Below are positions 1 through 64,000 of a stretch of DNA of 64,000 nucleotides, in pieces. The position numbers and the translations under genes are program-made. Origin of the DNA: Gautieria morchelliformis. Lineage: Eukaryota; Basidiomycota; Agaricomycetes; Gomphales; Gomphaceae. Location of the stretch: contig WHVA01000171.1 of assembly GCA_015179125.1 (NCBI GenBank), positions 124,001 through 188,000 of the forward strand, in the 5' to 3' direction. The first letter of the stretch is position 1. Each line of letters opens with the position of its first letter. The notes under the pieces were generated by a model. The model saw only the letters and a program-made list of their open reading frames with translations, did no database searches and was not told where the DNA came from.

Positions 1-650
1 TTGACTTTGAGAGCTTGCATGTCAGCTATTTTGGTAATCAGGTACGCGCGAAGCATGACCTTAGCACGCTCTTGTGCATGATACGAAGGGACCCCGTAGG
101 CTAGCAGGCGCATCTCCAGATAAAAGAGGTCAAGGAACGAGTTGTGGTCTTTGGGGGGGTGAGGACCATGTACGATTCCGAGGGGCATGAGATACTTCAA
201 CATAATACGGATTTCAGGGTCCAAGTTATATACTTCGACCAGGAAAGGCCAAGCAGTTGCGCAGCCGCCGCGAATGTTTTTGAAAACCTCAACGCCGTCT
301 GATAACAATCCCAGTGCGATATCATGGGGACTTTCAAAATGTCAGTGAGGGAGATGCACACCATCGACTTCCACATAAGATTCCAAGAGGTCCCTGTAGT
401 GAGACCCATCGAATATGTCGATGTATTCACCAGGAGTGTGCACGCGGTTCGCACGATATTGTAATTTCTCAATCATGGCAGGGTTGTGGAGGAAAGCTTG
501 CAGTCGAGGTATAACCGGGAGATACTCAAACTGTGCCTGGGGGCGGTTAGACTCGTCATGCCTGGACTCCTTGCAAAAGCTGCATATATCGTCGTTTAGA
601 AATTCGCGTCTGAAAGCGCAACATGAATTAGGGCAGCAGTCAAGGATCAC
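1..650 (-). pseudogene. Plavaka/Tnp2-type DNA transposase fragment
   Basis: Conceptual translation of the minus strand gives a cysteine-pair region (CSFC near 590), the motif YLPVIPRLQAF, then FDGSHYRDLLE. After a frameshift near 340 it continues with SPHDIALGLLSDGVEVF, TAWPF, YNLDPEIR, GPHPPKDHNSFLDLF and MLRAYLITKIADMQAL up to the window edge. This succession is what I know from the Tnp2/Plavaka (CACTA-like) transposases abundant in mushrooms. The 5' portion and everything downstream of position 1 are missing, and the frame is broken at about 340, so this is a relic or an edge-truncated pseudogene. It abuts a retrotransposon gag in the same orientation, so one element was inserted into or truncated by the other. 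No terminal repeats are visible. The family call rests on remembered motifs, not on a search. Confidence 0.65.
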
Positions 651-1636
651 TGGTTTGATACCCGCGAGGATCGCGATTCTGCGATGATGTGACCAGGTCT
701 CTTACAGTTGTAGCAGGTTCGTGTTTCGGTGCGGCGGCGGGATGAGTCAATGTCCATAGGTGTCGCGTTACTGGGTGATGCTGTGGCAACAGGAGCCATA
801 GCAGGAGTGTGGAGTGGTCGGGCAGGAGGAGGGCGATTAGGGACATGAGGTGTCTGTGCCTTCCTGACCTCTAACAGACGGCGATGATTGCGGTCAATCT
901 GACAGGCTGCTTCCTTCCAGGCTTTGAGGTTGGATGGAAGAAAGGGCTGGGCGTGGATCTTGTCAAGGATACCTGCTGGAAGGCCACGAGCATAGGCATC
1001 CTCGAGTGCCTCATCATTAAAGCCTGTCCTGCCTGCCAGGATCTCAAATTGAGCCGTGTATTCATCTGCCGACATTCCTGACGCCATCCTAAGGTCATGC
1101 AGCTTAGTGCGAGCCGTTCTGGCACGATCTGGGTCACCAAAGGCCTCCTCCACACGTTTAATAAAGCCCTCCAGAGTGGATATAGAGGAGGTGCCATCAA
1201 TGACAGCCTGTGTCTCGTTGTGTGCCCATATCTCCGCAGAGCCTCCCGTCATGAAGGAAAGAGCGTATAGGATCTTTGTGCGTTCATCTGGGAAGGATGC
1301 TGGCTGGACAGCGATGGACAACTTGATAGACCTGATAAACCCTTCAGTCTCTGCACGGTCTCCATTGAACTTCTCCGGTTCTGCTGCTTTGATAGAGCGA
1401 GTAGATGGAGGGACACTGTGAGGTACTGAGGGCGCAAGGGCTTGAGCAGCAGCAACAGCAGCGTTGGTGGCAGCATTGGCTAAGTGGTCGTGAACGTTAG
1501 CAATCTGATTGTGCAGTTCCTGATTCTGCAGTTGAAGTTGCTGCAACTGCTATGCTTGGCTGGAAAGGAGGCCTCGAAGGAATGGCCCATGGTCACCCAG
1601 GGCGTCCCAGTATGCATCTGGGAGTTGGTCTGCCAT
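647..1636 (-). pseudogene. gag: Ty3/gypsy Gag (capsid plus zinc knuckle), broken
   Basis: The reading frame begins MADQLPDAYWDALG at 1636 and meets an in-frame TAG at 1550-1552. It then continues for 299 codons. After a Gln-rich coiled stretch comes a retrotransposon-type capsid: EKFNGDRAETEGFIRSI, ALSFMTGGSAEIWA, FIKRVEEAFGDPDRARTARTKL, YTAQFEILAGRTGFNDEALEDAYARGLP. The C-terminal knuckle reads CYNC-KRPGH-x4-S, so the fourth ligand of C-x2-C-x4-H-x4-C has become serine. The protein then ends abruptly against the Plavaka fragment and no pol follows. The internal stop, lost zinc ligand and missing pol mark it as dead. Its leader (1696-1859) has a nearly identical inverted copy at 24489-24652. 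Confidence 0.8.
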
Positions 1637-1695
1637 AGGCTGAGATGAAGGCTGGTTAAGAAAAGTGTGTGGGGTCGTCCTATGAGCTTGATCTT

Positions 1696-1859
1696 CTGTG
1701 AGGGCAACACTAATGACGAAGCCACAACCAAAGATACTCAAGGAGATAAGAGCCAATACTAGGACAATGACCAACTGTGTAGTGGGTATCCTCAGTTTAT
1801 AACTCTACCAACAATAGATACATGGGGACTTGCCTGTGTAGTGGGTATCCTCAGAGATC
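1696..1859 (-). repeat. Retrotransposon leader/LTR-end fragment, inverted copy of 24489-24652
   Basis: This 164-bp stretch lies just upstream of the gag at 647-1636. Reverse-complemented, it matches 24489-24652 over the full length with about two mismatches by eye. It contains a 20-bp-class motif, beginning CTGAGGATACCCAC on the minus strand, repeated twice about 60 bp apart. It could be the LTR end plus untranslated leader of the gag element; I could not fix an LTR boundary or primer site. Confidence 0.75.
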
Positions 1860-1948
1860 AAGCTGAGGAAACACCACCACACGGGCTACAGTCTTATAGC
1901 GCTGGCAAGGCTTACATAATAGGGGAGATGGAAACTTGTAGAAGGTTA

Positions 1949-2060
1949 CGGAAAGTGACGGAAAGTGACATGTGACGGAATGTGACATGTGACAGAAAGT
2001 GACATATGACAGAAAGTGACATGTGACGGAAAGTGACATGTGACAGAAGGTGACGGAAAC
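1949..2060. repeat. 17-bp tandem minisatellite
   Basis: About six imperfect head-to-tail copies of a 17-bp unit of the form GGAAAGTGACATGTGAC, with A/G changes at the first base and one ATATG variant. The short open frames here only reflect the repeat. Confidence 0.85.
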
Positions 2061-2104
2061 TCATGGAAGGAAGTAGAAACTTGTGGAAGGAAACGCGTGA
2101 ACCC

Positions 2105-2862
2105 TGACAGTAGTAACAATCCTTTCACCGGTGAAGGCACTCCTTACCCCTTCACTGACAGCACCAATAATTGTATGAAGGCTAAGGTAATGAAGGTGAA
2201 GTACGAAAACTCACCAGTGGTGCTTAAGTCCTCCTCTGGTCTAAGATAGGGGTCCATAGGAGAGGGCTCAAGACGATAGTCACAGTGAGGTCAAGTTTTG
2301 CACAAGATAGATGTATGATAATTGAACTGCAGAATATACATGTGAATGTAAACTACTTATACTGAATGCTCATATGTTATCAGCGAATAGGAAAGAGGCT
2401 GTCATGAGTCAGGGTTGGATAGGGGTGCGCAGTCAGGATACAAATAGATGAAACACATATACAATGGAGACAAGGAGGAGTGCGAACATGAAATGATGGA
2501 GGGGAGGAGAGAACAAAGGTACCTATGTAAGAAATCACGCCTTGAGACCTGTATACATGTTACCCTGTCTTGGTCTGTTGGGTTGTTCCCACACGATATA
2601 TGGGTAGGACATCCCGCAAATGCATTCTGGCCATAGGAACACCCAAAGGTGGTTGAATTGGTGGGATGATGGGGCCAGTGATGAACCATCACACCCGGTA
2701 AAGGATGTCAATTGTGTTTGATGGTGTGCCTACTGGCGAATGATGCGAGTAGCAAATAACTGTTTGGCCAATTCGGCGAAGAGAAAATGGGGCGAACATA
2801 GAGGTGGAGTGATGAAAGGGAAAATGAGGTTACTGGATACAACAAATAAATGAGTCATGACA
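2105..2862 (-). repeat. Family B LTR, truncated, reverse orientation
   Basis: The sequence is homologous to the LTRs at 40801-41765 and 62876-63877. Landmarks shared with both are the TTGAACTGCAGAATATACAT stretch, the GTGAGTCAGGGTTGGA stretch, and the terminal TCATGACA at 2862. The part of the LTR nearest the element interior is missing. The predicted RNA start sequence of this family (AGTTCAATTAT on the minus strand) is at 2318-2328. No internal element sequence is attached. Confidence 0.8.
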
Positions 2863-3149
2863 CCACCCTGGATTTCAGGACAGAGCTCAGCTTCAAACTG
2901 AGAGGTTAAGAATTAGATATCAGACAAAGGAATAAGGTTCATGAGGATCTAAGTTGATATCAGAACTCATGAAATAGCAATACATGATGGGGGGTTTATG
3001 TATGAAAGACAGGATCCAGGAAAAGGGTGTCAATCCCAAGATTGAGCTGATAAGAAAGATAAGGAATAATCCAACAGGAATGGTATCAAAATAACTAAGA
3101 GAAATCAGGGTAGGATCCAAAGAGCATCTTGCAATATTGTTGAGTTCAT
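2863..3149. other. No gene recognised
   Basis: AT-moderate sequence between the LTR fragment and the last TPR unit. I see no coding signal or repeat beyond a short continuation of the TPR frame that runs into unrelated sequence. Confidence 0.5.
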
Positions 3150-6100
3150 GCAATGAAATCACCTCGCCCAGGTCTTCGTGTCGCTCAGACTGCTCAAATC
3201 ATGTCCATAAGTAGCTGTGATGTTGTTATGGGGGAGGACCGGCCAAGATGCGGTGCAGGGAGCAGCAGCTCGAGTGCTTCTCGATACAACGAACTTGCCT
3301 CCTCCACGTCTTCATGTTTATCGGACTGCTCAAACCGCGCCGAGAGGGCAACTGCGATGTTGAGGGATGTGGATCGGCCAGGATGCGGTGCAGGGAGCAG
3401 CGCGGGTGCCCCTCGATGCAATGAAATCGCCTCGTCCAGGTCTTCCTGTTGACCGCACTGCTCAAATCGTGCCGAGAGCGCATTCGTGACGTTGTTGAGG
3501 GAGGTGGATCGGAGAGGATGACAGAGTCATAGGTTGAACGATAGAGTATAGAAGCGGCCTCTAGCTTGAGGCCGAGTACGATGAAGACGCAAGAATAAAA
3601 GGGCTCGAGTATCATTCGACTTAAGTGACTCGAAGTCGAAGAGATGTCAAAAAGGTTCGTGGTGTGTATTTGAATCATACATGATCAGCTACTTATGCCG
3701 ACTCTGATAGGGGTCTTGACGGTCAATGGATGATAGGGGCATAGAATTGTACGTATGGCTGGGGCATCATACACGTCGCCGGCATCGAATAGCCGCTTCA
3801 CGGCTCGCGTACTCGATTCATTCCAAAGATAAGGCGACGGGATGGTTGCTTGATGGACATCGCGATGGATAAAGCGTAGGGGTAGGTGAAAGTGTGTAGG
3901 AGTGATGAGTGCGGCTCGTGCATGTTGGATCATTTGTGTAGTGAAAATGGAAGAGGTGGTTGACACTGGGTACTTGGCTACTCGTATGTGCGTCTGACTC
4001 GTGTGCCTCGGCTCGACTCGTAGTTTATGCGTGTTTGTGGGACTCTCGGGCGTGGTGAAGGACTCGATGATTCAAGAATGTGCATATATGCGTCCCGGGA
4101 TTCTCGGGATAGACTTGAATGTAAAGAACGAGTGAGAAATCGTTAAGGTAATCGTGGAGTCGTTATGGAAGACGTTACGAGTGGTGGCTGCGTGTTCGTG
4201 AGTTGATCTGAAGATGTTAAACACATGTGATAAGCCCGTGATACGGTCCGTGTAACAGTGTAGTCCGGAGCCGCGAAGACTGTCCTTCACAACAGAGGAT
4301 ACGGTGCAGGTCGCAGCTCGAGTGCTTCTCGATTCAATGAAATCGCCTCGTCCAGGTCTTCCTGTCGACCGGACGCCTCAAACCGTGTCCGCAACGCAGC
4401 TGCGATGTTGTTGAGGCAGGTGGATCGGCCAGGATGCCATGCCGGGAGCAGCGCCAGTGTTTCTCGATGCAATGAAATCGCCTCGTCCAGCTCTTCATGT
4501 CGACCAGACTGCTTAAACCGTGTCCGTAAAGCAGCCGCGACGTTGTTGAGGGAGGTGGATCGGTCAGGATGCGGTGCATGTCGCAGCTCGAGGGCTTCTC
4601 GATGCAATGAAATCGCCTCCTCCAGGTCTTCACGTCTACCGGACTGCTCAAACCGTATCTGTAAATCAATTGCCATGTCGCTGAGGGAGGAAGATCGGCC
4701 AGGATGCGGTGCAGGTCGCAGCTCGAGTGCTTCTCGATGCAATGAAATCGCCTGCTCCAGGTCTTCATGTCGACCGGACTGCTGAAACCGTGTCCGTAAA
4801 GCACTTGCGATGTTGGTGAGGGAGGTGGATCGGAGAGGATGCGGTGCAGGAAGCAGCTCGAGTGCTTCTCGATGCAATGAAATCGCTTCCTCCAGGTCTT
4901 CGTGCCGATGAGACTGCCTAAACCGTGTCCATAACATAATTGCGATGTTGATGAGGTAGGTGGATCGGAGAGGATGCGGTGGAGGGAGCAGCTCGAGTGC
5001 CCCTCGATGCAATGAAACCGCCTCCTCCAGGTCTTCGTGTCGACCGGACTGCTCAAAGCGCGTTGAGAGAGCAGATGCGAGATTGTTGAGGGAGATGGAT
5101 CGGCCAGGATGCGGTGCAGGTCGCCGCTCGAGTGCTTCTCGATGCAGTGAAACCGCCTCCTCCAGGTCTTCGTGTCGACCGGACTGCTCAAAGCGCGTTG
5201 AGAGAGCAGTTGCGAGATTGTTGAGGGAGATGGATCGGCCAGGATGCGGAGCATGGAGCAGCTCGAGTGCTTCTCGGTGCAATAAAATTGCCTCCTCCAG
5301 GTCTTCGTCGACCGGACTGCTCAAATCGTGTAAGTAAAGCAGCTCCGATGTTTTGGAGGAAGCTGGATCGCAGAGAATGCGGTGCAGAGAGCAGCTCGAG
5401 TACTTCTCGATGCAATAAAATCGCCTCCTCCAGGTCTTCATGTCGACCGGACTGTTCAAACCGCGTCGAGAGCGCATTTGCGACGTTGGTGAGGGAGGCG
5501 GATCGGTCAGAATGCGGTACAGGTCGCAGCTCGAGTGCTTCTCGATGCAATGAAATCGCCTCCTCCAGGTCTTCGTGTCGACCGGACTGCTCAAATCGTG
5601 TCAGTAAAGCAGTTCCGATGTTTTGGAGGAGGCTGGATCGCAGAGAATGCGGTGCAGGGAGCAGCTCGAGTGCTTCTCGATGCAATGAAATCGCCTCCTC
5701 CAGGTCTTCGTGTCGACCGGACTGCTGAAACCGTGTGCAGAGCGCAAGTGCGATGTTGTTGAGGGAGGTGGATCGGTCAGGATGCAGTGCAGGTCACAGC
5801 TCGAGTGCTTCTCGATGCAATGAAATCGCCTCCTCCAGGTCTTCATGTCGACCGGACTGCTGAAACCGTGTCCGTAAAGCACTTGCGATGTTGTTGAGGG
5901 AGGTGGATCGGCCAGGATGCGGTGCAGGTCACAGCCCGAGTGCTTCTCGAAACCACAAAATAGCCTCGTCCAGGTCTTCGTGTCGACCGGACTGCCTAAA
6001 TCGTGTAAGTAAAGCAGCTCCGATGTTTTGGAGGAAGATGGATCGCAGAGAATGCGGTGTAGGGAACAGCTCGAGTGTTTCTCGATGCAATAAAATCGCC

Positions 6101-7050
6101 TCCTCCAGGTCTTCATGTCGACCGGACTGTTCAAACCGCCTTGAGAGCGCATTTGCGACGTTGCTGAGGGAGGCGGATCGGTCAGAATGCGGTACAGGTC
6201 GCAGCTCGAGTACTCCTCGATGCAATGAAATCGCCTCCTCCAGGTCTTCGTGTCGACCGTACCGCTCAAACCGTGTCGAGAGCGCAGTTGCGATGTTGTT
6301 GAGGGAGGTGGATCGGTCAGGATGCGGTGCAGGGAGCAGCTCGAGTGCTTCTCGATGCAATGAAATCGCCTCCTCCAGGTCTTCGCGTCGACCAGACTGG
6401 TTAAACCGTGTCCAGAGCGCAATTGCGATGTTGTTGAGGCAGGAGGATCGGTCAGGATGCGGTGCAGGGAGCAGCTCGAGTGTTTCTAGATGCAATGAAA
6501 TCGCCTCCTCCAGGTATTCGCGTCGACCAGAGTGCTCAAACCGTGTCCACAGCGCAATTGCGATGTTGTTGAGGGAGATGGATCGGTCAGGATGCGGTGC
6601 AGGGAGCAGCTCGAGTGCTTCTCGATGCAATAAAATCACCTCCTCCAGGTCTTCGCGTCGACCGTATTGCTCAAACCGTGTCGAGAGCGCACTTGCGATG
6701 TCGTTGAGGGAGGTGGATCGGTCAGGATGCGGTACAGGTCGCAGCTCGAGTGCTTCTCGATGCAATGAAATCGCCTCCTCCGTGTCTTCGCGTCGACCGT
6801 ATTGCTTAAACCGTGTCCAGAGCGCAGTTGCAATGTCGTTGAGGGAGGAGGATCGGCCAGGATGCGGTGCGGGTCGCATGTCGAGTGCCTCTCGATAAAG
6901 TGAAATAGCAACATTCAAGTCTTCCTCTTCACCAGACTCGGCAAATCGTGTTCCAAGGGTGGCGAGGGAGACGGCTGGATCAGAATCCGGGGCGGGCCCC
7001 AGAACAAGTGTTTCTCTGAAAGATGAAATTGTGCCCTCAAGACCTTATTT
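3150..7050 (-). pseudogene. Tandem TPR (fungal AAT/CHAT-type) protein, decaying
   Basis: On the minus strand about 22 tandem 126-bp units run from 7010 to 4294, with about three more at 3510-3150. Each encodes a 42-residue tetratricopeptide of the form DLEEAISLHREALELRPAPH followed by PDRSTSLNNIATALSTRFEQ-SGRHE. Such arrays occur in mushroom 'aromatic di-alanine and TPR' proteins that normally end in a CHAT protease-like domain. No CHAT domain is present here. Breaks: TGA codons at 5929-5931 and 5794-5796, both replacing CGA in the same repeat position (CpG transitions); a 2-bp deletion near 5308; and a 774-bp insertion at 3520-4293. Upstream the frame is closed by TAA near 7050, just before a possible splice acceptor, so an N-terminal exon may be missing. 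Units are very alike at the DNA level, suggesting recent unequal exchange. Confidence 0.8.
3520..4293. mobile_element. 774-bp insertion in the TPR array
   Basis: TPR sequence stops at AGAGGAT (3513-3519) and resumes at a second AGAGGAT (4294-4300), which sits in the same repeat position as in uninterrupted units. This looks like a 7-8 bp target-site duplication around a foreign segment. I see no coding region and no clear terminal inverted repeats, so the class is unknown (a hAT-like non-autonomous element would fit the duplication length). Confidence 0.6.
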
Positions 7051-7109
7051 CGCAAGATTAGTTCTGAGGCGGCAGGTGCTACAATGTGCTCATCCTGAAT
7101 CATAAGTTA

Positions 7110-7600
7110 GAACTCAGTAACAAAGATCGTCGAATAGTACGTACTCTAAGTGGAATGTCGCTGTTATAGTCCATGCCTACGTCCAAGATGCGCGCGATGG
7201 GTTATGTAATTAGCGCTGGAGACGAGCACGGGCTGAATATGTTCGCTAGGCTACACGGCCGGAGAGTGGTCAAAATAACCGCACGTCACGTGTCACGTAT
7301 CCTCTCGCCGTGTAACCAACCAAATCAATCAGTGACCATTTCCGCCGTTCGATTCCTTAGCAATTTTCTCTCGCGACCTCGGCCAGGCATAGTCACTTAG
7401 TTGACTGATCAAAAGTCCAGATCGATCCCCGGACCCGTGTGGCAAGCTGGCTAACCCTCTGGGTGGCCGCCTCTTGCAATGCGGCTGGGTGTACGAAGCA
7501 TCCCCAGTCCCTGAACACACAGAAATATATTCTATTCTGTTTAATCTAATAATATTCACAAGAAATACCAGATATTAACCGAACCAAATAAACACCGGGA
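7110..7600. other. No gene recognised
   Basis: Only short open frames without recognisable motifs. It may contain the missing 5' exon of the TPR gene, but I cannot identify one. Confidence 0.4.
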
Positions 7601-7604
7601 CACC

Positions 7605-8681
7605 CTAACACCTCGTGTTGCTAACATCGAATGTGCGAGAACCATCCCTACTCGCTTCAACCGCCGGTTCAGAATTGCGTAAGCCATAGCCAGTCCCGCC
7701 ATCGATGCGCAACACCCGCAGGAACTGGGATTGAGGTCCCGCAAGGACGCTGTACCCTTCTTCTAAAGCTGCCCAGTCCACCTGCAGAGTGCGGTCACAA
7801 AAAGGAACCACACGCAAATCCACATGATGTATATGGTTGGATGCATTGATGGTAGACAGGACCTTCTTTATGGTGGACAGGCAGCCACTTTGCATGTTCA
7901 TGTGCACCACGCTTAAGATTTCAATACTCACATTGAACGCCAGATCGATGGAAGTAGACGGTTGAAACTGTCACCTTTAGCCTCAACAGGGAGGCATATG
8001 TGCAATCTATGGATGTGCGATACGTCAAAATGTGATCGAGGTCCAAAGAGCCAGTTAACAAGATACGGGATCGTCGTACCTGAACGTCATATCCAGACGA
8101 GAAATGCATCACTGCTCAAGCTGTTTATTGTCGTCCGTTTGGGTCTCTTCCAGCGCCACGGGATTCTGAGACATCCACGACGTGGCGTCTTGACATAGGA
8201 AGAGGCCTGTTATGCTTCTGGCGTGATTTATAAAATTCATAAAGTCGTCCATGCGATTAAATTGAGCGTCGTCCATACAAACAAACGCCATTCCAAGCCA
8301 GGCCTGCAATTTTGAGTTTCTGCACCTGGGTGAGTTTGCACAATAGTGGGGAGAGTGGTTCATCTATCCCTCGCTTGGGGTCTGTAAAAAAGGGAACGCT
8401 TGACATGTCAGGTAGCTTCAGCACTCGGATGTAATTGGCAAGATGGGGCGAGTGGAGTAGAACCTGATCCAGTAGCTGGATTTGTGCATGCAGCCTGCGA
8501 TACCCCACTAGTGGACGCATAAACATTATGCGGCGAACGAGGCGACGTTGGGGAAGCCAAAAACAGCAAACCAATGAGCAGGTGAGCAGGGAGCCGCTAA
8601 TATCGTCTTGTCACCATGACCGATAATGTCATCAATGAGTTCTAGGGCCAAGCCGTAGAACTCATTGGTGACACTATCCAT
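7605..8681 (-). pseudogene. F-box-like protein, several frame breaks
   Basis: A start at 8681 gives MDSVTNEFYGLALELIDDII. After a frame change near 8600 it continues SLLTCSLVCCFWLPQRRLVRRIMF. This matches the usual beginning of mushroom F-box-like proteins (P/L-x-E-L-I-D-x-I-I, then CSLVCxxWLPxxR), which serve as substrate-selecting subunits of SCF ubiquitin ligases. Downstream pieces in shifting frames have the leucine-rich look of the family's C-terminal half: HLANYIRVLKLPDMSS, DDFMNFINHARSITGLFL, SIEILSVVHMNMQSGCLSTI. They run to a stop at 7605. At least three frame changes are needed. Short introns could account for some, but the change near 8600 occurs without splice signals. I therefore call it a pseudogene. 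The family assignment is by motif memory. Confidence 0.55.
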
Positions 8682-11182
8682 GGTTGTTCGCAGGATTGCC
8701 GTGGTAGTGGCGGCGGCGAAGCTAAAGGCTCGGGGCTCAATTACCTGAGGTGTAACGTGCCTCAGATATCTTGTTTGGATTTGTATCAGTGCATACTTAC
8801 ACTCACAGTGGATGACTATCCGTAGTCCTAAATCCCTACGAACAGAGCGAACTGTGCGCGTGCGGGAAGATTGTCTGTGCGAGGTCGCTAAATAGGCAGA
8901 CCCCCGCTGATACATGCGATCGTCCTTCTCGGACATGGTGATGAGTCTGTCGCTCATCTCGGCGACAATTAGGGGAAAGGAGTACTTAGTAGACCTTGGC
9001 GAGCCAGCAAAATAGGCAATGGTTCCAGGCCTGGCTGCTTCTTCCACATAACAGCTACAGTATGTGAGAATAATATCAATTAGAATATTCAGGCCCTGCA
9101 CGATGACAGTGTACACTTGTTTATATCAATTCTGTGCCATGCCGGCCACGGACCAGGTCGACGGTTCGTTCCGAGCTATCTCGGCCACACCTGATAGTGC
9201 CCATGTAGGAGGTCGTCGTTTCAAGTTCTCTCCGGCAGAGATTCCGAGCGGCTCGAATTTACTAGGAACCAGCATCGGGGCTGTTTGTCCTAGATATCAG
9301 CGAGGGCTCCAATATGTCGGCGTTAAATTACAGTGGCACCGTCAATTAATTCCCTGTAAGCCATGCCCAGCATCATGATATGACATCAAATCTCGCCCGT
9401 CTTTGGTGCAAATACCTCCAAATTTAAGAGCAGTAGATATTCCAGTGGAGCCTCCCATGTGTAGTAAGTCCTTCTCTGGTTACTCATGTTCATGGTGCAC
9501 TGATTAATATTACAGTCCAGCTTGATGTACCTCAGAGTTTGCCGTTGACTCTCCGCTCAGGTCGCAATAAAGTTCGCAGAGGAATCATCAAACGTTCAAG
9601 CGTTGCTGGGTTTGGTTTCAAACCCGGCAGGGGCTGTGAAGTTAATGCATGTCATATGAGACTGAACTTTCGAGTAGACTGTTACGCCGACACAGCCTAG
9701 CTGCCTACTTCTTATTCCGCATTGGCTCTGCTTCTCCCCGGCGGCCAGGTACGTGTTGCGCTCTGTGGTTTACAGTGTCCATGCACTTGCACATTACCTA
9801 TCGCCTTCTTCGAGATTCGAGAAGGCGAGCTATGTTTTCCTTGTAGCTTACGGTCGCCATTTCAAGAGACTGAACGTCTTGCCACTGCACGTGTCGATCC
9901 TCGTCCCTTCAAACGCTCTCATTGTCTCCAGATATGACATCGGATATAAGGAATTCTCAAGGCTCTGGAGAATGAGGGGACCTGGCTTGAAAGATACAAT
10001 ACGACTAATGGACTTCACGTAAATAGCAGTACTCTGCAGGAGCTCCCTGATGCATGTGATAGTTGTGATAGTGTAGCTGCCCGGGAGGGAGGGGGGACTC
10101 AGGATGTTGCTGATTTGAAGATCACCTCCTGGGCCCGCTTACACTGGCACCCTTGAGACCCGAGATTGTCTGAGTCAGTCAGCCTGGTGTCAACATCTGC
10201 CCAAGTAAAGCTGATATTATTAACACTCAATTATTTGGTGTAGAAGGTGTGGCCGCGTGAAATGGAGTGTCACGTTACAGTAATACTACTTACCTAACCT
10301 CCACGCCAAGGAAAATCTCTTCTAACAATGGCACGGAACATGGAAAACCCGGGATTCTCAAGGAATGAACAGACCACATTGGCTTCTTTCAAATTTCAAG
10401 GGTGCGCAGTCGCAACATCATTATCGTGTTCCGAAGCCGAACTCCGGTGGACACGGCGACGTGGTAACTCTGACCACCTGCGCCTGACACGTCTTTCAAG
10501 AGGGTTGGTTTATGACACAGAACAGGTTCGGAAGACAATGTATATTGTGGTACATCTGCCATCGCTTTGTGTCTGAGTCGAGTGCCAAGTTAGTTAGTCC
10601 TGTAACTGACATGAGATTATGAGAAAGCGGTAGGCCAAACTGAGAGAACTCACATGTAGACATGTTTTCCGCAGAGAATGACTGATCAGCGATGCCGTGA
10701 TGCGGCAAGAGAGTGACGTCATAATCTAGACTTCATCCACGATGGTTGTCCAAAGCCGACACTTCTTATCATGCCTAAGGCTTCCTTATAAAACTTTCTT
10801 AGATGTGCATATGGCGAACATAGGCAGCCTTGTGACCCGTCTTATTGCGTACTAGGCATTAGCCTACATTCGTTCATATTCGAATGAATTTTCTTGCCTA
10901 TTTCGAAAGTACCTACCGGCAGGTGACCTTACCGGTTCATGGGTGCATACTTCGAAACGACCTCTCACGACTTGATCTGTGCGTACCGTGGCGTGATGAC
11001 GCAGCGGGTCTGACGGAACGTTCAAATGACACTTATTCGCCGGTGGCTCTGGGCTGCCTAATTACCTCTATGTCTACAACCGACTACCGCATTTCCAACC
11101 CTTATTGATATCTTGCTTTCACCTATATAAGCTACCCGTTCTAATCAACAATATACGCAATAGGTTCCAGTCGACAACACCG
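8682..11182. other. 2.5 kb without a recognisable gene
   Basis: Both strands show only short open frames with no family resemblance and no splice-consistent chain. I see no tRNA or repeat. The last 300 bp probably include the P450 promoter and 5' untranslated region. Confidence 0.4.
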
Positions 11183-13341
11183 ATGCTTTCTCAAAACTAC
11201 ATACTACTAGATTTCGCGATCGCATCCTGTGCCTTACTGCTATGTCACCTTTACTATACCAGGAAACAAAATACCCGACCTCCATTTCCACCTGGACCTA
11301 AACCTCTACCAATAATTGGCAATATGAAGGACTTGCAAAATTCAAAAATCTGGGAAACATATAACCACTGGGCAGAGGAATACGGTAAGTGAATGAACTC
11401 CTGGTCTATACTTGTTTAATTTATTTGGATGCAGGCGACGTTGTTCATGTCTCTTCCTTTGGAAGCCATATCATCATCCTCAACTCGTTCAAGGCCGTAT
11501 ATGATTTGCTTGAGCGGAGATCCTCGATCTACTCAAGCCGCCCCCATCTAACCATGTTCCATGACCTGTATGTTTATTATTACCCAGCCTAGAACTCTCA
11601 CAATATTTCAACAGGATGGACACCGGAGGATCAACAGTTTGGCAACCATATGGAAAGACTTGGAGAAAACACCGTAGCCTTTATCATAAGCAGATGAATC
11701 AAATTGCCGCAAAAGAATTTCAGCCCTCACAGCTGGCAGCGGCCAGAGGCCTCCTTCGATTACTCGTGGAATCCCCAGAAGATTATTTGCAGCACATTCG
11801 CCAGTGAGCATCGGTTACTATGTAAGATATCCCGACCATAACCTGCGTTTTTTAGTATGGCGGCAGGTATCGTCATGGGCATTGCGTACGGGCGTGAAGT
11901 ATCGCCTAAAGGCGATCCCTTTGTTGCCTTGTCCGAGAGTAATGCCCGTGAGTTCGCTCGAGCCCTCCGGCCAGGAGCCTTTCTTGTGGACATCTTTCCC
12001 ATCCGTCAGTGATGCTTTCATTGTTTGTTATGCCATGACATATGTTGGTGTCTGTTTTGCCACAGTCAAGTACGTCCCTGCATGGGTCCCCGGGGCAGGT
12101 TTCCAAAAACATGCACGGGAAGCGCGACAAAATTTCCACAATGCAATGAATGTACCTTTCAGAGAGGTGAAATCACTTGTCGTATGCCATGTTGCTCATT
12201 CTCCAAGAGCCGTGAACTAATTGCACGTCATGCTAAGTCTGCAGGCACTGCGCGTCCCTCATTTGTTGCGAACGCACTGGGCGACCTAGGCACCGATGAT
12301 GAATCAAACGAGGATGTTGACGCCGTGAAGCGTGTGGCTGGAGGAATATTTGGAGGTAAGCGACACTAACGCTTCATTTCCTGCTTTGACCTGACCATTT
12401 CTTATTCAACTCACAGCGGGATCAGACACCGTAAGTTGACCCACGTACAATTTCATAGACAACACTCAGAACATTCACTTAGACCACCTCGACTGTTCAC
12501 GCGTTTATCCTTGCCATGGTCCTCCACCCTGATGTTCAAGCGAGGGCACAAACAGAGCTTGACAGCGTTATCGAACAGGGTCAACTTCCCCGGTTCAGTG
12601 ATCGCCCATTTCTTCCTTATCTTGACGCCATCGTGAAGGAAGTATTCAGATGGTTCCTTGTTGCGCCTACAGGTTTTTGATTTCTTCATGCTTCATGGTG
12701 TGAAATTCATCATGGCCTTTTTGTAGCACTTCCTCATGTGACTACGGAGGATGATGTATATGAAGGCTATAGCATTCCGGCTAACAGTACCGTGATTCCA
12801 AACTCTTGGTAAGTGCCACTTGATCCTTGCACGACTCGGGGATTCGACGTGTTATTTTCTTTGTAGGAGAATATTAAACAATCCAGAAATGTATCCCAAT
12901 CCTTCCGCGTTCCTCCCCGAGCGTTTCCTCCCAGATAAAAATGGACACGTGGCCAGAGACCCTGCGACCACCGGTACGTTTGGCTTTGGTAGACGGTCAG
13001 TTTCCGCGTCTAGATGTTGTCATGAAGAACCGCACTTATATCTGAACATTGCAGTATCTGCGCTGGTCGCCACCTTGCTGATGCTTCTGTCTGGCTGGCT
13101 GCAGCATCACTCCTTTCTGTGTTCAATATCACCAATGCACTGGACGAGTACGGTCGCAAAATAGATGTCAGCTATGCCCGCGATCCGACTCCCGGATTTC
13201 TCAGGTGAGCTACAACGTCAACGTCAGAAGGGGCACGTGTGTTCTCACCCGCATCTCAGTCATCCTCGACCATTCAAGTGCTCGATTACCCCTCGCTCTA
13301 AGGATGTTGAAACCATGATCAGAAGGACGACGCAATTATGA
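11183..13341 (+). CDS. Cytochrome P450 monooxygenase, 12 exons
   Basis: Spliced by eye. Exons: 11183-11384, 11435-11567, 11615-11803, 11856-12004, 12066-12181, 12238-12355, 12417-12430, 12483-12672, 12727-12808, 12867-12995, 13055-13204, 13260-13341. The N-terminus is a membrane anchor (LLDFAIASCALLLCHLYY) followed by the proline-rich hinge PPFPPGPKPLPIIGN, so the enzyme should sit in the ER membrane. The oxygen-binding I-helix motif AGSDT comes from a 14-bp micro-exon plus one flanking base. ExxR is KEVFRW. The haem loop FGFGRR-ICAGR (F-x2-G-x-R-x-C-x-G) is completed across an intron. The frame ends FKCSITPRSKDVETM-x5-TTQL. All key residues are present and no stop was found, so the gene appears intact. 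I chose the ATG at 11183 over an upstream in-frame ATG at 11105 because it directly precedes the anchor. Subfamily and substrate cannot be read from sequence. Confidence 0.88.
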
Positions 13342-13863
13342 TTCGATTGATCGATATTGTACCCTATATATGTAAGGCGTCGGTGATTGTTTTGAGCTTG
13401 AGATTGGTATTGTACTTTGTGCCCAGCGCAATGGGCGCCGTTAATGTAGCGAGCCAGGCTGTCTAATTATATGCTGGAAATGAAATTTTATTGCTCACCT
13501 CGATCTATTATTGTACCCACTGGCTGCATATGTATGCATATATGTATATATGCTCATGAGGACACCCAGACAAAGAATATGTCTGTATATGCGGTGCTCA
13601 GATCATAAATTCTTGATCCAACCCATCGCGCGTATCCTATCAATTTCATGGTCAGGTGGATCTGGCATCAGGCCGATCCTGATCAGGAAGATGCCTAAGG
13701 CCTAACGACACTAAGCTTATCGGGCCTGATATGGTCGAGAAACCTGATATGGCCAGATACGGAGTTTCAGAGTTTTGCGACAACGGGCACCCCCAGTTCG
13801 TTATATATCAGTGGTTTGGCAACGCATCAGATCTTCCCACTTCAATGGCAATCCGGCCAAAGC
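13342..13863. other. Intergenic, no gene recognised
   Basis: AT-rich P450 3' flank and convergent spacer to the NmrA-like pseudogene. No motif seen. Confidence 0.45.
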
Positions 13864-14811
13864 CTATTGGCCTCTCCACTGACCAGCATCTCCCCGTGAT
13901 TCGCCCATCAGAAACCTTAAAAGTGGAGATGGATGCCATTCGTCAAGGAACTTCTGTACCTCCTCCCGGGAGCGCCCAGCGACTTCCGCACGTCTGCCAT
14001 GCTTGGCCTCCCACAGGGCAGCTAAATCCCGGAAACTCTTCCTGTCGCCCTCAATCTCGAACGTACACCTTGTCCTCAAGTTGAGATGGTGGCAATGTGG
14101 TAAAGATATGGTGAATGACAGGAATACCGCGTGGCGATGTCCATGATATAAACCTTTTTATTGTCTGTAATTAGACAGCCTAGAATTAATTCACGCTCTA
14201 CCGTCCCCAAACAGTCGGAACTTCCCAGCTTCCAAATCAATGCCCACAGCGGTCCGACATACTCTTTGAACAACATTTCCGGCCACATGACAACGTATAA
14301 GGGGGACGGAGCTCTTTAATCAGGTCCTGTACATCCGCTTTGGGCTTATGTAAGGTCTGTGAATAAATCAGTTCGCGAATTCGAATTCACTCATTTATGG
14401 ACGTACACTCGGATTTATCCCAGAGCTTGTTACGACCGTACTCGTAACTCGCTTGGCACTTACGTATAATTTCACCTTTGCATCCTTAGCAGCACGTTCG
14501 TTTGAATATGCAGCCCATGAGTCGTCACGAAGGGCAGAGAAGACAACATCTGCACCTTGCAAGGCATTGGTGAGGGACGGCACCGAGGAATAGTCGACAG
14601 AAATCACCCTTGTCTTTCTGAGTTTCAAACCCATGAGACTCACCGAGCGAGTAAGGATGCGAAGGCTGAGCTTACTTTGTGATTGAAGGAATTTCTTCGC
14701 AAGGAATGAACCAACTTCTCCGAAACCGACAATCAGGCGATTGAGTTGTAAGATGGCATTCGAAGGGGATCCGGTTGATGGTGGAGGCGGTGTTGTTGTG
14801 TTACTGTTCAA
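13864..14811 (-). pseudogene. NmrA/isoflavone-reductase-like NAD(P)-binding protein, degenerate
   Basis: The minus strand from 14811 reads LNRLIVGFGEVGSFLAKKFL (a Rossmann G-x-G-x-x-G type loop, with the first two glycines kept). It continues with VISVDYSSVPSLTNALQGADVVFSAL and a DAKVKLYVSAKR segment equivalent to the family's AGVKRFVPSEFG. Further pieces are MWPEMLFKEYVGPLW, GIDLEAGKFRLFGDGRA, TLPPSQLEDKVY and FEIEGDRKSFRDLAALWEAKHGRRAEV, the normal order of a fungal NmrA-like protein. They lie in three different frames, with stops (TGA after GDGRA) and a one-base slip before FEIEG. About 100 bp of the central region are missing. Intact relatives are sugar-nucleotide-independent NAD(P)-binding regulators or reductases. 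This copy should be non-functional. Confidence 0.65.
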
Positions 14812-15280
14812 GACAAAGTTGGCAAAAATATTTATTTATAGAAGAGCTGGGACCTTGCTGACGCATTACAGCTGGTCAGCGCCCCGCGATCGGGTAAGGG
14901 CCTCTCGAAGTTCCATTGACGGCAGACAGAAGGGCTTTCGGAAGAGAGTTTGTGTTGTGTGGCCCTATCAGGTTATGACACGACTTCCGCTCACGGACAC
15001 CCTGAACATACGTACAGTTTCGGTTCTGCGGAAACCTAAGGTGGAAGGGTTTCCCTGCGAGAATTTAGAGATGCCAGAGTTTAATAAAGTTTCGTCAGGC
15101 GGTCAGAAGCAGCTGCTTCGCATCCCTCAGGACCTTCGGGAAGAAGGGTCGAACTTTTTTGTGTCACGATGGTCACAATTGTACACCGCTCAGGCCATAT
15201 ACAAATCATGCGCGCTTTGTTCCAGGATTCCAAGTCATCATCACTCCAACGTCAACGAGGAAGCCAAATATCACGCCGCC

Positions 15281-15838
15281 ATGGCTTCCTCCGGGCTACC
15301 TACAACACAACTTTTCTCTCCGAACTTTGTGCTCACAGCAGGCGCAGTGCTATTCCGTCGCTCACCGGCACACGGACTACAAGTTTGCATCCTGCACCAG
15401 CTTACTAAAGATCACTGGCTCCTCCCAAAAGGACGTAAAGACCGTGGAGAGTCAATCGAGGCGGCGGCACTGCGTGAAACATTTGAGGAGACGGGTTATC
15501 CCTGTCGATTCATATCGGGTCTTAGGATGTGGACTCGTGCGCCACCCGCCGGTTCGGATGTGAAGGACGTCGTCGCGCTCGCCACAAATTCCACAGAGCC
15601 TTTCGCAGTAACCATGCGTACTGTGCGGCCGGGAAATATGAAATTCACCTTTTGGTACATTGCCGAGCCGACGGGAACCCCTAAGCAGGAGGGGACGCAG
15701 ACCCAAAGTGAGAGCTTTGCGAGCGAGTTTTTTGATGTGGAGATTGCGCTGAGAAGGCTGACATTTGCGAGCGATCGCGAAGTCGTGGAAAAGGCCCTGA
15801 GCATAGTGACGAGTAGCGACAAGACTGACGACACGTGA
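15281..15838 (+). CDS. Nudix hydrolase
   Basis: A single-exon frame of 185 codons. The Nudix box is complete: G-RKDRG-E-SIEAAAL-RETFEETGY fits G-x5-E-x7-R-E-U-x-E-E-x-G-U, with Arg-Glu-(x2)-Glu-Glu as the metal-binding helix. It follows a typical beta strand lead-in (TAGAVLFRRS, VCILHQLTKDHWLLPKGRKD). A C-terminal helix (EIALRRLTFASDREVVEKAL) closes the fold. Family members hydrolyse nucleoside-diphosphate-linked substrates such as NDP-sugars, dinucleoside polyphosphates or diphosphoinositol phosphates. The WLLPKGRKD-RGES layout is common in the latter two groups, but substrate is not decided. The ATG at 15281 (context GCCGCCATGGC, a near-ideal Kozak site) was preferred to a long upstream open extension that lacks domain features. 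The size is normal for a stand-alone Nudix protein. Confidence 0.85.
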   Translation: MASSGLPTTQLFSPNFVLTAGAVLFRRSPAHGLQVCILHQLTKDHWLLPKGRKDRGESIEAAALRETFEETGYPCRFISGLRMWTRAPPAGSDVKDVVALATNSTEPFAVTMRTVRPGNMKFTFWYIAEPTGTPKQEGTQTQSESFASEFFDVEIALRRLTFASDREVVEKALSIVTSSDKTDDT

Positions 15839-16927
15839 GTGGCGTTTATGAGCGATTGCACTTCGGTGTATGTGGTCTGAATGGACCTTTTGTCTCCTAG
15901 TCGCTGTAGTGATGCTGCACCCCCGTGATCATACTGCTCTAAATCCACTAGGCCCGCCACGCCAAAATTGGGATGGAGTCATTCCGTCAGACCGTATATA
16001 TTTTCGAGATTTAAGGCATCATAACACAGCGGCGGATCCTCCTCGCCCACACACTATCATCCACTTTCTGTAGACGCTGATCCCGGTCTCTCTGCCATCC
16101 CGTCCCGGTCTTTCGCACTGACATGGCGTACTTTAATAGGTTTAATGTTTACATATTGCTGTTGGCGTTTTCCTACCCCACGATAGAGCCTTCGTTCGGA
16201 CATACCGACTTTCCATGTCAAAAATTGCTCACCTATTGTTCTCGAATATTAGCGACCCCGGCAATGGCACATTCCTTTCATGTCTCAAACCGTGTCATAA
16301 TGCCACCCATCAAATCATCCGGCAGTTCCCCACTGTACCCCCTCACTTCAAGCTACCACTGATGATCCTGGCCTTGTTTACTTAAGGTTAACATTGCTTC
16401 TGCTAGCCGTTAACGCTGAAAACGCGCTCCCCTTGAGTAGTAAGGGTTATTTTGAGAAAACCGACGCTTTCCCAAGATCTCGGGGGTGTTACTCGATGGC
16501 TCGGACGCTCCGAGCATCATACGACGTATCATAGTGTAAGTTCAGTTGTTGCAGGTGGCAGACATCTGGTGTATTTCGCGGTTCTAATGCGTTACAATAG
16601 GTTATTGATCCATTGTGTGATCTTCTGTCAGCGGCCGCTGGCTAGTTCCTAGCTGTGTAAGTGAGTCTCCATGCACGGGAATCCACATCTCGCATCTGCG
16701 ACTTCCCAACTTCCTTTGCAATTCGAAAACGACTCCCCTCACAATATTCACACCATCCCAGGACTGCGAGAGTGATGCTCATATATTTGTTGTCCATAAT
16801 CAATTCAGTATAGTTACATACTGCCTTATTAAAATGGGATGGGTCCACATGCAAACTACTAGCCCGATAATCAGCGCAGAAACCCTGTGCTGCCCGAGGA
16901 CACCTTGCCACGGGACGACGCTCCCGT
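15839..16927. other. Intergenic, no gene recognised
   Basis: Three short open frames on the plus strand lack motifs. The segment separates the ends of the Nudix gene and the minus-strand DUF7330-like gene, so it is probably convergent 3' sequence. Confidence 0.45.
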
Positions 16928-17755
16928 TCATTCGTTCACGAAGTCCACACTAACCCTTCCGTTTTCTGATTCGACGCGCAGGTGGTCCCCCAGCCACGTC
17001 GTGTCGCCCTGATAGCCCGACGATGCATAGTCTCCAATAAAATAGTTTCCGTCGCCGTCACGCTCAGAGAAGGTTGTGAGGCGTGCCTGTACGGCGGGGC
17101 TGAAAGCAAGCTGGCCGTTTTTGAGCCCTGTGGAGACAGTGCCGAAATAAGTAGGGGGGATGCGGACTGAAACGGAGCCGTTTCTGGAGCTCGCTTTGAG
17201 GCGGAAGCGGTTTAGTCCTTTGTCGTGCTGCGCGTGATGATATGGCAGCTTTAGTTGAGCTCGCGCGGGAGAGGTGTTGCGACTCACCACCGTAACAGCG
17301 ACGCTGCCGTTCCGTGAATCTGCCTGGAGTCGAGCAGGACCTTTGGTGTCAGCGCTTGGATCGAGCTCGATGACAACGTCGACAGATCCGTTCTGCGACG
17401 CAACGCGCATGTTCAACTTCTTTCCATCGTCACCGACAGAGGGAACGGCACCGGGAGGCATCGACATGGAGCGGGCAATAGTATATTTGCCACTGATTGA
17501 GTTGTTCTCGCGGAAAATAGTCAGGAAATTGGTGGCATAAGCTAATGGAGGTGTGTGTCCTGAGGAGGAGGACAAAGCTGCATTGCTGGGTGGCCTGACA
17601 TCTAATGTCGCGGATTCTGTGTAGGTGGGCGGAAGTTGTTCCCCTTTCAGCTTTTCACGGGCGGTGCATTACAATCGTCTGAGCAGTTCTGGGGAACGCG
17701 AGGGGCGAGAGGTAGGGCTCACGTATGGTTCAGCGTCTTTACCATCCATGTCCAT
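16928..17755 (-). CDS. DUF7330-like protein, two exons
   Basis: Exon 1 (17755-17723) encodes MDMDGKDAEPY. A 72-bp intron (GTGAGC...GAAAAG, 17722-17651) follows, then exon 2 (17650-16928); the total is about 251 residues. The joined frame reads PY-LKGEQLPPTYTES, then ATNFLTIFRENNSISGKYTI. After that come repeated short beta-strand motifs of the form (A)SRNGSV or SQNGSV at four places, ending SENGRVSVDFVNE. FLTIFREN-x-SISGKY plus repeated NGSV is the pattern I associate with the basidiomycete DUF7330 family, whose function is unknown. The repeated NGSV strands suggest a beta-helix or adhesin-like fold. No signal peptide or transmembrane segment is seen, so it is probably cytosolic. No internal stop. 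Confidence 0.72.
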
Positions 17756-18182
17756 TCTTAAGAACTAAAGGTACGCCACAGAGTTTTAGCACGTGATTTC
17801 TGAGCCAAGAAACGTCATACTTAGACTCGAATCTAGTCGTTTATTGTTCACGAGTAGAAGATAGTCGTTCTAATGTTTTTTATAGGAAGTTCACGATTAC
17901 TTATAGAGACTGGTTCGAGTCTACTACGTCATACTGTGGTGGAGAATCGTGGGAAGCCTGACACGTGCACCTTTTGCCGAGCCTGCTCCAAAGTTCCGAG
18001 CAACGGCACCGCGGCCAGGCTCCCTCTAGTATTTTCAAAAAACGAGGCGGTTTGTCCAGCTCCTCCCTCAGTGGCAATAGCCGTGCCGTTGATTGAAAGG
18101 AAACGTCGGGTATGACTGTTCATTTATCAGTATGACGAAGGACCTTCGTCATGTTATTGTACACGCTGGTGATGGCAACTCG
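17756..18182. other. Spacer between DUF7330-like and amidase genes
   Basis: AT-rich, with no gene recognised apart from the hairpin at 18132. It should hold the promoter of the DUF7330-like gene and the 3' end of the amidase gene, both on the minus strand. Confidence 0.45.
18132..18152. other. Near-perfect palindrome
   Basis: Ten-base arms (ATGACGAAGG / CCTTCGTCAT) around a single central A, 31 bp past the amidase stop codon. It could form an RNA hairpin in the amidase 3' untranslated region or be a transposon footprint. Confidence 0.6.
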
Positions 18183-20211
18183 TTACAGCTCCAAGTGCTT
18201 GTATTCCTGTCCGCTAGCCTTCAGAAGGACTTCCACGATCTTCATCCCTTCCATCACTTTCTCCTCTTCTAAGCGGCGACCTACAATCTGTACGCCCACT
18301 GGCAACCCGTGCATAGCTCTTGAATCATAGTTTCGGTATGCGTTTCGGGCAACTAAGCTCTGATGCTTGAGGCTCGACTTGAAAGAGGGGGAAAGGTCGT
18401 CAAGTGTAGCGACAACTTTGCTAACAGGGACGATGCCTGCGCTGTAATCGAGCTATGTCCATAGCCGTGAGATTTCGAAGGAATCACCAGTTTAGCAGGC
18501 AAATATTGGCACTTACTATGTTGAATAGGAAAGAATAACCTACTGAACCGATGCTATTTCTCATTCCCCCCAGCGGAAGGGCTGGCATGGCATTTGGAAC
18601 TGTCAACACAAAATCAAGGCCTTCTTGGTTCCATGCTTGATGGAATCGAGCTCGATATCCTTCGCGCCTTGCAACAAGAGCATAATGCTCTGTAGTCGTC
18701 TTACGAGATAGCCCCAAGACAAGGTCAGCTGTGATAGGGTCGCGTCGGATGTGGCGCAGGTACCAGGCATAGATCCTCCGGAATAGTGCAGGGAGTCGGA
18801 TGATACGCATGAGGATGTCAACACCTGGGTCGCTTGGTTCCCGATATTGAAAAGGGAGGTTTACGGTCTCTCCTGAGTACAGAGAATAGAGTTTACAGGT
18901 GATACTTTTGAGGTGTAACAGGTACGCACCTCCGTCCGATAGTATAAGTTGTGAACCTATTTGAAGACCTTCATACGGGCTCGGCGGTTTGCTTATATCG
19001 AACCATGAGTGCTAAGTCTGGTATGGCAGCCGATAGTCACCTACAATTCTTTGACAGTATGACCATCTCCGAGAAGAACATTTACCACTGTCCGAAGTGC
19101 ACGTTCACATGCAGGGGATGGGGTAACGACACCTGTGGTTTGAAAATAACACATAGTTTGAGAAACGCCTGCTCAAACAAGAAACGAACTCACCATCATC
19201 CCGTATAACGCCCCAAGTAAGTTTCTTGTCTGATAGCTTAATCTCTCTCCAAGGTATAGGATGGCACTGTTAGTATCGATGAACAAGCGACCTTGCCTAC
19301 TGTAAATAATTAATTAGTTACCGTATGGTCGTACTCCCATGGTTTCATGGATACAATCGCTTTCCAAAAAGTCTCTAGATCCTCCAGTGTTCTCGTCATG
19401 GGCGAACAAACTGGAGGCACTCCCTCCTGGCCGGGTATAGCACTTCGCACGTCTGTCTTTGGAAATCTCCCCGTAGATGATCTAATTGTGTAAATCCCCG
19501 AAAAATGGGCCGGCACACGCACGGAGCCTGCGACGTCCGTGCCTATACCGACGCGGGAACCGCCAAAGGCAAGCAAGGCCGCCTCACCACCACTGGATCC
19601 CCCAGCCGTGTGTGTTAGCACATGGGGGTTCCTCGTCACACCAAATAGAGCGGATTGAGACTCAAACGACAACAGTGTAATGGGGACTGTCGTTTTGACA
19701 AATGGGACCGCACCAGCATCTCGGAGAAGTCTGACAAGGGCAGACTCTTTCTCCTGCGGCTTTCCAGTCCAAGATGAGTACGACAAGCTGGAGTCATAGC
19801 CCTTGACGGCGGCAACGTCCTTTAAGGACACCGGAACACCAGCGAGAGGACCGGTTTTGTTGACAGACCGGGCCCAACCTTCAGCATCAGCAATCATGAT
19901 CTCGGTGAGGCAATTGGTAACCTCATGAGCCTTGAGCGTCTTCTTGCCATAAGAACGGAGAACTTCAACAGGATCCCAAGTCCCAGACTGAACCTTCTGC
20001 ACGAGCTCAGAAATAGGCGTTCCCAGTGTAGTGATGTCAGACGCTGTGAGGGCTTGATGATAGATAGGAGGAAGGCTAGATATCCGCTGTGCACGCTCGC
20101 GCTGTTTCCGGTCGCTGTGCGTATAATTCGTAATTAGACATTGACAGGAACACTACGAGATACAAAGTAAACTGCTAGCCTTGCTTGGCGGTATCCCAGG
20201 AAGAAGGCCAT
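18183..20211 (-). pseudogene. Amidase-signature (fatty-acid-amide-hydrolase-like) gene with one frameshift
   Basis: Minus-strand exons as read: 20211-20180, 20114-19322, 19266-19194, 19132 to about 19040, then further exons to the stop at 18183. The large exon carries the catalytic Lys (GPLAGVPVSLKDVA), the Gly-Ser signature (TAGGSSGGEAALLAFGGS) and the nucleophile loop (GIGTDVAGSVRVPAHF), i.e. a complete Ser-cisSer-Lys triad. The remaining pieces (IPWREIKLSDKKLTWGV, PPSPYEGLQIGSQLILSDGG, LPALFRRIYAWYLRHIRRDP, GLPVGVQIVGRRLEEEKVMEG) follow the order of fungal acetamidase/FAAH-like enzymes, which hydrolyse fatty-acid or aryl amides. Near 19115 one C is missing (TPS to PACERALR), breaking the frame. 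The first intron needs a GC donor. If the missing base is a sequencing error the gene is complete. Confidence 0.8.
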
Positions 20212-20455
20212 ATCTGCGAACTGTCCGTAAAACAAACTATAGGAAGAAGTGAATATCTCAATGCACTTGCCGGAAGCGCGGCCACTCCCTTCGACGGGCC
20301 TTCGTCTTGATCTGCGTTGCTGGCGGGTCACAGTCACTTAGTGACGCATTGACTAAGGACGCACCTCCCACACACGACGACTTCGACGACCATCCTTTAG
20401 ACTTGCCTTTCTCCTTCCCTCGTTCAATCCCTCGGGTTGGGTGCTTAAAGAAAAA

Positions 20456-21313
20456 ATGGGCATACCACCTCCCACTCCGACTCCTCAGGTCGTCCACCAG
20501 CTCCGGCCTCGTCAACAACAAGGGGGCGGTAACCAGCAGTCAGCCTCGAGCTCAAGCTCACAATCGAATGCGAACTCGCAGTCGGCGTCGAACTCGCAGT
20601 CGGGATCGAACTCGCAGTCGGCGTCGAACTCCCAAGCATCGAGTGCCACGACGACAGCCATCTCTATCCCCATAACAGCACCAGTGGGCGGCGTACAGTT
20701 CACGCAGCCACCCCAGACAGCCGCCGCGTCGTTCTACAAGATTGCACCCTCGCAGCTGATCACGTTTGGCTGGAATCTTACCAGCCTCTTTATTACCCCT
20801 TCCCAGCTGACCGTGTCTGCGTTCTGTTCGGCAAATGGGAACACCTATCCTGTTGGTCCGACAGATGGTGTTATCCCCGGGACTGCCACACAGGTGAGTC
20901 CGACGCAATCAAGTTAGAGGCACACGAGATGTTCTGACTACTGTAACAGGTCGTATGGGATCCGTATAGCTATCAAACAGCCCATCCACAGCAACCACTC
21001 ATAATAGCCTCGTACACGCTTCAAGTCATGGATGCCCACGGCTTGACGGGGATTCCTGCCCCAGGCCGGTTTGCTGCAAACTCTGAGATGACTTTCGCAC
21101 TCTATAAGCCGCAGACCTACACACCTCTTGCCAGTAAGTTACCAGCGCCTATTTTGTCGTCTCACATCATGACTCCTTCCGTGCTGCAGGTTGGACATGT
21201 AACGGTTGCTCTGGCGCATCGCTTTCAGCAGTGGCTCCTCCGGTCGTTATCTCCCTCATCGTCACATTCTTTGCCATGATGCTCGGCGGGTGGGGTGTAC
21301 TACGAAGACGATA
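20456..21313 (+). CDS. DUF7137-like membrane protein, at least three exons
   Basis: Exons are 20456-20893, 20950-21133 and 21190-21313, joined across GTGAGT...AACAG and GTAAGT...TGCAG introns. A Gln/Ser/Asn-rich, low-complexity segment (SQSASNSQSGSNSQS) leads into VGGVQFTQPPQTAAASFYKI, ITFGWNLTSLFITPSQLTVSA, NTYPVGPTDGVIPGTATQVV and TFALYKPQTYTPLASWTCNGC. A transmembrane helix follows (VISLIVTFFAMMLGGWGVL) and then RRR. This matches the fungal DUF7137 family of secreted-side, single-span proteins as I remember it. Those have signal peptides, which the ATG at 20456 does not provide. A 53-bp phase-0 intron (20436-20488) would instead join an upstream in-frame hydrophobic stretch (AFVLICVAGG near 20295-20325), but I could not find its ATG. 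The gene is divergent to the amidase. Confidence 0.7.
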
Positions 21314-21669
21314 GATCTTAGGTCTTCTCGGTTTCTCTCCAGCAACTTCCGCATCCCACTCTCCGAAACAACGGTCCATTGATGGGAAGAGGACTTTCTT
21401 CTATAGGCTTAGTATTTGTGGTGTTTACGCATGAGCTTGCTGTGCATGAGGTGTTGGACTCTCCCCTTGACATTCATTGCGTTATAACTTGGACTTCTAT
21501 CGTACCCATATTCCTATGCACTGCTACGTCCGCATCAGCATTATCATATACTTCCATACCCTCTTGAGTGCCTGCCTGCTTATGGCGGATGAACTATTGG
21601 TATCCTCCTTTTGGGGTAATGAAACATTCGAGCGTTGACACCAATTGATTGGATCTCTGTGCGCTTCTT

Positions 21670-21759
21670 AGTGCTGCTCAATTCTTAGTTCGGTTCGTTT
21701 GTGCAAAAGGTCGTTCGGTTTTTTTTTGCAACCAACCGAACTGTAAGAATTGAAGCACT
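21670..21759. repeat. Small inverted repeat (MITE relic?)
   Basis: The left arm at 21670-21697 is matched on the opposite strand by 21734-21759 with a few mismatches. The spacer holds a T-run. No target-site duplication could be fixed. Confidence 0.55.
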
Positions 21760-21879
21760 CAGTTCGGTTCGGTTCGAACTGCTGTGCGGAGCTTTGGCGG
21801 AGCCTAGATTGACAAGTTTGACTTACGTAAACGTGCATACTGCACGCGAAGTCCTACCTGTAGAGGTCCCATCGCAAGT

Positions 21880-22035
21880 GTTGTGATTCGGAGTTCGAAT
21901 CACACCCGCGTCGTGACCAAGCGTCCGCCGAAGTCATGACGCGAATCGCACGAATCACAGTTTTGAGCCAGAAGTCTGCGTGAATCACGATCTGAGCCCC
22001 TGTGAATCACGGTTCAACGGAGCCTAATCACGAAA
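21880..22035. repeat. Clustered AATCAC motifs
   Basis: At least eight copies of GAATCAC or AATCACG in about 150 bp, mostly on the plus strand with a few inverted (GTGATT). This resembles the sub-terminal motif arrays of DNA transposons. Nothing else supports a specific element. Confidence 0.5.
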
Positions 22036-22222
22036 ATAATCACAACTTTTACCCCCGTTTCCCAGACTTCTGAACATTTTAGGTGTGCCCATGCTACCGG
22101 CGTCAATACTTGCGTCGAACAACTTGTAATTACAATACTTCGTGCTACTCTTCTCGAGGGGGAGCACTACTGAGGCTTTGATAACCTGCTGTAATTATTT
22201 TCATAACACACTAAATACATAA

Positions 22223-22448
22223 CTAACTGGGAACATCGGACTGTGTCTGCTCGACTGAAGCTGCTTCTACGGTACCATCACTGTCCGCCATCATTTTCCC
22301 TTTTTTCACCTGTAGATATGTCACAAAAAACTTTGGCAGTGTGTCATTACCGCACATTTCATCCAGCGTTGCAATGGCTTCAGTGGTTGACTTCCCCTGC
22401 TCAATCTCCAGCTGTATTCTGTTGACGATGGCGATGAACTGATGCCAT
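22223..22448 (-). pseudogene. Unassigned coding-like fragment
   Basis: The minus strand has an open segment without an in-frame ATG start: HQFIAIVNRIQLEIEQGKST, then EAIATLDEMCGNDTLPKFF and VTYLQVKKGKMMADSDGT, ending at a TAG (22223-22225). The helical, amphipathic composition looks like real protein sequence rather than a shadow frame. I do not recognise the family. It sits in repeat-rich sequence 0.4 kb from the duplicated segment at 22842, so it may belong to the element that carries that repeat. Confidence 0.3.
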
Positions 22449-22841
22449 TTTTACACACCTGTACAGTGGACGGTGCAGCATGAGGATCGGGTGACAGAAG
22501 GTATACGTCAATCCATGACCGTGACTGACCATATTAGGATATATATTTCACTTACATTGGTGTCGCCAGTGGGCCACCAGCGCTGGTGGCTACCCTTCTT
22601 CGTCCCTACCCACCCATGGGCAACCCCTTGCCTTTACACTCTGACTTCAGGTGCGCAATATGGCTAATAGGATATCTAAGTGCTAGCAAGTGGTTGAGAT
22701 GAGCATGACTTACCTGTTGCTCCTAGCTTTCTGCTGTCGTGCACCGGCCGCATGACTTGTTGTAGTAACCTCTGAAACTTCTGTCAGTTTGATATGTCAC
22801 ACTTTAGATGTAGAGGGACATAGGTAGACATACGCTTTCAG

Positions 22842-23118
22842 TAACTCCTCGTTCGTGTCTGCTGGCTGGCTCCTTTAGCATCAGATTTTCCTACCAAACG
22901 CCGGATTTCATCAAGAGAGGCTGTGACAGAGATATGATTAGTTTCTGTCCACTGTACTGTGAGATAGTGTACTGTGAGATAGATAGCGGCGTAGCGATGA
23001 GCAGCAACACAAACTGGTGTGCAGCATGTCGCAAACTGTTGCGCAGCGTGTCAAAAATTAGAAGCTCACCTCGCTGAGCCTGAACCTTTGATGCATTGGT
23101 TGCCGGGCAGTCTACTTC
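22842..23118. repeat. Direct repeat, left copy
   Basis: 277 bp that recur in the same orientation at 23999-24267 (269 bp). The copies differ by a few substitutions and short indels, for example an extra GATAGTGTACTGTGA in this one. Together they flank a very GC-rich 880-bp segment. Confidence 0.85.
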
Positions 23119-23998
23119 ACCCGCGCGCCCGCCGCCGACGGTGCCGCTGCGGTCGCGGGCGTGGATGGCGGCGGGGACGGGGGCGGCGCGGGTGGGGGTG
23201 CTGCCGCCGTGCGGGGTCTCCGTGGGGGAGGTGTCGTTCGAGGTGTCACTGGAGCGCAGGGCGCGCGTGGAGGCGGCGTCCTGGTCCTGGTCCAGGTCCT
23301 GCTCCCCGTCGCGCATCTCCTCGTCCTGCGAGGACAGCGCCAGCGTCAGCGGGGTGGCACACGAAAAGCGAAGACAACGCAACACACCTGGTCCTGGTCC
23401 TGGTCCTGTCCGCGGCGCATGCCTGCAACCTGGCGATGCAGCGCCCTTGCGAGCTCCTCCGCCTGCACTGCCTGCACCTCCCGCTGGCGCACATCCGCCA
23501 GCGCCATCCTCCTTGCATGCCGCTGCTTGCGCGTCTCCCGTGGCATCCCGCTTGCGCTTGCGCTCGGCGCAACCGCGAAGCCCTTGCTCGCGAGCCACGC
23601 CTCGAGCATGCACCCCACGACGTCCAGCGTGCCTGCCTGCACGATGCGCGCGGGGATCGGCTCCGAGCCGCGCACACCGACGTTGACGATGCACTGCAAC
23701 GTGGGGCTGAAGCGGTACGTGGCCATGCAGTCGAAGGGGCGCTTCGGGTCGGGCGGCGCGGGGGGAGGGAGGGGCGTGTGCGTGTGCGGACGCGGCGGCG
23801 GGAGGAGCCCGTAGAACTGGGCGGCGGACTCGGGCGAGGGCGGGTGCGCGCAGAAGTCGTGGAGGAGGCGCTCGAGCCCGCCGTCCATGGTGAGGATCTC
23901 GCGGATGCACGGGGAGGTCGACGTGAGGTGCGTGAACAGCAGGAGGGGCGACATCGTGTCGAGCGCTGTTATCAAGTTTGCAAGTTTGCAAGTGGGAA
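23119..23998 (-). pseudogene. GC-rich host-gene fragment trapped between direct repeats
   Basis: Composition changes abruptly to very GC-rich. The best minus-strand frame (23975-23346) reads LLLFTHLTSTSPCIREILTM, then DGGLERLLHDFC, proline-rich spacers, PFDCMATYRFSPTLQCIVNV, GVRGSEPIPARIVQAGTLDV, VGCMLEAWLASKGFAV and SGMPRETRKQRHARR. I remember this as part of a large conserved fungal protein of armadillo-like helical type, but cannot name it. The fragment lacks both ends of that protein. It has an intron-like break near 23350-23400, and its edges coincide with the 22842-23118 and 23999-24267 repeats. The simplest reading is a captured (transduplicated) piece of a host gene carried by a mobile element. 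Confidence 0.6.
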
Positions 23999-24267
23999 TA
24001 ACTCCTCGTTCGTGTCTGCTGGCTGGCTCCGTTAGCGTCAGATTTTCCTATCAAACGCCGGATTTCATCAAGAGAGGCTGTGACAGAGATATGATTAGTT
24101 TCTGTCCACTGTACTGTGAGATGAGATAGATAGTGGCGTAGCGATGAGCAGCAACACAAACTGGTGTGCAGCGTGTCGCAAACTGTTGCGCAGCGTGTCA
24201 CAAAAATTAGAAGCTCACCTCGCTGAGCCTGAACCTTTGATGCATCGGTTGCTGGGCAGTCTACTTC
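23999..24267. repeat. Direct repeat, right copy
   Basis: Counterpart of 22842-23118. It starts at TAACTCCTCG and ends at CAGTCTACTTC like the left copy. Confidence 0.85.
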
Positions 24268-24488
24268 CATAGCGCAGTACAGTGCTCAACTCACACCAGC
24301 TGCCTGTGTTTGAGGGTGAAGAGAGCTAATGGCGGTGTCTGATGGTTTGATTTTTGCTTCCGCTGCACGAAAAACTTGGCAGCATAGAATCCGACGTTAT
24401 GGAAAGTCACACGCTCAGTGTGATTTGCTCTGTCGGTCACGGCCCCACTTGTATGATTTCCCTTTATTGACTTGTGATAGGGTTTGTA

Positions 24489-24652
24489 GATCTCTGAGGA
24501 TACCCACTACACAGGCAAGTCCCCATGTATCTATTGTTGGTAGAGTTATAAACTGAGGATACCCACTACACAGTTGGTCATTGTCCTAGTATCGGCTCTT
24601 ATCTCCTTGAGTATCTTTGGTTGTGGCTTCATCATTAGTGTTGCCCTCACAG
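24489..24652 (+). repeat. Retrotransposon leader fragment, inverted copy of 1696-1859
   Basis: The 164 bp match the reverse complement of 1696-1859 with about two differences. On its right side it cuts off the 3' end of the DDE transposase at 24653, so it arrived after that gene. Confidence 0.8.
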
Positions 24653-26567
24653 CATCTGGGGGCAGCGCTGCATGTGCAGATGACTGATCAAATATAAAAA
24701 GGGCTTGACAGCCAGGGTGTGCCACTTCGAATGTTGGAATTGCTGAAGATTTCACTTGCTTAATGAGTTGAGCACAATCCCAGTATGGATCTGCATTTGA
24801 ACCGGGAAAGATGACCTTGCGTGCACTGGAGGAAATGCTGCCGTCATCATTGAAAGAAACCAACCGTCCATTCACCTCCTCTATGAAGTCCGAGATGTGA
24901 ATCAGCCGACCATTTCCTTTTTTCTGGAGGATTTGTTCACCCTTCTGTAGCCTGACATGGTTGATTAGATTCAAGTATAAGAATTAAATATACATACATA
25001 CCAGGTAGAACCTTTGAAGTCCTTTTGTTGACAGCAGCTCTCATCGTGAAACTCAGCAATGAGAAGCCTTTCACCTGGCTGAAGTTTGGGTTCAACTCGC
25101 TTCAGCTCAGGCCCCTCAAATTTAATCATCCATTGTTCATATTTCTCCATCATTGGGAGAAAAACCTCATTCCGATACTTGACAATGTCAGCCATCTCAT
25201 GGCCATCCATATACACCCTTTTTTCGCAAGATGGTGCATGTCCAGCCAAGCTTCACCAACCACCTCCATGCAGTCCTCTCGCAGAGTGGTTTCTTCAAGG
25301 TAATATTCAGGGAGGGGAGAATCTGTGAGTTGAGGGCATGACAGAAGAGCTGAGGGGTGATTGAGCCAATGCGCTGGTCTGTAAGCCATGTTCTTGCCGC
25401 AATTTTGACAGCCTCATCTTTTAATAGAGACCGTGAGTTCTTGCTGCCACCCCTGGATTCAATAGGGAGCTGCTCAAATACTTGATAATGGCGTGCAAGA
25501 CCTCTGATATGGCGTGCAAAATGTTCGCTGGATCCACCCTGCTTTTCATGCCACTGTGCTGCAACCTCCCTGCTTGAAGTGATCCAGCCATGACCCTTCA
25601 ACCGAAGTGTGGCAAAATTATGAAGGATCATTAGCTGGTTGATGTCCTTCAGTGGCATATGTGCATGCTTTTTTTTCAAATCATCTTTGACTTGATCTCG
25701 CAAGTCCTTCCAGCCACGAATATTCACCAATGGCCTCACCATGTCCGTAACCTCATCTTCCCATGGCTCTTCTTCTCCAGCTGTGTCCCCTTCACCTCCT
25801 TCTCCACCAGCGTCCCCTCCTTCTTCAGCCTCACCATCACTGCCACTTCCATCCTCCGTGCTTCTCTGCTTCTCTCCTTTCGCTTTCGAGACATTGCAAT
25901 AGGAGTAAGTCTTCAAAGGAAAGTGGTGGAGGAGTAAGGGACTCTTGGTGAATCTGGATAGGAGCCGTGGCAGGTGCTTCAGAGCGGTCCACAACAGGCA
26001 GGCACGTCACATAAGTATCAAGAGTTTGCTGACCCTCTAACATGGAATGATAACAACACCGAGTGCGTTCTGATTTACTGCCGACATCTGGGCCTTTGAC
26101 ATATTGTTTGGGATGAGCTGCGCAACAGAGGTTGGTCTATTTTTGAGTGCAGCAGAAACTTATAACTCACCTTTTTTATCCATTAATCGCTTGATCCTCT
26201 TTCTCTTCGACGCTTCTGGCATCCAATCCTCATCACTCGGATCATCTCCATTTGCCACGGCAAATTTCAGGAGTCTCGCATGCAAAACATGCTCCTCCTC
26301 CCCCAAACCCAGCCATCCAGTGTCAGAATCCACTGACCTGTCGTCTTCGTTGTTTGAATCCTCTGATTCCTCCCAGTTCAGCCGCAAACTGTCGTTCTGG
26401 TGAGGTTCCCAGGCTGGGTCATCTTCCTCTGTGCTGCTGGGATCAGTAGAAAGAGCTGCTGCTGAATGAAGCAGGGACACCTGGGAGGGTGCATCCACAG
26501 GTGAGACAAAATGCTGGGCTTGGTTTCGAAGCCCAGTGATATTACGCATTTGTCTCTTGCCTCGCAT
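24653..26567 (-). pseudogene. DDE-superfamily endonuclease (DNA transposase), frameshifted and 3'-truncated
   Basis: Exon 1 starts at 26567 (MRGKRQMRNITGLRNQAQHF) with a long acidic region (DDPSDEDWMPEASKRKRIKR). Later exons give an E/G-rich stretch, then LRDQVKDDLKKKHAHMPLKD, HGWITSSREVAAQWHEKQGG, AIKPLCERTAWRWL-type helix-turn-helix sequence, YMDGHEMADIVKYRNEVFLP, IAEFHDESCCQQKDFKG, GNGRLIHISDFIEEVNGRLV, KVIFPGSNADPYWDCAQL and ALFIFDQSSAHAALPPDA. HDES and FIFDQSSAH are the first two catalytic Asp positions of the DDE fold. The third lies beyond the break. A two-base deletion between KKGVY and MDGHE (near 25208) shifts the frame. The retrotransposon leader fragment replaces everything after 24653. 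The family is a common mushroom transposase for which I know no settled superfamily name. Confidence 0.75.
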
Positions 26568-27303
26568 GCGTCAAGCTGGCCAAATCACGTGAGTATGTTA
26601 AGTAATATTAAAATAATTATTTTGCCTGCATCCGTCATGGAAATTTTTTAATTTCTTCAGAATTAGATTCAGCTTGAAGAAAGCTATCGATTCCGCTGTT
26701 TTCTATATTTTTAGCTATTTTTTTGGTGTCCGGCCAAATTTTGAAGGGCCAAATTTTCAAATAGCACATTCTGAAGAATCGGCTCGTGGAAACCTGCCCT
26801 TAGGGACCTCTATCTAGGCTTAAAAACGATATTCTAACGCAGGTGGGGTGCCCATAACTGGTTGGTTTTTTTAGTGGACTTTGGTTGTCCGCGACTGTAG
26901 ATATGCCCACCACGAGGCGACCGCTGCGCTCTGTTTTGCGCGCAGCGGTTCCGGTTGCCGAGGTGCCTGGATAGCCGGCCCGGTCTAAACTCCGACAGCT
27001 CCGCTTGAAGTCCAGATATGAGGGAGAGTTCTCAGATTTTTGTCAAATTAGGACAAAGTAATCAGATAGACATGAAGCTATGGTCCTAAGGAACCAATTG
27101 CACCACTTTATTTCACTTGAAAAAAAATTTCCTGGGACGAGATCCAATCCGCGTCTCCCCTATGACCGAGTTGTCGGTTTCCTGATGACTTACAAGCCTC
27201 ATTTGTATGCATCGCCCGTGGAAGCCACTGTGTGTGAATCTGGCGGGCTATGGCTTCCATCGCGTATTGTATAAAGCCGGGTCAAGGAAGGATAGGAATG
27301 TAA
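26568..27303. other. No gene recognised
   Basis: Presumed 5' end of the DDE transposon plus unassigned sequence. Short open frames only. Confidence 0.45.
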
Positions 27304-28298
27304 GTGCTCAACACCATGGTTGAGCCTGTGTCGATGGCAGGCACGTTGTCGATGGCCTGGATGTGCTCTGTCTCTATGCTAATTCGAATCCTTTCAGCAA
27401 CGATTATTACGGTTCTGAACCTCACGAACGTGGCTGTTCAGGCATGCTGCAATCTTCGAAATGCGTCCAACGACAAGGCCGGGATCATTCAGCAGCTCTC
27501 GGTGCTAGAATGCTTGCTTAATGGTATTCTGCAAACGATGGCAGACCCCCCCGTTCCATTACCGATCATGGAGCAGCTGCTGCAGCAAGATTTGCCTTCG
27601 CGTGTAAGAGATCTTCGACATCTCAAGAAGAAATTAGAAACGCCTGGTGGACGTACGGCTCGCCTGCTTGCCTCTCTCTGCTGGACACTTCGGGAAGGCA
27701 GCGAGGTTAAAAAGACTCTCTGTGATTTGAGAGCTTTCCAGAGTATGCTCTGTACTGCTATGGCCGCAGATAATCTGTATGTTTCTCCATCCAGCTTCAA
27801 TCCAATCCTGATCAGCATGGCAGTAATATGACGATGAAGCATATCAAATCCCAGGTGAAGGCCGCCCGGGGTATGTTTCACAGTATATTTCACTCGTGTC
27901 TGCTCGTACTCACATATGGTTATCTACATCAGGAACATGTACAGTCAACCATGCGAGAGCGTCCGATGACAAATTCATATACCTCCCAGTACAGGCCGCC
28001 CGGGGTATGTTTCACAGTATATTGTACTCGTGTCTGCTCATACTCACATATGGTTACCTACATCAGGAATAGATTGGACAGTGGAAGAGTCCGATGACAA
28101 AGACATATGCCTCCCAGTACGGCTCTCTTTTGCGCGATTCGATGTGCGATTGTCCTGATAGACCAGCAGCACAGCAGCGGTGGTTCACAAATCGATGGTA
28201 TGGTATCTCGGACAGTCCCAAAGCTGCTGTTCGAAGCTGTTCAACATGAGACGGCTCCAATGGAAGAAGTGATCGGCAGGATAGCACAACTCATTTGA
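27304..28298 (+). CDS. HeLo-like/NACHT-N-type helical domain protein, partial
   Basis: A 175-codon frame from 27304 reads GILSATIITVLN-like hydrophobic helix, VQACCNLRNASNDKAGIIQQ, LSVLECLLNGILQTM, RVRDLRHLKKKLETPGGRTA and EVKKTLCDLRAFQSMLCTAM. This is the helical bundle typical of the N-terminal domain of fungal STAND receptors (HeLo-like or NACHT_N), in which a stretch such as L-x-x-L-E-x-L-L is followed by a basic amphipathic helix. These domains act as cell-death effectors or signal inputs in heterokaryon incompatibility. The frame stops at 27831. A further piece, LLFEAVQHETAPMEEVIGRI, ends at 28298 and may be another exon. No nucleotide-binding domain follows, so the gene is truncated or a stand-alone input domain. 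A local 134-bp duplication interrupts the middle. Confidence 0.45.
27858..28125. repeat. Two-copy tandem duplication of about 134 bp
   Basis: The stretch starting GCCGCCCGGGGTATGTTTCA near 27861 recurs at 27995. Matching continues through CACATATGGTTA and CATCAGGAA to GTCCGATGACAAA and CCTCCCAGTAC. The GGGGTATGTTT junction could be a repeated splice donor (GTATGT). Confidence 0.8.
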
Positions 28299-29293
28299 GC
28301 GCCTTGTTATTAGCATCGAACATGATTGCGTGTGACAAGGAGGAGGGGGGTGGGGGAGTTCGTACGTGTCAAAGCATGAAAGAGGAGTCGTCAAAAACAC
28401 ACGAAGACCGTGCATTGAAGGCTTGAAGCATTGAACCTGGATAAAATGGCATTAGTAGATATCTAGCAGGTAGTGAACACGATGTACACGATTGAAGTAG
28501 ATGCATTCTTTAACTCGAAAAGATACGAAAACCTTAGTCTGGCCGTCTATATATGGCCTCAGTGCAGACTCTGCTCCTGTGTATGTACGCTCGAGGCTCG
28601 GCGCAAGCCTTTGAATCTCAGATTCATCTGGGGAGAGACTTCAAGTGGAGTAAGTATCCCATTACCAAGTATCTCTGGTTGTCTGGATATATTGTGAATG
28701 CGCTCATGTGGAATGAGTGATCGAACGCCAGTGGTGGAATCGGCACATTCAACTGCGCTGTCAGGGTAATAATCATCGTAGCATCCATTGGATGAACTCT
28801 GGTTGGTCATGGGCTCCGTATAATTAGCAGGCAGGTGCTACTTTTGTGACCAACAGTAGCTCCCATGGTTTCATAGATCGCCGGTAGATGTCCAAGGTGA
28901 CCATGTCAGGTGGAACGTGGCAGAGCAACAGCTGACATTCGGACTCGGAGCTTTGATAAATCAGAAAAAATGTGCACCAATTGTCCATGTATAAAGCCCG
29001 TACAGTGTTTTTTGAGCACTCCAACCCGCTGCATGGTGCGTAATCGCTACCTGGCTGGGCGCCGAGAGAGACCAGCGGGCAGCTGCTGGCAGCTAGCTGG
29101 CGCGCGATCGAGCTCCCAGGCTGGACAGGAGGTCAATGGCACGCATCTGCGCCGGCTCTAGCGGGAGGCATGCACGAAGTTCCAGACGCTAACTACAATA
29201 ATACATATGATACTGGTTTAGATGGTCAGTCATCTTGCAAACGCTTCCTCAATATTGGAGATACGTACTTACCCGGTGCCCATCACCTGAAAA
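28299..29293. other. No gene recognised
   Basis: Three short open frames without motifs, and possible promoter or transposon debris. A GC-rich stretch at 29040-29160 is not coding in any convincing frame. Confidence 0.4.
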
Positions 29294-29425
29294 GTCAAAG
29301 TTTGGACCTGAACGTCATCTGACTTTACAGCTGTTTCGGGTACACAAGGCGGAGTATGAAATTCATGCCGCGCGACGCCGCCTGCAAAGATCGCACTGTA
29401 GCTTGTCAACCGTTGAAGAATAAGA
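29294..29425 (+). pseudogene. Helitron-helicase C-terminal scrap
   Basis: About 70 bp (29328-29395) match the reverse complement of 37266-37330, the far C-terminal end of the Helitron helicase. Both share the run TGTTTCGGGTACACAAGGCG and the following GAGTATGAAATTCATGCC. Only this scrap is present on the plus strand. Confidence 0.6.
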
Positions 29426-29871
29426 CATTAATTTTGGTAGATAGTTTTTTCCTGTATATTATATACAATTTCATATAAAAATTGTAGCTTATTATGAAAT
29501 ATTGAATTTTTGGAAACTTGAGCCTATATGCATCATTGTGACCCCAAATAGCATCAATCTGGGAGGTAGCAGGCTCAAATAAAGTAAGGGTGTGCATTTA
29601 GAAAGTAAGGCCTTGCATGTATAAAGTTCTTGAACACTAATAACTAGTGTATAAGGGAAGTGGGGGGCTGCATAGTTTCCCAGTCTTTTAGCTTTCTATA
29701 AAGCAAAAATTCTAATTGAGAGAGTGTACTACATGTACATGTAATAAAATATATAATAAGCAGACACAAGTTTATACTTGCCTTGACTTCCCATCTTGTG
29801 TGGACTACACGCAACACATCACGTGATTCACGTGACATTACATATCTTGTACTTGTACCATATGCCGCGCT

Positions 29872-31084
29872 TTCTGCCTGAACACCAACGGCAGTGTCAA
29901 ACCTACTCTGAAGACCTTTGAAAACGAGTAATATATCAACGGTTCACGCGGGAGAAGAAGATTGACGAAATCACGCTCGATCTGAACATGTCAAAACGTG
30001 TGGTCGAGTGCATCCTCCATCTATGGCATACTACTGGCGAGGTTATGTTGCAGGAACCTGGCAAGAAAGGCAAAAGGAGGAAGATCATGACTCAAGAGGA
30101 ATTGGAGGCAAGTAACAGGTCTTTCTGCTGTAGAATAAATGTACTCATAACTCCTTATCCTAGTTTCTTCTTCAACTTACAGAGGAGTTCCCCGACCTAT
30201 ATCTGGATGAGATACAGGGCCTATTGCAGCGTCTGTATGGTGTGACGGTTGGAATTAGTACTATATGGGATACAATGACAGGCCTCGGCCTCACGCGCAA
30301 AAAGGTATGCCTCAATATATTCTTTTGCGTCATCCAATCTAATCGGCCTCTTCGTAGCTATCCAAGGTTGCTGCCGAGCGTAATGCCAACCTTCGAAGTC
30401 TATACTGTTTCAGGATTGGTCACGAGAGTCCCGAGCGTTTGGTATTTGTCGACGAGAGTCGAATTGATTGTCGCACCACATATCGCCTGAATGGATGGGC
30501 TGCAAAGGGAAAAAGAGCTTCAGTAAAAGCTCGCTTCGTCCGAGGGACTGGGTAAGTACCTTCTCATTTGTTCATTTGCTGCTGACTTACGCATGATCTA
30601 GTTATTCAGTCCTTCCTGCCCTCAGTGCTGAGGGTATCATATATTCCGACGTGCTGAAGGCGCCTACGATATGGACGTGTTTGTTCAGTTTATCCATGAC
30701 CTGATGCCCATATGAACCCATGGCCCCTACCATGCAGCGTGCTTGTGATGGACAATTGCGCCATTCATCATTCAGAAGAAGTGGCAGAACTTTGCCAGAA
30801 ACAGTAAGTTTTCTTCTCCTAGTCTTCTGTATATCTCAAGGGAGGCTGAATCTTATGACAGCGGTGTCCGGCTATACTACTTACCGCCTTATTCACCAGA
30901 CTTCAACCCAATAGAGGAAGCATTTTCTTTCCTGAAAGCCCACCTCCGGCGCCATGGTTCAGACTTTCGTGCAGCGATTGATTCTAAGGATGAGGGGGCA
31001 ATCTTGTTGTTCTTTCATAGTGCTCTTGCCACCATTACTCCAAAACACTGTGAAGGCTGGATGACCCATTCAAGGTATTTGTAG
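29872..31084 (+). pseudogene. Tc1/mariner-type transposase (DD34E), broken
   Basis: The plus strand from MPRFLPEHQRQCQTYSEDL runs into TGA (29929-29931, probably from CGA). It continues in frame with IYQRFTREKKIDEITLDLNM-type helix-turn-helix and SKRVVECILHLWHTTGEV. Exon joins give EEFPDLYLDEIQGLLQRLYG, VTVGISTIWDTMTGLGLTRK, LVFVDESRIDCRTTYRLNGW, FVRGTGYSVLPALSAEGIIY, VLVMDNCAIHHSEEVAELCQ and LYYLPPYSPDFNPIEEAFSF. The catalytic residues D (VDES), D (MDNC) and E (IEEAF) are all present, with 34 residues between the last two by my count. There are at least two frameshifts near 30655 and 30712. One intron has a GC-AG boundary (GAG|GCAAGT near 30107). The element is inactive. I could not define its terminal repeats. 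Confidence 0.8.
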
Positions 31085-31199
31085 ATGCAAGCAGCCTTGT
31101 AGTAGCAGTGTAGCACTTCATCACAATTGTAACCTCATATGCCCCTCTGAAAATTATGTTGCAAGGTTTTTATTAGCTAGTCAGTGTTGCCATGACAAG

Positions 31200-31630
31200 C
31201 TCAGAGTTGGGTTGAGCCTGTGTTTATTCAAGCTAGATGACTGGTTCAGTGTCACCAGATATTCAGGGCTCATGTGGCATCATCATGTTTGATGTCACTT
31301 CAAGGATCATGTATAAGAATGTACACATGACATTCTGACCTGAGGGGCCTGTTGGCTGACCAGTGTGGCCAGACTATTCAGGGCCCATGCGGCACTGTCA
31401 TGTTTGATGTGTAGTAACTCGGTTTGGGCAAGTAGGAAGTTATAGACCAGTAGTTCGATGGATGGAACCTTCAGGAGACTATTTGGTGTTCTCCTCAGTG
31501 ATAGTCAACATTAGTAATATAAGGGAAAGCTACCTATTTAGTGTTCTACATGTTTTTTCAGTTAAATACTACGAAGATACACTATTAAACTCACCTCCTC
31601 AGTGATAGTCAACACTGAGGAGGGAAGGGC
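31200..31630. repeat. Diverged repeat block with stem-loop
   Basis: A unit beginning CATTCTGACCTGAGGGGCCT (31333) recurs at 33721 and 33836. Near the end, CTCCTCAGTG and CACTGAGGAG form a perfect 10-bp stem around an 8-base loop (31597-31624). A second copy of its left half lies at 31493. Confidence 0.6.
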
Positions 31631-31635
31631 ATGCA

Positions 31636-32247
31636 TTGGCCTGTTTCACTCACATATACGAAGTTCTGGCACGCACGTCAGGCACTGGTGTGAAGGTCAA
31701 AGATGACATGGCAAGGTACTACAACCAACACCAGGTTCCGGAGTACCAAATTGGAGACAAGGTATATTTGGATGCAAGTGATATCCGCACCACATGCCCT
31801 TCACAGAAGCTTGCCCACCGCTACCTTGGGCCCTTCACAGTGATGCGGAGGGTCAGATAAACGTGTACTGTCTCCGACTCCGAACTCCATGTCCCACCTC
31901 CACCTGTCTTCAATGCAGTGAAGTTGCTCCCAGCACCGGGGGATCCAATTCCAGGCTGGAGGTCTCATCCGCCACCTCCACTGGAAATGTAGATGGGGAA
32001 GAGCATTATGTGGTGGAATGGATCCTGGAGAGCCAGTTCGTGCAAGGACGATTCCAATTCCTCGTGAAATGGGAAGGATATGGGTACGAGGAAAATTCAT
32101 GGGTCCCGGAGCAAGATGTCTCTGCCCCGGACAAACTCTGAGAGTTCTACAGGACACACCCTGGTGCCCCTCATTGAATCCATTCGCTAGCCTTTCAATC
32201 CCTTGTGTCCCATGCTTCGAGGATGCAGCACACTAGAGGTGGGGTGA
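31636..32247 (+). pseudogene. pol: Chromovirus (Ty3/gypsy) integrase tail with chromodomain
   Basis: The fragment reads DDMARYYNQHQVPEYQIGDK, VYLDASDIRTTCPSQKLAHR and YLGPFTVMRRVR, the integrase C-terminal GPY/F-type region. After a TAA and frame change come EEHYVVEWILESQFVQGRFQ and FLVKWEGYGYEENSWVPEQD, a classic chromodomain (Y/W-x2-E-x-I, then Y-L-V-K-W-x-G-Y and W-E-P). A second stop (DKL then TGA) precedes EFYRTHPGAP. Chromodomains direct such elements to heterochromatin. A purine tract (AGAGGTGGGGTGA) then leads directly into the LTR at 32248. Everything upstream of the integrase tail is missing. Confidence 0.8.
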
Positions 32248-32671
32248 TGTCAGGGAACACCCTGTTTTCCAGTTCTGACACCACGCCAAATTCTGACTCC
32301 ATTTCCAACTCTGCTTCCAGTTCCGCTTCCATCTCTGACTCCGCTTTCGGAAATGATTCCGCTTCTGGGAGAACTTCCACATGTTCTGTTTGCCTTGCCA
32401 ATTCCACTCCAATTTCTGACTTCCACTCTCAGAACAGTGTCAGAAGTCAAGCGACTCGTGTAGTATGTGGCATCAAGGGTCGATCAAGGGTCAGGGACGT
32501 CAGGGGGATGCAGGGTTGATGGCGAGTGCCGAGTGTTGTCCCTGGCTGCAGACTAGTGTAGTATAATACGGGCTCACTGACATTGGGGGTCCTTAGACTT
32601 TTCTCTTTGGATTTCCCCTTGTCAATTCCATGGTAGTGTGACCTCCACAGCCAGCTAGGGTTGCCCTTACA
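32248..32671 (+). repeat. 3' LTR of the chromovirus fragment, truncated
   Basis: It starts TGTCAGGGAACACCC just after a polypurine tract, as a 3' LTR should, and contains a run of TCTGACTCCG/TTCCGCTTC-like repeats. It is cut off at about 32671, where a family B LTR piece begins. Confidence 0.65.
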
Positions 32672-33115
32672 GGTGTGCAGTCAGGATACAAATAGATGAA
32701 ATGCATATACAATAGAATAAAGGAGGAGTGCAAACATGAAACGATGGGGGGGAAAGAGGACAAAGGTACCTATGTAAGAAAAAACGCTTTCAGACCTGCA
32801 TACATGTTACCCTGCATGGACTCTTGGTCTGCTGGGTCAATCTCACATGATCTACAGGTAGGACCTCCCGCGAATGCATCCCGCCATAGGAACACCAAGA
32901 GGGGGTTGAATTGGGAAGGTGAAAGGGCCAGTGATGAACATCAGGCCAGGTAAAGGATGTTGATCGTGTTTGATGGTGTGCCTATTGGTGAATGATGCAG
33001 TAGCGAATGGTCATTTCGGTGAATTCAGCGAAGAGAGAACGGAATGAACATAGAGGTAGAGGGATAAAAAGGGAAAAAGGGTGCAACTTGATACAAGAAT
33101 AAATGGGTCATGACA
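32672..33115 (-). repeat. Family B LTR, truncated, reverse orientation
   Basis: Homologous to 2420-2862 and to the outer half of the LTR at 62876-63877. It ends with the family's terminal ...TCATGACA at 33115. Confidence 0.8.
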
Positions 33116-33895
33116 CACATATGCACCCAACATGATGTCACTTCAAGGATCACATATAAGAGCGTACTGTAGAGGACAGGAATTATGGGCAGTAGGACTG
33201 GACTTGGTGCTCAAAAGAAGACTAGAAATTAATTCACACTCTCAGTGAATTTAGTTGTCACTGTTAATATTATACACTACCTAGAAATTAATTCACTACA
33301 GGATTTCTAGGTCAACAAATCGAAGAGAAATAAGACTAATTTACTTGCCTCTCTCAGTGAATTTAGTTGTCACTGAGAGAGGGGGGAAATGTGTCTCATG
33401 CGCATGTACTACTAGCCGGCGCTTTAGCGCCCGTGGGGCACTGGTGTGCTGTGCTAAGCGCCCGTAGAACGTAGCACGGTAGTGAGCAGCCTCAGCTCAA
33501 AAAGGAAACTTGTCCACAACCACCCACAAAGGGTCGGTTGGACAGAACATGAAAAGAAGTAGAAATACAGCTTCGAAAAAACAAAGAAAAAAATTTGACA
33601 AATCATAGAATGAATATCAGCATGGTTTCAAGTCAAAATCAAAAGAAATCCGAATGGTGGAATCTATTTGGCTTGATTTTGGTGCAGGAGCATAAATGCA
33701 CCCAATACGTACACATTTGATATTCTGACCTGAGGGGCCTGTTGGCTGACCAGTGTGGCTGGACTATTCAGCCCGTGTGGCATTGTCATGTTTGATGTCA
33801 CTTCAAGGATCACATATAAGAACATACATATTTGACATTCTGACCTGAGGGGCCTGTTGGTCGATCAGTGTGGCCAGACTATTCAGGGCTCATGT
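33116..33895. repeat. Nested short repeats
   Basis: Two copies of CTCTCAGTGAATTTAGTTGT followed by CACTG lie at 33238 and 33352; the second closes into a 9-bp stem (CTCTCAGTG/CACTGAGAG). Two copies of the CATTCTGACCTGAGGGGCCT unit lie at 33721 and 33836. No coding sequence. Confidence 0.6.
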
Positions 33896-34242
33896 CACTG
33901 GAGGCATATAACAATTTTCTGGTCTGAAAAACTATTCAAAACCTGTAAAGATATTCCAAATTTTTTTAGTGTTTTTAATGTAAAAAAACTTTGACAAAAT
34001 TTTGTGCTTTTGTTAGAATTTGTTGAGCAAGAAAATTGTAAAAAAATTTAAAGTTTTTTGCGGGTTTTTTATGTGTTTTTATAAGTTTCTTTGTGAAAAC
34101 ACAAAGAAACTGATAAAAAACCCTGAAAAAAACTTTGAACTTTTTTACAATTTTCTTGCTCAACAAGCTCTAATAAAAACATAATTTATTACAGTTTTTT
34201 GAACAGTTTTTCAGACAAGAAAAACTTTATATGCCTGCAGTG
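33896..34242. mobile_element. CACTG-ended fold-back MITE with TGT duplication
   Basis: Termini are CACTGGAGGCATATAA and, inverted, TTATATGCCTGCAGTG. The interior is a long imperfect palindrome (for example GAAAATTGTAAAAAAATTTA against its complement near 34115-34160). TGT at 33893-33895 and 34243-34245 is a 3-bp target duplication. The unoccupied sequence CATGTGGCATCATCATG exists at 31270, confirming the boundary. CACT(A/G) ends with a 3-bp duplication are features of the CACTA superfamily, to which Plavaka elements are related. No coding capacity. Confidence 0.85.
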
Positions 34243-34355
34243 TGTGGCATCATCATGTTTGCATCATCATGCTTTTGTTCCTCACTTCAGTGTTTCTTGC
34301 CATGAACTCAAGATGTAGATTTCCCTAGCACTTGTGACAAACTAACTATGGTAAT

Positions 34356-36250
34356 CTAGTGGTGTTTAGGCTTCTTGGCCCCCTTCTCCTGATCTCCAAC
34401 CTGAAAGCCATACCTCTTGCCTGCTACTCTGAGCTGGTCTGTGAGAAACAAAGCATCTCCCGCCTTCAGGCCATACAATGCCTTGAGCGACTCAACGGCG
34501 AGCCATGCGATGCTGGTGATGGGGGCCCCGAGGCTCTCCTCCTCCGCAAATCTACCGTGCAGAAAATCGAACCTGGAATATTGGAGGCCTTGAGCCTCTA
34601 ACTCTGCGAGCCAAACACTGATAGTGGGAGTGGGAGCGTTCTGCAAGAGAGGGTTGGCCTCGACATCGGGACTTGCTACGCGATCGCTAGACGGCGGCGA
34701 GCGCGATCGCATTCTCTTTGGGGGTCGCGAGGAGGGGCGGAGGATCTGGATAAGCTCAGGGGGGAAGTTGATGTTGATAGAGGAGGTGGGGGGATCTGCT
34801 GAGGTGCTGGGGGCTCACTGAAATACCATGCTCCACCTCGACGCAAAGGAGGCTCAGGCATTGAATTCGCAATGCCAGTGTTCGCATGAAAGAACTTGAA
34901 GTACTCCACCTTCGGTGGGGTGTTCAGATCAACGCCCGGCGCATTTTTCAACTAATAATAATAATTAGTAAAAGAATAAAAGAAGAAAAAAAAGAAAGAC
35001 AAAAAGAAAAAAAAAAATTCTCGCACCAGCTCGAGCACCCATACCAGCTCTCCTTCGAAGTTAAGCACCTTGTGGTACCCATTAAGGGCATGTACTAAGC
35101 ATATTGAACCTGGATGTTGTTTGCAAGACCAGGTGGCGAGTAATTGCTTGAGTTGAGCCTGGTATGCCTCGGTCTTCATGTCATCGAGGCCGCGTTTGTG
35201 GAGGGGGTGTTCGGTTTGGTCGGGTGGTTTTGGCGTGAGGAAGGGGTTAACGAGCTCTTTCTTCTTTGCCTTCGGTTTACTTGCGGTGAGTTTACTTGCG
35301 GTGATGGTCTGAGCCCTGACCGATTCCTCTAAAAACTAGAAAAACTATAAAATTGCAATTGATTAGTGCAAAAATGTAAAAGAAATAAAAATTGCTTACC
35401 TTGGGCATGAGAACAATCTCAATGGCAGCTTCAGAACCCCTTTTTGCCACCTGACTGGCCCACTCGTCCTTCAAAGTGATCCAATCGTCCTCGGTTTCCA
35501 GGGTGAAACACCATTTGGCCGGATCCTTGTAGAAGTGGGTCACCAGACCCGCTCGCTTCTCCTCGGGTATGGCGTAGAGCCCTAGGACCTCGTGGCTGGT
35601 AGTCTTCACGATGTGGAGGGTGCTTGTCGGCTTGAGAAAATGCATGTGATTGACGATAACGCCGACCTGGTTACGAAAAGGGATGATAAATTTCATTTCT
35701 GTAGATAAAGTGTCAGGTAAACATCACAAATATACAATAAAACACTTACTATCAGGCATAGAAACCACTGCCTTTGCTTTGGCCGCCGCTTTACCCTTCT
35801 TCTTGGGAGGCTCAACCGGAGAGGAGAGTGGTTCCACGTCGCTGTCAGGATTATGTCGCTTCTGGGGGACTCGAAGTCTTCTGACAGGTCTGCGACCTCT
35901 TCCTCCTCGTTCTCTTCTCTCTCAGAGTCTCCAAACGCATCGGCATGCCCAAGGTCATCCTCACTGACTAACCCCAACCCTGGCTCTCGATCCCCCTTGT
36001 CCTCCTGGTCCCCCTGGTCGCCCTCTTGCTGGTCCTCCTCAGGAATTGTGCTGAGAACGAGGCGGCCAACGATAGTGCCAGCAGCACCGGTTTTCCTGGT
36101 TGCAGGGTTGCCGGACTTGGACGGCCCTTTGGAGGCAGAGGTGGATGTGGGGCAATAGAAGGAAGGGGGTCTTTGGCAACAGGTGGTTTGGAGGTGGAAC
36201 CATCATTGGTAGCGGCACCTTGCTGCCTGCCTTCATCTTTGAGGCAGGAG
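34356..36250 (-). pseudogene. Unrecognised multi-exon gene, two frameshifts
   Basis: Minus-strand chain: an acidic segment (DSEREENEEEEVADLSEDFE), then HNPDSDVEPLSSPVEPPKKK and VVSMPD. It splices at GTAAGT near 35750 to KMKFIIPFRNQVGVIVNHMH, YKDPAKWCFTLETEDDWITL and EIVLMPK. A second splice (GTAAGC near 35399) joins FLEESVRAQTITASKLTASK and YQAQLKQLLATWSCKQHPGS. A third, across a pyrimidine-rich tract at 34955-35030, joins LKNAPGVDLNTPPKVEYFKF. A C-terminal domain, ISVWLAELEAQGLQYSRFDF to AGDALFLTDQLRVAGKRYGF, resembles a SAM-like helical bundle. One-base losses near 35865 and 34725 break the frame. Clean splice signals show it was a real gene. I do not know the family. Low-complexity acidic and Pro/Ser segments suggest a nuclear protein or a transposon accessory. 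Confidence 0.5.
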
Positions 36251-37239
36251 GTTGAATTGGGGGATCACACCAGCGGTAAGAGCCAGCTCTAGTGGAATCT
36301 ACTGTTGTCATCCACACTACCCCCCACCCCCTCCCCTCCCTTCCCACTCCCAGCCCCGTGCCACCCCTCCCTCCATCACTCAGCTCCCCCCGCTCCTCCC
36401 TGGCCCCCCTTATCAGATGTGCACTCTCTTGATATATCCTCAGAGAGGCTATAGCTCTAGTTTTTACATTTTCGTCATCACATCGGTATGCGGGGCAGAA
36501 ATCGCGAGCAGTCAGTCACGTCAGACGCGTCGAGCTGGAGGCTGCCGACCTCACCAGCCTTGTCCGCAGCGATGGCGTGCGACTACGCTGCCATCGACGA
36601 TGAGGCAGGGTCACCCGAGTCCCGCTGGCGGGTTTTCAGCGTGTTTGAATCCCCAAGTAGCTCAGCTTTAGCTTTCTTTTTCTTTTGCCAGAGAGGGTTA
36701 TAGATAAAGCAGAAGAAAGGAAGGCGTCGAGTGGTTGTGGTAGGAGGGAAGGCTGCTCGTCGTGCGTGGCAGGAACGAGGCTGTAACGAGGCCCAGGGAG
36801 GCGCCAGGCAGTCACGTGACTCAGTCGCGCTACCCCTCGTCATAGCACAACGCACTGCTGTCATGCCAGGTATGCCGAAACTACAGGTATTATATTTTGT
36901 TATGTATAAATATGTACTTTATTCTTATGTAAAGCTGAGGACTTGATGTAGAAGGCTAAAAGGGCTGGGAGCAGGCAAACAGACATGCACATGATGCACC
37001 TCTCCCCCCTTCCACAGCCAGATGATTTCACCCTTGTTTTCTGTTTAAAACATTTGTATATGTATATTACTATAATCTGACCAATTTATGGCCTTTATTG
37101 AAAGAATTTGAGGTCATAATGATGCATGTAAGTGAAATTATCAAATATTAAATAAATCATAATAAGCCAAGATTTGTATATATAATGGTAGCTAATATAT
37201 AGTACAGATTATATACAAAGTATAAACCCTTAATCTCCA
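36251..37239. other. No gene recognised
   Basis: Includes a pyrimidine-rich block (36300-36420), and AT-rich sequence beyond 37020. Short frames only. Confidence 0.4.
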
Positions 37240-39264
37240 ATGGTTGTGGAGATACAGGTCGATTTTCGCAGGCGGCACCGGGTGGCATGAATTTCATACT
37301 CCGCCTTGTGTACCCGAAACAGCTGTAATGGAGGAGTTTTTTTCTCTTGGATCCAGGTAAATCTTTTCTATCGTTCCTTGAGTTCCATTGGCTAGGTAGG
37401 CAGATACGACTAAATTCCACGCCAGCATGGCTCGCATACCTTTGGCTATGTTGATGGTGGTGGCAACCGTTCTTTTCCTTCTGAAGCTGCTACTAACAGT
37501 TTTTGTTCAGGCGACGGTTCCTCGTTAGATTGACCTACTGTGTCTTTGGCAGTCAAGATAAAGAGGCATTTACCGGATTTTCTACAGTGTTCACGTAGAG
37601 CAGCATCGTTCCATTCCATGCACACACCATGACGAGGAGTTACTAAGACTGCATTGTTCCAAGAAGGGGTAGAGAAATCAGGTACTTCGCAATATTTGTT
37701 AGTTAAAATGAGCTTCTGGAATTTCGAGGTCGTCTTGGTGCATGCGCCATAACGAGAATGTTCTAAGATTTCGGCCCATACAACATCGTCGATCCTTTTT
37801 TGTTCTTTCAACAGTACGACTGTTTTAAATTGTTGGAACACGTTTTGTCCAATGCCTCCCCAATAGGACATGGTTGAAGGTGATCGATAAAGTGCGGAGG
37901 ACGATCGTTTCGGTGGAGCGAACTGGTGAAAGTCACCGACAAGAATAACATTTAACTTGCCTCCAAACGGTAAAGTGCAGGAACTATCTCCCGATTTCGT
38001 GAATGATGTTATAGCGGAAAGCAATCCCAGAAGGTCTGCAATAGCCATAGAGATTTTGTCTATGAACAGGTATTCGACTGGAGGGATGTTATCCTGCCGA
38101 CGCTTACTAGCATCGCGGCCAGGTTCCTTGTGATAATTGGGTGAAGAAGGAACATATATCGGTAGGGCTCCCCACCAATGCAGAGTGTAACCGCGGATAT
38201 TGGATGCTGCTATTCCAGTCATACCAGTTTTGGCTAATTTATAGGCGCATTTCCGGAATTCAAACAGTGCTGTTGCGACGTCTATCACTTTCTATTTTCC
38301 AACACCACCTGAACCCATCATTAGTTTCAATAATTGCTCAGGATTCTTTCCTTCTAAGTTCTGTTGGAGGTGGCAATCAATGATACCAAAGGCATGTCGT
38401 TGGTCATTACTGAAACTCAATATATCGCAGAGGTACATTTCCATGTCATGTTCCTCGGCACTTGCGGCAGTTACTGTAGGGTCAATTGATGAACGAGGCA
38501 GGTCATTATCGTGTGTAATGGATCCGATGGATGGAACATCCTTCAAAGGATTATTGGAATCTTCTTTGCGGCAATAATCTCGAATCGTCTTTTGCCATTC
38601 GTGGTTCCTTTCCAATAAGGATTGTTCTGCATAGGTAACTTCGTTTGCAATCACAGACCATTGATCTGAATCAGAAAAAATTCCAGCCCGCACTCCGGAT
38701 GTTGACTGCTTGCCTCTCATGTAATATTTCTCAGGTGGGCATGGTGTCCTTTGCAATCTGGTCAATTTCATATGAGGAGAGATTAATAACATTTTCTTCA
38801 ATCGTTCTCCGTTCTTCTGAAATCAACTCTTCGTCCATGTCGTGACATTGCGTTTCTTTACCTCCCCGTTTCATTTCTGCAGAACTTTGACAGGCGTAGT
38901 AAAATTGAAAGTTGTCCAGCAACTGCATAATGGATGGGGAAGCTTGCGATATAAATCCTTCAAAGGCCTTTTCCCAGTTTGTACAATCATCTGGAAGGTC
39001 GGAAACATCTCGCCAAGGCTTCAATAGCAGTAAAACCGACGCAATGTAAAATTTTCGTATTTGAGGGTCATCTCAATGAGGAAGCCATTGACCTAGAAAA
39101 TCCAGCATCATTTCGTGACCGGGAGTTCGTAGAACACGGAAACGATCCTTAAAGCCATGTGACCCCAACGCCCACTGAACCTCACGAACCACGCCCACCC
39201 ATGAACCACCAGAACACGTCCATATCTGCCATATATGGACAGATGAGTATCCAGTAGCCAAACT
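37240..39264 (-). pseudogene. Helitron PIF1-like helicase, inactivated
   Basis: Minus-strand pieces read MMLDFLGQWLPH, then KPWRDVSDLPDDCTNWEKAF, LLDNFQFYYACQSSAE, LSFSNDQRHAFGIIDCHLQQ and LLKLMMGSGGVGK. The latter is Walker A, immediately followed by TAG (38292-38294) where Thr/Ser is needed. Next come TGIAASNIRGYTLHWWGALP, LFIDKISMAIADLLGLLSAI (Walker B with the catalytic Glu replaced by Lys, codon 38055-38057), VILVGDFHQFAPPKR (motif III) and LANGTQGTIEKIYLDPREKN. This is the helicase half of a Helitron Rep-helicase, the engine of rolling-circle transposition. The Rep domain is absent. The stop in Walker A and the Glu-to-Lys change each should abolish ATPase activity. Confidence 0.82.
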
Positions 39265-40800
39265 AAAATATTTTCATATGCCCCCTTCTCACCATGAGGG
39301 TTATTACGGTGACTGCCACATGTCCATGCCCATATCTAGACCAATTGTGTAATACTACCCACTGGATCTAAAAATTTGTCTTTCCCTCCCCTTTGACGGT
39401 GGTCATTTGGATGCAAGTGAACCATTGTGTCCTCCCATTCACTATTTGAACCGATAAACGACAACTGAGTCCCAGTAACCCGTTATGACAAATAGCCATG
39501 AGAACAATTTGCAGAGCCTCTAGCTGTGTGGGTGAGTATGGTGAGCCGAACATTGTGAAGATGTGGAAGAGAAATAATGTGGGCAATGCATACCAAAAAG
39601 TATGATCCTGGATTCTCCTCACCTATAAGCTAGCTACTACTGTAGCTATATCTACAGTGTATTAGCTGCGGCGGCATCTTTATCCACCACCAAATGGCTG
39701 CCATTCCACCAAATAACGACCAGCCCCTGCTTTGCCTTTTCAGCTCACTCCACTTGCAGAGCCTGTTATTATCCCTCGACCGCATGTGTCTTCTATTCCA
39801 GGTAGCGGTGGATATCCGCTGTGGGAGCTTGCGTGGGAACAAGGACTGCACTGATGGCTATTGCAAAACATGGTGTGTTAATGCTGCAATGGCAAACCCT
39901 ACTCATGCTCCCTGTAACTACCGGGCTCATCAACTATGAAGAAATGACTTCCCACAACAAGAGAACGCAGTAAATGTTCAGCAACCGATGATCGGTTCTA
40001 AGATCGGTTACCGATCTTAACTTTACAACTGGCTGTACTACCTGTTGCCCTTCCACTACCTCCTCCTCCCACTCTCCCTCCTGCTCCTTCAGCCACCTCT
40101 GCTTGTCCCTCGGTGCCTTCTGTACCTGTCCAGAACCTGTCATATCCATTGCCACCTGGGTGGCAAGATGCCCGACAAAACACCCTGAATGTCAAAGCAA
40201 TGGCCTTGGCCCATGAGCGCCAACTCCAAAAGAACTGGGCTGAATTGATCAGTCACATAGCTTTGTTTGGTTTGGAGAGGTGCATATTATTCAATTATTC
40301 TAGTTAATTACTTACAATAATCTTCCCTTGCAGCCTGATAGGCCGCTGCTTATTATTGTAATCCAGGTGCTGACCCCTTACATGTCTGTTGATAGCATCA
40401 AAACACCGAACTTTGATATCATGGAGGTTCTCGGGCTCCAGCTGAGGTCACTCTGTCATGCATTTACTCAAGGTGAATGGCACACCCACCAGATGTCTAC
40501 TCACTGGACAATACAACCAGGTCAACGACTACTCTACCTTATGACCTCCCAGAGAGTGTGTGTGTGAACTTGCAGCTTGAAATCAACTGACAACTGCATT
40601 ACCAAAACATTGAAGCAAAGAATATCAAGGTCAAAGGCGAAGATTCAGTCTCTCCCTATTCCAAATCAGCAAAGCACTCAACATCCTCAGGCATTCATGA
40701 CAAGCTATATGCATATCAATCATCGTCTCATTGTCAACAATCTGTCAAGGTGGCCCTTCAGCCTGCAGTTGCTACTACCACATATTGTGATTCATATTCT
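39265..40800. other. Unassigned, possibly transposon-derived
   Basis: A plus-strand piece (about 40060-40300) reads LPPGWQDARQNTLNVKAMAL, then AHERQLQKNWAELISH. It looks coding-like but I do not recognise it. The rest shows no motif. It ends exactly where the family B LTR starts. Confidence 0.4.
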
Positions 40801-41765
40801 TGTCATGACCCATTTATTATTGTATCAAGTTACCCCCTATTTTCCCTTTCATCCTTCCATCTCTATGTTCTCTCCGTTAGCCACTCACTGGATTTGCTGA
40901 GTGACCAAGTATTCATGCCATCAAACATGATCAACATCCTCTAACCAGTATGATGGTGCATCACTGGTCCCATCACCTTCCTGATTTGACCCCCTTTGGG
41001 TGTTCCCATGGCCAGCATGCATTTGCAGAATGTCCTACCTGTAGATTGTGCAGGATCAACCTGTTAGACCAAGAGTCTGTGCAGGGTAGGATGTATCCAG
41101 GTCCCAAGGCATGTTTTCTTACCTAGGTACCTTTGTCTACTTTCCTCCCTGTTGTTTCATGTTTGCACTCCTGCTTCATTCTATTGCATATGTGTTTCAT
41201 CTATTTGTATCCTGACTGCACCCCCCTTTCCAACCCTGACTCACAACAGCCTCTTTCCTATTTGCTGATAGCATGCAAGCATTCGGTATAAGTAGTTTAC
41301 ATTCACATGTATATTCTGCAGTTCATTTATCATATGTCTATCTTGTGCAAAACCCAACTACACTGTGACCATCGTCTTAAAGCCCTCTTTTCTAGACTAC
41401 TACCTTTAACTAGAGTAGAGCTTAAAGCACCACTGGTGAGTTTCTGTATCTCACCTTCACCACTTTCAGCTTTGAACCCTTGTCTGTGCTGTTGGCAAAG
41501 GGCTCCGAAGGAGTTACCTGCCAGCGAAAGGATTGTTACTGCTAGACAACCTTTCTGTGAGACCTTGCACATTACATCGTCAAGTGTCATGAGCTATTTC
41601 ACTTTGAATGTAGACAGGGCGAGCTCCGTTCGAGTAGCCCCCTTACTTCATAATCTTTATTGGCTTTACATTATTTGCCAAACTACATATCTTATTGCAC
41701 AAGCCATTCGGGCATTCGCCATGTTCACTAATATGTGATATTAATGCCCAAATCCAATCTTGACA
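40801..41765 (+). repeat. Family B 5' LTR (965 bp)
   Basis: It begins TGTCATGACCC and ends CTTGACA, giving perfect TGTCA/TGACA inverted termini. A TATA-like GGTATAAGTAG at 41285-41295 lies 33 bp before the inferred RNA start at 41320 (AGTTCATTTAT here; AGTTCAATTAT in the other copies). It is followed by the primer site and the gag region. Confidence 0.85.
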
Positions 41766-41767
41766 GT

Positions 41768-41778
41768 ATAATTGAACT
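41768..41778 (+). promoter_or_regulatory. Family B self-primer binding site
   Basis: ATAATTGAACT starts two bases (GT) after the LTR end. It is the exact complement of AGTTCAATTAT, the inferred 5' end of the family's RNA in the LTR copies at 2318-2328 and 63283-63293; the local LTR has one mismatch. No tRNA 3' end complement is seen. Tf1 of fission yeast primes this way. Confidence 0.7.
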
Positions 41779-41815
41779 AACAGCTACAGTCAAAGCATTC
41801 TTTTACCTACTTCTC

Positions 41816-44800
41816 ATGTCATCTACGCAACAAGAACAACCAGTTGTTCATAGGACTCACTCAACAGGTCCAGTTCCTACCCCAGCACCACTTCTGAGGT
41901 GAACAGCTTCCGCCTCATTCCCTTTGCAAGACCCTGCTGAAAATATCATCCCTTTCTCTTGCTTGGTTGCCATGTCTGCATCTTGGCCTACACCACACCA
42001 TCTGGTCCCCAAGCACGCGTCACCACACCATTTTGATGTTCAACACCAGTTAACTCCATGCGAACAACACTTCTCACCTGAGCACCCACTTTCGGCAAGC
42101 ACCCCCATATCCGGTCACAGGCCCAGTGCTGATCCTTTATGCCACCTAATGGCCGTTAATTCACCTGGCAATCGACCACAGAACCCTAGCAGCTTTCAAC
42201 CACCTTATCCTTCTAGGCTCCCTTGGATCATCAGTGCCTCAGGATCCCGATTACAATTGGCCTTCACACAGCCCCACTTGCCACCAGCCTCACCAAGTCA
42301 TACTCTGAATCCTTTTCTCAATGTACACTACACCTAACATCCTCCATATATGTGTCCTACACCACCTCTCAATACTGGGCACATCACCCCTGTTCAAGCA
42401 GGATTTCGGGCTCACATGCCTGCTTCACACCAATCTTCATCTCATTCCCATCACTCACATCACTCTTTGCACAATTCACAGCCTCTTCGCAGTCCTCACC
42501 ATTTGGTACACAGTGACCACCTTCGAGCCGATTCCCAACAGGGCCTTCCTCTCCAGGCACCTTTAGTGGATCAGGGGGCATTACACTGCCCTTGCACTCG
42601 GACAACACCTTGGCTATGCTTTTAGGGGAATGCCTTACTACAATCTGAATGCTGCGCCCGTGCCACAATTCGGAGGTGCCCCTCCTCTATTCACAGGATA
42701 ACCTCACCCCTTCATGGGTCAACCACCCCTGCAACAACCTCCAGCACAGATTCCTGTCCTACCTGGTGGGCCTGCGCCTCCTCTATTCACAGGTAAACCA
42801 CCCCAACAACAACCTCCAGCAGAGATTCCTGCCCCACCCAGCAGGCTTGTGCCTCCTCCACCACCACCTTTCAGGCCACCTTTGCCCCAGGTTGAAGTAC
42901 CTCCAATTGGGCCTCCTGGACATCCTGGCCCACCTCTGTCTCCTCGTGGAGGACCTTGGCTGCAACCAGGATTCCCCTGGAACCCTTATTATCCCTTTCC
43001 TTTCGCCTACCCTCAGGTGGCTCCTGATGGTGATTCTCATGCTGCGAAACCTGACAAATTCACAGGAAAGGAGTCTCGCCTTCTCTGAACATTCATCACT
43101 AGTTGTGTTATGGTCTTCAACAACAAGCCCCAAAAGTGCCAGCACGAGCGACAATGAGTCTCCTATGCAGCATCCTACCTCAGCGACATTGCCTTGATTT
43201 GGTGGCAACCCTTTCTCATTCAGGTCCCAGATCCTCCCATTCCAAGTGACTGGCATACCTTTTTTGATGAGCTTAATCGTCTTTTCTGTCAGGCCAACAT
43301 CATATAGGTTTTGGAATTAATATGAGATTAATCAGAATAATGAATTCTGATTGCTCAAGGAGTAGGGTATCCTTTGTGCACCCCTGTGCCCGATGTATGT
43401 GTGAGCTGACTAAGCTCGGTGGAGCGAGCGCGTCACCACTTGGAGTAGGTCACGTGACCGAGTCTAGGAGAAAATAGGTGATAACAGAGGAACAAGGTGT
43501 CCAAAGCGTTAGCTTTTGGAACAGTATAGTGTAACCAGTTATAGTAGACTCTCAACAAAGAATTAGAGAACACTATCAAGAATTAAGCTCTGTAGCTATC
43601 AAACAAGTCTACAGGTACTTCAGGGGGTGAAACAGTGTTTTTCTGGATGTTTTGTTCGTACATTTATGGTATCTACTTATACTATAATAGTAGTGACTAC
43701 CAGTGTTCAAGATAATGAGTGAATGGGTCGGAATACTGTCCTTTGATAGGGGAAATGCTCCACAGGCTGCATACAGCTGTGGGGCAGGAACAATGATGGG
43801 GATACTTGTCCTACTGACAAGTATCTAAGTTGGGACCTTTGGAGCAGCATACAAATCCCCTTTCAACATGAAATATCATTCGTAATCAGTGAAGCTAGTC
43901 AGGGGAATAGAATGGAAAAGAATCTTGTGTCTCCTGTGCTGTGTGCTTACAGCAGCCTTGGCAGGGCATTTGCCATCTCTGTACCTCTCCCCTGAGGTAG
44001 CTATTCAGTATGTCCATAGATAGGACTATATACTGTGCTTTCCATCGCATCCGATGTCCCTGTATGGTACTATAAGTGCCATAGCAATATTTTCTTCTGA
44101 CCAGGGCCCAGGTGCCTGCTTTCCAGGGCAGGCACTGCTACTGGTGCATGGATAATTTCTCCCAGATAATAAATTCAGTTAGACGTTGTTTAGACCATGG
44201 AATGATGTGAGATAATTATCCCATTTATTCTAACAATAGGTGTCCTAACAAGCTATTCGCAAACTCAAGATGCTCAACACCCATCAATCACCACATGACC
44301 ACTTTTGCTGAGTTGTCCTCTTACGTTGAGTGGAATGATGCCACCCTTTATGACACTTTCTATAACAGCTTCACCGAGCATATCAAAGACCACATGCTCT
44401 CTTATGAACATCCTGCAACCCTCAATGATCTTAATGTCAGGCTCTTCACATCAACAATTGCTACTGGGAACACCAAGGTGAAAAGCAGACTACAACTTCC
44501 ATTTGTCTCCCTTCCTCTTCTGAGTCATCTTCCACACCTCGTGCTAATGCTCACTCCAGACCCCCTGCAGCGGCTAATCCTGGTGAACAGAAAGACCTCT
44601 CTGGTATCCTCGATGCCACTGGATGCCTCACTGAAGCCCAGAAAGAGCAACGAAAATCCAAAGGCCTTTGTCCATATTGCGGCAAAACCCCCACCCAGCA
44701 CACAAAGGGGTGCCGTTATCAGGAGCCTGCCTCACTTACTGGCAGGGATATCTTCACCCTCGAAGGTGATCCTCAGGTCACAACTCTCAATGAGGTCTGC

Positions 44801-44850
44801 AAAGATAGGGAAGACTCTCCTGAAGAAAACTAGTTTGCGATCCCTCTGTG
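41816..44850 (+). pseudogene. gag: Family B Gag, broken and interrupted
   Basis: The frame starts MSSTQQEQPVVHRTHSTGPV and soon hits TGA. A long Pro-rich region follows (PPLQQPPAQIPVLPGGPAPP, PPPPPPFRPPLPQVEVPPIG), then AAKPDKFTGKESRLL and FNNKPQKCQHERQ. Next is VSYAASYLSDIALIWWQPFL, the conserved part of this Gag type. A solo LTR (43309-44235) splits the capsid. After it come MTTFAELSSYVEWNDATLYD, TEHIKDHMLSYEHPATLNDL, DLSGILDATGCLTEAQKEQR and a CPYC-x6-H-x3-C knuckle. Several stops and frame changes make it non-functional. Intact relatives package element RNA in virus-like particles. Confidence 0.75.
43309..44235. mobile_element. Solo LTR, copia-like ends, TSD ATAGG
   Basis: ATAGG at 43304-43308 and 44236-44240 flanks a 927-bp segment. 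Its ends, TTTTGGAATTAATATGAGA and (inverted) TGTTAGAATAAATGGGATA, are clearly related and resemble the TGTTGGAATTAAT ends of mushroom Ty1/copia LTRs. A five-base duplication fits LTR integration. No internal coding frame. It disrupts the family B gag, so it is younger than that copy. Confidence 0.75.
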
Positions 44851-45524
44851 GTGTTAATGATGGGTCACTCTATTTCTTCGAACACCAATCCCATTCACTC
44901 TGTACCATCTGTTTATCTCTTTGCCCCTATTGGTTCCCATTCTGACTCATCTTTCATTGTCCATGTACACCTGCCTGGTCTCTCCAACTCCATTCCAGCT
45001 CTCATCAACTCTGGTGCCACTTTGAATTTCATTGACAGCTCATTCTCCTCCCGTCCTGGCTTCACCTGTACATCACTTCGTTCGCCAATTGCTCTCTGCC
45101 TTTTCGATGGAAAGCCAGCTACAGGCGGTTTCATTCATGAATATCTTGATACTAGTCTCACATTCAGCAACTCCTCTTTGCAGGACATTTCATTACTTAT
45201 CACAAATATACACCCTTTGGCCACTATCATTCTTGGGCTCCCTTGGCTTCACTCTACAAAACCCATCATCGATTGGGGTCCTCTCTCGATCACCTTTCCT
45301 TTTGGCACCACTTCCATACTACCACCTATGATGGTTGCCATGGCCTCCATGATGATTTCCCCCCTGGCTATCTTCGACAGCATTCCCGAACTCCACACTG
45401 CCTTGATGCTTTTGCCACTATCAGTTCCTGGTTCAAACTCGTCCTGGCCATCCTTGGGTTACATCCTGAACATGGCAACTGGACCACTCTCTTACATCCT
45501 GGTCCTTCCACTGGATGTCACTTC
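44848..45524 (+). pseudogene. pol: Family B protease region, truncated
   Basis: The frame reads FIVHVHLPGLSNSIPALINS, GATLNFIDSSFSSRPGFT, then ATIILGLPWLHSTKPIIDW, the retropepsin fold with its flap and hydrophobic exit motif (ILGLPWL). The active-site triad D-S-G reads N-S-G (codon AAC at 45007-45009), so catalysis should be lost. At 45525 the sequence passes directly into the 3' LTR of element A1, removing reverse transcriptase and everything beyond. Confidence 0.8.
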
Positions 45525-46223
45525 TGTTACGTATCGAGATTTCCACTAAGTCGGAACTGGAAAGGACAGCAGCTTCAACTTATAGGTTGCGCCCCCAATG
45601 AACTATCGTCCTAGGTATTTCGGAAATGAGCCGGAAGTTGGACAGTACTGGACCAGAGGTTTGGTCGGAACTTGAGTCGGAACTGAGGCGGAAGGCGGAA
45701 GACGGAAGACGGAAGGCTGAGAGAGAGACTGAGATCTTGCTAGACTCGCTGTGCTAAGAACAGGAGATGGAGCGAAGGAAATCAAGTATCGAAGGTGATT
45801 ATCTGATTGCAGATTAACAGACATACATGAGGGGGTTTTTATACAAAGCGCAGAGCAACAAGTAATGGTGTTGTACTAAGCAAATTCCGGAGGAAGCGGA
45901 AGTCGAGTACAATGTGTGGGAACTAACTAATTGGGAACAATGGGACTACAAGGGGGGTTCAGGGTAAGGTAGAACAATGGCAAAGAACAAGGGGTCGGGA
46001 AAACATATCTGACAACGAACTACAAGGGTGACCGGATATATGGTTTTGATGGATGGCGAGGTGGGTCCGGTGGGTCCGAGTAATAGAGTCGAAAGAACAA
46101 GGGAATGTACAAGGGGCGGAATGTCGGAAATGTCGGAGGGGCGGAACGTTGTGCGGAACTATTGGAGGGGCGGAAGGAGTGGCGGAACTGAGGGTCGGAA
46201 GTCGGAAATGAACGGTCGTAACA
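45525..46223 (-). repeat. Family A element A1, 3' LTR (699 bp)
   Basis: It runs TGTTACG...CGTAACA, with 7-bp inverted ends, and matches 52970-53620 and the A2 LTRs. On the element strand it is preceded by the purine tract AGAAGGGAGATAC (46224-46236). It is dense in CGGAA on the plus strand: about 18 copies in 45601-46270 by hand count. It is longer than the 5' LTR because of small repeat-rich insertions. Confidence 0.92.
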
Positions 46224-46346
46224 GTATCTCCCTTCTAAGGTCGAGCCCCGCGAGACCACAAGTCGGAATCACGTGACCTGTGAACAAATGCGTCGGAGTT
46301 TGAAAGATAGGCGGGAAGCAAGAACGCGTCTTCTGTTTAGTCCATC

Positions 46347-47676
46347 ATGAGCACTCCAGTCGACTTCTCCAAAATGACCAGTGCTGAGATGAAAGAACAC
46401 TTTGCTGACATGCTCGCGCAAAAGGAGTTGGCCGAAAAGCGCGAGGCCGAGGAAGCGGCGCGGAAGGAGAAAGAGCGTCTGGAGGAGGAGCGCAAAGAGA
46501 AAGAGCGCAAGGAACAGGAGCGTCTGGAACGGGAGCGGAAAGAGAAGGAGGAGCGTGACCGCAAACGTCGCGAGGAGGAATCGCGCGTCCGTGAAGAACA
46601 GCGGAAACGGGATGCGGTCAAAAAGGCTGCGGGAAACAAGGCCGTGGCGGAGAAAACGGAACAATCCCGGGTGAGTCGGAAAGGTTCTGAGTCTCATCCC
46701 GAGACTGACTAAAGAAACTTGGCAGAAAATAATCGTCGAATCCGATTCCGAACCGGAGTCGGAAGACACGGCGGAAAACACACCGTCTCCTGAAGGGAAG
46801 GGAAAACAACAGGAAGTAGTTCCTGTTGTGAACCTTGTGGCGGATCGGAAAAGGAGGGCGGACGAATTTCAACAGGCCAGGAAGAGCAAGATGGCCCGCA
46901 TTGTCGACCTCCGGGAGTTGGGGCCGGAGAATCCCGCGACCCGGAAACGGAAGACAAGGGACGGGGAAGAAGAAAAGGCGCCCTGCGACACATGCGAGGT
47001 GAAGGGGCTTGAGTGTATCTGGTCGGAAAATCCGCGGGAAACCGCTTGCGATCGGTGCCGTGACAAGAAGAGGCGGTGCGTCGTGGACGGTTGTTCCGCG
47101 AGGGTGGAGCGGAAGAGGCGGAAAGTCGAGACCGAGGGGCCAGAAACCCCAAAGTCAAAACCAAGGTCGAGCGGGAAAAAGGGCGCGGAAGGCTTTCTGG
47201 TGACCGGGCAGTCGGAAACAGCGGTGTTAAACCGCTTCACCATGGCGTCGCCCCTACTCGATATCGCCGAGTCCTTGAGGGGGATCCGGAAAACGCAGCG
47301 CGGGATCCGGAACATTTTGCTGGAAATGGCAGAGGTTCAACAGCACCAAGTGTTGTCATTCCAAAATCAGATGACTGTAATGTCAACGGTTTTGGAGCAG
47401 CTGAAGCGGGAGTTCCGGTGGCGGAACGATTTGTTCCGGGACCAACTGGGGTTGCGAGAGGAGCAGGAGAATGAGGCGGGAACGAGGGTGGAGACAGAGC
47501 TGGTGAGTGTGCCGATGGGGCATGCGGAAGAGGGTGCGGAAGCGGAGAACGAGGAAGAGGCGGAAACAATGAGGGAACGGTTAGACACGGAGTTGGTGGT
47601 CGTCGAGGTAGGAGGGTCGGAAAAGGATCCGGAAACGGAAAGGGAGGTCGAGGCGGAGACCATGAGGGAGGAGTAG
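46347..47676 (+). CDS. Antisense accessory gene of A1: coiled coil plus Zn2Cys6-like cluster
   Basis: Opposite to gag-pol and between pol and the 3' LTR. Exon 1 (46347-46670, 108 codons) and exon 2 (46726-47676, stop included) are joined by a 55-bp phase-0 intron (GTGAGT, GACTGACTAA branch-like site, GGCAG). The product has 424 residues. Residues about 20-90 are a highly charged coiled coil (KEKERLEEERKEKERKEQER). An acidic segment (SDSEPESEDTAE) is followed at 46984-47079 by CDTC-EVKGLEC-x10-CDRC-RDKKRRC, i.e. C-x2-C-x6-C-x10-C-x2-C-x6-C. This is the spacing of fungal Zn2Cys6 DNA-binding domains, with the basic run after it (RVERKRRKVE). A helical C-terminal region (LEQLKREFRWRNDLFRDQLG) could dimerise. 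Intact, although A1 gag and pol are not. Its promoter would lie near or in the LTR read backwards. Function is inferred only. Confidence 0.8.
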
Positions 47677-47809
47677 GGTGTCGAGGTGACTTGTAGTATT
47701 TTCTTGAAGTGTCGGAAATTAGTATATTGGAATAATAATCGGATTTTCTTTTGAATTATGACTTGAGAAATGTAAGCAAGCCGTGGTGTCGGAATGAGGT
47801 CGGAATTGA

Positions 47810-50800
47810 CTAGGGCGCGGAAATGGGGCCAGGCTTGTCAGGATATGACTTGTGGAAATCAGAGACGAGGTCAGAGGCGTGGTCAAGTTCCGTGGCGGAA
47901 ATCCACGAAGTCTCTTCGTCAGTGTTTTCATAGCCTGCCCACTTGACTAGGTACTGGAGTTGGCAGCGGTATCTTCTGTTGAGCTTGGAGTTGAGAATTT
48001 CCGAAATCTCATATTCCGGTTCTCCGTCGATGACGACTGGCGGAGGTGGAGGTTGTTCTCGATTCGGAATTGTATTCGGAACTGCTGGCTCAAGCATAGA
48101 GACATGGAATACCGGATGTACTGCGCACATATTGTCAGGAAGTCTGAGGGTGAAAGAACGACTGCCGGCCTTAGCGATGATCTCGTAAGGACCGAGGTAT
48201 TTCTCAGAGAGTTTCTTCGAGGGACGAGTGGTGCGGAAGTTTTCCGCTTTGACAAAGGCTTTGTCGCCAATCTCGAATGCCGGTTGCGGAAGGCGTTTCC
48301 GATCAGCGGAAGTTTGGTATCTCTTCTGGGCAGCGGTAATGTTCTCTCGGAGGTGCTGGTGAAGGTCGTCAAGTTCCACAACGAAATCTCGGGCTCTTGC
48401 AGAGGCGAGGTCGCGTTCGGGGTGGATGGCGAGATTCGGGTGGTAGCCCTTGTTGGCGTAAAAGGGTGAAATTCCGGTGGTAGCGGAAGGCGCATTGTTG
48501 TAGGCAAATTCCGCGAGCGGAAGAAGGTCGGACCAATTGCTGTGTTGGTAGTTGCAATAGACGCGGAGATACTGCTCAAGGGTCTGATTAGTACGTTCCG
48601 TTTGTCCGTCTCCTTCGGGGTGATAACCGGAAGTGAAGTGGAGTTTCATGTCGAGAGCCTTGCCGAGTGTGCGGAAAAAGGAGGACACGAATTCGGATCC
48701 ACGGTCGGAAGTGACATGGGAAGGGATTCCGTGCTTGGAAAAGACGTGGAGCACAAAGAGCTGTGCGAGCTGGGCGGAAGTTATGGTGTCGTAGGTCGGA
48801 ATAAAGATGGACTGCTTTGTGAGGCGGTCAACGATCACTAGAATGGTATCATAGCCGGATGACTTAGGAAGTTTCTCAATGAAATCCATGGATATTGAAT
48901 TCCACGGTTGTTCCGGGATCGGAAGTTGCTTCAGGAGGCCGTAGGGTTTGTGACGTTGAGGCTTGGCTCGCATACAGGTGGTGCATGACTTGCAGTAGTC
49001 TTGGACCATCGTGCGGAGGAGAGGCCAAGTATAGGTACGTCAGATTATGTCGAGGGTCTTGTTCTGGCCTTGGTGTCCTGAGAGCGGATGATCGTGGCTT
49101 TGCTGAAGCACGCGAAGTCGTAGATCGTTGGTATCCGGAACGTAAATCCGGGACTTTTACCGGAGAAATCCGTCGGAATCGAGGGACCATCCAGGACTGG
49201 TGGGGTCATCGAGGTGGGTTGCGGAGGTGGGGTCGGAACGGAGTGCGGAACGGATGTCGGAATGGAGAGACTCGGTGTCCATAATAATTGAGGCGCGGAG
49301 TAGCGGAAACTGCAATGCTGTGGCACGCAGGGACGATGCCAGTTGTCAGTGGAGAATACTGGGCGGAAATTGTGCGGATTAACGCTGGCATAGTCGCTAC
49401 TTCCCTCTTTTGGGTAGACGTCCCAACGTCTAGTGAGCGCGTCGGGTTTTGCTCCGAGCTTTCCGGGGCGGAAACGGATCACCATGTTGAACTGTGAGAG
49501 GTATTCAGACCAGCGGACTTGACGGCGAGTCAAAATCTTAGTGGTTGCAAAATACTCAAGGTTCTTATGATCCGTTACAACGTCGATCGGATAAGTTGGA
49601 CCTTCGAGGTAATGTCTCCAGATTTTGAAGGCTTCGAAAATCGCAAGTAGTTCCTTATCGTGGACGTCGTAGTTGAGTTCCGGGGCGGAAAAGGTGCGGG
49701 AATGAAAGGCGATCGGATGAATTTCTCCGTCGTCGGGTGAAATGATGGAAAGAATGGCGGCTAGCGCGTAGTCAGAAGCGTCGGTTTCGAGTACAAGTTG
49801 GGCATCAGGAATCCAGAAACCGAGTATGGGAGCCGTGGTGAAGGCCGATTTGAGGGCTTCAAATGCGGAACGGCATTCCGGTGTGAAATTCCATGGGGCA
49901 CCCTTCCTGGTGAGACGCGTGAGCGGAACAGTAATGTCGGAAAAATTATAAATGAAACGCCGGTAAAAGTTGGCGAAGCCAAGGAAAGACTGCACATCCT
50001 TAACACGTCGGGGTTCCGGCCATTCTTGAATTGCCTTGACCTTGTCCTCTGCCATGGTAAGACCTGTTGGAGAGAGGATGTAGCCGAGGTATTCGACCGT
50101 GTCGCGATGCCATTCGCATTTCTCTGCTTTTGCGTAGAGATGGTGTTTGCGTAGGCGGCGGAGTACTTCGCGGACATGTTCCCGATGTTTTTCCGGTGTG
50201 TCGGAATAGATGAGGATGTCGTCAATGTAGACTAGAACGCATACGTCGAGGAGGTCGGAAAATACGTCGTTCATGAATCGCTGAAAAGCGGCGGGAGCGT
50301 TGGTTAGACCAAAAGGCATGACAGTCCACTCAAAGGCACCGTAGCGGGTGCGGAAGGTGGTTTTCCACTCGTCACCTTCCCGGATGCGGACAAGGTGATA
50401 AGCGTGCCGGAGGTCAATTTTGGTGTAGATCTTCGCCCTGCGGGGAGTGTCGAGTAAGTCGGAAATGCGCGGAAGCGGATATTTGTCCTTTTTAGTGAGG
50501 GCATTGAGTCCGCGGAAATCGACGCAGAGGCGGAGAGATCCATCCTTCTTCTTGACGAAGAGGACCGGAGCGCCGTGCGGAGACAGCGAAGGGCGGATAA
50601 AGCCCATGTTGAGATGTTCATCGACGAACTCTCGGAGAGTTAGGAGTTCACTTTGCGAAAGGGAGTAGATCGGTCCAAGGGGCGGAGATGCTCCTTCTTC
50701 CAAATCTATCTTCAAGTCGTAAGGTCGATGTTCAGCAGGTTTGTCGGCTTTGGCCTTATTGAACACGTCCGGGAAGTCACGATATTCTTCCGGAACTGAG

Positions 50801-51521
50801 CTCATGTCGACCGGAGCGGAAGTCGAGGCGGAACGAGCCTTGACTGAAGCCGAATCGGAGAGGTGAAGCTGGAAAACGGTCGTATCATCTTGCCGTTGCA
50901 ATACGCGGAAAGCGGTGGCGGAAACGAGCGCAATTCGAGGAGCTTCGAGGGGCGGAGGTGCTAAAGCGGGACCGGAGTGCGGAACTGAATCCACGAGCGG
51001 AGTTGCAGAAGAGGCCTGAGCCATCTTTGCGGAGACGTCGGAATAGACGGAAGTTGATCCGGGGTACGGAACTGTATTTGACCCAATGCCCAGTTAATCG
51101 ACGGATTATATCGGGTGAGCCAATTGTGTCCTAGTACAACGGAACAGCTAGCATCTAGCGGAGTAACGTAAAACGTAACTTCATGGTTGTCCCCAGTAGC
51201 GAAACGGATAGACAGATCCACAACTTGGGAAATTCCCGTGTTGGAAGACCCGTCGAAAAGGCGGAGCGGAATAGTCGGAATGTTGCGGGTCGGAAGTTTA
51301 TGTTTCAAAACAAAGTCGGAATCGAGGAAACAATGAGTCGAACCGGAGTCGACCAATGCTGTAAACGGGGGTGCGGAAATGGTGTCGGAAGTGAGCGGAA
51401 CAGAGAGAGAGTCGGAGGACGAAAGAGCGGATGCGTTGAGTTTAACCTCGTTTGTCGCACGAATGGGGTCAACACAGCCCTCAGCTCGTGCGGAGGCCGG
51501 AGGACTGCTGACTATTTTTTT
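47810..51521 (-). pseudogene. pol: A1 Pol (PR-RT-RNaseH-IN-chromodomain), two breaks
   Basis: Read from the A7 slip site near 51515. Protease: VDSGSTHCFLDSDFVLKHKL and VVLGHNWLTRYNPSINW. Reverse transcriptase: GFIRPSLSPHGAPVLFVKKK, LRLCVDFRGLNALT, TVMPFGLTNAPAAFQRFMND and VYIDDILIYSD (catalytic YIDD). RNase H: LVLETDASDYALAAILS. Integrase: QDYCKSCTTCMRAK (half of HHCC), ISMDFIEKLPKSSGYDTILV, HVTSDRGSEFVSSF and YHPEGDGQTERTNQTLEQYL (DDE). C-terminal chromodomain: CQLQYLVKWAGYENTDEETS. A two-base deletion near 49345 and TGA at 49040-49042 (CGA in A2) interrupt it. The stop at 47810 leaves 133 bp to the convergent antisense gene. Confidence 0.9.
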
Positions 51522-52936
51522 GAATCCGCAGCGGGAACCGCTTCGGATTTCTCTTCCGTCTTTGCTGCGCGGCCCTTGGCCTTAGCAGCGGAGGCGGAAG
51601 CGCGAGTGCAGTCGCGAGCGACGTGACCTCCTTTGCCGCAGAAGAGGCAAAGGTTGTTGTCCATGCGACGCTGGCGTTCTACAGGGGTTAGTTTTCCGTC
51701 CTTCCCAAGTTTGTCGGAAAGATCCGGGGTGCTCTTCCGGGCGTTGGTGTTAGAACCAGAGGCCTGGTTGTTCCGAGGGGTGTTGTTGTTGTTCCGGTTG
51801 CCGGAGTTGGATCCGGAACTGTTGTTGTTGTTGTTTCCGGAGTTGGTGTTTCCGGAATTGGTCTTCTTCTTGTCTTTATCAGACTTCTTGTCGGAAGACT
51901 TGTCGTTCTTGCTCTGGGCGGAGTTTCACGAGCAATCTCGGAGTGTCTTTCCCAGTAGCGCGAATCGATGGATTGGGCGAGGTTGCGGAGGTCGGTAAGG
52001 GTGGCGGGTTTTCCGACGCGGGCAATTTCATCCTTGATGCGGGATGGCAAGCCCATGTAAAACTGGCGTCGGAGTGCGGCTTCTCCCCATTGGACTCGAG
52101 GAGCGAGCTGCTGAAACGTGACGATATATTTAGCTATCTTATGAGTGTCTTTCATGCGAAGCTTATCGAGTTCATTTTCCGCATCGGCTTCCATATCAAA
52201 TGGTCCGAAGTTGCTGCGGAGTTCGGAAATGAAATTGGGGTAATCGTCGGCCCAGTCGACGAGAGCGAACGGATCCATGAGGGCGGGTTCGAAATAGTCG
52301 AGCGCCGTGCCTCGGAGATAGGAAAGGGCATAATTGACCTTTCGTTCGTCGTCGGGAAAGGCGTCGGGACGATCACGGAAATTGAGTTGAAGCTGAACCA
52401 GAAATGGCTGGAGCTTCTTGGGGTCGGAACCGTCGAACTGATCTGGTTCGCGGACCTTTGTCTTGGGGCGTGGTGGTGCTTGGGCCGGGCGCTGGAGTTG
52501 TCCGGCTAGCATGGCGATGGCTTGTGCAAGATCCGGAACTGGCGCGGGCGGAACTGGGTTGGCGGGAATCTGAGGTGGAATTGGAGGTGGAGGACCGCCT
52601 GGGGACCGCCGGGTGGGCCGCCATGAGGGCCGCCTGGAGGGCCGCCTGGAGGTGGTCCTGGTGGAGGTGGTGGTGGTGGAGCTGGGCGTCGGAATGACGC
52701 TGCTGTTTGTTCGCCGCTGCTACTCGTCGAATTCCCGTCGTAGTCGGGATTGTCGTCGGGATTAGCGTCGGGAACTTCTTCGAACGTTGCGGAAAAGCAT
52801 CGGAAAGCTCATCGTCGGCACGAGAGCTGCTGGAGGGTTCCGCGTGCCTTGGTGCTGCGGATCTAAGACTGCCAAAATAAGAGAGAGCTTCGACAGCTCC
52901 TGCTCGAGCTGAAGTAGCTGTGGTACGAGGAGGCAT
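51512..52936 (-). pseudogene. gag: A1 Gag, frameshifted
   Basis: Starts MPPRTTATSARAGAVEALSY, as in A2. One-base losses near 52795 (after DDELSDA), around 52610 in the Pro/Gly tract and near 51928 shift the frame. The capsid part between them (KVREPDQFDGSDPKKLQPFL, ALDYFEPALMDPFALVDWAD, FYMGLPSRIKDEIARVGKPA) and the knuckle CLFCGKGGHVARDC-type segment remain. The end is GAT TCA AAA AAA TAG, the same A7-TAG arrangement as in A2. Confidence 0.88.
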
Positions 52937-52956
52937 AGTGATAGTTATCGGGTGGG

Positions 52957-52967
52957 AATCAGATAAT
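52957..52967 (-). promoter_or_regulatory. A1 self-primer binding site
   Basis: On the element strand ATTATCTGATT begins two bases (GT) after the 5' LTR. It is perfectly complementary to AATCAGATAAT in the LTR (53223-53233), the inferred RNA 5' end. Confidence 0.8.
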
Positions 52968-52969
52968 AC

Positions 52970-53620
52970 TGTTACGTATCGAGATTTCCACTAAGTCGGA
53001 ACTGGAAAGGACAGCGGCTTCAACTTATAGGTTGCGCCCCCAATGAACTATCGTCCTAGGTATTTCGGAAATGAGTCGGAAGTTGGAAAGTACTGACCAA
53101 GGTTTGGTCGGAACTTGAGTCGGAACTGAGGCGGAAAGCGGAAGACGGAGAGACTGAGATCTTGCTAGACTCGCTGTGCTAAGAACAGGAGATGGAGCGA
53201 AGGAAATCAAGTATCGAAGGTGATTATCTGATTGCAGAATAACAGACATACATGAGGGGGTTTTTATACAAAGCGCAGAGCAACAAGTAATGGTGTTGTA
53301 CTAAGCAAATTCCGGAGGAAGCGGAAGTCGAGTACAATGTGTGGGAACTAATAATTGGGAACAATGGGACTACAAGGGGGGTTCAGGGTAAGGTAGAACA
53401 ATGGCAAAGAACAAGGGGTCGGGAAAACATATCTGACAACGAACTACAAGGGTGACCGGATATATGGTTTTGATGGATGGCGAGGTGGGTCCGGTGGGTC
53501 CGAGTAATAGCGTTGAAAGAACAAGGGAAATGTACAAGGGGCGGAATGTCGGAAATGTCGGAGGGGCGGAACGTTGTGGCGGAACTGAGGGTCAGAAGTC
53601 GGAAATGAACGGTCGTAACA
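52970..53620 (-). repeat. A1 5' LTR (651 bp)
   Basis: TGTTACG...CGTAACA ends. It contains the element-strand TATAAAA box near 53273 and the RNA-start sequence at 53223-53233. It abuts element A2 exactly at 53620/53621. Confidence 0.92.
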
Positions 53621-54176
53621 CCATTGTTCTATTCCCTTGTTCTTTCGACTCTATTACTCGGACCCACCAGACCCACCTCACCGTTCATCAAGACCATATG
53701 TCCGGCCCTCCTTGTGTTTCGTTGTCAGATATGTTTTCTCGACCCCTTGTTCTTTGCCATTGTTTTACCTTACCCTGAACCCCCCTTGTAGTCCCATTGT
53801 TCCCAATTAGTTAGTTCCCACGCATTGTCTACTCGACTTCCGCTCCCCCTGGAATTTGCTTAGTACCATCCCATTACCTGTTGTCTCAGCTCTTTGTATA
53901 AAAGCCTGTCATGTATGTCTGTTATTCTGCAATCAGATAATCGCCTTCGATACTTGATTTCTTTTGCTCCATCTCCTGTTCTTAGCACAGCGAGTCTAGC
54001 AAGACCTCCGTCTCTCCACCTTCCGCCTCAAGTTCCGACCAACCTTCAGTTCAGTACTTTCCGACTTCCGACTCCTTTCCGAAATACTTAGGACGATAGT
54101 TCATTGGGGGCGCAACCTATAAGTTGAAGCCGCTGTCCTTTCCATTCCAACTTAGCGGAAATCTCGATATGTAACA
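53621..54176 (+). repeat. A2 5' LTR, first about 79 bp missing
   Basis: Matches the A2 3' LTR from its position 61391 onward and ends GATATGTAACA. The missing start is replaced by the outer edge of the A1 5' LTR in opposite orientation. Confidence 0.9.
53897..53941 (+). promoter_or_regulatory. A2 LTR core promoter and inferred RNA start
   Basis: TATAAAA at 53897-53903. AATCAGATAAT at 53931-53941 starts 34 bp after the first T of the TATA box, and its exact complement forms the primer site at 54179-54189. The start is inferred from this complementarity. Confidence 0.7.
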
Positions 54177-54178
54177 GT

Positions 54179-54189
54179 ATTATCTGATT
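54179..54189 (+). promoter_or_regulatory. A2 self-primer binding site
   Basis: ATTATCTGATT, two bases after the LTR end. An 11-of-11 complement of 53931-53941. No tRNA-like TGG start is present. Confidence 0.8.
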
Positions 54190-54209
54190 CCCACCCGATA
54201 ACTATCACT

Positions 54210-55607
54210 ATGCCTCCTCGTACCACAGCTACTTCAGCTCGAGCAGGAGCTGTCGAAGCTCTCTCTTATTTTGGCAGTCTTAGGTCCGCAGCACCAAGGC
54301 ATGCGGAACCCTCCGGCAGCTCTCGTGCCGACGATGAGCTCTCCGACGCGATTCTGCAATGCTTCGAAGAAGTTCCCGATGCTAATCCCTATGACAATCC
54401 TGACTATGATGGGAATTCTATGAGTAGCAGCGGCGAACAAACAGCAGCGTCATTTCGACGCCCAGCTCCACCACCACCACCCCCACCAGGACCACCCCCA
54501 GGCGGCCCTCATGGCGGCCCACCCAGCGGTCCCCCAGGCGGTCCTCCCGGCGGTCCTCCACCTCCAATCCCACCTCAAATTCCCACCAACCCAGTTCCAC
54601 AAGCGCCAGTTCCGGATCTTGCACAAGCTATTGCCATGCTAGCCGGCCAACTTCAGCGCCCGGCCCAAGCACCGCCACGCCCCAAGACCAAAGTCCGTGA
54701 ACCATATCAGTTCGACGGTTCCGACCCCAAGAAGCTCCAGCCATTTCTGGTCCAGCTTCAACTCAACTTCCACAATCGTCCCGACGCCTTTCCCGACGAC
54801 GAACGAAAGGTCAATTACGCCCTTTCCTATCTCCAAGGCATGGCGCTCGACTACTTCGAACCCGCCCTCATGGATCCGTTCGCTCTCGTCGACTGGGCCG
54901 ACGATTACCACAACTTCGTTTCCGAACTACACAGCAACTTCAGACCATTTGACATGGAAGCCGATGCGGAAAATGAACTCGATAAGCTTCGTATGAAAGA
55001 CACTCATAAGATAGCTAAATATATCGTCACATTCCAGCAGCTCACTCCTCGAGTCCAATGGGGAGAAGCCGCACTCCAATGCCAGTTTTACATGGGCTTG
55101 CCATCCTGGATCAAGGATGAAATTGCCCGTGTCGGAAAACCCGCCACCCTTACCGACCTTCGCAACCTTGCCCAATCCATTGATTCGCGCTACTGGGAAA
55201 GACATTCCGAGATCGCTCGAGAAACTTCCGCCCAGAGCAAGAACGACAAGTCTTCCAACAAGAAGTCTGACAAAGACAAGAAGAAGACTAATTCCGGAAA
55301 CAACAGCTCCGGAAACAACAACAACAACAACAACTCCACCCCTCGCAACAACCAGGCCTCTGGTTCCAACACCAACACCTGGAAGAGCACTCTGGACCTT
55401 TCCGACAAACTTGGGAAGGATGGAAAACTAACCCCTGTAGAACGCCAGCGTCGCATGGACAACAACCTTTGCCTTTTCTGTGGCAAAGGTGGTCACGTCG
55501 CTTGCGATTGCACCCGAGCTTCCGCTTCTGCTGCTAAGGCCAAGGGCCGTGCGGCGAAGACGGAAGAGAAATCCGAAGCGGCTCCCGCTACAGATGCAAA
55601 AAAATAG
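54210..55607 (+). CDS. gag: A2 Gag, intact (465 aa)
   Basis: Open from ATG (34 bp after the LTR) to TAG. It has an N-terminal region of unknown fold and a Pro/Gly-rich linker (PPPPPPPGPPPGGPHGGPPS). The capsid domain follows (KVREPYQFDGSDPKKLQPFL, DERKVNYALSYLQGMALDYF, FYMGLPSWIKDEIARVGKPA, LRNLAQSIDSRYWERHSEIA). Then come a Lys/Asn/Ser-rich basic stretch, KLTPVERQRRMDNNLCLFCG and the zinc knuckle C-LF-C-GKGG-H-VACD-C (C-x2-C-x4-H-x4-C). Gag forms the virus-like particle and binds element RNA through the knuckle. The last codons are GCA AAA AAA TAG, with pol in the -1 frame. This is the only uninterrupted structural ORF of family A in the window. Confidence 0.92.
   Translation: MPPRTTATSARAGAVEALSYFGSLRSAAPRHAEPSGSSRADDELSDAILQCFEEVPDANPYDNPDYDGNSMSSSGEQTAASFRRPAPPPPPPPGPPPGGPHGGPPSGPPGGPPGGPPPPIPPQIPTNPVPQAPVPDLAQAIAMLAGQLQRPAQAPPRPKTKVREPYQFDGSDPKKLQPFLVQLQLNFHNRPDAFPDDERKVNYALSYLQGMALDYFEPALMDPFALVDWADDYHNFVSELHSNFRPFDMEADAENELDKLRMKDTHKIAKYIVTFQQLTPRVQWGEAALQCQFYMGLPSWIKDEIARVGKPATLTDLRNLAQSIDSRYWERHSEIARETSAQSKNDKSSNKKSDKDKKKTNSGNNSSGNNNNNNNSTPRNNQASGSNTNTWKSTLDLSDKLGKDGKLTPVERQRRMDNNLCLFCGKGGHVACDCTRASASAAKAKGRAAKTEEKSEAAPATDAKK
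55598..55604 (+). promoter_or_regulatory. Predicted -1 ribosomal frameshift site (A7)
   Basis: Seven A residues directly before the gag TAG. Gag codons start at positions divisible by three. Pol is open in the -1 phase from inside this run (AAA AAA ATA GTC AGC). The same A7-TAG is present in A1 near 51512-51521. Confidence 0.7.
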
Positions 55608-58600
55608 TCAGCAGTCCTCCGGCCTCCGCACGAGCTGAGGGCTGTGTTGACCCCATTCGTGCGACAAACAAGGTTAAACTCAACGTATCCGCTCTTTCGT
55701 CCTCCGACTCCCTCTCTGTTCCGCTCACTTCCGACACCATTTCCGTACCCCCGTTTACAGCATTGATCGACTCCGGTTCGACTCATTGTTTCCTCAATTC
55801 CGACTTTGTTTTGAAACATAAACTTCCGACCCGCAACATTCCGACTATTCCGCTCCGCCTTTTCGATGGGTCTTCCAACACGGCAATTTCCCAAGTCATG
55901 GACCTGTCTATCCGTTTTGCTACTGGGGACAACCATGAAGTTACGTTTTATGTTACTCGGCTAGATGCTAGCTGTTCCGTTGTACTAGGACACAATTGGC
56001 TCACCCGATATAATCCGTCGATTAACTGGGCATTGGGTCAAATACAGTTCCGTACCCCAGATCAACTTCCGTCTATTCTGATGTCATCCGCAAAGGTGGT
56101 TCAGGCCTCTTCTGCAACTCCGCTTGTGGATTCAGTTCCGCACTCCGGTCCCACTTTAGCACCTCCGCCCCTCGAAGCTCCTCGAATTGTGCTTGTTTCC
56201 ACCACCGCTTTCCGCGTATTGCAATGGCAAGAAGATACGACCATTTTCCAGCTTCATCTTTCCGATTCGGCTTCAGTCAAGGCTCGTTCCGCCTCGACTT
56301 CCGCTCCCATCGACATGGGCTCAGTTCCGGAAGAATATCGTGACTTCCCGGACGTGTTCAATAAGGCCAAAGCCGATAAACCTGCTGAACATCGACCTTA
56401 CAATATGAAGATAGATTTGGAAGAAGCATCTCCACCCCTTGGACCGATCTACTCCCTTTCACAAAGTGGACTCCAGACTCTCCGAGAGTTCGTCGATGAA
56501 CATCTCAACATGGGCTTTATCCGCCCCTCGCTGTCTCCGCACGGCGCTCCGGTCCTTTTCGTCAAAAAGAAGGATGGATCTCTCCGCCTCTGCGTCGATT
56601 TCTGCAGACTCAATGCCCTCACCAAGAAGGACAAATATCCGCTTCCACGCATTTCCAATCTCCTCGACACTCCCCGCAGGGTGAAGATCTACACCAAAAT
56701 CAACCTTCGGCATGCTTATCACCTTGTCCGCATCCGGGAAGGTGACGAGTGGAAAACCACTTTCCACACCTGCTACGGTGCTTTTGAGTGGGTTGTCATG
56801 CCTTTGGCCTAACCAATGCTCCCGCTGCTTTTCAGCGCTTTATGAACAACATATTCTCCGACCTCCTTGACGTATGCGTTCTAGTCTACATTGACGACAT
56901 CCTCATTTATTCCGACACACCGGAGAAACATCGGGAACATGTCCGCGAAGTACTCCGCTGGCTACGCAAACATCATCTCTACGCAAAAGCAGAGAAATGC
57001 GAATGGCATCGCGACACGGTTGAATACCTCGGCTTCATCCTCTCCCCTATGGGTCTTACCATGGCAGAGGACAAAGTCAAGGCAATTCAGGAATGGCCGG
57101 AACCCCGACGTGTTAAGGATGTGCAGTCTTTCCTCGGCTTCGCCAACTTTTACCGGCGTTTCATTTATAATTTTTCCGACATTACTGTTCCGCTCACTCA
57201 TCTCACCAGGAAGGGTGCCCCATGGAATTTCACTCCGGAATGCCGTTCCGCATTTGAAGCCCTCAAATCGGCCTTCACTACGGCTCCCATACTCGGTTTC
57301 TGGATTTCCTGATGCCCAACTTGTACTTGAAACTGACGCTTCCGACTATGCACTAGCCGCAATCCTTTCCATCATTTCCCCCAACAACGGAGAAATTCAT
57401 CCGATCGCCTTTCATTCCCACACCTTTTCCACCCCGGAACTCAACTACGACGTCCACGATAAGGAACTACTTGCAATCTTCGAAGCCTTCAAAATTTGGC
57501 AACACTACCTCGAAGGTCCAACCTATCTGACCGACGTTGTAACGGATCATAAAAACCTTGAGTATTTCGCGACTACTAAGATTTTGACTTGCCATCAAGT
57601 CCGCTGGTCTGAATATCTCTCACAGTTTAACATGGTGATCCGCTTCCGCCCCGGAAAGCTCGGAGCAAAACCCGATGTGCTCACTAGACGTTGGGACGTC
57701 TACCCAAAAGAGGGAAGTAGCGACTATGCCAGTGTTAATCTGCACAATTTCCGCCCAGTATTCTCCACTGAGCAACTGGCATCGTCCCTGCGTGCCACAG
57801 CATTGCAGTTTCCGCTACTCCACGCCTCAATCATTATGGACACTGAGTCTCTCCATTCCGACATCCGTTCCGCACTTCATTCCGCCCCCATCTCCGCAAC
57901 CCACCTCGATGACCCAACCAGTCCTGGATGGTCCCTCGATTCCGACGGATTTCTACCGTACAAGTCCCAGATTTACGTTCCGGATACCAACGATCTACGA
58001 CTTTGCATGCTCCAGCAAAGCCACGATCACCCGCTCTCAGGACACCAAGGCCAGAACAAAACCCTCGACATAATCCGACATACCTACACTTGGCCCCTTC
58101 TCTGCATGATGGTCCAAGACTATTGCAAGTCATGCACCACCTGTATGCGTGCCAAGCCCCAACATCACAAACCCTACGGCCTTCTGAAACAACTTCCAAT
58201 CCTGGAACAACCATGGAATTCAATATCCATGGATTTCATTGAGAAACTTCCTAAGTCATCTGGCTATGATACCATTCTAGTGATCGTTGACCGCCTTACA
58301 AAGCAGTCCATCTTCATTCCCACCTACGACACCATCACTTCCACCCAGCTCACACAACTCTTTGTGCTCCACGTCTTTTCCAAGCACGGAATTCCTTCCC
58401 ATGTGACTTCCGACCGTGGATCAGAATTCGTGTCCTCCTTTTTCCACACGCTCGGCAAGGCTCTCGACATGAAACTCCACTTCACTTCTGGTTATCATCC
58501 CGAAGGAGACGGACAAACGGAACGTACTAATCAGACCCTTGAGCAGTATCTCCGCGTCTATTGCAACTACCAACACAGCAATTGGTCCGACCTCCTTCTG

Positions 58601-59308
58601 CTCACGAAATTTGCTTACAACAATGCGCCTTCCACCACCACCGGAATCTCACCCTTTTATGCCAACAAGGGCTACCACCCGAATCTCACCATCCACCCTG
58701 AACGCGACCTCGCCTCTGCAAGAGCCCGAGATTTCGTTGTGGAACTTGACGACCTTCACCAGCACCTCCAAGAGATCATATCCGCTGCCCAGAAGAGATA
58801 CCAAACTTCCGCCGATCGGAAACATCTTCCGCAACCGGCATTCGAGATAGGCGACAAAGTCTTTGTCAAAGCTGAAAACTTCTGCACCACTCGCCCCTTG
58901 AAGAAGCTCTCTGACAAATACCTTGGTCCTTACAAGATCATCGCTAAGGCCGGCAGTCATTCTTTCACTCTCAGACTTCCTGACAATATGCGCGCAGTAC
59001 ATCTGGTATTCCACATCTCCATGCTTGAGCCAGCAGTTCCGAATACAATTCTGAATCGAGAACAACCTCTGCCTCCACCAGTCATCGTCGACGGAGAACT
59101 GGAATACAAGATCTTGGAGATTCTCAACTCAAAGCTCGACAGAGGATACCGCTGCCAACTCCAGTACCTAGTCAAGTGGGCAGGCTATGAAAACACTGAC
59201 GAAGAGACCTCGTGGATTTCCACCATGGAACTAGACCACACCTCTGACCTCGTCTCTGATGTTCACAAGTCATATCCTGATAAACCTGGCCCCATTTCCG
59301 CGCCTTAG
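55598..59308 (+). pseudogene. pol: A2 Pol (PR-RT-RNaseH-IN-chromodomain), two single-base indels
   Basis: Protease D-S-G reads LIDSGSTHCFLNSDF. The RT has LRLCVDFCRLNALTKKDKYP and VYIDDILIYSD. RNase H begins LVLETDASDYALAAILSIIS. The integrase has HDHPLSGHQGQN with CKSCTTCMRAK (HHCC zinc site), SMDFIEKLPKSSGYDTILVI, SDRGSEFVSSF and GYHPEGDGQTERTNQ (DDE). The chromodomain is QLQYLVKWAGYENTDEETSW. One T is missing at about 56804 (MPFGLTN becomes MPLA-stop) and one T is extra at about 57306 (before DAQLVLETD), leaving the intervening RT core in another frame. From 57307 to the stop at 59308 the frame is clean. The breaks are few, so inactivation looks recent. Confidence 0.9.
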
Positions 59309-59365
59309 TCAATTCCGACCTTATTTCTGATACCCATTGTTTTCTTACAGTTCTCAAGTCATATG

Positions 59366-61192
59366 TCAAATATTAATCTTCCGATACGCTATTTTCCGAC
59401 ACTTCAAGAAATTAATTACAAGACCCTTCGACACGTACTCCTCCCTCATCATTTCCCCCTCGCCCTCGCCCTCGTTCTCCGCTTCCGGACCCTCTTCCGC
59501 ATGCCCTACCTCCACGTTCACCAGCTCGGTCTCCACCCTCGTTTCCGCCCTTTCGCTCGGACCCGCTTCCGCCCCATTCTCCTGCTCCTGCATCCGCAGC
59601 TCCATTCGTTCCCGGAGCATGTTGTTCCGCCACTGGTACTCCCGCTTAAACTGCTCTAACACCCCCAACACGATGGTCATCTGGTTCTGGAGCGACAACA
59701 ATTGTTGAGCCTGAACCACCGCCATCTCCGCAAGAAGGTTCCGGATCCCGCGTTGGGTTTTCCGGATACCCCTCAACGAATCGGCAATGTCGAACAACGG
59801 CGACACCATGCTGAAGCGGTTGAGTACCGCTGTGTCCGAATTTCCGGTCACTGGAAATCCTTCCGCCGCCTTTTTGCCGCTCGGTCCCGGTTTCGACTTA
59901 GGGGTTTTGGGCCCCTCGGTCTCGACCTTTCGCCTTTTCCGCTCTACCCTTGTGGAACACCCATCCACGACACAGCGCCTTTTCTTGTCGCGGCACCGTT
60001 CACAGGCCGTTTCCCGCGGATTTTCTGACCACACACATTCCAAGCCCTTGACCTCGCACGTGTCGCAAGGGGGTTTCTCCTCTTCACCATCCCTCGTTTT
60101 CCGTTTCCGCGTTGCAGGATTCTCCGGTCCCAATTCCCACAAATCTACCATCCTAACCATAGATCATGCAGGATCGACCCATTAGACCAAGAGTCCATGC
60201 AGGGTAACATGTATACAGGTCCCAAGGCGTGTTTTCTTACATAGGTACCTACAGAGATTTGACTTTACAAGCACACGCAAGCTTCGAAACTATTTTAACG
60301 GAGAACCCAATTAAGAAATTATACTCCGGTGAACAATCAGAATCAGTATTGGTACAGGAAGTGTAGCAATAGAGATTTAACTGAACACGTGTAGTTCTCA
60401 GATTGTGCAATACTTTGTGAGGTCAAAGAATGTTATTAGGCGTCCAAGGGTCCAGATACTTTAAGGGGGAAAGCTATCTAGAGTCTTAGGACCGCGGGTC
60501 GAGTGAATTAAAGACAACAATAATCCCCAAGACGTGAAAAGATAGTTCTGTGCTTGAACTCTTCCTCAGTTCTACCCACCCGAGCAAAATCAGTATCATT
60601 AGGACAAGGTACGAGAACTATCACATGACAGAGGGACAGTCGGTCTCAGAGTATATGTTCTTCCTGGCCTGCTGAAATTCGTCTGCCCTCCATTTCCGCT
60701 CCGCCACAAGGTTCAGCACGGGGACGACGTCCCTTTGCTTCCCCTTCCCCTCAGGGGACGGCGTGCTCTCCGCGGTGCTTTCCGATTCCACCTCGGATTC
60801 GGATTCAACAATTTTCTGGCAGTTTTCCTGTCAGCCTCGGAATTACGCACACAACATTTCCGACTCACCCGTTGCTTTCCCGCCTTTTCCGCCGCGGCCT
60901 TGTCCTCTGCAGCTTTTTTGGCCGCGTCCCGTTTCCGCTGTTCCTCGCGGAGGCGCGACTCCTCCTCGCGGCGTTTACGGTCCCGTTCCTCCTTCTCCTT
61001 CCACTCCTGGTCCCGACGCTCCTGTTCCTTGTGCTCCTTCTCCCTGCGCTCCTCCTCCAGCCGTTCCTTCTCTTTCCATGCAGCTTCCTCGGCCGCTTGC
61101 TTTTCCGCCAGCTTCTTCTGTGCAAGAAGATCGTCGAAATATTTCTGCATTTCGGCACTGGACATCTTTGAGAGATCAGGTTGGGAGTTCAT
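59366..61192 (-). pseudogene. A2 copy of the antisense zinc-cluster gene, interrupted
   Basis: Same position and opposite-strand orientation as in A1. Exon 1 starts at 61192 (MNSQPDLSKMSSAEMQKYFD) with the charged coiled coil. A GTGAGT donor and exon 2 (STAESTPSPEGKGKQRDVVP) follow. At FQQARK the gene is split by about 0.5 kb of foreign DNA. It resumes at about 60160 with LWELGPENPATRKRKTRDGE and the cluster at 60067-59972, again C-x2-C-x6-C-x10-C-x2-C-x6-C. The original stop TAG has become TAC, extending the tail by about 20 residues. All six cysteines, the spacing and the basic tail are identical in kind to A1, although the gene is broken. Confidence 0.82.
60157..60675. mobile_element. Insertion splitting the A2 antisense gene
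   Basis: The first about 95 bp (60165-60251) match family B LTR sequence (compare 41045-41130: GCAGGATC, GTTTTCTTAC, TAGGTACCT). The remainder is unassigned AT-rich DNA. I could not fix a target-site duplication. Confidence 0.6.
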
Positions 61193-61311
61193 GGTGGCTA
61201 GGATAAAGACGTGTTTGCTTCCCGCCTATCTTTTGAACTCCGACGCGTTTGTTCACAGGTCACATGATCCGACCTGTGGTCTCTCGGGGCTCGACCTTAG
61301 AAGGGAGATGC

Positions 61312-61961
61312 TGTTACGACCGTTCATTTCCGACTTCTGACATTCAGTTCCGCAACACTTTCTGCCCCTCCAATATTTCCGACATTCCGCCCATTGTTCT
61401 ATTCCCTTGTTCTTTCGACTCTATTACTCGGACCCACCAGACCCACCTCACCGTTCATCAAGACCATATGTCCGGCCCTCCTTGTGTTTCGTTGTCAGAT
61501 ATGTTTTCCCGACCCCTTGTTCTTTGCCATTGTTTTACCTTACCCTGAACCCCCCTTGTAGTCCCATTGTTCCCAATTAGTTAGTTCCCACGCATTGTCT
61601 ACTCGACTTCCGCTTCCCCCGGAATTTGCTTAGTACCATCCCATTACCTGTTGTCTCAGCTCTTTGTATAAAAGCCTGTCATGTATGTCTGTTATTCTGC
61701 AATCAGATAATCGCCTTCGATACTTGATTTCTTTTGCTCCATCTCCTGTTCTTAGCACAGTGAGTCTAGCAAGACCTCCGTCTCTCTGCCTTCCGTCTTC
61801 CGCCTTCCGCCTCAAGTTCCAACCAACCTTCAGTTCAGTACTTTCCGACTTCCGACTCCTTTCCGAAATACTTAGGACGATAGTTCATTGGGGGTGCAAC
61901 CTATAAGTTGAAGCCGCTGTCCTTTCCAGTTCCGACTTAGCGGAAATCTCGATACGTAACA
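61312..61961 (+). repeat. A2 3' LTR (650 bp)
   Basis: TGTTACGACC...GATACGTAACA, preceded by the purine tract AGAAGGGAGATGC (61299-61311). The TATA box and AATCAGATAAT are conserved here as in the 5' LTR. Differences from the 5' LTR include a duplicated TTCCGTCTTCCGCC-like stretch. Confidence 0.92.
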
Positions 61962-62875
61962 TATCACCCATGTCGCTTTCATAGTAGAGGGATAAGCAGT
62001 CTGCTACTTTGTTCTCAATGCCGTCAATGTGGACAGTGTTGTAATTGAAATGGGATAGGAACTCCCAACACTGGACCTGTCTGTCAGACAGGTTCTTCTG
62101 GGTCTCAAAGTACTCAAGACCCTTCTGGTCTGTGACTAGGGTGAATTTTCACCCTAGGAGTTTGTCCTCCCATTTCATGAGGGCTTCGAGCACGGCAATG
62201 GTTTCGTGCTCGTGTGTTCTGTAGTGTTGCTGCGCAACAGTGCAATTCTTTGACAAGAAGCCAGCTGGTCGACAGGTTCTCCAATCTGGTCCCTGGCTGT
62301 AAACAGCTCTGACACCAGACTTTGAACTGTCGGTAATGACCCATATCAAGTCCGTGTTCCATGCATCGATTGGATGCAGGATCGGGGATTTGCAGGCTAA
62401 TGCCCTTATGATTTGGAAGCATTTATCCAGCAATGGCATCAATTCAAATGGACAGTTGTTGTGCACACATCCCAATAAAGGGTGGTGTATGCACTGATGT
62501 CTGGCATGTAGTGTGCCAGGGATTGGATGAGGCTGAGGAACCTCTGTACATTGTTAAACATAGGAGGCCTCCTCCACACACGGATGCATTGCATTTTATC
62601 GCCATCCATGTGAACTCCTTGGCCATCTATGTCGAAGACTATGCGGATATGTTCCTCATGTTCTTGTCTTGAGTGCGAGAAGATGAATATATCGTCCAGG
62701 TATACATGGCCAAAGCAACCTATGCAGTCGTGGAATATCGACATCATGAGACATTGAAATGTCAATGGGGCGTTGCAATCACCCATCTGTATCACTTGGC
62801 TCCTAAACATGCCAAGGATCATCACAAAGGCTATCTTTGGGACATCTGATAACATCCTGATCGGGGAAGGGCATT
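61962..62875 (-). pseudogene. pol: Family B-like RT/RNase H fragment
   Basis: Minus-strand pieces read VIQMGDCNAPLTFQCLMMSI, CIGCFGHVYLDDIFIFSHSR (YLDD in place of YIDD/YVDD), VCGGG/RRPPMFNNVQRFLS, HYMPDISAYTTLYWD and DTDLIWVITDSSKSGVRAVY (RNase H D-x-S). They end PAGFLSKNCTVAQQHYRTHE-HETIAVLEALMKWED. Several frame changes. The fragment sits directly inside a complete family B LTR. Primer site, gag, protease and early RT have been deleted between them. Confidence 0.8.
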
Positions 62876-63877
62876 TGTCAAGATTGGTTTTTAGGCGTTA
62901 ATATCATGTATTAGTGAACACAGCGAATGCCCGAATAACCTGTGCAAATAAGTATGCCATTCGGTGAATAGGTGAACCAACAAATGTCCACAAGATAAGA
63001 GGGTTTCCCAAACTGAGCTTGCCCTATCTACAGTCGTAGCAAAATAGCCCGTGGCACTTGATGATGTAACGTACAAGGTGTCATGGAAGGGCTGTCTAAG
63101 TTGCGACAATCCCTTCGCTGACAGCACAGAAAATAGTTCCAAGGTTAAGGTAATGAAGATGGAGTATGAGAACTCACCAGTGATGCCTAAGTCCTCTTCT
63201 GGTCGAAGATAGAAATCTCCAGGAGAAAGCTCAAGACGATGATCATGACGAGGTCAAGTTTGCACAAGATGGACGATGTATGATAATTGAACTGGAGAAT
63301 ATACATGCGAATGTAAACTACTTAAATCGAATGCTCGCAAGGTATCAGCGAATAGGAAAGAGGCCATCGTGAGTCAGGGTTGGATAGGGGTGCGCAGTCA
63401 TGATACTAAGTAGATGGAATAAACATACAATAGAGTGAGGGAAGAGTGCGAATATGAAATGACAGAGAGTAAAGGTGGCGAAGGCACTTATGTACGAAAC
63501 CATGTCTTGGGACCCGCATACATGCTACCCTGCACGGACTCTTCATCTACTGGGTTGATCCCACACGACCTACGGAAGGGATGTCCCGCGAACACTTTTT
63601 GGCCATATGAACACCCAAAGGGGTTGGATTGAGAAGACGATGGAGTTAGTGATGAACAATCACGCCGGGTAAATGGTGTCGATCGTATTTGATGGCGTGC
63701 CTGCTGGCGAAATGTGCGAGCAGCAAATAGCGGTTCGGAGAATGGGGCGAACAGCGAATAGAGTGGATGTAGAGGAGGAGTGGTCGAAGTGGGGAACGAA
63801 GCCGAGCGAAGGTGGAGGAGGTATGGCGAAAAGGGAAATGGGGATACCGAGGTGCAGGAAATACACAAGTCATGACA
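62876..63877 (-). repeat. Family B LTR, complete, reverse orientation (1002 bp)
   Basis: Bounded by TGTCAAG (62876) and CATGACA (63877). The RNA-start complement ATAATTGAACT is at 63283-63293. Homologous throughout to 40801-41765. Confidence 0.85.
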
Positions 63878-64000
63878 ATCTGATCATAGGAACACCCTCG
63901 AAAGAGGGTTGAGCAGAGGTGATAGGACCAGTGATGATCCACCAAGTTGGTCCAAAAACGTTGATCTACGTTGATGGCGTGGCTATGGCGAGTGGCGCAA
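63878..64000 (-). repeat. Further family B LTR-derived fragment at window edge
   Basis: CATAGGAACACCC... through GATGGCGTG...GGCGA resembles the internal LTR segment at 63604-63710 and 2632-2740, so another degraded copy starts here. Confidence 0.5.

Follow-up and report, generated by a model that had tools for sequence, protein, structure and literature searches.

A spliced antisense gene and a dense KCGGAA motif in a Ty3/gypsy chromovirus of Gautieria morchelliformis point to a possible element-encoded, zinc-cluster-like regulator

A family of Ty3/gypsy retrotransposons in the basidiomycete Gautieria morchelliformis, denoted here as family A, carries beside its 3' LTR, on the strand opposite to gag-pol, a spliced gene for a zinc-cluster-like protein, and the same elements are covered over their whole length by a short motif built on CGGAA. 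We propose that family A carries its own sequence-specific regulator, an activator or anti-silencer that would recognise its own element through the motif in its preferred form, KCGGAA, a reading to which we give a probability slightly better than even (about 0.52). The motif, the strongest clue to function, was absent from the preliminary description of this DNA. All coordinates refer to the window, that is, the whole stretch of 64,000 nucleotides that was analysed (contig WHVA01000171.1, positions 124,001 to 188,000 of the forward strand).

The window contains two copies of the family, A1 (45525..53620, 8.1 kb, with gag-pol on the minus strand) and A2 (53621..61961, plus strand), the latter with a truncated 5' LTR. 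A1 is bounded by paired LTRs with TG...CA ends, the 3' LTR at 45525..46223 (TGTTACG...CGTAACA) and the 5' LTR at 52970..53620, both on the minus strand. Its pol (47810..51093, minus strand) is split over two frames, one region (49045-51093) holding RT and RNase H (Pfam RVT_1, 9.5e-41; RT_RNaseH, 9.1e-32) and the other (47810-49039) holding integrase, SH3 and chromodomain (rve, 2e-8; SH3_Tf2-1, 2.9e-18; Chromo, 1.2e-7). This is the chromovirus order, with RT-RNase H before the integrase and the chromodomain at the integrase C-terminus, and a gag of the Ty3 type was recognised in the A2 gag frame (54156-55607, plus strand; Ty3_capsid, 2.3e-10), the gag of A1 being split. Family A is a Ty3/gypsy chromovirus, and its RT has at least 110 matches at 94-100% identity (110 scored out of 6394 candidates). 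The two copies meet head to head at 53621, where the 5' LTR of A2 is truncated; no target-site duplication was established there, and the join may be a product of recombination. The frames flanking the pair (44211-45549 and 62149-62897) look by eye like other retroelement remains, and the 1-kb bins 43, 44, 62 and 63 have 0-1 CGGAA or TTCCG. Farther away, a 135-bp unit repeated in tandem about 19 times at 4229-7023 encodes 45-residue repeats (SLHREALELxPAPHPxRSTSLNNIA; minus strand, several frames) that are TPR-like by eye, and a set of split helicase-like frames at 37446-38822, with a Pfam PIF1 match at 4.9e-7 in the frame that was scanned (37446-38288), is possibly a Helitron remnant.

The antisense gene of A1 is found on the plus strand, between the last stop of pol at 47810 and the 3' LTR. 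It consists of exon 1 (46347..46670, 108 aa), a phase-0 intron of 55 bp (46671..46725, GTGAGT...TTGGCAG) and exon 2 (46726..47676, 316 aa and the stop), yielding a spliced product of 424 aa; the preliminary description had proposed this architecture and strand, and the coordinates were re-derived identically. The gene and pol converge without overlap, and dual coding was rejected on this ground. Exon 1 encodes a conserved N-terminus, M-S-T-P-V-D-F-S-K-M-T/S-S-A-E-M-K, followed by a highly charged E/K/R-rich stretch. Exon 2 encodes, in this order, an acidic segment, a DLRELGPENP block, the zinc cluster, a basic linker, a long helix and an acidic C-terminus. The cluster (46984..47094, plus strand) has its six Cys spaced C-x2-C-x6-C-x10-C-x2-C-x6-C, just as had first been read in A1, and is followed by a seventh conserved Cys within CVVDGC. 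An AlphaFold model of 209 residues placed a helix at 126-208, with block pLDDT values of 88-97 over residues 141-200; the long helix after the cluster is predicted confidently, while the cluster itself is confident in neither of two models (block pLDDT below 50 in one and about 57-63 in the other), and Foldseek fold searches with the models gave nothing significant. The leader between the 3' LTR and the antisense ATG (46224..46346, plus strand) is alike in the 12 copies viewed, nine of which contain the palindrome TCACGTGA, located at 46269 in A1, and it is the probable promoter region of the antisense gene.

The inheritance of this gene was assessed across the genome. At least 155 matches to exon 2 are present in the 122-Mb assembly (126 of 722 candidates scored, some copies giving two matches), and 42 copies were read, namely A1, A2 and 40 fetched ones, the latter made up of the 20 next best DNA matches and 20 picked by hand for diversity and mostly for few stops. 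Of the 42, 28 have a spliced frame that is intact (383-424 aa, GTGAGT donor, [CT]AG acceptor) and 14, A2 included, do not, a proportion that, in a non-random sample, gives no estimate of the intact fraction in the genome. One of the 28, L036, owes its frame to a non-homologous and doubtful splice and proved unusable as a reference, which leaves 27 clean frames; it is nonetheless counted in the 28-copy dN/dS and motif figures given here. The introns of the 28 copies measure 51-57 bp and fall into classes of 11, 10 and 7 modulo 3, so that an unspliced reading could not keep the frame, and the six Cys together with the seventh are retained in 27 of the 28 intact frames.

The median dN/dS of the gene was 0.17 (Nei-Gojobori, 360 of 378 pairs, 18 pairs with dS up to 0.02 being dropped), remained 0.17 without L036 (333 of 351 pairs) and was 0.18 among 12 distinct copies alone (66 pairs). 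In comparison, four wrong-frame controls yielded 1.2-2.0; the fifth, which shares its wobble position with the gene, yielded 0.32. By region, the lowest value, 0.06, was that of the Cys cluster (residues 191-235), followed by the acidic part (0.14), the charged exon 1 (0.16), residues 236-355 (0.16-0.18) and the C-terminus (0.43). These observations support a spliced, inherited and constrained gene under purifying selection, and a chance open frame was rejected in view of both the dN/dS and the conservation of the splice frame. The preliminary description had held the gene to be an inherited part of the family rather than chance and had named a dN/dS near 1 as a result that would count against it; the first claim is borne out and the value is far lower. 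It had also presented A2 as a second copy with all six Cys, which holds for the Cys (frame 59366-60163), but the gene of A2 (59366..61225, minus strand) is broken: its exon-1 and zinc-cluster stretches lie in separate frames, about 0.5 kb of extra DNA separates the exon-1 and exon-2 matches, and the search retrieved no spliced frame. As regards relatives outside this genome, none was recovered from a collection of 5.8 billion proteins, either with the single protein (1699 candidates) or with a 13-member alignment (E up to 1, 7999 candidates scored), nor from IMG/VR, absences that, in collections of uncertain fungal content, say little.

The cluster was compared with zinc clusters of the Gal4/LAC9 type. 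The PF00172 family allows the spacing C-x2-C-x6-C-x(5-12)-C-x2-C-x6-8-C, to which 27 of the 28 intact frames conform. In the Pfam scan, Zn_clus was the sole match of the A1 protein, at 19.6 bits against a curated cut-off of 21 (with a query carrying one wrong residue at the splice junction); exon 2 alone reached 17.7 bits, and 11 of 13 family members matched at E up to 1, the best at 1.7e-4, so that formal membership in PF00172 is not reached. In the alignment, stretch 73-102 of exon 2 is matched by positions 7-35 of the 39 in the profile, so that the second Cys half of the profile falls on the first half of the protein. In PF00172, a basic half is followed by a CxxCxxxGxxC half; here, the order appears to be reversed. 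A swapped order scored better in 14 of 14 distinct family A pairs, whereas the canonical order was better in all five host clusters compared (five of 12 fetched stretches, the other seven lacking a clean six-Cys match, and a further five of the 17 listed host zinc-cluster domains lying outside the fetched control set). The signal stems from the basic second half (CxxCRxKKRRC); the first half hardly discriminates. The single match of the cluster alone among PDB sequences was the zinc-cluster DNA-binding domain of LAC9, at a non-significant E of 1.9; it runs crosswise in both halves, each of which alone is far from significant, and a PDB profile search gave only a V-ATP synthase match (E 0.28).

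The domain is thus zinc-cluster-like, with its halves apparently in reverse order relative to Gal4/LAC9 and the basic half second. It shares with that type the six Cys at the same spacing, a basic half, CDRCRDKKRRC, that resembles the CDACRKKKWKC of LAC9, and a helical segment after the cluster; it differs in the apparently reversed halves, in the seventh conserved Cys, in a score below the Pfam cut-off and in being encoded inside a retrotransposon. By analogy, the basic second half would be the one contacting DNA. The initial assignment to the Gal4 family consequently stands for the spacing, but the half-motifs appear in the opposite order, and the profile search that had been suggested with it fell short of the cut-off. 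CGG is the classic half-site of zinc-cluster proteins, and sites of the CGG type would constitute a further likeness, for which the KCGGAA carpet of the element is an indirect counterpart.

This carpet is best appreciated by counting. A1 contains 122 CGGAA on the plus strand, which is the strand of the antisense gene, and 32 TTCCG, compared with 19.9 and 9.8 expected from dinucleotide shuffles, with both LTRs included, and TTCCG, the motif in the element sense, is the most over-represented 5-mer of A1 by z-score (24.6). A2 has 81 and 19 against 15.1 and 7.8 in dinucleotide shuffles. Window positions 1-45400, in contrast, stand at background (33 and 26 versus 38 and 35), and within the window CGGAA is dense only in A1 and A2, with 0-3 per kb per strand elsewhere. 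Six 2.5-kb pieces of other integrase-bearing elements were all at background (1.2-2.0 per kb, both strands together), and their top 5-mers reached z-scores of 2.5-4.4 versus 6.6-13.8 in six family A pieces; the six controls were picked by hand from 150 listed matches, and three of them (L051, L053 and L054), which have top words in common, may be related. The carpet is thus specific to family A with respect to window 1-45400 and the six control pieces.

Within A1, the z-score in the element sense is at least 6.3 in eight of nine parts tested, the 123-bp leader having one site (z 1.8). The preferred form is KCGGAA (GCGGAA, 55 versus 5.9; TCGGAA, 47 versus 5.8), ACGGAA and CCGGAA being only two- to threefold enriched. 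Weaker variants, CGGAG (48 versus 19.3) and CGGAT, are also enriched and changes inside CGG are not, which leaves CGGA as the core. The pattern extends into coding sequence. In the pol of A1 the motif exceeds synonymous-codon shuffles (27 versus 9.3 and 15 versus 4.6), and all 28 antisense frames lie above the synonymous expectation, with a median z of 3.9 and a minimum of 1.1; the excess is weak in one orientation of the A2 gag frame (8 versus 3.6, z 2.6) and in the reverse orientation of the RT frame (6 versus 3.1, z 1.9). Base composition or GC skew was rejected as the cause by both kinds of shuffle. Individual sites turn over, as two of 43 columns are kept in at least 90% of the 28 copies, and each antisense frame has 10-25 sites.

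The motif is densest in the LTRs. The 3' LTR of A1 has 18 plus-strand CGGAA against 1.7-1.8 expected, and its 5' LTR, which differs from it in the length of the CGGAA array, has 13. In the 3' LTR, cluster 1 (45621..45714, plus strand) comprises eight sites, at 45621, 45632, 45666, 45678, 45689, 45696, 45703 and 45710, and cluster 2 (46117..46207, plus strand) another eight, starting at 46117-46203; the sense TATA box separates the two clusters, and cluster 2 lies 140-230 bp upstream from the ATG of the antisense gene. This layout was recurrent, since 12 of 12 LTRs (10 fetched, plus A1 and A2; for L058, in which no LTR end was found, 660 bp were taken) had 9-18 sites versus 1.1-1.9 expected, mostly grouped in two clusters, one to each side of a TATAAAA box. 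The arrays show steps of 7, 11 and 12 bp. Among direct repeats, 12 bp is the spacing in excess (12 pairs, counted over both A1 LTRs, which are copies of each other), ahead of 11 bp (6), 7 bp (5) and all others up to 40 bp (4 or fewer). Where sites present in at least four of the LTRs of A1, A2 and L055-L064 were lost other than through a gap, 28 of 38 cases read TGGAA or CAGAA (a further 23 were gaps). Such changes are the mark of CpG decay, which suggests that these elements undergo CpG methylation in the host.

A further property of the gene emerged from its comparison with RT in 11 copies with an ungapped, full-length RT (copies not aligning with A1 over all 371 residues were dropped), RT itself having a dN/dS of 0.10 (60 pairs). 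Relative to A1, dS was 0.012 in RT and 1.09 in the antisense gene for L034 (L034/L077 being C428), 0.12 and 1.0 for L032 and L033, and 0.04-0.05 and 0.2 for L018, L024, L027 and L028; no such gap was found for L010, L011, L013 and L015. Along the alignment of A1 with C428, identity is 90-100% in the LTR, falls to 69-89% in the gene and returns to 97-98% from about 47523; C719 shows a similar fall without the sharp return. The longer C-terminus of A1 ends like the L034 type, and A1 itself therefore looks recombinant. From these sequence comparisons, the antisense gene behaves as a cassette, or module, that recombines between elements.

These observations could be integrated in the following model. 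The antisense gene would be transcribed, probably, from the region adjoining the 3' LTR, and its product would be a zinc-cluster protein whose acidic segment is accompanied by a long helix of a kind that could form a coiled coil, dimeric or oligomeric. The cluster, with its halves reversed, would recognise KCGGAA, which the element offers in two clusters flanking the LTR TATA box and, at lower density, throughout its length, mostly in one orientation. The element would then be recognised by the density of its sites, with many molecules of the protein coating it, and coating would raise its transcription, the protein acting as an activator, and most likely by preventing silencing by the host.

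VANDALs are Mutator-like DNA transposons, and their VANC proteins contain no zinc cluster. In the Arabidopsis pairs VANC21/VANDAL21 and VANC6/VANDAL6, an element-encoded protein is matched by one short motif enriched in the element, the targets of VANC21 being dense, in one orientation and in tandem (PMC5735166; PMC10398659). As in those reports, the family A motif is dense, mostly of one orientation (122 versus 32 by strand), partly arranged in tandem repeats of changing length, and rare in other elements, being at background in window 1-45400 and in the six pieces of other elements. According to the two reports, VANC motifs are mainly non-coding, whereas those of family A also occupy pol and the regulator gene, and binding and demethylation are proven for VANC, whereas family A is known from sequence alone. 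Family A belongs to a different element class, and the likeness, which would be convergent, concerns only the way of working. The full version of the analogy, in which an antisense-encoded zinc-cluster protein of a new, half-swapped type would coat the element through more than 100 KCGGAA sites, some of them at synonymous positions of pol and of the regulator gene itself, and would shield it from host CpG methylation and silencing while the regulator gene recombines as a module, is advanced tentatively, as we judge it less probable than the general proposal and somewhat below even odds.

The alternative that best survives is that the protein does bind KCGGAA and represses, either to limit copy number or as an antagonist of the sense promoter. 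HTLV-1 HBZ is the product of a spliced antisense gene that starts at the 3' LTR and encodes a coiled-coil regulator; it and the copy-number control of Ty1 are precedents for antisense products acting to restrain the element that encodes them, and sites flanking the sense TATA box could serve to block as well as to activate. An acidic segment is, however, more typical of activators, and the antisense gene is under strong purifying selection in a family whose RT matches are numerous and alike, two points that weigh against repression. Competition would also be expected to eliminate a factor that limits its own element, an argument found in PMC5408684 as well; none of these points is decisive. 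Repression thus seems unlikely to us. The parallel with HBZ as a gene is close in what is observed or predicted here, a spliced antisense gene by the 3' LTR of an LTR retroelement with a putative coiled-coil regulator as its product, but HBZ is a bZIP protein of a human retrovirus without a site carpet, and no sequence relation is claimed.

Several observations count against a self-regulator, namely the Pfam score below the cut-off, the non-significance of each half of the LAC9 match, the lack of a confident cluster in either model and of any significant fold match, the presence of the motif in coding regions and its weak excess in places. The strand bias of the motif, about 4:1 (122:32), does so too, since it would also suit a signal acting in RNA or in reverse transcription (sense UUCCG as an element of packaging, of Gag nucleocapsid binding or of RNA stability) unrelated to the antisense protein, and the similar spread of sites through coding and non-coding parts agrees with this. 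However, the sites reach their highest density in the LTRs, to either side of the TATA box, and part of them would therefore lie outside the RNA, the reverse orientation is enriched as well (32 versus 9.8), and the CGGA core is a half-site of the zinc-cluster type in an element that encodes a zinc-cluster-like protein. We consider an RNA signal rather unlikely. It is improbable that a host zinc-cluster factor binds the motif and that the antisense protein does other work, for instance Gag-like or in nuclear import: the host does have 17 canonical zinc-cluster domain matches, but a motif found in pol and throughout 8 kb exceeds the need of a borrowed enhancer, and within the antisense protein it is the Cys cluster that is most strongly constrained. 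Finally, a motif spread by descent as a by-product of mutation or repeat expansion (GGAA/CGGAA slippage), next to an ordinary captured host gene, is very improbable, for although the LTR arrays have 7-, 11- and 12-bp steps and the A1 LTRs are unequal in length, slippage does not easily make dispersed pol sites in excess of synonymous shuffles, one-base changes within CGG are not enriched, and genes with dS near 1 retain their number of sites although the positions change.

Returning to the proposed self-recognising regulator, extra genes beyond gag and pol have precedents in the antisense or additional ORFs of plant Ty3/gypsy elements, among which we know of none that combines a zinc cluster with a carpet of a matching motif. 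The ORF3s of LTR elements in bdelloid rotifers are another likeness of this kind; some are exonuclease- or esterase-like, and they show no significant departure from neutrality (PMC5408684). The main text of a review of LTR retrotransposons in fungi (PMC3248453) and that of a study of Laccaria bicolor elements (PMC3411680) contain neither 'zinc' nor 'antisense'. Among the open-access papers listed by literature searches, nothing relevant appeared on antisense or additional ORFs together with zinc clusters in fungal LTR elements, although a Morchella genome paper (PMC7014384) contains the words of one such search, and nothing in that text contradicts the initial claim that no fungal zinc-cluster example has been described.

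To our knowledge, there is essentially one worked-out case, that of VANC, in which an element distinguishes itself from the rest of the genome and counters silencing. If confirmed, a zinc cluster with its halves reversed would give a textbook DNA-binding domain an unusual layout. If the proposal is true, family A would offer a simple test system, in which a single protein and a single 6-bp site come with many naturally occurring site variants, since lost sites mostly read TGGAA or CAGAA. It would also add an independent second case, from a different kingdom, element class and protein fold, which would show that encoding a binder while carpeting oneself with its site is a general strategy.
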